From Fragilaria crotonensis (lineage: Eukaryota > Bacillariophyta > Fragilariophyceae > Fragilariales > Fragilariaceae): a DNA stretch of 47,178 bases. The stretch is from contig JAKSYS010000504.1 in the NCBI GenBank assembly GCA_022925895.1, positions 1-47,178 of the forward strand, read 5' to 3'. The translations under genes were made by a program, and so were the position numbers. The notes beneath the pieces are model-generated. The model worked only from the letters and a program-made list of their open reading frames with translations, searched no databases and had not been told where the DNA came from. Positions 1 to 47,178 of this stretch are shown here, one piece after another; within the stretch, counting starts at the first letter, position 1; every line of letters starts with the position of its first letter.

Positions 1-4
1 CATC

Positions 5-77
5 GGGAATGCCTAATGCACTAAAACTTAAGGAGCAAACTAAACACTAAACCAATCAGAATCCGCGGAGACGTCAT
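5..77 (+). repeat. Left terminal inverted repeat of the 1-kb element
   Basis: It begins GGGAATGCCTAATGCACT and ends GCGGAGACGTCAT. Its reverse complement is found at 970-1043. It carries an ACGTCA (CRE-like) motif at its inner end. Confidence 0.85.
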
Positions 78-685
78 CATTTCGAGTTTCGTCCTCAATG
101 ACTATTTGCACCCCTCTCTAAATAAAGCACTTCGATCGAGGCTTTGAAAATTCGATCATGCATATTCGTATACATACATAATCTTAGACACATGTAAGAG
201 AGGATCTTCATGTGCATTCGAGTTTGAACTCACATTCATTTATGCAAATGCATGGGCATACGATATATACGATATACGTAATCTGTATGCACACCAAGGA
301 CTTGTATGCATACATTGTACCAGGTTGGCGTGTCTTCGTACAAATCGGCTCCTGAAATACTACGAAGACAAATCAACGATCGTCTGATACTGGATGTCTA
401 CGGGAGTTTGTCGTCGTGTGTACTACAGTAGCACGTGACATGTATTGATATGAAAAACAGTAAATCGATACGAATGCAACTACTTCAGTACGAGTAATGC
501 TACTACGACAGTACGCCATACAACATGTTTCCGTACGCCGGTGTTGTTGTCAGGTGAGACCCTTGGAAAAAATGCGATGAAAATCAATCAAAACAGCTTC
601 TCCCATGGTCACTACAACTGACAGACTACAATTGCTACATGAATAGAGGATACAGATTGGAAAGTTAAAGGGTCAACTACAAGAG

Positions 686-720
686 AATGGACCCTCAACT
701 GTCAACAGTTGAGGTCCATT
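686..720. repeat. Near-perfect 35-bp hairpin
   Basis: A 16-bp stem (AATGGACC..TCAACTGT against ACAGTTGAGGTCCATT) has one bulged C and almost no loop. It lies inside the 1-kb inverted-repeat element but off its centre (about 524), so it is not the fold-back centre of that element. Confidence 0.7.
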
Positions 721-969
721 GTCGCAAATACAATTTAATTGTTTTGTGCTCATCCGGATGCGTACCAGTCTTTTCAAGACCGTTTCTACGTGATTCTACC
801 TACTGTGGACTACGTAAGTTTAATAGTGCAGTACTATTTTCCTTATCTAATTTCAAAACTGGACGTTGAAAACGTAGCGTTGCGATGCCGGCGTGCAATT
901 TGAATATACATTTATATGCATGTATAAGATAACGATCACCTCAGATGACTATTTTTACCCCTCTCCCCT

Positions 970-1043
970 ATGACGTCTCCGCGGATTCTGATTGGTTTAG
1001 GGCTTTAGTTTGCTCCTTAAGTTTTAGTGCATTAGGCATTCCC
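970..1043 (-). repeat. Right terminal inverted repeat of the 1-kb element
   Basis: Inverted copy of 5-77. The only clear mismatch is AAAGCCCTAAA here against AAACACTAAA on the left. It includes the mirror ATGACGTC motif at 970-977. Confidence 0.85.
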
Positions 1044-1149
1044 AGTGCACTCCTCTAAATCTGTACTCCAAGTATGACGTAGCACACCTTCACTCACACA
1101 ACTCTTGCCAACAACCCGATTCACTGGGATATCAACCTAAGAAGCCAGC

Positions 1150-2252
1150 ATGATTGCTACTAGGAGTAGAGGAAGACTACCGATCGTAAAGCTGAACATC
1201 AGCGTTGCCAAGTATATTGTGTTGCCAACGTTGACCCTGATTGTTTGGTTGGTTTGTCAACATTTGAACTACGTTGTGGATCGCATGCGAGCTACCGTGA
1301 GTCAAGACAAGGAGTTGGAAGAGCAACGGTTGGGTGCGGTCGTTCTTCTAGCTCCTCCACGGAATGAAATCACCTTTTGGCACAGCACCTCACGATTTTG
1401 CTTTTTGATGCGAGCCATACGAAGTGTGGATCAACACCTCAATCAGCGCTATGGTCCTTATCCTGTATACGTATTGGTTGCCAGGACTATGAGCTGCATC
1501 CACGCCACGCGGATGGGCCATACACAGAGCAAGATCAGGCTCTGATCAGATCGTGGGCACCAAATTCCAACATCACGTTCCAGCAAATCAACCTCTATAG
1601 TGCAGACGCTCTGGAGCCAGGTACCACCGTTGAGCAAATTACGAGATGGCGCAAGGGTGAAGATGGTGCGACAGAAGGTCGCGATTTGGATTATCAAAGC
1701 ATGTGTCGGCTATGGTCTGGGCGTTTGCAAACAATGCTCTTCTTGCAGATTCAAGTACTACCTTAGACTTGACGACGATTCTTTATTCACAGACAAACTG
1801 CCCTTCGATCCCTTCCAACAAATGGATAAAGACGGATTACTGTACGCCTGGCGACGCGATAGCTACGAGGAATGGGGCCTTGCTAAATTAAATGAACTCG
1901 TTAAGAGGCATATCCGGATTGACGATGACGCACTCTTTACGAGCGATCGAGAGTTTTGGGGGTCGGAGCCGTACAACAATTTTCACGTTTCTCGTGTCTC
2001 CTTTTGGGCGTCTCAAAGTGGCAGGCTTTCTGGAAAGACCTGAACGAAGAACATGCGTTCTTCAAGTATCGACTAGGTGATGCTGCACGTGCTGCAGCTA
2101 TCATGATGATGCCTAGAAGCAAGGTGGCGAGATGGGAATCCTATCCTTATGCTCACAATTCGAACGATATGCAATATCGTTGGGCGCCAAAAGCTTGGAA
2201 ACTGGAATGCGAAGCAGCTGCCAACAAGTCTGGGTTTGAACGAAGCCAATAA
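1150..2252 (+). CDS. GT15 (Kre2/Mnt1-like) alpha-mannosyltransferase, frameshifted
   Basis: This is probably a Golgi type II membrane glycosyltransferase that adds mannose to glycoproteins. The ATG at 1150 is followed by a short basic tail and one membrane span (about residues 21-43). The lumenal domain shows GT15 features in order: DLDYQSMCRLWSG, then YYLRLDDDS, which replaces the usual YWRVEP block; the YNNFHVSRVSFW segment, which aligns with the family NFEI motif; and YRLGDAARAAA, equivalent to YERWGDAPVHS, followed by a Y.HN element. The reading frame changes near 1485 (GCCAGG where GCCAAGG is expected), near 1700 and near 2030, with no in-frame stop otherwise. Either consensus errors or a young pseudogene would explain this. 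About 365 residues once read through. It is convergent with the EGF gene at 2438. The family call is by motif pattern and fairly secure; substrate is inferred. Confidence 0.65.
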
Positions 2253-2437
2253 CAGATCGAGCGGAGTAGGAATTCGCTCTAGCGTTCTAGCAACGTGAAC
2301 TACTGTGGTGTCTGTACTAAGAGCGTGACCTTCCGTCTCCGCCAAACCATCGGCAGATTTGACCCCCTATAAAAATCCCGCATTGCATTGTCACTGCAGG
2401 TCCGTATCTTCCATCAGAGTGTTGACAGTCAATATGT

Positions 2438-3385
2438 CTATACAATATCCCGCGATCCCATGATCACCTCCCCATACATTCGAACACTGCCGTTCGTTGA
2501 GCTCGTAGTATCAATCTCAGTACGTTTATTGTTGTTGTGGCCCATTTCCACAATGCACTGGTGCTCATCCTGATTTCGTTTTTGACGAGATCGCCACATG
2601 ACGACTCCTACTAGAACAGCAACAAGAAATGCACATGTAGCGGCAACGACCGTCAAGACTGACGAGGTTGAGGAAGGGTCTGATTGTTGCTCTACGGATT
2701 GCGAAGTAGCAGAATCCATTGGAATGGCATTCGATATGAAAAACTGACAATGAGGGCCCTCCCAACCAGAACTGCAATCGCATCCTTTGTGACTGTGATA
2801 TGCAATCGTTAGGCGTGTGTGTTTGTGTTTGTGTGTATGGCGTCTGTCACATGATATACATGCATACTTTTGGTGTACGACATTGCAAACTTACCCTTGA
2901 TTCGCAGCCACCATTTGTCGGCAGGAACCGCCATTGGCACAATAGCTTTGCCTCACTTGCGCATCAGTGGAACAGAACACCATTGCCGCCTTTCGACAGA
3001 AATGCAACGCATACGCAGCGCTGAGATCAGATGTTGTTGCATCACATTCGCAATGGCGAAAGACTCCCCCACGATCATCTTGTGCTTTCTCACAGGTAGC
3101 CCCATTGGAACAGAGCTTCTGGTCTGTGTCACATAATACAAGGGATATTTCACATTGAAGACCGGCATATCCTACAGGGCATTGGCAAAACATGTTGCTG
3201 TACGTTGGAGGTCGGTAAGCGTAAGCATCAGGGTCATTTTCATTCATCTCCGCAGCGTAACCGAATTGAGGTGCGCCGATTGTGCATGCTCCACCATTTC
3301 GACATTGCAAACTACAGCTCTGCGTATCTGTGGCTGCGGCAGCTGCGATGGTGCAAGCAAGGAGGAATAGTATTGATTGTCTCAT
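2438..3385 (-). CDS. EGF-like repeat type I membrane protein
   Basis: Two exons (3385-2895 and 2792-2438) joined across a 102-bp GT-AG intron (2793-2894, donor GTAAGT) give 281 residues with no frameshift. The chosen ATG gives a clean signal peptide (MRQSILFLLACTIAAAAA); the ATG 69 bases upstream would bury it. Three EGF-like modules follow. The first ends FCQCPVGYAGLQCE. The second starts LCDTDQKLCSNGATC and is atypically long. The third, SYCANGGSC..CDCSSGWEGPHC, is split by the intron. After a Ser/Gln-rich stalk, a membrane span occupies about residues 209-230, then RSRQKRN stop-transfer and a ~45-residue cytoplasmic tail. Such proteins are usually surface adhesion or recognition proteins; ligand and role cannot be told. 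The intron holds a GT-rich microsatellite. Confidence 0.85.
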
Positions 3386-4171
3386 CGTTCTTATTCGTTC
3401 GATAGTTGGATTGTCGATTGCTGGGAGAGGTATTACACACAATTTATCATACACACATACTCCGAGTATAGGGAATAGGGACTCCCAACTCCCAATCAGT
3501 CAACTGAACAGCGAGGTGCTGGTACTGTACTTGTATATGCCAGTGCCTGGACGCCAAATGACTCCCGTTAATTACCACGAACTTCCGTATAAACCTTCTT
3601 CCTGGAGGAGGCGTAAAGTACGTGCTGTACGTTTGTACCACATGTGGACTCAGGAAAGGTCTTTTTCATTCCTTCGAATTCATATGGCAGCCATACATAT
3701 GATGGAGGAATTCACGACAACGCCACCGGGAAAACCAGGTGATTTTTACGACGTAATGACAGTACTTCGCCTACGGCCCCGTTTACGGAGCTCCAGGAAT
3801 GTGACATCGGTGAGCAAGATGACATCTGAAAGTTTTTCATTGAGTCATTATGTAGACAACCTACGCATACATTATTTTATTGCCTTGACAGCTTGAAAGG
3901 CGTGACGAGCCATCTGATTTGTCCAAATGTCCGTATCTGGGACTGCGATGCACGTACCAACGTACCAACTGGGACTGCGCAAACGGGTGAGCACACATGA
4001 GTGTTTCGAATCGTGGCAGGCTTCGCATTTTTGTTGACACTTCCATCGCCATAATGGTTCGCATTCATACCCTTCTCGTGATCATCCCTTCCTGATGTCA
4101 CACATTATCAACACAGTAAAAGCAAAAACACAAAGTCAATCAAGTGAAACACTGAAAAAACGCAAATAGCA
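3386..4171. other. Divergent intergenic region
   Basis: This 786-bp stretch lies between the divergently transcribed EGF gene and the small gene at 4172 and must hold both promoters. I see no convincing coding sequence or RNA gene in it; the open frames here lack codon structure and are short. Confidence 0.6.
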
Positions 4172-4474
4172 ATGACCTGGGGAGTCTTTTGGAACGTTTA
4201 TCGGACCGGCACAACCAGAAGCGTTGCCACCCTAGCCCGTGGAAATGCTGCCAGGGTCAGCCAAACTACCCGCTCGGCTTCCAGCACTCAAACCGCAGTC
4301 ACTGAATCCAAGGAGACTACTCCTGTCAAGAAGTCATTTTGGGAAACACCCATCGAAGTAAGTTCAAATGGCAGATTTCCTTCTCTCTCTGTGCCATCCG
4401 TCATATTCTTACCTCTCGTTGCCTAATCCTCGACATGTCAGGAGGACGAAGACCTGCTGTGGATGCTGAATTAG
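4172..4474 (+). CDS. Small two-exon protein, possibly mitochondrial
   Basis: Exon 1 (4172-4357) and exon 2 (4442-4474) join in phase 0 across an 84-bp intron with donor GTAAGT and acceptor CAG. The product is 72 residues. The first ~40 residues are rich in Arg, Ser, Thr and Ala and free of acidic residues (NVYRTGTTRSVATLARGNAA), as in a mitochondrial presequence. The remainder is short: KKSFWETPIE, then after the intron EDEDLLWMLN and stop. Reading through the intron instead gives an 84-residue product with a meaningless tail. The acidic-hydrophobic C-terminus could be an interaction motif. I do not recognise the family; localisation is inference from composition. Confidence 0.5.
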
Positions 4475-4719
4475 ACGTGCCCATGTAGGAGGCGTGTGCG
4501 TCGCAAGGGCCTTGCTCTGATGTCATCAGGCGCATGAATTCACGTCTTTCCAACTTTAGGCGCGTGATTTTCACAAAATTCACAAAGGAATGCTTGCAAT
4601 TTACATTCAACTCCTGCACAATATTATGAGCAATAATTGCACTCAATCCCTAAACATAGTTTCCCCCTACTTTTTTATAATAATCTGCATGCTGAAGCAA
4701 CAAATATGCAGGCCCAAAT

Positions 4720-7154
4720 CTATAGGCATTCGGAAGAAGGGCAGCAAGTCGAGCAGCATTGACACGAAATCTCCGGGGTCTTGCCCCCACAGTCGGCCCA
4801 AATGTCAGTCAGTCTCGAAATGGCACACACTTCACTCGGAACATTGCCCCCAAGGTTGTTATTTTCCATTCCAAGCTCCGTCAGTTTCTGCAACTGAGCA
4901 AGAGTCGAAGGCACAGTGCCAGTCAATTGATTGGAAAACACGTATAATTGTCGCAAATCTTTCAAGTATCCAAAGCAGTCTGGAATGGTGCTCGTGAAAT
5001 TGTTGGAATCCAAAAACAAGGCCTCTGCGTAGCGGACGCAACGTTAGTCGAAAGATGGAAAGATGACATGGGAATCTTGTTATAGGCGACTTACTCAATC
5101 CAGACAGGGCACAAAGGCCAGTTGGCAAGGATCCGCCAAAGCCATTGTCTGAAAGATAAAGACCTTGAAGATTCTGTGACAGTTGTCCACCGAGAATGGG
5201 ATCGATCGAACCAAGAAACTTATTCGAGCTCAAAAACAACACTTCTATCAAAAGTTGTGAGGAATCTGGCGCGACGGCGAAATTTCAAAAGTCACCAAAA
5301 AAAACGTACCCAAGCTACTCATGCGGCCCATCCAACTAGGCAATGAGCCTGTCAAACGATTTTGAAACAAGTGAAGCTGCTTCAGGTTTATCAGGCTCGA
5401 TAGATCTGGCACTTGTCCTGTTAGCGCATTCGCCCCGAAATTGAAAACGACTACACAACGGAAAGAGAACCGTGAGCCTCAACAGACTACAACAACAATT
5501 TCTTTGAGTCCAACACAACTTACAGAGATTACCCAGACGCGAAATCTCGGTTGGGATGAGACCAGTGAGAGAGTTATTTTGAGCAGAGGCGTATTCCAAG
5601 TTTTTCATGCCACCAAGTTCACTTGGTATCGAACCTGCAAAGTGATTCATGTCGAAGTTGAAGGAGACTGAATGCAAGTGCGTGAGTAAAACGATACTTT
5701 GGTACAACAGATGCTTTATGCACTCACTCATATTTGTCAGGCGTCCCATTGTCTTCGGAATTGTTCCAGTCAAAGCATTATTGTCCAAATACAAGTACTC
5801 AAGCATTTGCAAACCTGCGATTTGATCAATGAGCGAACCTGTGAATTTGTTGTTGCTGAGACCCAGATATTGGATGCCAGTTTCTGCAAGCTGCCTCAGA
5901 GGTATGCCTCCACTGAATTTATTATTGAACAAGATGAGCTTCTCGAGGTTCTTCAAATTTTCGATTCGAAGGATCAACCCTCCTTCTAGTTGGTTGTTCT
6001 GGAGGTTGATGTAGTTCAACTGGGTTGAATCATACAGCTCATGGGGAATGCCACCGGTAAGAGCGTTGTTATACAGACCGAGCTGTCCAAGGATTTGAAG
6101 CTTTCCAATAGACATCGGAATCTGGCCAACAAGCAGGGGGTGGTTCTTCACAACAAGATTCTCCAACATCGTAAGGGCTCCCAGCTCTTCCGGAAGAGTT
6201 CCCTGAAGTCCATGATTATCTTCATTCACTGCAGTTTAGCAAAAATGCACATTATCTATCGCGATGAAGCACATCGGCACTTACCAAAGGCAATCGCTCT
6301 AACTTGACCCTCGTCATTGCAACTAATGCCGGTCCAGTATAGATTCTCGCATTCGTCATCAAATAACCAATTATTTTCTGCCCAAGTATCGGGACCATTC
6401 GTGGAATAGTAGAAAACCGCAAGAGCGTATCGCTGAGCGATACGTGAATTGCTCACAGTCTCCGATGGTGTCAGTTTCAACGTATCAGAGCGCATAATGT
6501 ATTCTCTTGCTTTGTACTGCGGAGTATCAACTTCGTGCAAACCTTCGCTTGACACAGTCTTGAAAATTTCCAGAAGGGCCTTTTCTCTTTGATTCAGATT
6601 AGCATCGGAATCGTCTTCCGTTGTTGAGCTGCTTTGGGGAGCCTGGCGCGTGGAAAGGACTACAGATATAGCAATAATGCCCGCAATGACAACTAAAAGA
6701 ACGGTTCCCCAAATCAGGTAGAAGCGCCGACTTCGTTTGCTTTGAGATGCTTTAATTGGCCGAGATCCATCGCCCTTGCCCATGGACATCATTGTTACCA
6801 TAGTCTTGATACCACGATCAGAGGAAGTTTTGGAAGTTGCTGGACTCGGATACACAGGTTTTGCAGATCTAGCTGCAGTATGTTCCTGTTCCTCACTGCC
6901 TTGTTCAACATCGTCAACCTTTTCTCTTCGATACCCTGGATTGGCGGCTTTCTCGCTGATCTAGAAATTGTTCCAGTCAAAGAACTTAGCACGGAGCTTA
7001 CGCTGGAAGACTCCGACATGTCGTCACACTCCCATTGCTCATCGTCTTGTTGATCCTCCTCCAAGAACGGAGAGATGTTTTCTTCCTCTGAAGTCATCTT
7101 CTTCTTGCTGCCCTTTATGTGTGCAGAAATATTTCGACCAGACCACCGACTCAT
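4720..7154 (-). CDS. LRR single-pass membrane protein (LRR receptor-like, no kinase)
   Basis: Six exons: 7154-6285, 6228-5728, 5667-5524, 5450-5310, 5244-5095 and 5024-4720. The five introns are 56-73 bp and every one is phase 1. The product is about 703 residues. The N-terminal ~145 residues are acidic and Ser-rich, then come SKRSRRFYLIWG and a membrane span (VLLVVIAGIIAISVVL), then an extracellular region with the plant-type LRR cap (ALAVFYYSTNGPDTW..WLFDDECENLYWTGISC). About 14 LRRs of 24 residues follow, with NN.LTG.IP spacing. The tail is Cys-rich (CQCCSTCCPSSEC). There is no kinase domain. This architecture is common in diatoms as candidate surface receptors; the ligand is unknown. One base is missing in exon 1 around 6940-6960, where the frame changes between SLTGTISRS and NPGYRREKVDD. 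Confidence 0.85.
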
Positions 7155-7819
7155 CGTGTGTCAACTAATTGGCGTCGAACGCACGGAGGCTCGCGTACGG
7201 ACTTGACTTGTCGTGCAACGACTGCAGATAGTGCGTCTAGAATAGGTGCGAGATCCCACAGGAAAGGATATTGAATACAATTTTTGATCTTTGTATAAAT
7301 GCAGTTGAATGCCTTTGATGAGCCTCTTTGAACTAGAGTATGGGTGGACAAGGCCTTGGACAAACGAGTGTATATTCATGCTTTTCATTCTTGGGTACTA
7401 GTTTGACATCGATTTGTGACCTTGGTTTTGTCCAACGGATGCTCAAAATTTTAGTTGGTGCGCAGTGACTCCGTCTGGTCGTTCACTACGCCTCCAAGGC
7501 GTCGTAGCAGACAACAGTACACCTCGAGCTCCCCAAAATTGCCGACCGTTCGCATAATGAATCTACACAGCCGTATGGGATTCACGTGCGCATGACAACT
7601 TTTTGAGACGTCAGAATGACGTCCAATTTGAAAAGATATTGCCGATCTGATGGTGCTCGCGGCTTCAACTTACCGTCTTGCTACCGGCGTATGTCAGCGA
7701 TCCTCGTCTCGCGTCCCGATGTGTTGCAAGCCGTCGGACTGGAGCCCGCCACCCTTCGCGATACACCTGGCGTAGCATCGTTACGGTTGTAGTTTGCCTG
7801 AATCTTAACTTCGTTGACC
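7155..7819. other. Divergent promoter region
   Basis: This 665-bp gap lies between the LRR gene (minus) and the plastid-protein gene (plus). Apart from the CRE palindrome at 7607-7623 I see no gene or repeat in it. Confidence 0.6.
7607..7623. promoter_or_regulatory. Palindromic pair of CRE-like sites (ACGTCA..TGACGT)
   Basis: GACGTCA-GAA-TGACGTC is a perfect 17-bp palindrome, about 200 bp before the ATG of the plastid-targeted protein and 450 bp before the LRR gene. TGACGT is the core bound by bZIP factors. In the diatom Phaeodactylum, TGACGT-type CO2/cAMP-responsive elements control some plastid carbon-related genes. That this site is functional, and which gene it serves, is inference. Confidence 0.4.
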
Positions 7820-9776
7820 ATGAGATTCTCCACCTTCGCCGTCCTATCCGTCGTTGCGTCCGCTTCGGCTTTCGTCCCATCGACGAACCATGCATTCACA
7901 CGTTCCAAGCCACTATTTGCCTTGGAGGATTTGGAGGCCAAGCTTCTCGCACCTCCGCGCCCAAGAAATCGACCGAGAAGCCAAAGCCTGCTCCCAAGGC
8001 GAAGGTCGAAAACCCAAACCTGCACCAAAGGTCGAGAAGCCAAAGCCTGTGCCAAAGGAAAAGATTGAGATGCCCAAGTATGTGGCTACTCCTCCGCCAA
8101 AGCCTGCCCCTGCCACAAAGCCCGCCCCAGTTGTCAAGGCGACAAAGCAGGGAGGCGCCTATGACTTCTCCGGCGTCGCCGAGAAGAAGAAGGAGCCCGT
8201 GAGGCCAAGAGCTACTCCTCGAACCACTCCTGTTGTCACAAAACCGAAGCCAGAGAAGGTCGTTGCTCCACCAAAGAAACCTGTCGAGTCCGAACCTAAT
8301 GCTGGCTTAGTCGGAGTGGCCCTTGGTAGTGCACCGCTCGTTTTGGTTCCCCTTGTCGCACTCTCTGCTGGAAGGAGTTTTTGACCAAGACTGCTGCTCG
8401 TCGTGCGGAAATTGAGGCCGAGATTGCTGCTCAGGCGGCCGCCAAGATAAGAAGGCTCGCAGCGCCGAGGTAGACAGCGAAGGGCTCGTCAAGGCGGTTG
8501 TGAGTGAATCGGTATCTAAAACAAAAGTGCTTGTTGAGATTCTATCTAACGTTCTTTCACCATTCTGCAGGGCTTTTTGGGAGGAGCTGCAGTCTCCCTT
8601 GGTCTGATCCTTGCCAACCCGCTCGCCGGCACTGAATTTCCTTCATTGCCTTCTGCTCCTTCAATTTCTCAAGGTACCTCTGCTACAAAGGTTCCTGCTG
8701 TTTCAACTCCAAACAAGGTTGTTACCAAGACGAAGGCTCTGTTTGAACAAGGGTACAACTTCGAAGGTGTTGAAAATGAGAAGGCCAAGGCCGCTGCAGC
8801 TGCCGCTGACTTTAAATTGGTACGTCACAGGATGTTGCTTTGAGTATATTGGACAGAGTACTGAAATTTGTTTCGTTATAGGCTCAAGAAAAGGCAAAGG
8901 AAGAGAAGGCTGCTCTTATCAAGGCCAAGGCTGAGGCTGCCCGAAAGGAGGCTGCCGAGAAGAAGGTAAGACACATCGTGGTATGCATCACGACATCTCT
9001 TTATACGACCTCACTCTTTGCCCCTATAGACCGCTGCGATAGCCAAGGCCAAGGCTGAGGCCGCTGCAAAGGAAGAGAAACTCGCTGCAGCCGCAGAAAA
9101 AGGAAGCTGAGGCCAAGGCTAAGCTTGACAAGGTCCAGGTACGAAACGCACAGTTCGAGAGACCGTACCTTGTTGCAACTGAGTCTAATCTTAATGTTTG
9201 CTTGTTCTTCTAGGGTGACTCTTCCAAGGCCGTCGAAGCGGAAGAAAAAGCAAGCACAGCTGCAAAGGTTGAGGAGGATAAGGCAGCCGCATTGGAAGCT
9301 GACAAGAAGGCAGCTGATGCCAAGGAAGCCAAAGCCAAGGAGGAGAAGCTTCTCGCGGAAGAAAGCCAAGCAGAGGCTATCGCTGAAAAGAAGGTAAGTG
9401 AACCGCGCTGAAGAGATCAACACCGCGAATAAGTGAACTCAGCTTGTTTCAGGCGGAGCTTGATGCTATTGCCAAGAAGGCCGCGGCGGAGAAGGAAGCC
9501 GCCAAGGCCGCGGCAGAAGAGAAAGCTCTTGCTGCTCAGACCGCTAAGCAAGCTCCAGTGCCGGTTCCAGCTCCTGTTCCAGCTCCTGTTCCGGTTCCAG
9601 CTCCGGTTCCAGCTCCAGCCCCAGTACCAAAGGCGACTCCAGCACCTGCAGCAGCACCAACTCCGTCCGCGGGTCTCGGTGTCATTACTGGAACCGCATC
9701 TGGTGGCCGGGTCCTTCCCAAGGAAGAAGTTAGTGCTGATCTCTTGAATATGCTCAAAGTACAACTAAGTGAATAG
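7820..9776 (+). CDS. Plastid-targeted Pro/Ala/Lys-rich repeat protein
   Basis: Six exons: 7820-8499, 8571-8819, 8882-8965, 9030-9138, 9214-9393 and 9453-9776. All introns are 59-75 bp and phase 0. The N-terminus (MRFSTFAVLSVVASASAFVP) is a signal peptide ending in ASAF, the diatom plastid-import motif. Then come: a Lys/Pro tract of KPKPAPK type; two short related motifs, GGAYDFSGV and QGYNFEGV; a hydrophobic stretch near 8300-8375 (GLVGVALGSAPLVLVPLVAL) and another at 8571-8635 (GFLGGAAVSLGLILANPLAG); long Ala/Lys/Glu helix runs over exons 2-6; a Pro-Val-Ala repeat (PVPAPVPAPVP); and a conserved-looking end, GRVLPKEEVSADLLNML. Indels break the frame several times in exon 1 (near 7960, 8030, 8380, 8450) and once in exon 4 (extra A near 9107). 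The role is unknown; structure suggests a membrane-associated scaffold. Confidence 0.7.
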
Positions 9777-10569
9777 TGTAGGAGGTATTTTGAGACGCTA
9801 GCTTGCTCGTGTAGTGTTGTGCGTTGTTCATGTTTTGCACGCATGATGCACCTCACGCGTGGTATCGGTTTATGAATCGCTCTTGCAAACCCGTAGAATC
9901 TCTAAGTTCTACGTCCAAAGGGCTGTGTTGCGACTGGCGACCTCTGAAATTCGGGTGGCGTTGTGGCGTTTATACGGCACAAGTTTTGCTGAATGGTCGG
10001 CGCACTCGACCGGCGTGTTGATGGGTGAAAAGTGATTATTAATAAGTCATTACGTAATGAACGAAACTCTCAAGTCCCAAGGGATTACACTGGCTACTAG
10101 CTAAGTAAGTCTATAATTTTTTAGTCGGACCGTGTGTATTATCATATAATTTTTTATGTGGAGGGCTATGCCGACAGGTGTGTCCCTATTGAATCCATAG
10201 ATTAGATTTTTGGGCCAGCGCTGGGGGAGCAGGCAGATCGTCGACAATACTTTCGTTGCAAATACTCTATATTCAGCAATGAAGATAAGTAAAGATCTTT
10301 GCATGCGGCGTCCGTCATTACCATTGTAGCAAGGCCTAAATAAAGACGTCTGCGACAAATTCCGACGGTTGTTTCCAATCCAATGTCTGCCTGGAGCGCA
10401 CCAATAATTTGGTCACAGTCATGCGTTTCCCCATGTATATCGTAAGCACTGGAATCCGGTCTTGTAAGTAAATCACAGATTTGAGGCAATTTTACCGCCG
10501 TTTCAAAACCCTTGCTTCGGCACCCCCGTCAACAAAGTGGCTGGCATATTAGGGATCATCAACACAATC
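9777..10569. other. Intergenic region with one doubtful minus-strand frame
   Basis: I see no recognisable gene in this 793-bp stretch. A 95-residue minus-strand frame (10489-10202) starts MPQICDLLTRPDSSAYD and has a helical look, but no family, splice or codon evidence supports it. The rest is AT-rich spacer between two plus-strand genes. Confidence 0.5.
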
Positions 10570-12129
10570 ATGATGACAATCACTTCCATACTTCATCATG
10601 CGTTTGGTAGATGTACTTCCTCTGACAGCATTCTTTGTGGTCAAGACGAAACGAGCTCGCCCAACGCCTTGGTTTCACACCGTTTTGATCGACCGATGCG
10701 TTGCATTATTGACCCATCGCAAGTGGTGAAGATGATTAAATACCAAGGAGATGAGCTTATTCGACAAGAGCAGGCACAGAACACTAATGACAGCGTTGAC
10801 ACTCCACCCTTGCAATCAACCTCCAAGGATTGTCACAATGACTCGGACATGTGGGACGTTGATTCATCATATCATGGCACAGAATACTCGTATGCTGCCA
10901 AAACCGACATCACAACGGCGACAGGCGCGACTCGTATTGTAGCCAATCGAGATCGATACTCACCTTCATCATCGAAAAAGAAGCGCTCAAAAGCAGAGCA
11001 ATTTAGAGTACTGGAGCAGATCAAGGGGCCGAGGGTGGATATTGGCACCAAACAAAACATGTTTTACGACGACAGCTCAGCTGGAAGCAGTATCTTGGGT
11101 GAACCCGAAATCAAAATACGCAAAAAGGATCTGCCGCCGGGAGTGCAATTGAATGACGATGGCTGTGGAATCGTGTTTGCTGTATGCGCTACTGACGAAC
11201 TAGCGGGGCTGCGAAAAGAATATGACCGTGCCCTCCACCTCAAGATGAAAGCCCAGATGGGCAGCTTTTTTCGTGGGCATTACCTGAAACATTTTCCCGA
11301 CTCTCCGATTCCGGATTCGTTGGAACTTACAAGATCGAATTCTTCGAAAGCCTACTTCCAACATTGACTGACGATTCCGCTGTGGTACTAAACGTCAATT
11401 ACGGTGACTACGTCCATTCGAACCCCATTCAAATGATGGTAGATGATTCAGAATTCATGGATCTTGGCATCACAGGATCTCTGGGCTTATTCAAACGGTT
11501 CGAAGTTAATGCATCAGGGCAGCGGCTCAAGAGTCCCAACCATTACAAGGTTCTGCTCAATCGTCGATCTGGAGTACCACTGGCGGTGTGCGCCTTGAAA
11601 TCTCCATATGGATCACCTGTGGTAAGGATTTTTGCCGTCAAGCAGCGAATCCTCGGTCAAAACCAGCTGCAACGACCAAACACTTGGGCCTTGCATGGTG
11701 TGACACCTACCCGCTTTATGCATGGGCTGAGTTTTCGATGGAAGGTGAATTCCCAATCCCGTGCGGTATTCAATGTACATGTCCAGCGGTGCGAATGGCT
11801 GCTTTGAAGCCGAACCTAGTTACCGCGCATTTCATCGGACGATTGGCTCGCCTGAGCTAATGGTAATGGGTCGGACGGAGACCGAGCGTGAGCTGCGTGG
11901 ATGCGCGTTGATATCCCTACAGCAGTCAACGGATAGTGACGACCACCACTTTGCAGTATCGATATCGCGTGGCATTGACCCGGCTCTCATGTTATGTCTT
12001 GCTTCTATAGTTGACGAAACTATGGAGAACGATATGCGTGTCAAATGCAAGCTCGTCTCGGGTAAATCGAAGTTATTGGGGGGAGCCATAAGTTTGCCAC
12101 AGCTCCGGCGACCAAATCATAATTTATAA
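10570..12129 (+). CDS. Unrecognised conserved-looking protein with a possible tubby/LURP-like C-terminal domain
   Basis: The first ATG is at 10570; about 520 residues when read through three single-base frame changes. The N-terminal ~190 residues are polar and Ser/Thr-rich, with KKKRSK as a possible nuclear signal. The C-terminal half is a compact domain with FKRFEVNASGQRLKSP, VRIFAVKQRILGQ, YPLYAWAEFSMEGEF and SISRGIDPALMLCLASIVDE. Its strand-rich pattern reminds me of tubby-C/LURP-one folds seen in diatom proteins, but this is tentative. The frame changes are near 11335 (one A short in ACAAGATC), near 11662 (CAAAACC) and near 11772 (TTCAATG), each a shortened A run. It is convergent with the TFIIF beta gene 100 bp downstream. 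Confidence 0.5.
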
Positions 12130-12231
12130 GCGTGTTCGCCATTTCTTGGCAGGAAAGCAATGTTCCAACACTTTGTCTAATTCAGCTATTAAACATTTAG
12201 TGGGAATGGATATCGTTGTGTTGAGTACGCA

Positions 12232-13029
12232 TTACTTCTCTGCTTGAAACTCTGGTTTCAGCTGCCACATATTCTTGTGCTCTCCGCTTCGATGATAGTC
12301 TCCTATATCGCTCAAGACGGCACGTAATTCCTTTTCTGATTTACCCGATTCCTCCTTGAGTTGCTTAACAGTCCAAAAGGGTTGTACTGTGAATAATTCG
12401 AATACAACGGATCTCGTGGGAACATCTTGATACTTTCGTTTTCGATCATTTTGCACATCCAAGGGTGTATCTTCTTTGTTCTTGAGACCAAAGGCTTGGA
12501 CAGCCGACCCAAAACCGTGATTTTTAGCCAACGATTTGCGAACTGAGAGTTCAGTGGCTTCAACTTGTTTCACGAATCGAGTATTGTTGACAGCTGCATC
12601 CAAGAGACGAGTTTTGGCAAACTTACGGTAGCGAGGATCATTCTGAGATGCCTGTAAGTTGGCAGACCGACTCACTGTGCCATGAATGGTCACTGTACCA
12701 TCCTTGTTCCTTGAAAAGGGATATAGATTGGGGACCTTCTTGGTCATGGCCTCCATGGTGTAATGGAGAGGGATTTCAGCTGATTCCACGAGGGACTCCT
12801 CGCATTCAATGGAGAGTGACGGTTTAACTGCAGTACCGTTCATTTTCCCACCTTTCGTAAACACTAGCTCACCGAGAACTGTGCCTTCTGGGACATCCTT
12901 CCAGACTGATGCCAGCTTGTTGGGTACTCTAATCATCCACATATCGTTCTCCAACGATACAACCGAAGTCTTTCCCAGCGTCAGGAGAGGGTCAATAGCG
13001 TTAGTTCCCTTCTTTTGTGTGTCAGTCAT
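12232..13029 (-). CDS. GTF2F2: Transcription initiation factor IIF subunit beta (RAP30)
   Basis: TFIIF beta partners TFIIF alpha and escorts RNA polymerase II into the preinitiation complex in the nucleus. The single uninterrupted frame gives 265 residues, near the family norm. The N-terminal dimerisation strand region shows DMWMIRVPNKLASVWKD and GTVLGELVF. The C-terminal winged helix shows RSVVFELFTVQPFWTVKQL, then LRAVLSDIGDYHRSGEHKNMWQLKPEF, matching the RAP30 DNA-binding domain. The ATG at 13029 begins MTDTQKK. The giant MULE sits only ~366 bp upstream of this start codon, so little of the original 5' region remains next to the gene. Confidence 0.93.
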   Translation of the reverse strand: MTDTQKKGTNAIDPLLTLGKTSVVSLENDMWMIRVPNKLASVWKDVPEGTVLGELVFTKGGKMNGTAVKPSLSIECEESLVESAEIPLHYTMEAMTKKVPNLYPFSRNKDGTVTIHGTVSRSANLQASQNDPRYRKFAKTRLLDAAVNNTRFVKQVEATELSVRKSLAKNHGFGSAVQAFGLKNKEDTPLDVQNDRKRKYQDVPTRSVVFELFTVQPFWTVKQLKEESGKSEKELRAVLSDIGDYHRSGEHKNMWQLKPEFQAEK

Positions 13030-13385
13030 CGTTAAGCTTTGATTCCAAAGGGAAGGAAAGGGAGAAGAGGGTTGTTGTTCAGTGCTTCAGCGTCAAGTCC
13101 ACAATTTGATTTGACTGTCAATATGCTCAGACCCTTCAGTCTTCAGTGTAGAGTCCATCACCCTGTCTCGGTCAAGGAGTCCTACGAGAGGGTAGTCCGG
13201 AGCACTCAACAACGGAACTGTACGAGTACCTTACTGTACAAATTGGTACTTGTACTGCGTACTGAGCACTCCATTGTACTGTAGTACTACTTTACTGTAT
13301 AAAAACATGCTGCTGAACCTTTTTCTGCTGTACCGGTACCGGTACTCGGAGCTCCGAGTCGGAACTCTGAGCTCGGCGTATCTGT
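13030..13385. other. TFIIF beta 5' region, with a 16-bp palindrome
   Basis: No gene is visible. The stretch contains GTAC-rich short repeats and a perfect palindrome ACTCGGAGCTCCGAGT at 13344-13359, next to TACCGGTACCGGTA. These could be protein sites or merely the GTAC-rich spacer seen elsewhere in the window. Confidence 0.5.
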
Positions 13386-13395
13386 ATCTCAAATC
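13386..13395 (+). repeat. Target-site duplication, left (ATCTCAAATC)
   Basis: The same 10 bases in the same orientation lie at 26604-26613, exactly outside the other inverted repeat. A 9-11 bp duplication is characteristic of Mutator-like elements. Confidence 0.8.
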
Positions 13396-13590
13396 GAGAT
13401 TTTCCAGTCTTTAGGCAGTCATCGCATGTTTTTTCCAGTCTTTAGGCATGAAGGCATTTCTGGTCATTTCAGATTTATATCGTATACATTGTGTGTATAT
13501 CCATTAACACCGAGCATGGCATACATGATTTCACGCAAGGCATGCCCAGCAATCTGTTTCGTGCTATACAACAATGTGTAAAGTACATAA
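13396..13590 (+). repeat. MULE left terminal inverted repeat
   Basis: Aligns with the reverse complement of 26410-26603 from GAGATTTTCCAG to ATACAACAATG. It contains TTTTCCAGTCTTTAGGCA twice, at 13400-13417 and 13431-13448, 31 bp apart. Confidence 0.8.
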
Positions 13591-14465
13591 TGTACTCCAA
13601 GTAGAAAGTACCACCACTGACATAATTCGCAGTCGTAGTGCTTCATGGCTTTCAGTGAAAACGTAGCACGTAGTAGTCTCTAGTATCTTCCAGCACGTGT
13701 GATTGTGGAGGACGATTACTACAATATCTGGTACAAATCCATGTACGGCACTACGGTAGATGAAGCTCAAAAACAGCAACACAATCGAGGAACACACTAT
13801 GAACAACCGGAGGGAGCGAGGAGAAAGAACAACAGCAAATGATACTACACAAAGAAAGAGCAACAACAATACAACTGCAGAAAGAAGAAGAAGAACCAGG
13901 GAAATAAGATGAAGATCAACAGCTATGTGTAACTTGTGCACAAAGCAACACTGAGTCCCAATCAAAGAGCTCGGTTTTGAGCACCATCCCTGACACTGTT
14001 GCAACTGGACCATATAGCGGTTGAGTTGACACTGCAATCAAATCTTCAGCTTTTCAATACTACAAGACAACAATGCAAATTCATTTTGGCATGCATTCTG
14101 ATCCGGTATTTGATCACACAAGGCAGGTTTGGTTTTTGGCATATTGGGCAGCAATCGCCGTGCCGAAAAATTCTTGGAACAGAAGAGTTGCCTTTGAGAT
14201 GATATCGATTTTGAAATCCCCTTTCTACATGGCTAGCGAGATCAGGCTTGGATTTGTGATAATCCTCGCTCCTTTCTTTCCTGCATTTTTTTTGGGGGAG
14301 TGAAATCAGTTCCCCAGCCACCAGCAAGTCATGTACCGCGTGCAAAAAATACACATTGAGGCAACGCGCCGGAGAGGAGGTAAGCCCTCAGTTAAGAAGT
14401 TTGTTGTTTGTCAATTTTCTTGTTTTTCACTAACATCCGATGAAGTCTTAGTTCTAAAATTTAGT
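13591..14465. other. MULE subterminal region without recognised gene
   Basis: Between the left inverted repeat and the transposase stop codon. A minus-strand frame at 14354-14046 contains DCCPICQKPNLPC, a possible Cys-pair motif, but I see no family or splice support. Confidence 0.5.
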
Positions 14466-16423
14466 TCAATTGCGGCTCCCAAAGTTAGAAACAAGGGATG
14501 TTGCATATTTCATTGCCTTGTCAATATTCTGTTGATATTGGTACTGCGTGTTTGGTTTTGGGCAAGTGGACATGCGATGACCAACAATTCCACAACCCCC
14601 ACATTGACCTGCTGTGCTGTTCCCTGATGTGGTGTAACGTTTCATTTTGGGTCGTCCAGCTCTTGCCCTGCCTTTTGGAAGGGCCAACTCCCGAACTTCT
14701 AGGTTGCCCATGGTTGATAAGTCACCATCCAGCCTGGTTGTGTTCATGTACATATTTTCCACTGTTGTTGCATGGTACAATGTGCAGTACCAGTTTGGGT
14801 TGTTGGGTTCAAGGTCTGCATTTATTATCAAGGCCATCGCATGATAGCATGGCATTCTCCGTTCCTCTGTCCAGCGACAAGGACACTTACAGGTAAAGCT
14901 TTCACTGTTGACTTCAACATCCACTGTGACAATTGATGCCATCCCAGGTGGTCCAGCGGTTGCAGGAGACACTGCCACCTGCCCTCTCCAAGAATGTCCA
15001 TTTTGCGATACCACAGTGGTCCTCAGTTTCCTGGCATCATCAATTGTTCTCGTATGTTTCTTTGATGCATAGTTGGTGAGTTCTTGCCCCTTTTGGATCC
15101 AATGTTGAGCTTTGACTTTTGCTTCATGGGATTTCCTCAGACTGCGTCCAATGATACCAGCAACCATTTCAGTGATGGGACAAGCCCTCTCGCTGAGGAT
15201 AGCACTATTTGTGTTTTCTGCAGCATTATTGGTCACCTTTCCATGTCGGCATCTTGGCGGCTGCTGGTCCAAAAAGGCAACTGTAACAAATTGCTGTTTG
15301 TGCCTCTCAAGCCAGTCTGCAGCATCATTGTTCTCCTTCCGAATGAAATCCAAACAAGCATTGTAATTTGCCTCTGTCCTTGCTTTTGCAAGATGAGATG
15401 CTATAAATAACTCAGTCTTCTTTCCGATTGAAGCATGAGTTTTGCAATTTGAAGCAAGATGCTTTGCGCATCTTGAGAAACTTATGTTTCTATCTCGGAG
15501 GTGATCTTGGAAAGCATTGGATTGAATGCCTTTGTCATAGTCAGCAACAAAAACGTCAATATTGGGGAAGTCGTCAGTGATGTGCCTAACAAACCATGTC
15601 CAGTTATCCTCATTCTCCACGTCAACAATAGATAATGCAAGGAGGACAATTTCATTGTTTCCATCAAATGCAACTGCAAGCAACAATGTTTGCTGAAAAT
15701 GGCCTCCTTTGGAAAATGTTCCATCTGCTATGACAATGCGAATACAGCCACATTCCCATGCCAGTTTTGACGTTGACAATGCAACATAACAACGATGGAA
15801 TTGCGCAAGGGTGGGTCTCCATGGGCAACTGATTGTTTGAAAGTATACCGAAGCCCCAGAATCGGCAATTCTCAAGTTGTTAAGGTAACTCTCAAGTATA
15901 AAATACTGTCCAAGATGATGCTCAATACGGGATGCACCTTTGTTGAAACAATGTTGTAAAGTTGTCCACGCTTCAAATTGATACCAGACTGTGCCTTTGC
16001 CATTTCTGCAAGCTGTTTTGCATTTCCACCTTTCTTGTTAGGAAGGAAACCACCTATCTCTTGAAATGCTCCTTGCAGTACCCGTTTATTGTAATTCTTC
16101 AACCTTAAACTTGAGGGGTCTCCAGACAAGCAGGTGTGGTCCAAAACTTCAGATCTCACCTTCCACATCATCGAAAGATCCTCTCCTTCTTCCTTTCTCG
16201 CAATTACTTTGAAACAACAATTGTTTTCTGACCCAGGAGTGTGTGATGCACATCGGAGTGTTAGTCTTGTTGTATTAGATGTTTGCACTCTGCAGGCTTG
16301 TTGTCTAGACTCATTAAACACGACCATAGCAGCAATTACTTCATCTTTTGATGAAAACACCTTATCAAGGAATGACTCAGCATTGTGGTCCATGGTTGTC
16401 ATGATCAGGTACAAGATATCCAC
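14466..16423 (-). CDS. MuDR-type MULE transposase
   Basis: This enzyme would cut and move the element by binding its inverted repeats. About 650 residues in order. The N-terminal zinc-binding FAR1/MuDR-like domain shows CRVQTS..LTLRCASHT and VLDHTC. The catalytic DDE core has D1 in IVIADGTFSKGG, D2 in VFVADYDKGIQS, and E in NNAAENTNS. Next is a SWIM zinc finger, FTCKCPCRWTEERRMPCYH (CxC..CxH). Last is a CCHC zinc knuckle, CGGCGIVGHRMSTC. One frame change near 15875 (a T-run in ATTTTATAC) splits the gene between LSIILDSI and ESYLNNLRIADSG. Everything else is open, so this is the best preserved coding region of the element. I cannot decide among the three clustered ATGs at 16423, 16402 and 16393. 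Confidence 0.88.
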
Positions 16424-18039
16424 AGCAGTTTTGATTTATTTGTATCAACAACTTTTTTCCCTGTTGTTGGGGGGCTTCTGATATTTTTGGGAAGTTCCCG
16501 ATGGTTCCCTCCCAAATAGATACGGTCAACAGCAGTACAACAATAGCATCACATACTGAGCTGACAGGGAAATCCACCTTGCCGTGCCCTTTTTGTGGGT
16601 ATAAATGAGATAAGTACATTGATAAGCAATAATCATTCACGCCAATCTTCATGTCCACCACCCAGTTTACTGTTCCTCCTATTTTGTTAAGCCCAAACCA
16701 GGCAGGACCCAACTAGAGAGTGAGATGACAAAAGATAAAAGATATCAAGAAGTCATCTATCATCATGACATGCTGATTCTCTTTTAATATATTTGTCTGC
16801 AGTACATTCAACGACTGTCATGCTGTCATCTGATTTTTGTGTTGATTGACTCTACTTGCTCAGAGTGCAGTATGAACCTTTCAGCAGCAGTGTAATTGTG
16901 GTCAGACTTGCAACCATGATCATGAAATGGTATTCTGGTCATGGCAGGCATAATAGCTGTGGTTGTTAAAGCATGCAACACATGCATAACCAGTGATTGG
17001 TCCACTAGTCTGTTTATCCGCCATTGGTGATAACTCCTAGTGTGAGGAATTGCAGCAGCCAGTGCAGTAAGTCAGCTCTCCTTCTTGTTGCCGTGCAGCT
17101 GCTGCTGTTATTGGAGTATGAGAACTTTCAGCCCATTCCTGATTCCACTTTGGCACATACAACTCTAGGCACAACAGAAGAAATGCCTTGGCTGTCAGTG
17201 TAGACCATTCACTCAATGGTTTAATCACCCTGTTATCAATGTACAATTTGTGTCCAACCACTTCCCTTGCAAGACAATCCAAAACTCTTCATATGCTGGC
17301 CTTGAATGGATAGAACCCCTCATTCCCATGATACTCTGCAAGCAGAATTCCCGGTTTGTAACAGCTAGTATATTACCTGTGGTAATATCAGAGAGCAGCA
17401 GGGTTTATGACAATCAGGAGAATTAGAACCTGCTTGAAGCACAAGCACCAGTTGCTGTTGTGCTTTTGTAGCTGGAGAATCTTCAATACTAAGTCAATAC
17501 AACAGCACCATCCTTTGCTCCACGCTACGAATCAAGAACCCTGCGATCGTCGTCGGTGTTGGGCAATGTTCAAAAACGTCAACAGGAAGATGGGTAGCAA
17601 CACTTTTGTACGTGGGCAATACACGCAGCTGGCCAAGAGCATCATTCATTGGGGAAGTGGTGCACTGCTTGCAGAAACAATTGCATGTACAAAAAAACAT
17701 AATTTGTAACAAAATTTTACAAAATTGTAGACTGGACGTGACAAGAAAATGTGGGTGTAAAACCCGCCGTCTGATGAGACAATCTCTCAACCAAATTGAA
17801 TCTCTCTCTGTTATCTTGACGGTAGTTGGCCACAGGGCTGGGTAGAAAGAATGCCATGGCGTTGTCAAGTCGCTCCATGTCCCTAACAGAAATGATTATG
17901 GAATCATTTTCAGTATCCTCTTTTCTAAGATATGCTCCATGTTGGAAACAGAATCCTATCCAAACAATAACTGCATCTCAGTCTGTGTTCACTGAATTTT
18001 CTAAACCAAGTCACCAACCGGAGATTGGAGTAACCATGT
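16424..18039. other. MULE interior, unrecognised
   Basis: No gene I can name. Minus-strand frames at 16712-16377 (GPAWFGLNKIGGTVNWVVD) and 17282-17037 could be upstream exons of the transposase or remnants of another element; neither has convincing splice sites. The rest is AT-rich with short open frames. Confidence 0.5.
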
Positions 18040-19377
18040 CCCTGATGGATTGTCTCAAACCATTACCATGCACTCAGCAAAGAATGGTGTCTGATGTTAA
18101 ACAAGTGGCAATGGACGTTCAAATATGGAGAGCCTTTCGATCACAAGAACGGTTACACATAGCCTCCGATGGAGGGTTACACAGCAACTTTGGTACGTTT
18201 GGGTGGGACTTGGCGACATGCGTCTAAACAAATTTTATTGCATGCACAGGTGGCACTGTATTGCCACTGCACTGGTGGCACCGTACACCATGGACGACAG
18301 TAGCAATAGCTTCTGTTCTGCTGCTCTCTTGGATGCTACTACTAGTGAATGGACTGAAGTCACTAGGAAGACCAACACTGGAAGGCCTAGAAGACCTCCT
18401 AGCATGCAGGGATCTACAGAGATATCCCAGGAGGCATCACACGTGAAGGAATGAAGACCTCACAGGTGTAAAACCTACCGGGAAGGTGATTTGAGTCCTG
18501 GTCTTCAGACTTAGATTTGTTGTGTGGAACCTACAGGATGAGGTCTTTTGTTGTCTGATTGGAGAGCTTTAAAAGCTCTCACCAGTGATTGAATGATGAC
18601 TTTACATTTTGTCTAACAAACAGATTAAGCTCACAATACAAGAATCTAGAAAGTGAGTAGAGGTCATCTACTGTCACATTTTGGACAACTTTTTTCGAGA
18701 CAACGCACTGTACGGAAACTACAGTATGGTGATTTAACAAATGTGGGGGTCTGGTTGATGGCCTTTTGATACTGCTAGTTCCACAAGGAGCAAGTTATGC
18801 GGATTTGCTTCTTTGTTACTTCTTATTGTGGCAGTTGCTAGAAATTGGGGTTTGAGATATCGATGTTCTTCTGGATGGCTCAGAGATAGCCTCTCTGCAA
18901 TTTCAAAAGTTTACAAAATGAATCAATGCAGTTGTCTTGCTAGTAGACAAACATTCGGCTCCAATCTTCTCTCAATGATTCCGACGCTTCTGATTGAAAT
19001 ACAACGAATCTTTCATTGGGTGAAAGGACACCAAGATTCCATCAGGTCATACGAACAGCTCCCAAGAGAAGTCAGGTTAATGATCAACGCGGCTTACCTC
19101 GCTACACGGTACCGTCTTCAAGGAAAGTTGAAGCCCATGAGTAATGTTGACAATCATACGGGCACCACAGATATCTATCTCCTCTATCATGGGAAAAAGG
19201 TTGACAGCCCAATACGATGAGTGTATTCGGTTTCACATAAATGGTTATCATTTGAAACAATACATGCAGGAACGCAAAAAATGGGATAAAGACACTTGGA
19301 ACATGATTGACATGGGGAGTTTTGGTCAACATTTCAAACAACTTACCCCTTCGCAGCAGGTATCACATATGAAATAG
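18040..19377 (+). pseudogene. Retroelement remnant with RNase H-like domain
   Basis: Broken frames on the plus strand carry the blocks of an RNase H-like domain in order: RLHIASDGGLHSNFGTFGWDLA (first Asp) near 18150-18220; RNWGLRYRCSSG..DSLSAISK near 18840-18920; and RIFHWVKGHQDSIRSYEQLP near 19005-19065, where WVKGHQD corresponds to the last catalytic region. Then come ATRYRLQGKLKP and, in another frame, AQYDECIRFHINGYHLKQYM and SFGQHFKQLTPSQQ. Stops and frame changes are too many for a working gene. The run resembles the C-terminal part of reverse-transcriptase polyproteins I associate with diatom genomes; no reverse transcriptase catalytic motif is visible upstream. Confidence 0.5.
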
Positions 19378-21720
19378 TGAGCAATATTGCATATATTGTT
19401 CCTGGAATGGAGTTCATTGACACCATGTGCTCTGTGATGTGAGTACTCTCAGACCAAAGTACTGAGATACACACAAAGGAGGTTTACATAATTCACAATG
19501 CAAGACTGACAACAAAAGTAAATGCATCAGAGGAGGGTGTTATCCACACTGGCATAAAGACTGTTTTTTGAGCAATTCAAGAATTTTCCAACAGGAGGAG
19601 TGAGTATTATGTACTACTTCCTACTAGTACCAATAGAAGTGCTCCAGTCATTTGTTGTGACTGTCAACATGATTGTCACTGTTGGATTCTTCACATGCCA
19701 AGTTGCTATTGCTCATCCACACTCCAAGTCTCTGTTGTAAGATTCAGGATTTTTGAAATGGATTCACTCAAAAAGGTTGTGTCACAATTCATGCGACATT
19801 CTTTACTTCATACTGGAGACTTCAAGCTAGTAGCCATTGGATAAATTTCAACAAATCTTTGAGTAGATCACTGCATCTTAAAACAAGCAGTTGAGATCCA
19901 ATTTCATGGCAATTGGTCAGGCATGATATCATTATGATGTCTGTGGTAAACTTGTTGACAAAGATATTTGTTCTGAGGCTCCAGAAGATGCAAATCCTCA
20001 ACAGTCTTGGCAGTGAAGAGACCGCACATTCCAGATACTGTGAACCTGCTGATGTGATGCATGGTATTGACCACCCTCTTTGTATTGGATTCATGCTAGA
20101 TCACTTGACGGTGTTTTGGCACAAGTGATAGTAGGTTTTTTGGCTTGGAGCAACAGTCACTCCAATCAAGCAAACTAAGTGGTGACACAATGTGGGTTAT
20201 TGTCTTGCAGCACATATCTCAGATTTGCCTTCTGCCACAAAATACACCAGCAAGGCAACCACCACTTTCCTAGCCAAAATTGCAAAAGGAGAGGAAGATG
20301 CTACACAAGAAATGGTGCTCCTTACCCGCATGGAAGGAGAAGAAGAAAGTTTTGAGTGCAACAATGATTCAGCAGGTGCATCCATTGACGCGTATAGGAG
20401 ACAAAATGGAAAATATTCCAGGTTTAACAACAACAACAACAACAACTTGCTGTGCATCTCCCACAACATTGCCACACCCCTCCTGCAATGTAGGCAAATT
20501 GACAAGAGAAGTAACACAAATTAATGATTTGATGCCATTCAGACATAGCAATTGTATTGCAGAGAAGATGGCATCGGCACCAAACATGGAGCTCCTCAAA
20601 GGAAAGAAGCACCCATTGCTTCTCCTGCTGTTTCTACTGGAAAGTGAGAAATGCCGAGTACCGGTAGAATGAAAGTTGGTAAAGGTAAAACTGTGGAAAG
20701 GGGCTTGACCCATCTTTCTCACAAGCACCAGCTGCTGGCTGCTGTGACAGCTACAACAGCAGCAAAGAAGAAGGCAGCTAAGTGAAAGAAGAAGGTTGGT
20801 GCATCATCTGACAAGCAAAATGTGCTATTGGAGGAATTAAAAGTCCAATACATGAAAGTAGGAACAAAGATGGATGCTTATCTAAGTGACAACACTGATG
20901 ATGAAGACTACGTTGCCAAGGTACGCAAAACTGTAGACGTTTAATTCAAGATACTATGAAAACAAGCCTATCAGCAAGTTGCGGTTGTCATTCTCTCTAC
21001 GCACAAAACTTGTCTACAAATGGAGGTTCACAAGACAGAGAATAAGATTTCCATGGATGTAACTGAGGCAGTATTTTGAGTGTTGTAATCATATAAGAAC
21101 AAGTTGAGCCTGCATCTTGCAGGAGAAAAGCTCAGTCTGAAGAAGTTGGGAACCACTGCTATTTTATTATTGCAATTACTGTGGATGTTGTTGAAATCAC
21201 AAGTTCTTGAAGGTTTTACCTGGTGATTGCTCTGTGGACTCAAATAATAGTGACATTGCATTCTTTTCAAAGTTTCAATATCCATGTTAGCAAAAATTTT
21301 GAGAAGACAGTTTTGAGAGAACTTGTTTGATCACACAATTTGACCAACAAGGATCATAGAGTTGCACACAAAAGGTGATGTCCATAGGATCAGAACTCAA
21401 GAATTGGAAGATTGTTTAGCTTCTAATTATGCTGTCGCCCGCTATTGTAGGGTTCAATACAAAGGACCTGCAGCACACTCCTTTAATCATACCAACTTAA
21501 ATGATCATGGAGTTGAGGTGGACGTGGCTGCTGAAGTTGAAGTGGATGTGGCTGCTGAAGTTGAGGAGGAGAGTCCTATTGAAGTTCCAATAGTTTTAAT
21601 GTTGAAGATGCATCAAATTTTTGCGCGCAGGGTTTTGGTGTGGATGATGATAACAAACCTACCCCAGGATGAGGACAACATTGAAGACTCTGATTTTTCT
21701 TTGGCTGGGGTGAGATGACT
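19378..21720. other. Decayed low-complexity DNA inside the MULE
   Basis: No intact gene. Visible: an (AAC)n microsatellite at about 20426-20446; a short open run ending NTDDEDYVAKV and a possible GTACGC donor near 20920; and a 27-bp tandem duplication encoding VDVAAEVE twice near 21516-21570. Part may be the front of the piggyBac remnant that follows. Confidence 0.5.
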
Positions 21721-21972
21721 CTAGATGAAAGGAGGAAAGCTGCTTTGAGCTGATCCAAACATCTCAAATTCAATATTGATGATCCTCCTCCCTTGAAGCA
21801 TCCATCCCACTCTGTCAATCAGTTGATTGATGCACTCAATAGTCACACACAGGCTTGCTCCAGTCCTGGGTGGGTGAAGTGTCTTGACAAGAGCGTGTCT
21901 GTTTGGACGAACCAATGGATATGCCTAGGATGGATGTTTGTTCCAAGAAAACCCCACCCAATGTTTGCTTAA
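21721..21972 (+). pseudogene. piggyBac-like transposase remnant
   Basis: One frame reads LDERRKAALS, stop, then HSVNQLIDALNSHTQACSSP and GWVKCLDKSVSVWTNQW, followed by GWMFVPRKPHP and a stop. The piggyBac/PGBD catalytic block normally has LDESM, then RKPHPFGNEYH. Here LDESM has become LDKSV, the Phe-Gly-Asn block is lost, and the frame is broken. It is a dead fragment; no TTAA-flanked ends were found. Confidence 0.6.
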
Positions 21973-22522
21973 ATCCATTCCAGGACCAATGTTGCTCACC
22001 ATTTCACATCATACAGCACTCTTATGGATACGTAGACACAACAACACTGCATTTTGCTTAATTGATGCCAGCACCATAAGCATCACCAACTTCAGCAGCA
22101 AGAAACGGTATTGATGCACTCTTCACAACTAGCTACCTTTTGATTCCCTAAGAATTCAGTTCAATCTGCTGTAATGTGCGCTCCAATGAATCATATGCCA
22201 AGTCAATTCCATCTTCAGTTACTCTTTAGTCTCTGAAATGACAAACAATCAGTATTGTCATCAGTATTTGTCCTTCTAAAGAATGTAGGACAATCTTTAG
22301 CATTCACAGTCAATAGGAAACGACCATCACTATAGTTTTGCCGCTATTTACGGACCCCAAAATCAGGGCAATGTTGCCAATGAGTGCCCAAAAGACTTGT
22401 AACTTGTTGACATTGTCAAATTGCAGCACAGCAAGTTACACAGTGTGCCAACATGGATTACAGAGACATGAATTATACATGAGTCCCCAGGAAGGGAAGC
22501 CGCAGGAGGGGTTGGGTTGTAG

Positions 22523-22700
22523 TGGAAGTGGTAGTGGTAATGGTAGCGTTACTGTTACTGTTAGTGATACTGTTAATGGCAGTGGTAATGTTTATGGTAG
22601 TGGTACTGTTAATGGTAGTGGTACTGTTCATAGTAGCGGTACTGTTAACAGTACAAAGCGGTACTGTTTATGGTTTTGCCAGTGGTACTAGTACTGGAAA
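22523..22700 (+). repeat. Degenerate GGTAGT / ACTGTTA satellite
   Basis: About 180 bp built of short, variable units such as GGTAGTGGTACTGTTA and GGTAGTGGTAATG, with a 6- to 18-bp period. Apparent open frames across it only reflect the repeat. Confidence 0.75.
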
Positions 22701-22869
22701 GTAGTAGCACATCCACAGTAATCTGGTAGTGGTACTGCTACAGTAGAGGTAGTTGTACAGTACTGGTACTGGAGTACTAGTATCGGTGCTAGTAGCTGTA
22801 GAAGTATACTGCTACCGTTAGTAGTCACGCTACTGTAGCTAGTACTGGTATGGTAAGATCGGACGCCTA

Positions 22870-22881
22870 CAGCAGGTTTCA
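22870..22881 (+). repeat. 12-bp terminal inverted repeat, left (nested element)
   Basis: CAGCAGGTTTCA, preceded by TA at 22868-22869. Confidence 0.6.
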
Positions 22882-23436
22882 TTTCCGATAAACCTGGCGC
22901 AGGAAACAGTATAAACTCTACGCGACTAGATTTTTGTTCTGCATGTGACGTCATATTTACAAGTAGTTGTCGTGTTAAAAGCGTGAGTTCCACCATGAGA
23001 TTGCATGCCGCCGTTTGCCTTGTTCCCACTCCTTACAAAGTGCCTCACCCTGGCAATCCTCTCCAGAATACCCTCTAGAATTCAACAGAGTGATTGAGGC
23101 ACTTTGCAATGGCCGACAGTGGTCGAATAAATGCAATAATAGCAAGGGCTGTGACCGTTCTTTTGGATGACAGCCGATTTGGACCGAGATTGTCAAACTG
23201 TTGGCTCCCGGCCTCAACGTGGGCAGAAGCTTTGGCCAAATCAGGCACATTGATGCCTCCCTTGTTAGTACTGATGCTCGAAAATTTAACGTTGCCATGT
23301 CGAAGTCCAATTTATTTGGTGAATCGATGACACGTTTCGATGGCACCAATCAAACAGGAGTGTTCCGAGTGAAATATGCTCGGCAATATTTCTATTACTT
23401 TACTGAGAAAATCGGCAAATTGAGTATCCATTTCCA

Positions 23437-26226
23437 TTGAATAACACATGGAAGGATAGGGTCCTGCAAGCTGCGGCTAACGTGCTCGTAATTCCGTCAA
23501 CTCGGGCAAGACCTGCAATATCCTCAACTGCTATTCTTCACGACAACGACAGTACTATCGAAGGCGATGAGTCACCAAACAAACGTCCAAGAATAGAAGA
23601 GCGCACAACAACAATGTCATATTGGCCTGATAGCCCAGAAGCCCGCCAAGTTTTCAGACCAAGAACTATGAGGACAATTAGGACTGCGGTTAGCAGTACT
23701 GGTCGTGATGAGGATGGCAATACGATGACACTTTCTGGAGAAAGTGCGAAGGAAGCACTGGAGCGAAGGATCAAACTGCTACTGACGGTTCATGAGAAAG
23801 AAGATAGCTGGCGAACTATAGTCATGGGAAGAGATGAAGAGAACTTTGTACAAAGGCTGAGATATTTGAGATCCGACAGCGTGCTTTATTTCTCTGCTGT
23901 GCCTACCAATTGGCACTCTCAAAATGAACGATTGGACGTGGCATGACTGTTGCAGAGAGGCCTGCAATCGTTTAAATAGTCTAGGCCTTGTGCAGGCAAC
24001 ATTTTTCAAGACAATCGCGAACTGGAACAAGGTTTTTAGGAAGTTCGAGTGCTTCCACATCCCAACCCGTATGTACAATGTGGAAAGCGACCTTGCCGCG
24101 ACTCCTCGAAGTATTTCCAACTGCGAAGGACCAAATAATTGCATATGGAATCAAGAATCTAGCGACACTAACAATAGAAAGCGTCCACGATTTCATCCTT
24201 TCTTCTGTCATTCCAAGGCTAACAGTACTGTGGGAGAAGGAGATGATGGTGCCAGCGGACGATTGCGACAATACATCCGAGCCAAGAAGTCGAGCGATTC
24301 ATTCATTTCTTAAAACTCATCGGCTTGAATCAATGAGTTTGACTACCACTTGGCGATGGATGCGTTTGCTAGGATTCCAATACGACACGAGGAGGAAAAG
24401 TTTTTACGTTGATGGTCACGAACGTGACGATGTTGTCGCGAGTCGTTCTACGTTTTGCAAGCGTTACCTAACAGAGTATGAACCATACTGTAATCGGTGG
24501 ATTCGACTACCTTTGAGAGAGGCAACAACAATCAAGAATCTTAACGTTGCATTTGGCTATTCCTATTTTGACATTATTAGCAACGAGGAATGGATCGAGT
24601 TCCACGTCGACTATTGGAAGAGTCGTATTATGGAGGAAAACGAACCAAACAACAACCGCCAGCCATCAATGATATCCAGATTGAAGAAAAGAAAGCAACC
24701 ACCAGCATTCGTGTATCAAGCGCAACGAGGCCGATCATGATCGTGGGGCAGGATGAGAGCGTCTTCGCGCAGTACCTTCTTGGAAGTAAGACTTGGGTAG
24801 GACCGAAAGGCCAACGCCCTCTCCTACCCAAATCGGAGGGCGATGGCTTTATGCTATCAGCCTTTGTGTCGAGAGAATTTGATTCGGAAGAGACCTGTCG
24901 GCAGATGAGTTAGTAAAAATAAATGCAGCAAGGCGAGGAGGTGACAGGACTTACATTGATACTCAAGCTGCACTAGAAATTTTGAAGTCGACAAAGAAGC
25001 CCGTCTTGACGGAATCACCATTCGTAAAATACTTGTACATCGGAGCCAACAACGAGGATATTGGAATAGCTACCATATGAGTCTACAGTTTGAGGACGTT
25101 GTCGATTGCCTGCAAGTCTTGTATCCTGAGTTCGATTTCGTGTTCCTGTTTGATCACAGTCAGGGACACGCTCGCAAAAGACCTGGGGCACTTAATGCCT
25201 TTCAAATGTCGAAGACCTATGGTGGCGCGCAGGCAGTAATGAGAGACACGACAATAATGAGTAAAGACGGATACCTTGGGGAACACGTACCTCGATTGAA
25301 TGTCGGTGACACTCAGTCGTTCATTTTCCGCGCAGATGATTGTGGTCCATTTTATCTGTCACCAGAACAGAGAGAAGAGCAACGACACGATCGACCAACT
25401 GGGAAATTCAAACGTGTGGAGCGGTCAAAGAAGATGCTCATGAACGCCTTAAGTGATGCTGGAGTATCATTTCAGCAGCAACGGAGTTACACAAAGAAGG
25501 AGCTTCAAGATTTTGCAAGGATCCGTGGCATTGATCTTTTCGAAGAAAAAGAACAAATAATTGCGGGATGGCAGGGGCAACCGAAAGGCCTTCTGCAAGT
25601 CCTAAGGGAAAGAGGTCTTATTCCTGAACACTCGTTAGAAAAATATACACTTGATGGTCGAAAAGATCCAATCACAGGCGTTGTCGACTTACATTATTCG
25701 CTGAGAAATCTACTTGCCGAGTGCACCGATTTTAAGGAGGAAGAAACAGCACTACAATACTTGGGGACTCAACTTGGGAGTTACAGTTCAGCTCACTCCA
25801 AAGTTTCACGCCGAGCTAGCGGGTGAGGGGATAGAGTACAGTTGGGCGCATGCAAAGGCATATTATCGTCGCGTTCCAGTCTCAAGAAAGCGAGGACGTG
25901 AAAACTTCAAAGATCTGGTAAAAGAATGCACCTCTCCTGCTAAGGTGTTAACAAAAGCCAGAATTGAGAAGTTTGCATCAAGAGCTCGCGCCTATATTTG
26001 CACTTACCATCATCTTGAGCAGGTGCAATCAGCACGAGCTGCCGCAGTTGCTGGTGTTGATCCAATCGCAGTTTTGCCAAAAGAAGTGCTCCCGTACACT
26101 GACATTGAGAGGGTCAGGAAGGCCTTCAAGTGTCACAGGTGTGCCCTTGACTTCGATAGTGGTTTCGTGAATTCGGAGCTCAAGGAAGAAGCAACAACAA
26201 GGAGAGGAGGTGAATCAAGACGATGA
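23437..26226 (+). CDS. DDE transposase of the nested Tc1/IS630-like element, frameshifted
   Basis: About 900 residues once frames are followed. The variable N-terminus has PNKRPRIEE as a likely nuclear signal. A helix-turn-helix-like domain with WRWMRLLGFQY and YVDGHERDDVV follows; this GHER block is a mark of a transposase group I know from fungi and protists. The catalytic domain has D1 in IVGQDESVFAQY, then PKSEGDGFMLSAFV, D2 in FVFLFDHSQGHARK, AVMRDT, and E in GEGIEYSWAHAKAYYRR after LTPKFH. The last segment has CHRCALDF. Frame changes occur near 23940, 24070, 24735, 24905, 25075 and 25745, without obvious loss of residues, so the decay is recent or artefactual. The true start is uncertain: the first in-frame ATG is at 23614, and a short coding-like run lies at 23298-23440. 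Confidence 0.7.
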
Positions 26227-26373
26227 TGATGAAGTGAATTCGGAGTAAGAATGAGTTTTATGATGAGCAGCGTGGAGGCAATCTGATTTCGGAAGGATCT
26301 TTCAGAATTTTACTTTAGGAAATTGTATGATGTGTAGAAATTGTACTAATCTGTACGCGAGGACGGTCAAGGG

Positions 26374-26385
26374 TGAAACCTGCTG
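26374..26385 (-). repeat. 12-bp terminal inverted repeat, right (nested element)
   Basis: TGAAACCTGCTG, exact inverse of the left copy, followed by TA at 26386-26387. Confidence 0.6.
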
Positions 26386-26409
26386 TATGTACAAAAATGT
26401 GCAGCATGT

Positions 26410-26603
26410 CGTACTGTACATTCATTGTTGTATAACCAACAGTTGATTTCAGGGCATGCCATGCGTGATATCATGCATGTCATGCTCGGTCTTAATAAAT
26501 ATTAAACCAATGAATACGATATAAATTAAGAATGACCTGAATGACGGTCATGCCTAAAGACTGGAAAAAACATGCGATGTCTGCCTGAAGACTGGAAAAT
26601 CTC
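26410..26603 (-). repeat. MULE right terminal inverted repeat
   Basis: Inverted partner of 13396-13590. Here the two 18-bp submotifs are at 26551-26568 (exact) and 26582-26599 (one mismatch), again 31 bp apart. Confidence 0.8.
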
Positions 26604-26613
26604 ATCTCAAATC
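26604..26613 (+). repeat. Target-site duplication, right (ATCTCAAATC)
   Basis: Second copy of the 10-bp sequence at 13386-13395. The apparent tandem AAATCTCATCTC here arises because the repeat end abuts the duplication. Confidence 0.8.
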
Positions 26614-26875
26614 TCATCTCGCATATCCCGCATATCCCGCATATCCGCATAATCAGCATATGGCATATCGCATATCGCATTGCATCTATGATATTGCGAC
26701 GCGCGCTTTTTGAACTGAAATCAAAGTTTAACCGTCATTTACCCAACCGTAGTATTCTGGCGTAGATGCGAGACTGTCAGTGCTCGCAGTTGGCAGATCA
26801 GGCCCCTAAACATTCAAATATGCGAGGGGAGAAAAGGAGTTGCGGATAAAACGCTGAAGGTACCAGTACACGACC
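26614..26875. promoter_or_regulatory. Gene A 5' region beside the MULE insertion
   Basis: Begins with a short tandem of CGCATATCC-type units (CATATCCCGCATATCCCGCATATCCGCATA) and runs to the ATG at 26876. No other feature is visible. This is what remains of the gene A promoter next to the MULE. Confidence 0.4.
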
Positions 26876-28493
26876 ATGACAGAGTCTGATTCCGACGCTG
26901 ATTTGGCCGACTACGCACCGTCCGGTCTCTCTCAGGTTTCGCATACGTCCGAATCAGCCTCCAAACTGGCGAACGAATTGCCGAAGCCCATTAAGGAGAT
27001 AGAAACGCCGTCTCACGTAACATCTGACGATATTCTGAAGCGAGGTGAGTGGATCCCTAGCATTGCATCTGCTATCATGTTCCACATTCCACGCATTTTG
27101 GAATGGTGCAATCGCCGAACTACGAGCGCTCTACGTCACTCACCCGTTTATCCCAAGCCCACCGTTTTATTGACAAAATTCAAGTTCCTGACGAGATTAC
27201 ATCCGCCGACCAGCTAGCATGGCACTGTTACATATGGAAGAAAGCCAAGTATCTGAATCCAGTTAGGATCGGATCCAAGGACATGATCATTGGCTTAAAT
27301 ATGCCACAAAAGTTCGATGAAAGTAAGAGGCATGCTATAGAATATCTTTCGTGCCTCCAGGATACGACTGGGAAACGCAATGTTGTACCCAAATCGCAGT
27401 TGTTGCCGTACGGCGAGTCCGACGAATGGAATCCGGAGCTGCTGACTGAGTATCTTGAAACACTTGTTGAGGTCGGTGACTTGACAGAGTTGGAGGTACG
27501 CAAGGAAGAATTGTATTTGCGCAAGATTCTGAAAGTCGTACGCGAACGTCGCGTAGAACACAAAGTGGACAAGGAGCCACAAAAATCGTTCGTTGCTTCC
27601 GAACATGATGTGGAACCGGAGGTGGTGGAAAGGATACCCGTCTCGCCCTCGATGACAGACACGCACAAGACAGAACCACTGAAAGCGGGTGACGCAATTG
27701 AGTATTACCGGACCATTTCGAAAGCTGGTGACAAGGACGCCTTGACTCAAGCAATCATATTGTCTGTGCGGCCAGGAAATACCCCTCTTAAGCTACACAA
27801 CGACGAAGTGCTTCCCGCTGGTCATTCTGTCAAGCGAATCTTTACCAGAGTACGGGGTTCATTTGTTGATTTGAGACCAAAGGCGACCTATCGGTCCATT
27901 CGATCGTTCAAGTTGGCTCATAGTGAATTGCGAGAGAACGATTCCTTGCGACAGTTGCTGTCATCGACAAACTCCCCTCTGGAAGCAGTTTTGGAACGCA
28001 ACTTTGCAGCCTTTGAGCAGAAAGTGAAGGACGATGGATGTGGCGCGTTCATGGATATGGTCGCTTGGAAGTCAAAGAAAACAAAATCGAACGGGGAAAG
28101 TGTGGGGCAGACATCAAGGAAGCGAGCAAAGGTGGTAGCTGAAGTCGACGCCAACGAGTCGCTAATTGAAAAGGATGTCGATTCAGGCGCTGATGAAGCG
28201 ACGGCGGCGCTTCAATCGCAATTGACAAGAATCAGATCTCTCGACGACGACGAGCTGCGGCGACTCACATGGCAGAAGATATGCTGGAGTTGGCAATTCA
28301 AGTGCGTGAGCAATTATTGTCCTCGAATGTCAAAGTGACCATAGACGACTTGGCAAAGGAACTGAATGTCAGTGCGTATTCACTGAAGCACTTTCTGTGC
28401 GGCGACGAAGGGAAGCTTGTTCGATTTGCGCAGCATGAGGAGACGAAGGTTGCTCTTCAGCATTGGGTTGGAAACCAACGATTGCCCTCATAA
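26876..28493 (+). CDS. Gene A of a tandem pair: unrecognised, likely nuclear protein
   Basis: Exon 1 (26876-27044) is acidic and polar (MTESDSDADLADYAPSG). A phase-1 intron (27045-27157, donor GTGAGT, acceptor CCAAG) leads into exon 2 at ...RAHRFIDKIQVPDE. The protein is about 501 residues. Module 1 holds SADQLAWHCYIWKK..YLNPVRI and ends in a helical ELYLRKILK block. Module 2 holds PLKAGDAIEYYRTISKAGD, LKLHNDEVLPAGHSVKRIF, which has the strand spacing of a Tudor/Agenet-like domain, then helices (SLRQLLSS..NFAAFEQKVKDDG). After a basic linker (TSRKRAKVV) come the last ~60 residues, with a helix-turn-helix look (TIDDLAKELNVSAYSLKHFL). One base is missing near 28270. Both modules are shared with gene B downstream. 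The chromatin-type role is inference only. Confidence 0.6.
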
Positions 28494-29125
28494 CTGTCGG
28501 TAGCAATGAAACGCGTGACACAATGCTGATATATTCTCCTGAAGAAGCGGCGCTATGGCTTGCAACATAAACGCTATTACGGCCAGTGATATCAAGCATG
28601 GTCTTGGATGGGCTGGCTTTTCCATCTATTCATCGACACCCTCCGACGCGCCATGTTCTAGGAAGCACTCGAACCTGGAACCAAGGCCATGATACTACCG
28701 GTAGATGGGAATGTGGGATGGCGAGTCCGTATGTTATACGTAGGGGTTGTACCAGGTAGATAGTAGTGCAAGTAGGTCGTTCCCCTATTGGAGAGAGCAT
28801 TTGGTTTTTGGCTGCGCATGCAGGTGATGCCTCTCATAGTCGTACACGTATGCATACATATTGGAATATGACGGGTGAAGGGTGAAGGGCAGGCCAATTC
28901 GTGGCTCGCGCCATTTCTCTCCGTCCTTGTACTACTACGACCATTTCTCTACGAATCGTAGAACGTATAGCACTACCGGTAGTACTACATTGCACTTCCT
29001 GTGCCATCCACCTGTCCCACAAGCATGGAAGCAAAAATCATGAAAGCCACACTTGGAGCGAAGATGCGACGCAATCGCAAGTGACAACAACCACAACTGC
29101 ATTCAGCACCTCGTCCCAGTCGACC
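28494..29125. other. Intergenic region between the tandem paralogues
   Basis: No gene recognised. The last ~220 bp before the ATG of gene B can be read in frame upstream, but it lacks the composition of exon 1 and includes repeated GAACGTATAGCACTACCGG-type spacer, so I place the start at 29126. Confidence 0.5.
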
Positions 29126-31665
29126 ATGCCCAGACCTTCATCGGACATCCAATGGCCTGAAAGCTCATCCGACGATGATTTCGTTCCACGGAAAGAATTT
29201 CGTGTCAGCGACGGGAAAGCCACAAAGCCTACTGTGACCACCACACAAGTCTCTCGAAGCAAGAAGCAAAAGAGAAGTCCAAAGGCCACTCCGTCCAACG
29301 CGCCTCTTTCAAAGAAGCCTCTCAATCACAGCTTTGAAAGAAGTGACGACGAAGACATTGTGTCGACGATTGGTGAGATGTTGGATATGTTGCTCCGTAG
29401 ATACTGTGCAATTTGATTGTTCTCTTGTGAATCTGCCGTCTTGACCATCGTTGGACAGTTGGTGGTGAGCAGGCAATCATGCCCTCTTCTAACAATCATC
29501 TCACATTCATGCTTTTGCGCGGCATTACAGCGTCCGAGAAAGCGAATGCAATATCATTACCACCGGGCATCCGTTCTTCGTCGGATCTCAAATGGTGGTA
29601 CGAAGACAATCGCTACTATCCCTGTCGCATATGCGACTCGGCGGAAGCGATGTACATCAACCTGGATCCAGTGTGGGACACGACCGAACTCGCTCTCATT
29701 CAAGTTTTGGAATTTCCGCCCACCAAACCGTTCAAGGGCCGCGATCGGATACTGGCGAACCTTTGCGATCTGAAAGCATGTGGAACTTCTGGCGATACCT
29801 GGGATATGGCCATTTGGAAGAAGTACAACAGCCAACGAGCGGCCGATGCGAGACGCGCAAATCAAAGGGTGTTGAGTGAAACAGATGTTCGGGCAGGATA
29901 TCTTTATCTAAATCGAATTCTTAAGGCAGCAAAGGAGAAAGATAGCATTCCGGAACCACGAATAGCTGATGGCGCTGAGGAAGCCGACGAAAACAGCGAT
30001 TTAGAGACACCCTACGAGGTCAATCTCAAACTGAATACCACAGGTACATTGCATCCTTACGGACGAGGGATGCCCGATTTTTCCGACAAGATCCATGAAC
30101 CTCTCCGACCTGGAGATATCATTCAATACAGTACTCCTATTTTTTGCGCCGGCGACCCACGAGGCTTGAGGACGGCAACGGTTCTCTCCACCGACCCTTC
30201 GTCGACTGGATACATGATTCGATTGGACAACACTGAAATGCTTCCGAACGAACACATGGTAAAGCGAATCAAGGTTATTGAGCAGGGCAAGCTTTATGCT
30301 CACGAGGGCTTTTATCGCCCGATCAATCGTTTCGCTCTCAAGAAGCGGGCATTGGATATGGACATGAGGCAGCCATTTCTCCGACAGAGTGACCTAGTGG
30401 GCAAGATTGTTGATAAGCATGTTGACAAGTTTCGAAAATCCATGAAAGACAAGGGACTTCCAATCGATCTTGTGCAAGACTTTAAATCACGAAGGAAGCT
30501 CAAGGCAGACGAACAACTAGAGCTAGCAAAGGAGCGAAAGAGTGCATCGAAGAAGAGTAGAAAACAGGTGGAACCTATCTTCGATTCCCAGAAGCAGGAA
30601 CACGACGAGCGCACGGGCCGTGCTCTCGAGGCGAAGGCGAATAGCAAAACATTGGTCTCAACCATGCAAGAATCATCCAGCAGCGATTCTGACGATTCTC
30701 TCGAGATTATTACCATAGTCAAGAAGGCTGCAATCAAGGCGAAAAACGTTGCATCAAGTGACTCACTGTTGGATGAGTCCGATGTCTCCTTGACGGCGAC
30801 TCGACCCATGCGACAGGACGCAGCGACGTCTTCGACGTCATCGAACAAATTTGAGTCAAAAGGCGTTCCGATGCATTGCTCACCATCGCAGGCTTCCAGC
30901 CAAAATGTCTTGTCAGGTATTGTAAAAGCCTTGCTCAACGAGGATTCAGTTTCGCTGAAGAGGAAGCCTAACCCCATGATTCACGACGAATCTGATTCAG
31001 AATCGTCCATGGAGAACTATGGCTTGGATACGGCAGCTAAGGCGAAACAGGAGAGCAAGCACGACAGGCTTGATGAAGCAATTCCCGATCAAGGATTGAA
31101 TATACGACGCAACAAAAAAGTTTCTTGCGAAAATGGACGACCTCAACCGGAACCGGCCACGTTGGTCAACATGGATCAGAAAGACGGACGAATACTGACA
31201 TCGAGGAGGCTCTATACTTCCGCTGAGATTGTCAAGCCCGCATTTGGATTGACAAAAGTAAATTCGAGCGCTGATCGTCCGTCAAAAAACCATTCAACAA
31301 AGTTTTCTGTTAGAGCTCAAGATGCGCCAACGCCTCGGAGAAAAAAAGTGAAATGCGCCGAAACATCCCTTGATCCCTCCGAGATGGGAGAAAGACGGAG
31401 TGTTGATCAACCGGTAGTTGAACATAGATCTACTCAGCTCCCGACGGAAAAGAGGGAACACTCCAAACACAAGCGCTTCAAGCGTCTTCATCGAATCAGG
31501 CGAAATGGTCGGTACATAGCTGAGGAGGACGACATTGAGGATTCCGACGACGACTTGCGGTCTAGGCGAACGCCGACATCCACAAAATGCGGAACCTACC
31601 AGCCTTTGGTCCGGCTTCCTCCCTGCACGAAACAGAAGGACTTAAGTTCTTTGGAGTCTTATTGA
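29126..31665 (+). CDS. Gene B of a tandem pair: unrecognised, likely nuclear protein
   Basis: Exon 1 (29126-29372) and exon 2 (29531-31665) join across a 158-bp phase-1 intron, at the position equivalent to that of gene A. The product is 793 residues with no frameshift. The N-terminus is Ser/acidic with basic patches (SRSKKQKRSPK). Module 1 (about residues 95-215) has SDLKWWYEDNRYYPCRI, a PWWP/Tudor-like start, and ends DVRAGYLYLNRILKAAKE. Module 2 (about 270-400) has PLRPGDIIQYSTPIFCAGD, MIRLDNTEMLPNEHMVKRI, then QSDLVGKIVDKHVDKFRKSM. The C-terminal ~390 residues are disordered, with Ser/Asp blocks (SSSDSDDSLEII), a basic run (KREHSKHKRFKRLHRIRRNG) and the acidic EEDDIEDSDDD. It lacks the C-terminal helix-turn-helix-like end of gene A. 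The name of the family is unknown to me. Confidence 0.75.
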
Positions 31666-32771
31666 TGGATAAAGTGAGAGTCTCCGGATGATAAGCTGGT
31701 GAGGTAATGCGTATCGTACGTCAGTCCCCCGAAGAATCATACACGCTCGCCTATAATCGTGATGGCGTCATCAGACGGCGTTGATCAGGCGCATCAATCA
31801 GTCGCACACAAGTCCTGAATGCACCGTGACATAGTGAACATTCGAAATGGGCGATGCGTTTCTGAGTTCTGAGGTGCGCAAGGTAATCCCTTGCAACTTC
31901 ACAAATTTTTCACCAGTGATAAGCGTATCACAAAGAAAGTGCCGTAAGTTTGCGAACGAAATAAAGTCCTAATGGCATCCCTCTCCTATATTCAAACAAA
32001 GATACGTCGCTAACTAATTCTACAAATGTGATATTTTGAATTAGCTACAGTGACCTTCCCGTGTATCCTGTGATCCTGTTATCCGACCTAATTTCCCTCT
32101 GTCTGTATCTTTGGCGTCATGAGTTCCCAGTGGAGGACCCAAATCACAGCCTTGAAAGCGATCGAGAGTTCGCATGCCCCGTTTTTCAAGCCATACCAGT
32201 TTTTACGCAAAGAACTTCTGAACGCCGTTAAGACGTTAAATTTGGTTCGCAGGAAACAAACGGATCCAAATTCACCATAAATCCTAAGGTAAGAAGCAAT
32301 TTCGGCAATGGCGACGATCTTGGTTCCTGCATCCTACTGTGCACACATGATCATGGAGTAATGAACTTGTGGCAATATAATCAGTAGCTTTTGGCGGTTG
32401 TGTGTTCCTAAAGCATATTGGTTAATTGTAGTTGAGTTGGGAGTGATGATTATGATCGGCATTGCTACCCCACGAATTTTGTTTCTCGGGTGATCTTGTG
32501 TACTTGATCTCAGCCTGATGACCGCTGCATAACCCCATATGCATTGATGTAACGCTGGTGGTGCTCTGGTCGTTCTTCTGAATGCTTGATTGGAATTAGG
32601 GAGTTTGTTTCGCCATGGGAGAGCAATGCAGGATCATGTTTATTGAATTCAGCGAGTGTTCTCCTACGTCCACGTAGAATTCTACTGGATACTGTTAAAC
32701 GGTAGGTGTAATTCTCATGTTTGTTTTCCTCGTCATCCTGTAGAAATCTTCTTTGCAACTTCATTTTCATC
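31666..32771. other. Intergenic region upstream of V-ATPase A
   Basis: 1.1 kb without a recognised gene. It contains the 53-codon frame at 32119-32280, and otherwise AT-rich sequence with no repeat that I can see. Confidence 0.5.
32119..32280 (+). CDS. Possible 53-residue small protein
   Basis: An ATG-initiated frame gives a short basic, amphipathic peptide: MSSQWRTQITALKAIESS at the start, FFKPYQFLRKELLNAVKTL in the middle, ending DPNSP. Basic and hydrophobic residues are well spaced and the frame stands alone, but nothing beyond that supports translation. It could equally be part of the 5' leader of the next gene. Confidence 0.25.
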   Translation: MSSQWRTQITALKAIESSHAPFFKPYQFLRKELLNAVKTLNLVRRKQTDPNSP

Positions 32772-34641
32772 ATGAACCAAACTTTTGAGAAGGAGGCCGA
32801 TTATGGTTTCATCTTCAAGGTCTCTGGACCTCTGGTCGTTGCAGATGGTATGTCTGGGAGCTGCCATGTACGAGCTTGTCCGTGTCGGACACTCCAAGCT
32901 CGTCGGAGAGATTATTAAGCTCGAGGGAGACACTGCCTCCATCCAGGTTTACGAAGATACTTCTGGATTGACCGTCGGTGACCCTGTTCTTCGTAAGAAG
33001 CAGCCTCTTTCCGTTGAACTCGGTCCTGGAATCATGGGAACCATTTTCGATGGTATCCAGCGTCCTCTTGAACACATTTTCCAGTCTTCCGGTGACGTTT
33101 ACGTGCCGAAGGGAGTGGATGTCCCTTGTCTTTCCCGCGACGTTCGTTGGACTTACACTCCTGCCAACATCAAGGTTGGAGCACCCATCACTGGAGGTGA
33201 TGTGATTGGTATTGTGTACGAGAACGAAATTATTGACAGCCACAAGATCATCTGCCCACCTAATGTCTTCGGTACTGTTACAAAGATCAACACGAACTCA
33301 ACCGATGGAAAGGAAACCTTCTTGGTTGATGACATTGTCATGGAAGTCTACAATGAATCTCAAGACAAGACCCACCAACTTTCCCTCTCGCACTTCTGGC
33401 CAGTCCGTCGCCCACGTCCTATCACCGAGAAGCTCCCAGGTAACGCTCCATTGATCACTGGTCTCCGAATTGTTGATGGTCTTTTCCTTCCGTTCTTGGA
33501 GGAACTTGCGCCGTCCCAGGTGCTTTCGGTTGTGGAAAGACTGTCATTTCCAATCCCTCTCCAAGTTCTCCAACCCGACGCTATTGTTTACGTTGGTTGT
33601 GGAGAGCGTGGTAATGAGATGGCGGAAGTGTTGTGTGATTTCCTGAACTCACAATGACCATCAAGGATGCCGTCACAGGTGCTGACAAGGAAGTTGGTAT
33701 TATGAAGCGTACTACGCTCGTTGCTAACACATCCAACATGCCTGTGGCTGCTCGTGAGGCTTCCATTTACACTGGTATCACTCTTGCCGAATACTTCCGT
33801 GATCAAGGTATGAACGTTTCCATGATGGCAGACTCCACATCCCGTTGGGCCGAGGCACTTCGTGAGATTTCTGGACGTCTGGGAGAGATGCCTGCCGATT
33901 CCGGTTACCCAGCCTACCTTGGTGCTCGTTTGGCTGCTTTCTACGAGCGTGCTGGACGTGTCGCTTGTCTCGGTTCCCCAACCCGTGAGGGTACCGTCAG
34001 TGTCGTCGGTGCCGTCTCCCCCCTCCAGGTGGAGATTTCTCCGACCCAGTCACTGCTGCCACTCTTTCCATTGTCCAGGTCTTTTTGGGGTCTCGACAAG
34101 AAGCTTGCTCAGCGTAAGCACTTCCCATCGCTGAACTGGCTCATCTCTTACACCAAGTACATGCAAGTCCTTGAACCATACTTCAACAACCTTGATCCCC
34201 AATACTCCTACCTCCGTAATCAGGCCCGTTCTATCCTTCAGCAGGAAGATAACCTTTCCGAGATTGTACAGCTCGTGGGAAAGGAGTCGCTTTCTGAGGA
34301 CCAGAAGGTTGTGATGGAGATTGCCAAGCTTCTTCGTGAGGATTTCCTCGCTCAGAATGCCTTCACTGACTACGATTTCACTTGCCCACTTCCTAAGACC
34401 ATTGGTATGCTTCGTGTTATCATCAACTTCTATGATTTGTGCCAAAAGCCATCGCAGACTCCCACCTGATGCCAAGCTTACTTACGCTCACATCAAGACT
34501 GCCCTCGGTCCGGTCATCCAAAAGGTTGTTGACACCAAGTTCGTCGACCCCAAGTCGAAGGAAAGTGAAATCAAGGCCGCTTACAGCGTTATTCTGGACG
34601 AGATGCAGCGCGAGTTCCAAGCCTTGACTGACGGAATCTAA
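32772..34641 (+). CDS. V-type proton ATPase catalytic subunit A, frameshifted
   Basis: Catalytic subunit of the V1 sector, which hydrolyses ATP to drive protons into vacuoles and other acidic compartments. About 620 residues, the family length, starting [20 protein letters not shown]. Visible: [19 protein letters not shown]; the Walker A loop GAFGCGKT (GCGKT codons at 33528-33542); the catalytic-Glu loop [30 protein letters not shown]; and [19 protein letters not shown]. The frame is broken about nine times, near 32847 (one extra G), 33493, 33553, 33574, 33650 (one C short), 34018-34024 (C run), 34082 (extra T), 34452 (A run) and 34487 (A run). Residues on each side of every break are canonical. 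In a single-copy essential gene this pattern argues for consensus errors. No intein interrupts the nucleotide-binding region. Confidence 0.9.
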
Positions 34642-34774
34642 ATATCAGTTAAAGTTACTAAAATGATAGCCGAGATGTGAACAACTCTTCATAACCCTAA
34701 TGGCGGTTTTCTAGCGTCTCATGATCATACGATGGTTGAAGTACCTGTGTATCAAGTGAGAAGAAGACATCGCC

Positions 34775-35719
34775 TTACTCCTTCTTCTTGAACCATCCAC
34801 CAAGTGTAGTTCCAAATGGAGCCATGACACAGAGAGCACCTCCAACAATGTTACCAAGTGTTACGGGAATGAGATTCTTCATAAACATTTGCCCGATTGT
34901 GATCTCCGCGCCTCGAAGCATCCCAAGTGGAATGATAAACATATTGGCGACCGAGTGGTCCAATCCAAGCGCCACAAAGGCTGAGATGGGGAACCAGACA
35001 GCAGTCATCTTGCCAATCATGGAACTGCACCCTGATGCCATGTAGACCGCCATGCAAACCAACCAGTTACACAGAATTCCGCGCACAAATGCCACGTCCC
35101 ATGGCATGGCACATTTCGCAGCAGCAATAGTTGCTGCGGCAGGACCAGTTCCAAGAGTCCCAGACTTGAAGGCAAGGTATGCCAAGAGAACAGAGCCGAC
35201 AAAGTTACCGAGGTAGGATGCAATCCAATTCTTAGCCAAGTCCTTCGTTGTGGTCTTGCCTTCTGCCAGGGCGGCTGTTACGAGTGCTGTGTTGCCGGTG
35301 AAGAGCTCTGCACCGGAGGTAAGGGTCATGATGAGTCCAAACGGAAGGCCAAACGCACCAAATATAATCTTTTGGAGCCCAGGGTTCGCTGCCGCAATGC
35401 CAGGACATGCACCGCCGACACTAATGGCGAGGTAAGCACCGAAGGCAATGTGACAACCAGCAACTACGCCAAGCTTGAAGATTTTTGAGAACGAGGCTGA
35501 CGCTTTCAGGGCGCCGGCCGCAACAGCACCTTCATAAAGAGCAGCAGGGGGCTTAAGCTCCGGTGGGGGACCAACAACAGCTGCTGGTGGAGCCGCACCA
35601 CCAGTCATCTGCAGGGTAGTACTTGTATACTGATTGAGAGCGAATGCTTGCCTTTGAGGAGTAGCAAGCGCATAACCGGTGGACACCAAAAGGACGAAGA
35701 TAAAAGAGCGGGCAAACAT
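34775..35719 (-). CDS. Formate/nitrite transporter family protein (NAR1-like)
   Basis: FNT proteins are pentameric channels for small monovalent anions such as nitrite or formate; plant and algal NAR1 members carry nitrite into plastids. One intact frame of 314 residues. The N-terminus (MFARSFIFVLLVSTGYALA) is a signal peptide followed by a Ser/Thr-rich stretch, suggesting import through the ER, perhaps to a plastid membrane, although the residue after the cleavage site is not the usual Phe. Six membrane spans follow. Recognisable FNT blocks are ELKPPAALYEGAVAAGALKA, GAYLAISVGG, SGAELFTGNTALVTAAL, NWIASYLGNFVGS, GILCNWLVCMAVYMA and LGLDHSVANMFIIPLGML, then NLIPVTLGNIVGGAL. The 3' end faces the V-ATPase gene 134 bp away. 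Substrate is inferred from family. Confidence 0.9.
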   Translation of the reverse strand: MFARSFIFVLLVSTGYALATPQRQAFALNQYTSTTLQMTGGAAPPAAVVGPPPELKPPAALYEGAVAAGALKASASFSKIFKLGVVAGCHIAFGAYLAISVGGACPGIAAANPGLQKIIFGAFGLPFGLIMTLTSGAELFTGNTALVTAALAEGKTTTKDLAKNWIASYLGNFVGSVLLAYLAFKSGTLGTGPAAATIAAAKCAMPWDVAFVRGILCNWLVCMAVYMASGCSSMIGKMTAVWFPISAFVALGLDHSVANMFIIPLGMLRGAEITIGQMFMKNLIPVTLGNIVGGALCVMAPFGTTLGGWFKKKE

Positions 35720-36355
35720 TATTTCGTGGATGGAGGAGAAAAGTTTATGGCTCCCAGTGATGCCAATTGAAGATCAAGATATGAGTGTGACCTCCTCGAT
35801 GCCAGCAGACTCCGGAACTCAATATCAACTGGAACAGATCGAAATTAATGCCTCTCATCGTACAAAGTACTGGAAAATGTGACAGCAAAAACGCAAGTTC
35901 CGGAACCAGCACGTCATGAATGGAGGCACAAGCACGAGACGCGAGACGCGAGGCTCAACATGTCGGTGTTTTACACGCACGCCTATGATACAGACTACAG
36001 TACGTCGCTCTTGTGCCTAGAGTCAGAAATCGGACGCGGCGACTGCGACATCAATTTCGCGCAAAATAAGCTCCGTACTCCAGTACTCCGGTAATGCTGA
36101 CAATGCATGCAGTACGACTAGCAGAAGTATTCGTTGTCGCATCTTCTTGATTTGGTATGGTAGCAATACTCCACCTTTCGCATCTCTCGGCACGTGTCCC
36201 TCATTCTGTTCCGAAGAATATCGACTAGCGTACCTCTGTGCTTTTCGCATGTGAATTTGAAATTGTGGGATGTGGGACCCCACAATGGCACATCGTTGGA
36301 AAAGTAGTGACTTATCTGTACATATCCTTCTAGAGTAGCGTTATGGTGTTGAGCT
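35720..36355. other. Intergenic region
   Basis: 636 bp between the FNT start and the NUMOD3 gene stop. A minus-strand frame at 36402-36118 overlaps the end of the NUMOD3 gene in a shifted frame; a one-base shift at the stop would let that gene read on through it. I see no independent gene here. Confidence 0.45.
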
Positions 36356-38013
36356 TCAAAAGTCTTCCAGCCCGTAGGGATCATAGGTGTCGAGGTCTGC
36401 ATCCTCTAGGTCCAACATGGCTGAGATTCCGATAGCAGGGGGAGACTCGACAGAGTCTAAGTCCTCGTCATCACCATATAGAAGGTCATAAAGATCACGG
36501 CGTTCATCGCGGAGTCGGTTAATGCTGCCATCTGGTTCTTTCACCTTCTTCGCTGTTTCAGCTTTCTTTTTGACTGGCGGGTCGTCAGCACTACCAACAA
36601 TGCCATTGGAAGTCAGAGGTACTGCCATCTTTACAGCCGCCTTCTTGACCTTTCGAACCTTCTTAACCTTGGCCTTCACGATCGGCTGGCCGTCTTCGTC
36701 AACGTCGCGAGGACTTCGTTTTGTGACCTCGTCAGTTTTTGCAGGTCCCACCACCTGAGCAAGTCGAACTTTGCTTTCAGGATTGGTTCGCGGGGATCTC
36801 TTCGGTTTTTTCGGTTCCTTTTCTGGCCGGGCCTTCGCCATCACGGACGTCCTTTGTCGAATCGACGACGTGGTTTTGTTGCGATAGTCGTCATCCTGCC
36901 ATTTGGCTTTCATCGCCTCACTTATCTTGCGCCGGTAGTCGTCATCGCGGTTGTTCGAAGCAGCTCTGCGATTCCGTATTTTCTCCATCATTTTCTCCCG
37001 GAAATCAGGTTCCAGCCACTTGGCCTTAAGCGTTTCTGATATTTTCTGCCTCATATCGCCTCTAGCATTGATTACTGTCGTCTTGTTCATCATGGATTCT
37101 CGATACGCTGCATCTGAGTCCCATTTCTTTCGAAGCGATGCACTAATCTTGGCTCGTGTCTCCGCAGAATGAGAATCCTGATCGCACTTTGGAAGGATCA
37201 AGCGACGCCTCGGCATTTCTCCATTAGCCCATTTGGCCTTGAGAATGGCACTTATTTTCTGCCTCGTCTCGTCAGTCGGTCGAAAGCCTCCTTTCTCCGT
37301 CTGACGCGCCCGGCGTTCCGCAGCTTTCCTATTGCGTTCGTCTTTCTTCTGTCGTTCGTACTCTTCCTCGGTCATATTCAAGGCCTCTAACTTTTCAAGA
37401 AATCGTTCTCTGTTCTTGGCGCGGACCCCCTCGGCAATACGTTGACGAACGTCGGCCGGACGTGCCTGTCCCTTGTTCCAAGGTGTTCTCCCTTGTTCGC
37501 GGCAGATATCTTTGCTTTGCTAGCATTAGTGTGTGAATAACCTCCAAGTTCCGTCGGACGTGGAATGTCTTCGACTGTTTCCGTTTCCTTTACCAACAAC
37601 GTCACATTCTCGCATACCTCATCGCTGGGACCTAGCTGAGCGGACAGCTTCATCTCCGCTTCCGTCCTTTCCGTGTCAAACAAAGGCGTTGCTGCTGTTC
37701 GTTTCTGTTGTTTTGGTTGTGGTTGTTGACCATGTGACAACACAGCAGCCTTTTGCCTCCCCATTGGCGATGCTAAATTCTTGGGTGAGGAAATCCTCGG
37801 GGCGCTCGAAATTCGAGACGATAGAGTTCCCTGGAAGGCAGTTGCAACCCAACCGATACTATGATCGCAGCAAAAATACGAGAATATGGATATGGCGAAG
37901 CAAAGAAAAGATTGAGTGCACCATCGCCACAGCCATCGTTTTCTCCGCACAGTCGGTTGTGCAAGCGTGGCGCTTGAGCTTAGTAAATTGGTTTTGTTCA
38001 CTCTCGGGACCAT
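36356..38013 (-). CDS. NUMOD3-repeat protein with plastid-type presequence
   Basis: About 550 residues. NUMOD3 is a short DNA-binding helix module usually attached to homing endonucleases; here there are at least six copies: TPWNKG..DVRQRIAEGVRA, then DETRQKISAILKAKW, AETRAKISASLRKKW, DMRQKISETLKAKW and DYRRKISEAMKAKW, with an earlier KAKISAANKG. No GIY-YIG or HNH nuclease motif is visible. The middle is very basic (KAKVKKVRKVKKAAVK) and the C-terminus acidic (LYGDDEDLDSVESPP). The N-terminus has a hydrophobic run ending VATAFQGT, resembling an ASAF plastid cleavage site. A base is lost near 37492 (ACAAGGGAGAACACC), and another change may lie near 37870, so the start is uncertain; a second frame begins MAVAMVHSIFSLL just upstream. 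DNA or nucleoid binding in the plastid is inference. Confidence 0.65.
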
Positions 38014-38480
38014 TATACCACTCTAAACATCTACAATTCCAACTCGACTGATCAAAGTGCTGTACACAGTGGGTTGTGGAAGCGCTGCAATGTAGATGCA
38101 AACGAAGTCACCAAACTACCAACTGTATCAATGTGATCAGAAAGTTTGTTGTCCGCTGTAACGTTTTCTATCTCACATGTCGTACTTCGAACTCCGAGTG
38201 CAGAAACGTGTGAGTGGCTGACCACTTCAACGGGTCACGGACAGGCGACATCCACATACAGTACAGTAGGAACACGCTAGTACAGGTGCTGGGGCGTCTC
38301 GAGTCTTGATGCTGTCGTGCTGTCGCACATATTTGCACCTGTTCCTAAAGATTCCTACCTTGCGTTGTTGATGTCAACAATCCAACCTGTTGAGTCTCCG
38401 TTGTCATCACATTCAATAATGTCCGATAGGGCCTGAAGGCGAGGGAGCGGATCGACTATCTTCCATCGTATTTTCCAAAT
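38014..38480. other. Divergent promoter region
   Basis: 467 bp between the NUMOD3 gene (minus) and the membrane-protein gene (plus). No gene, repeat or clear site recognised. Confidence 0.5.
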
Positions 38481-39627
38481 ATGACGGCAAACGCAGCTGG
38501 AGCTTCTCCAACAGCAGTGGCACCCACTCCCAAAACCAATACGAACGCGACCAAAGGACAGCAACACGAACAACCTCATGTGTCGGACAACAATCCTCGA
38601 TGGAAGGGATACGCCTACCTTGCTTTTGCATCTCTTGTGTGTTGCGCCTCCACCGGCAACGTTAAGGAAAAAAGTAGTGAATTCGTGGTATCTGTCGCTG
38701 TCGGATCCGTATCGTTTGCTCTATCCATGATCATCTTATTACTAGATCGATTCCATGGCTGTTTCGAATCATTCAAGTTTCATAGAGCGCATGACGGAAA
38801 GTTGGAAGGCTTCTTTCTGATATTTTTTGTAATGTGGTGGGTGTTTGGTGTTTGGATCATGACACAATCAGGAGGAGCTGGGTACTTTGCACTGAACATT
38901 TATTTCTCGTCATGGCTGTCTTTATTCGCGAGTTGCTATACTCTGAACGATTGGTCAGGCAGCAAGGACATTATCACTATACAGGAGCTCACAGCTCTCA
39001 GTGCGACTTTAAGGGGATGGTATTGTCTGTTGTTTTCTTCATTGGTTGTTATGGGGTCGGGTGCAGACATGCATCGACACTTGAGCGAAGATGGTCCGAA
39101 GCAACAGGCTTCCTTTTCTGTGGCTCTTGGACTTATTTCAATGATTGTGGCATCAATATATATACTTGCCTACTATCGGATCCTTTCGTTCGTTCCGCTA
39201 AGTGGTTGCGTCGAACTGAGTGTCGCTGGCGTCATGATGGTGCTTTGGATTATTGGGTACGTCCTACATGTGTCAGTGGTAGTGTTTCTTGTGTGTTGTA
39301 TCGCTCGGAACTAACTTTCGCTGCCGATTAAAATGAAGAGTTGGAATCTTGACCCAAGATGAGAGTGTCGCCGCCTCCATCTCTGGTCAATGTCGGGCAG
39401 AAGACAATGAGTCTCTCGATGCCGCTGTTCCCGGGTCCAACCTGTACGTCTTTACCTGGATATGCTTGGTTAGTGTTTTGGACATTGCCATGTGCTGGAA
39501 GGCGTCACAAGCAATGGCATTTGCCCATGCGGGTTCCACGCAAGCTTCTAATCGCCAAAGGGCCACCTCGGAAGGAGATGCAGAAGAACTGCACGACGAC
39601 GACGATGATGAGGATGACGAAGTGTAG
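38481..39627 (+). CDS. Eight-span membrane protein, unrecognised
   Basis: Two exons (38481-39256 and 39339-39627) joined across an 82-bp intron (GTACGT to AAG) after WIIG give 354 residues with no frameshift. A polar ~40-residue N-terminus precedes RWKGYAYLAFASLVCCAS. Hydrophobic spans then alternate with short loops: FVVSVAVGSVSFALSMIILL, GFFLIFFVMWWVFGVWIM, YFALNIYFSSWLSLFASCY, WYCLLFSSLVVMG, FSVALGLISMIVASIYILA and SVAGVMMVLWIIGVGIL. The last span, LYVFTWICLVSVLDIAMCW, is in exon 2. The tail is extremely acidic (HDDDDDEDDEV). The WW..GV.I.TQ..G element appears twice in related form (WWVFGVWIMTQSGG and LWIIGVGILTQDES), suggesting an internal duplication of a four-span unit. I do not recognise the family; a role as transporter or sensor cannot be decided. 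Confidence 0.75.
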
Positions 39628-40055
39628 ATACGTTCAACCACCTTGAAGAGTGCGAATGGACTTTTACTAACATTATTGAACATGATAGCTGACGCAAGCA
39701 ATGCCTCTCAAGTCCGAATTCCCTGCTGCACTTCTGTAACAACTCCAGCAGTCCTCTAGGTCCTTCGCATTTTGCATGCATTGAGAATTGAGACTCCATA
39801 CTCGGTGCTAGTAGTAATTCGAGTTGTACAAGTGCACCAGGATCCGTGCAATTACCGAGGACGGAGTGCAAGTACCACCGCATGTTCCTTTTAATGGTTT
39901 TTTGGATTTTTAAAACTTTTTTAAATCATTTCCGATTCCCAATCCGTGTCTGACTGGAAAACCTGTCCATTCGTCAGACGCCGGCATCGCGACTCGCGAT
40001 TCGCGATGCTGGACGCCAATCGCTTCCGGGTTTCAAAACCAAACACGCAATCACT
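39628..40055. other. Intergenic region before the copia element
   Basis: 428 bp without a gene. It holds the hairpin at 39984-40009. Confidence 0.5.
39984..40009. repeat. Hairpin GCATCGCGA..TCGCGATGC
   Basis: Nine-base perfect stem with an 8-base loop that itself contains another TCGCGA, 47 bp from the left LTR. Function unknown. Confidence 0.6.
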
Positions 40056-40364
40056 TGAGACTATCACCGGAGATGATACTCTAATCGTAGAAAATAGTAC
40101 GTAGTACCGTAGGAAAATTACTGTAGGGAGGTTTCACACAAAGTACGTTCTGAGAAATTTATAAGCTACAGTAAAATTCGGCACTCGATCGTATGAACGA
40201 CAAACTCGTCGAACGTGTCAAGTGGCACTTGACATTTCGGGTAGTTCGTACGAAATTAATTAGAGACCGGACAGTACAGTGTATCATGTTTCACATTTCG
40301 ATGGATGACCTCACAGTAGCACAGTACAACGATGGCATCGCAGTCCAGTGCAGCGTAGGTTTCA
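40056..40364 (-). repeat. 3' LTR (left on + strand)
   Basis: Begins TGAGACTATCACCGG and ends GTAGGTTTCA, the TG..CA termini typical of LTRs. It matches 46867-47174 at about 98%. Confidence 0.88.
40216..40234. other. LTR hairpin, G-C version
   Basis: TGTCAAGT-GGC-ACTTGACA: eight-base stem, three-base loop. The other LTR has TGTCAAAT-GGC-ATTTGACA at 47026-47044: both sides of one base pair changed and pairing is kept. Confidence 0.7.
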
Positions 40365-40380
40365 ATTCTCCCTTTCATCC
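40365..40380 (-). promoter_or_regulatory. Polypurine tract (second-strand primer)
   Basis: On the minus strand GGATGAAAGGGAGAAT lies immediately before the LTR start TGAAACCTACG, the expected place for the primer of plus-strand DNA synthesis. Confidence 0.7.
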
Positions 40381-40477
40381 ATAAATGCTGAAACAAAACA
40401 CAAAACGTCAGTTAAAATAGATACGAGTCAAACGAGGGTTACAGTTTGAACAAGAGACACAAGGGTTTGGGTGGCCG

Positions 40478-43400
40478 TTACCATCCTTGGACCAGTTTGC
40501 GGACGCGTTCGAAACTCTCACGATTTAGTCCTTTCGTAAGAAAATCCGCCCACTGCTCCTGAGTGTCGACCTTCACGATGGCGACCGTGCCATCACGCAC
40601 GTGCTGCCAGAAGAAGTGCCACTTCACCTGGAAGTACTTCGTGCGGTTGGTGATGCGTTGGTTTACGGAAGAAGCGCGCCATTGTTGTCTTCGAAGACTT
40701 GACACTTGATCGTCGACGTGAACGTGCGAGGAAGTTTGATGCCGGAGGCGACTTCCTGGAGCATGGAACGGAGGGCAAGAGCGTACGCATCGCGGAGCTG
40801 AGCGGAGTATTCGGCTTCGAGCGTGGACAAGGAGATCTCACTTTGGAGGTGAGATTTCCACAAAATGGGACATCCGCCGAGCGTGATGATGTACCCAGTT
40901 CGAGACTTCGCGGAGGTCGGAGAACGATCGGGATCACGGCCATGGAGACCGGCGAAGTCGGCGTCGACATAACAGTCGAGATCCAGCGTGCCGGTGGGCT
41001 TGACGATCATGCCCATGTCGCTCGTGCGATGCAAGTAGCGAACGAGAGTTGACGGCGGACGCGTGGCTTCGTTTCGGGCTGTGGCAGAACCTGGCGACCT
41101 GGCTGACGGCGAAAGCGATGTCGGGGCGAGTGTTTGTGGACAAATAGAGAAGCATGCCGACGATTGAACGGTAGCTCCACGTTTCCGTCATGGGGATCCG
41201 TCGGGGTCGATTCCAGTGCGGCCTGAGCGGCTGGCGTCCAGTTGTAATTGCTGTCGGACATGCCAGTCGCTTCCTTGATTTCTGGATGAGACCTTCTGGG
41301 TCAACGTCAGGGTGCCATTCGTAGCGTCGCGAGTGAAATTGATGCCGAGGAAGTCGGTGAACGTGCCCTCGCGAGTAAAGTTAAACCCTTCGCTTCCAGG
41401 TTGGCGAAGAGCTTGTCAAGGTCGTTTGGTCGCGATAGGCGATACCTAAATCATCCACGTATAGAACCACCATAATTGTATCTTTGTAGAGTAGACACGG
41501 GTCGTTAGCGCAGGCTTTAAAGCCTTCCTCGCGCAAAGCCTCCGACAAGTGTTGGTACCAAAGTCGTGGCGCCACACTCAAGCCATAAAGGCTTTTCAGG
41601 AGTCGCAGGCACGTGGCGTGGCCTCTCGGAGAGTGGAATCCACGTGGCAAATGGATCCAGACTGGATCCGAAAGCGGGGCTTGAACGAACGCGCTGCTGA
41701 AGTCAATTGTGCAAGTTTTCCAGTTCAAAGTTAGTGAGAGAACTAGGAACAACCGTACAGTACTCCAAGCCACGACTGGGGCAAAAGTCTCCTGAACGTT
41801 TTCTTGGAGATCGCCTCTTACACAGTAGCGTGCCTTGTACTTACTGATAGTACCATCGGGAGTACGTTTGCGACGAAACACCCAAGTACCGGGCAAAATT
41901 CGAGTCTTGGCTTCCGTGATCGGCACTTCGATCCATGTACCGTTTTTCTGCAAACTTTGAATTTCGTCGTTTGCAGCCTTCAGCCATTTTTCGATGTTGT
42001 CGTGATCCGCCATCGCTTCGTTGAAGCTCAGAGTGTCAGGATCGCTGACACTCGCCTTATACGACGAGGGAGGTGGCGAAAGACACTCGGCGACTTCATT
42101 GTACAGCCATTCGAGGAGGTTCCATCAGATTCGGCAATGTAACCGTGTCCTTGCTGTCCGTCGTATCCGAGGCGGACAGGTGCCGAGCGATTGCGAGTGG
42201 AGCGACGAGGTTCGTGTTTAACAGGTGTGCTCTTTGCTTTTGTTGCCTTTGAGCGACTGGTTGCTCGCTCACTTTCTTGTCGCTTTCGTTTGCAGGACGA
42301 ATTGGAGTCGGCGACGATGGGAAGAGTTTGACTGGAGTTGGAGTCGGAGTTGAGGCGCAATCGGCGTAGGCGGTTGCGGAGTCGCCTCCTTGGAGTCAGC
42401 AACGGAGTGGCAGGGGGAGGAGGCACAACGACTGGTGGTGGCGTCGCGATTTGCTCCCTTGGAGGCGGCAACGGAGTTGACAGCGGAGGTGGAGCGACTG
42501 GAAGAACCTGAGGAGGAGTCGCGTTGTCGAGAGCGGTTGCGACGCGTTGCATCTGGGAGAGGAGTTCGTTCGCTTGCTCGTAATCGGTGGAGCCAGCAAT
42601 CAGCCTTTCTTCGTCTTCGTCGTCGAGGACGTATTGGAACGTCGAGTCTCGGAACATTCGTTGCCAACAATCATCGTTGAAGTTCGGAAGGTCGTCGGCG
42701 GAAGCGGGGACAGTTGCGAACCAATCGTCAAAGACGATGTGAAACTGCGGAGTGATGTACCCCGTTTGAGGATTCAAGACAAGAGGGACCGAGCTGGCGT
42801 GTTTGTCGGAGAATCCGAGGTTGACAGTGCGAGTTGAGCGAGGAGTCCAACGTGGCAATTTCTTGCCGTCCGAGATCATTTTGTCGAGGACATAAACTGG
42901 ACATCCCCAAACGTGGACGTCCATCAATTTCTTTTGCTCCCAACGAGTCTTTGTGAAGACGTCGTGCGGGAAAGGCCAGTTCGTGGGTCAGGCATGTGGT
43001 TCACTAGGAACACAGCATGCTTGACGGCGAGCCAAAGTGTGGGGTCGGCGACGTCCGGCCAATGGATGGCCGAATGCAGCATCATGGTTCGTGCGATCGC
43101 CATGATGGTTCGGATGTTGCGTTCGGCGATCCCATTGTGATGGTGAGCGCCGACGCCGGCGAATCGGATGACTTGTTGGAACTCGGCGAGGTTGCGAGAG
43201 AACTCGCGGACGTGAACGTTTTGAGTTGTCGGCGAGATACTCTTGCGGCGTCACTCCTGTGTTGCGACACATTCGCTCAAAACTCTCTTTGCCTTGAGCG
43301 TTTCGTGGGAGTTCAAACTTACTTGATGCTCCACAAAAATAAACCCGGAGGCGTGGTCAACGAAGACAACCACCGGTATACATGTCGTCGAGTTTCGTTT

Positions 43401-46400
43401 TCCAGCGGAGGTAAGTAGACGTCCACGAGTGCTGCAAATAAAATGGTCGACGGAAATGCGTTGACCTGGGAGAGATTGTCTGTTTTAGAGCGTGCGCTCT
43501 ATCTTTGACAACAGACGAAGGCGTCGTGCCAGGAATTGGACGTCGATGTTGTTTGCCATATTGGCAGGCGGCGCATTTTGGGAACGAGGTAAGTCGACAT
43601 GCGGCGGTTTGTAATCGGCGACTTTCTTCCGTTTTGCTGACGACGCCGGAACGCAGGATGAACTGGACCTTCTTGAAGCCGACGTGACCCAACGATAGTG
43701 CCAACGAAGCAATTCTTTCTCTGCTTCATTGAGGTTGAGGTTTCGTTCGTGAACGGTGTTCACAATCGAAACGAGCGTCGGCGGCCTTGAAAGGATCGGT
43801 TGCGTTGTACGCTTCCGACGTTGGGAGATTGTTCTGCGGGTTGACGTTTGCAGTGACAGGTCCTCGATTGGCATCGTTCGGGACGCCACTGAGCGTCAGA
43901 CGATTCGGTTCGATGGTGATCGTTTCGTCAGGGTAAGTCTGGAGGAGACTGGACGTCGAGAGGAGTCGGACTTTGATGTTGGGAACATGAAACGCGGGGA
44001 CCTTGAGGAGTCGAAGGTTTCCAAGCTGATCGTGGACAGCCCAAGTGACTTCGCCTTGGCCTTTAATTTGTAGACCCTTGGCGATGCCTTTTAGCTGCGT
44101 GATCGTTCCGGGCGACGTGACGGGGCCTTCGAAATCGGAGATGTCGGGCGTGATCGAAATGCTTGCGCCCGAGTCCCAAATGATGGGGCTCGTGTTTGCT
44201 TTGGGTCCGAGGGCTTCTCGCATACGAGCGGGAGCCTGGAGAGCCATGCGAAGCGGCGTCGAATGGCATGCCAGATGAACGTGCGAGAGGATTTTGTTGG
44301 CGGCGGCACGTTGGTGGAACGTGAGCGGAGCGATTGCGAACGGGTCGGGCGAGTTGGCGGGTGCCACAGGGCAATACTTCGCGGTTCGTGGCGACGAACG
44401 TGGGCGTTTGGAGCACCAGGAAGGACACGAACGCTTGGTTTTGGGTGTATCCCTCTCCCTTTTGGCCTGTGGTAGGCGGCAACGGTGCAGGGCGACGAGA
44501 ATTGCGAAGCGAGTCGGCACGACGTTGGAGACGGAGTGCGCGTTCCTTGAGAGTCGCGAAGTGACGAAAGTCGTCGCGCTCAGCAACCGTAGGAGGTCGC
44601 GAAGCGACATATCCCTGTTGTCGGAGACGGAGAGGGTACGAACGGTGCAGTTTGTTGGCTCGGATTCCGGAATTGAAGCGGGGCGGAGCGAACGACTTCT
44701 TGAGAAGTCGTGAGAAACGACGACGTTGATCGCGAGTGAACGGAGGAGGAGATGAGGGGAGCCGTCGAAGCGACGGGAGGTTGCTGTAGGAGCGTTGACG
44801 GGAAGACCGAGAGAAAGAGAAGGATAACCCAAACGGTAGGAGCGAACGCGAGCGTTGGGTGACGAAGAACAACTTGATGAAGATTGTTGGCGACCCAAGC
44901 CAAAATGGTCGACCATGGGATGGCGGATGCCAAATAGATAGCAAGGTTAACCAAAATAGGAACCATTGCACAAATGGCAAAGGAAGAGACAAGAAGTAGC
45001 CATGGGTTCGCACCTCGGATGAGGTTTAGAAGCGAACGAGGAGGAGACGCGATGTTTGGCTTGACTGGAAAGTCAAGCATCCAAACGGAGGGATCCGGCG
45101 CCAACATGCTGAGATTTGCCCTTGGCGACAGTGTCGGAGCGGGAGGACGACGTTCTCCACCGGTGTGAGTGGCAGTTGTGTGCGTGACGGTCCAACGACG
45201 ACACTTCTCGCACCAGTTGAAGGTTTTATCCTTCACTTTCTTGGAATTGCTAGTTCCGGGAAGTGGTGGAATTGTGCGCCAGGATTTATGTTTGTTGTGC
45301 GATCCTGGCGGGACCCAGAGGAGGAGGACGATCCGGACTTACGATTGAGCTCCGGACACTTGTTCGCCCAATGACCGGGTTTTCCACACTTGTGGCAATT
45401 GCCCTTCTTCGTCGTCGTTTCGGTCCCGGATGCCTGGGACTGAATCAACGTAAGTACCTCAGCTCGGGAGATACCTGCGGGGGCAGTTGCGACATTGCCA
45501 AACGTCGCAGACGGAGCTCGGACATCAGGTGCATGACTCGCTGGAGGCCATTCCTTTCTGTCAAATTGCGTACGGTACGCATCTTCAGCTTGGCGACAAA
45601 TATCTTGGAACGTCAATTTCTCGGCGACCATGTGAGCATGGGCGCCTGACTTTCCTTGTACCGATGTCGAGGAGCGCTGATCAAGTTCTGCTTCGTCGAA
45701 CGGAGAGGAAAGCGGAAGTCTTCGTTTCCGGCTCCTCCGGCTAAAAGGAAAGTCTTGAGCATCGTGAGCGTGAGGTTGTGGTCGTACTGACCTGCCGTCG
45801 TGAGCTCACGTGCGTCCTTGCGATAATCGGCGGCGAGGGCTTCAAGGTTTTCGCCGGCGTACTGGGACGGGTGGCGAGCCTTGATCGCGGCCTTCAGGTC
45901 TTCGAAGCGCTCGATCGACGTCGACTGGATCGTCTTGATGAGCTGGAGCCAGACGACGTGAAACGAGTCGTCGTCGTCCATCTTCTCTTTGATCTTGCTC
46001 ATGAGAGCGGGATCGAGAGGAAGAAGAGAACTTGGTGGCGGCGAGGTCGTTCGACTTGTCGTACTTGTCGTAACGGAGGAGTTGCTGGGAGCTGAGAGTC
46101 TTTGCAGTCGCGACGGTGTGAGAGTGGCTCCTGACGACGTTCGTCATCACGGAGGAGCTCTCAGGATCGGGGAGATAGGCGATGGTATCCATCCCACAAT
46201 CAACGAGATGGTCCCAAACGGCGTTCTGGAAGTCGACGAGACTGCTCGCTTGGGTGAAGAGGGTCGTCATGCCGGTACGACGAAAGTTGTACCCCTTTTG
46301 TGAGGCTGAGGCATGGACAGGGCGGAGTTGGTTTGGTGACGTGATGTCGTCGGCGGCGCTCGGATCGAGGCCGACCCAACCAGGAGCTGGCTTACCGCCA

Positions 46401-46545
46401 GTCCAAGCGGACCAATCATCCCTGGAAAGGGAGACAATGTTGCCCATAATGGGCTTATCGGGCCTATCAGAGGCGACGATAGGGTCGGAGACAGGTGGCG
46501 TGGGGACGCGGTGACGGGGTCAGAAGTTGGTGTCGGAGACGCCAT
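40478..46545 (-). CDS. Copia Gag-Pol polyprotein, frameshifted
   Basis: It starts [15 protein letters not shown] at 46545 and ends RVRKLVQGW at 40478. Gag includes [20 protein letters not shown], then the knuckle [14 protein letters not shown] (about 45380). A module [20 protein letters not shown] with hydrophobic stretches ([20 protein letters not shown]) follows at 45230-44850. The protease has WDSGASISI (about 44175). The integrase shows an H-H-C-C finger ending CAACQYGK, then DHASGF-type and NGIAERNI blocks in shifted frames, and a Pro-rich, basic tail. Reverse transcriptase has [27 protein letters not shown] and the catalytic [10 protein letters not shown] (about 41460). RNase H has [18 protein letters not shown] and WADFLTKGL. 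At least ten single-base frame changes divide it, scattered along its length, while domain motifs are intact. Either sequencing indels or early decay explains this; LTR identity says the copy is young. Confidence 0.85.
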
Positions 46546-46683
46546 CTCGGAGAGATCAGGAAGAAGAACTTGGGAAGGTCTTGCGTAGGACTAGCACGGC
46601 GTGCTTTTAAACGTAGAATAAATAGCCTAGTTGGTAACTTAGGCGCTCGGAGAGACTTGCTTGTAGGTTGGAAACCGTAGAGT

Positions 46684-46808
46684 AGTCAACGGCGTTGACT
46701 TAGAGCTGCAGCGTAGACGATTGCGGAGCAATCGGGGAATAGATCCTTGGAAAGGATCAACCTGAGTGTCCTTGGAAAGGACACAACAAATTCCTTAGGA
46801 GAGGAATT
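46684..46808. other. Run of five hairpins in the copia leader RNA
   Basis: Five inverted repeats in 125 bases: 46684-46700 (AGTCAAC-GGC-GTTGACT), 46719-46733 (GATTGC-GGA-GCAATC), 46742-46758 (GATCCTT-GGA-AAGGATC), 46766-46784 (GTGTCCTT-GGA-AAGGACAC) and 46789-46808 (AATTCCT, 6-base loop, AGGAATT). Three share the same GGA loop. They lie between the primer-binding site and the Gag start, where packaging or dimerisation signals occur in LTR elements. Confidence 0.75.
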
Positions 46809-46850
46809 GGCTTGCCTGGTAGGAAGCGTGAGGGGGTTAGCCTATAGATT

Positions 46851-46866
46851 GGGCAAAATAACCACT
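46851..46866 (-). promoter_or_regulatory. Putative primer-binding site
   Basis: On the minus strand the LTR end TCTCA is followed by AGTGGTTATTTTGCCC. The TGG three bases in fits the complement of a tRNA CCA end; which tRNA cannot be told. Confidence 0.4.
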
Positions 46867-47174
46867 TGAGACTATCACCGGAGATGATACTCTAATCGTA
46901 GAAAATAGTACGTAGTACCGTAGGAAAATTACTGTAGGAAGGTTTCACACAAAGTACGTTCTGAGAAATTATAAGCTACAGTAAAATTCGGCACTCGATC
47001 GTATGAACGACAAACTCGTCGAACGTGTCAAATGGCATTTGACATTTCGGGTAGTTCGTACGAAATTAGTTAGAGACCGGACAGTACAGCGTATCATGTT
47101 TCACATTTCGATGGATGACCTCACAGTAGCACAGTACAACGATGGCATCGCAGTCCAGTGCAGCGTAGGTTTCA
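46867..47174 (-). repeat. 5' LTR (right on + strand)
   Basis: Matches 40056-40364. Differences include GGAAGG for GGGAGG, one T deletion in GAAATTATAAG, and the compensatory pair in the hairpin at 47026-47044. Only four bases of flank remain in the window. Confidence 0.88.
47026..47044. other. LTR hairpin, A-T version
   Basis: TGTCAAAT-GGC-ATTTGACA, the compensated partner of the hairpin at 40216-40234. Confidence 0.7.
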
Positions 47175-47178
47175 ATTT

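Follow-up and report, generated by a model that had tools for sequence, protein, structure and literature searches.

The window, a stretch of 47,178 nucleotides of Fragilaria crotonensis contig JAKSYS010000504.1 (C453), carries a large Mutator-like element (MULE) between positions 13396 and 26603. Its left terminal inverted repeat (TIR; 13396-13586, plus strand) is 191 bp long. The right one (26411-26603, 193 bp) lies within the right terminal part of the MULE (26386-26603, minus strand). The two arms were computed to be 81% identical both over 181 nucleotides ungapped and over 196 alignment columns. The motif TTTTCCAGTCTTTAGGCA occurs twice in the left repeat, at repeat positions 5 and 36. 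The 10-mer ATCTCAAATC adjoins the outer edge of both repeats (13386-13395 and 26604-26613) as a perfect target site duplication (TSD). MULE duplications are given as 8-11 bp in a published survey (PMC6446971). The initial annotation had placed the boundaries at exactly these positions with the same 10 bases abutting both, and both points held. The inverted repeats that it described were present at those boundaries, but they are 191 and 193 bp rather than about 195 bp long and only 81% alike. It had also proposed looking for an empty site, and an uninterrupted target with one ATCTCAAATC was found on the homologous contig C829, which is colinear with the window and 97-98% identical where checked.

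Other copies of the ends were located by a pattern search of 62.1 Mb. The 22-base end, allowing up to 2 mismatches, occurred 12 times and its backward control 0 times, so the end repeat is more than chance. Eight of the 12 occurrences formed four facing pairs. The same ends face each other at four other loci, three of them with their own perfect 10-bp duplications (C18, C77 and C209/C111); with the window this makes four of five loci, the fifth (C74) having an imperfect duplication of 8/10 bases, read by eye. One-kb flanks were unlike between loci, except that C209 and C111 are one locus on two contigs. These paired ends, also sought at the suggestion of the initial annotation, and the empty site on C829 bear out its reading of a single large MULE. 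A large Mutator-like DNA transposon with exact ends is confirmed in a diatom. Assignment of the host to the diatoms is backed by silicon transporter genes; among 14 control genomes a single one gave a match, and none passed the cut-off. Two of the 12 ends (C742 and C12) had no partner in the pattern search, as would two unrelated solo MITEs flanking 13.2 kb of host DNA by chance. Single ends with their own duplications were not seen at the five loci whose flanks were examined. The identical 10-bp duplication at both outer ends and the empty site speak against solo MITEs, and they are refuted by another copy, of 9.7 kb, that repeats this interior at a different locus (C18, below), leaving that explanation a negligible probability.

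The main open reading frame of the transposase (14469-16037, minus strand, 523 aa) matched the PF10551 MULE profile above cut-off in a Pfam search (E 3.5e-10). Putative catalytic residues D105, D166 and E274, a CxCx(11)CxH SWIM-like motif and a CX2CX4HX4C knuckle were read by motif. The MuDR-type transposase, DDE residues and CCHC knuckle of the initial annotation agree with these readings. Its SWIM finger is a candidate, the Pfam match (E 0.016) having fallen below cut-off; SWIM or other zinc fingers are common in MULEs. The N-terminal part of the transposase (15875-16435, minus strand) adjoins the main frame and is out of frame with it near 15938; its match to the MuDR DNA-binding domain (DBD_Tnp_Mut, E 0.018) was likewise below cut-off. 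This transposase is carried by only two copies, the one in the window and C18, so present-day activity would be conjecture; past movement is plain from the two loci. The window frame is broken near 15938, where C18 is unbroken, and the C18 frame is broken near the equivalents of 15091 and 14682. Neither copy is open from end to end, and because every break sits in or beside a short single-base run, sequencing error and decay are indistinguishable here. For a second MULE gene, one piece of the right half was scanned (21344-21715). It gave only a sub-threshold SoxD match, and its relatives were piggyBac (C30) or had no match (C34); no mudrB-like gene is therefore claimed. A tRNA scan (bacterial code) and an Rfam scan of the window gave no matches.

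Between the transposase and the right terminus lies a patchwork; strands are given where assigned. It begins with a truncated internal piece of a multicopy repeat (17075-17400), 86-89% identical to the better-matching of at least nine loci. Three stitched fragments of 75, 102 and 102 bp follow (17487-17772, plus strand), and then an internal fragment of a retroelement frame (17783-19373, plus strand), which we take to be RT/RNase-H-like by motif; it had no Pfam match. This fragment is interrupted by an LTR or LTR fragment of a retrotransposon (18240-18737), copies of which occur at a spacing of about 5.2 kb in six or more further contigs; a clear target duplication around the LTR piece was sought and none was found. 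The right-half core of the MULE starts at 19367-19745, in common with C74 (from 19367) and C273 (from 19395). Further pieces are a repeated frame of no assigned kind (19924-20630, plus strand; about 67-71% to at least six loci), a piece related to C394 (21070-21428, 76%) and a piggyBac-like transposase remnant (21429-21963, plus strand). Compared with C30, C177 and C74, the remnant has lost internal sequence at 21740, and PF13843 was matched in the C30 relative. The right subterminal region of the MULE (21965-22869) contains a degenerate minisatellite. The cargo had been described as a complete second transposon and remnants of two more. The second transposon does have ends that match and a duplicated TA, but in this copy its frame is split into several pieces. 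The recognised pieces of the cargo are related to six or more further repeat families or loci. Capture of spliced genes was considered and rejected: read against relatives, the joins at 21740 and within 17487-17772 do not fit GT-AG introns. They look like microhomology deletions or filler joins.

The C18 copy has flanks and a duplication that differ from those of the window and the same interior, comprising the transposase, the piggyBac-like piece, the RT/RNase-H fragment with its LTR piece and the other scraps. Between its core and the window core, 34 differences were counted over 9,658 aligned columns (0.35%), with 11 indels in addition. The mosaic of about 9.7 kb therefore moved between loci as one unit; the evidence covers this length and not the full 13.2 kb. 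One of the indels is a 1,128-bp insertion, a 1.1-kb element that entered the right repeat of C18 later. The joined flanks of the C18 insertion were searched for an empty site and matched only C18 itself. An assembly artefact that joined two insertions or haplotypes was weighed as well, since the assembly seems to hold both haplotypes of some loci (C209/C111; C453/C829) and possible one-base errors in runs. The recurrence of the same 9.7-kb order in C18 with other flanks makes such an artefact very improbable.

The remaining length of the window copy is a 3.5-kb transposon (22870-26385, plus strand) with the ends CAGCAGGTTTCA...TGAAACCTGCTG, flanked by a TA target duplication of which bases 26386-26387 are the second copy. 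It is absent from the C18, C77, C74 and C209/C111 copies. In C18, position 22869 is joined straight to 26386 with a single TA; the other three loci join the same places, and C209/C111 hold other sequence at a different place. The 3.5-kb element thus landed in the window copy after the 9.7-kb mosaic existed. Five other near-full copies are present at 98-99%. The TA duplication is that of IS630/Tc1/mariner elements, a class that can be offered as a suggestion only; in Pfam searches, one ORF from L026 and one from L027 had no match at E 0.05, and four pieces from the window had none at 0.1. The alternative in the initial annotation, between a large mobile cargo element and a landing pad for other transposons, resolves into both in order: about 9.7 kb with most of the debris moved and the 3.5-kb element landed afterwards. 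The movement seen covers the 9.7 kb and not the full 13.2 kb.

The origin of the stitched fragments at 17487-17772 was followed by a donor search in which all 10 candidates were scored. C829 was the sole match for all three, at 95-99% and in the same order and orientation (C829:112064-120996). The third piece alone had weaker partial matches in C209/C111 (93%, 55 bp) and in C1, C497 and C193 (79-81%). On C829 the donor and the empty site are 20-29 kb apart. Under a uniform model, in an argument made post hoc, a donor would fall within 30 kb of either insertion site with a chance of about 0.2%. The fragments are joined by short filler or microhomology. That all three trace to one locus in cis at this distance suggests gap-repair capture at or near the window locus; on that reading the fragments would have been captured rather than inserted. 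The donor is one locus, and its distance is beyond the <15-kb class that holds most animal cases. Alternatively, the 17487-17772 stretch might be a short non-autonomous, MITE-like derivative of the Plavaka-like element at C829:112-121 kb, brought into the MULE by a local hop. Pieces 1 and 3 do map close to either side of the donor region, and piece 2 falls within its Plavaka-like ORF. However, no inverted word of 10 bases or more was found between those two sides, no duplication is evident at the fragment edges and the 290-bp stitched unit was found only in the two MULE copies, so a local hop of this kind is unlikely.

A broader rival holds that a small normal MULE served only as a landing pad and was bloated by successive, later eroded insertions, with no capture by the MULE. 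Nested insertion is clear for 22870-26385, with both its ends and its TA duplication; the LTR piece is nested inside another fragment, the deletion at 21740 is erosion, and C209/C111 hold their other sequence at a different place. Against it, the remaining fragments look truncated, their joins (read by eye) showed no recognisable duplication, and the pieces of 17487-17772 come from one cis donor 20-29 kb off with no terminal repeat found between its ends. Even on the landing-pad view, the bloated 9.7-kb element moved as a unit. We rate accretion without capture at somewhat less than an even chance; it competes with the capture step and not with the movement of the unit. Another origin for the fragments would be nested insertions of which deletions, like the one at 21740, have left only remains.

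The reading that we prefer, at a probability of about 0.8, is a MULE with its own transposase whose 9.7-kb patchwork moved as a unit, which received the 3.5-kb and 1.1-kb elements later, and part of whose patchwork was probably captured by gap repair in cis. As in established MULE transposition, the transposase presumably recognises the 18-bp motif that occurs twice in the 190-bp terminal repeats, and it would then excise the element and insert it at a target cut with a 10-bp stagger. While the element was resident at or near the window locus, gap repair with template switching may have brought in at least some of the patchwork. A copy would then have transposed to C18. The 3.5-kb TA-target transposon entered the window copy later, and the 1.1-kb element entered the right repeat of C18. 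The order of events is readable, from capture or accretion, through movement of the mosaic as a unit, to later insertions in each daughter copy, and there is an empty site on a homologous contig. We tentatively go further, with rather less confidence than a coin toss would warrant, and suggest that a transposase-bearing MULE acted as a collector, capturing neighbouring scraps (mostly transposons) by cis gap repair while resident, staying mobile at nearly 10 kb and carrying the mosaic onward. If so, capture and transposition would need no separate non-autonomous Pack-MULE stage.

Outside fragments within a TIR element and a parental copy elsewhere, the mark of Pack-MULEs and Pack-TIRs, are found here as three fragments at 95-99% to C829. 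Transposase loss and host gene fragments, which mark strict plant Pack-MULEs, are not: the transposase is present and the recognised pieces are mobile elements or repeats. In the animal Pack-TIR study (Tan et al., 2021, PMC8277862), most cis donors lie <15 kb away. The present element shares with those systems outside fragments in a TIR element, microhomology, a donor often in cis and multiple copies by later transposition; it differs in still encoding a transposase, in pieces that come from mobile elements or repeats and in a donor 20-29 kb off. With its donor in cis, the element allows the gap-filling model of how Pack-TIRs form to be tested beyond plants and animals. No diatom Pack-MULE was described in the titles and abstract openings of the literature searched, which is not a claim of absence from print.

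Large, cargo-bearing MULEs are already known, and the present element adds a well-resolved one from a diatom; it shows that a MULE could still move there with a body close to 10 kb in length and full of the debris of other transposons. The diatom group of Dupeyron et al. (2019, PMC6446971; group 37, 'MULE-Diatoms') is listed with TIRs of 123-124 bp and 'No TSD and not indicated'. Compared by description, these MULEs have in common with our element a transposase with a SWIM finger (a candidate one here), TIRs >100 bp and a stramenopile host, whereas the TIRs here are about 190 bp, the 10-bp TSDs are clear and the body is 9.7 kb. Abermu MULEs of barley and other plants (PMC9168764) likewise exceed 8 kb and carry a transposase, and CACTA or LTR elements are nested in some of the listed copies. 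They differ in having two additional ORFs and, in barley, a very high copy number, whereas the extra length here consists of transposon scraps in a patchwork and only two copies bear the transposase. Mutyl of Yarrowia lipolytica (described in PMC2725143) is also a large MULE (7,413 bp) with a similar TSD of 9-10 bp, differing in its 22-bp TIRs and two ORFs.

The inverted repeats of the Mutator-like element (MULE) were aligned within the window, giving arms at 13396-13586 and 26411-26603 with 81% identity. The ten bases ATCTCAAATC adjoin the outer edge of both arms, as claimed in the initial annotation. An 18-base motif, TTTTCCAGTCTTTAGGCA, occurs at positions 5 and 36 of each terminal repeat. 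One of these four occurrences has a single mismatch, and the motif is a plausible candidate transposase binding site.

The search for further copies proposed in the same annotation was made in the 62.1-Mb assembly (881 contigs, the window being C453). A 201-bp query from the start of the element matched 16 places, itself included, and the 22-base end (up to two mismatches) occurred 12 times, against 0 for a backward control. Eight of the 12 ends form facing pairs, on C453 and on contigs C18, C77 and C74. Contigs C111 and C209 carry one end each and represent a single locus, whose other end has a small deletion inside the repeat and keeps its first 14 bases; the ends on C742 and C12 had no partner in the 22-base search at up to two mismatches. 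Copy sizes, derived from end positions, are 13.2 kb (C453), 10.8 kb (C18), 4.0 kb (C77) and 7.1 kb (C209/C111), with perfect ten-base target site duplications (ATCTCAAATC, ATTGAAAAAT, AAAAAAAAAC and GTATAATTTA, respectively). The C74 copy, of 6.6 kb, is more diverged, and 8 of 10 bases of its duplication agree by eye. When 1-kb flanks were compared between loci, no similarity was found except for the C209/C111 pair. In the C74 copy the MULE subterminal minisatellite is greatly enlarged (about 1373-2944), and in C209 and C111 window 21431-21490 is replaced by about 1.9 kb of different sequence.

The C18 copy was aligned with window 13391-22869 and 26386-26605. Omitting 22870-26385, the two copies differ by 34 substitutions in 9,658 aligned columns (0.35%), four of which adjoin a 7-bp indel and are alignment-dependent, and by 11 indels, of which ten span 1-23 bp and the other spans 1,128 bp. 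In C18, 26386 follows immediately on 22869 and the flanking TA is single; the junction lies at the same places in C77, C74 and C209/C111. Sequence 22870-26385 was therefore inserted into the window copy afterwards. This 3.5-kb insertion has a TA duplication and ends CAGCAGGTTTCA...TGAAACCTGCTG, and at least five other near-full copies (98-99%) were found among the best 40 of 294 candidates scored. No Pfam match was found in the scanned pieces of the insertion and two relatives; with its TA target, the insertion is a candidate member of the IS630/Tc1/mariner superfamily. The 1,128-bp indel is an insertion in the right repeat of C18 itself (about 46477-47600 of that contig, ends CCCCCGACAG...CTGTCGGGGG), with a relative in C742 at 74%. 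The remaining 9.7 kb moved as one unit. The element had been annotated as either a large mobile cargo element or a landing pad for other transposons; the 9.7 kb travelled together, and 22870-26385 landed afterwards.

The annotated transposase was recovered as a 523-aa minus-strand ORF inside the left arm (14469-16037), which the Pfam profile for MULE transposases matches at E 3.5e-10. The SWIM match in this ORF, and a MuDR DNA-binding domain in the adjoining ORF, scored below the Pfam cut-off. The remaining annotated features stand as putative, by motif reading: we take D105, D166 and E274 to be the catalytic residues, and CxC...CxH and CCHC patterns to be a SWIM-like finger and a knuckle. The frame is broken near 15938 in the window and near the equivalents of 15091 and 14682 in C18, in every case within or beside short single-base runs; either errors of the assembly or recent decay could account for these breaks. 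The next transposase relatives in the genome share 25-33% protein identity, hence a small lineage.

The interior was mapped by segment-by-segment genome search. Sequence 13600-17074 was matched in C453 and C18 only. It is followed in the left half by a piece of a repeat family (17075-17400), three stitched pieces from C829 (17487-17772), and a fragment of an RT/RNase-H-like ORF (17783-19373), contiguous in C12 and C16 and split here by an LTR piece (18240-18737). Among the best 40 of 93 candidates scored, at least six contigs have relatives of the LTR piece in pairs, at a spacing of about 5.2 kb. The right half is common to other MULE copies, from 19367 in C74 (74-80% where matching), 19568 in C209/C111 (97%) and 19716 in C77 (98.6%); these copies are without transposase, and on the left side they have the right-end sequence in inverted form instead. 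Within the right half, 19924-20630 is a piece of a repeat ORF, 21070-21428 is related to C394, and 21429-21963 is a piggyBac-like remnant, whose C30 relative matches PF13843 above cut-off (E 3.6e-5). Compared with C30, C177 and C74, some 240-300 bp are missing from the remnant at 21740, where the deletion join has short shared sequence.

An empty site, also proposed as a check, was found on contig C829. The joined window flanks minus one duplication match it across the join at 95%, and the uninterrupted target reads GTATCTCAAATCTCAACTC, containing ATCTCAAATC once. The contigs are colinear on the left (97% over 626 bp) and right (98% over 1,604 bp), and window 38400-40040 corresponds to C829:103555-105178 (98%). 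With this colinearity and the single ATCTCAAATC, C829 is most likely the other haplotype, lacking the MULE; a diverged duplicate region is the less likely alternative. C829 has its own 9.26-kb insertion (82523-91786), 27 bp left of the MULE target. A direct repeat of 246 bp (99%) forms the left end of this insertion and recurs close to the right end, with a 243-bp perfect duplication beside the right-hand copy. Two large insertions thus lie at nearly the same spot on homologous contigs. Joined C18 flanks, searched against the assembly for an empty site, matched C18 itself only.

The donor of the stitched pieces lies on C829, 20-29 kb from the empty site, at 112064-112138 (99%), 120132-120236 (95%) and 120892-120996 (95%), with order and orientation conserved. 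Among all 10 candidates scored, no second place matched all three pieces; piece 3 has partial matches in C209/C111 (93% over 55 bp) and in C1, C497 and C193 (79-81%). Donor piece 2 is within an ORF matching Plavaka below cut-off (PF18759, E 9e-4), and pieces 1 and 3 lie outside the ORFs of this region. Two large convergent ORFs occupy C829:112-121 kb, of 1291 aa (no Pfam match) and 1166 aa (weakly Plavaka-like); on one side there is a tandem array, its period about 191 bp. Under a uniform model, the chance of a donor within 30 kb of either insertion site is about 0.2%. The stitched unit is also present in C18, and the simplest history is that the pieces would have been captured while the element was at or near the C453 locus, a copy then moving to C18. 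The main rival to capture, and a plausible one, is nested insertion plus deletion. The joins within 17487-17772 show either a few bases of filler or short microhomology, and a search of the two donor sides on C829 found no shared inverted word of at least 10 bases.

Capture from a cis donor by gap filling, as proposed here, resembles that of animal Pack-TIRs, for which PMC8277862 describes cis-biased gap-filling capture. Most of the animal cis cases fall within 15 kb, whereas the distance here is 20-29 kb; the bias is that of single-copy elements, multicopy ones being far from their parents, whereas the stitched unit exists in two copies (C453 and C18). MULEs are given target site duplications of 8-11 bp and terminal repeats of 14 to 500 bp in PMC6446971, which lists a diatom group with 123-124-bp repeats and SWIM. 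PMC9168764 describes plant MULEs above 8 kb, as well as plant MULEs in which CACTA or LTR elements are nested, and Mutyl is 7.4 kb (PMC2725143). Large MULEs are therefore a known kind, of which the window element is a well-resolved additional case. Its interest lies in the cis donor and in a mosaic body that, at nearly 10 kb and with its transposase still encoded, moved as a whole.

Elsewhere in the window, a Copia-type retrotransposon was found at 40049-47177 (RVT_2 E 2.3e-30, LTRs 98% alike); the contig terminates within or right at the end of its second LTR, and the C829 colinearity reaches 40040, just short of it. Near the beginning of the contig, an inverted repeat with arms about 1 kb apart (5-77 and 970-1043; 97% over 74 columns, 40 nt perfect) is possibly another small transposon. 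The silicon transporter family PF03842 gave 19 matches in the assembly, 18 above cut-off, which identify the host as a diatom; they include three tandem domains in one open frame of 1456 aa (C97:29749-33762) and two in one of 1008 aa (C771:21664-24330).
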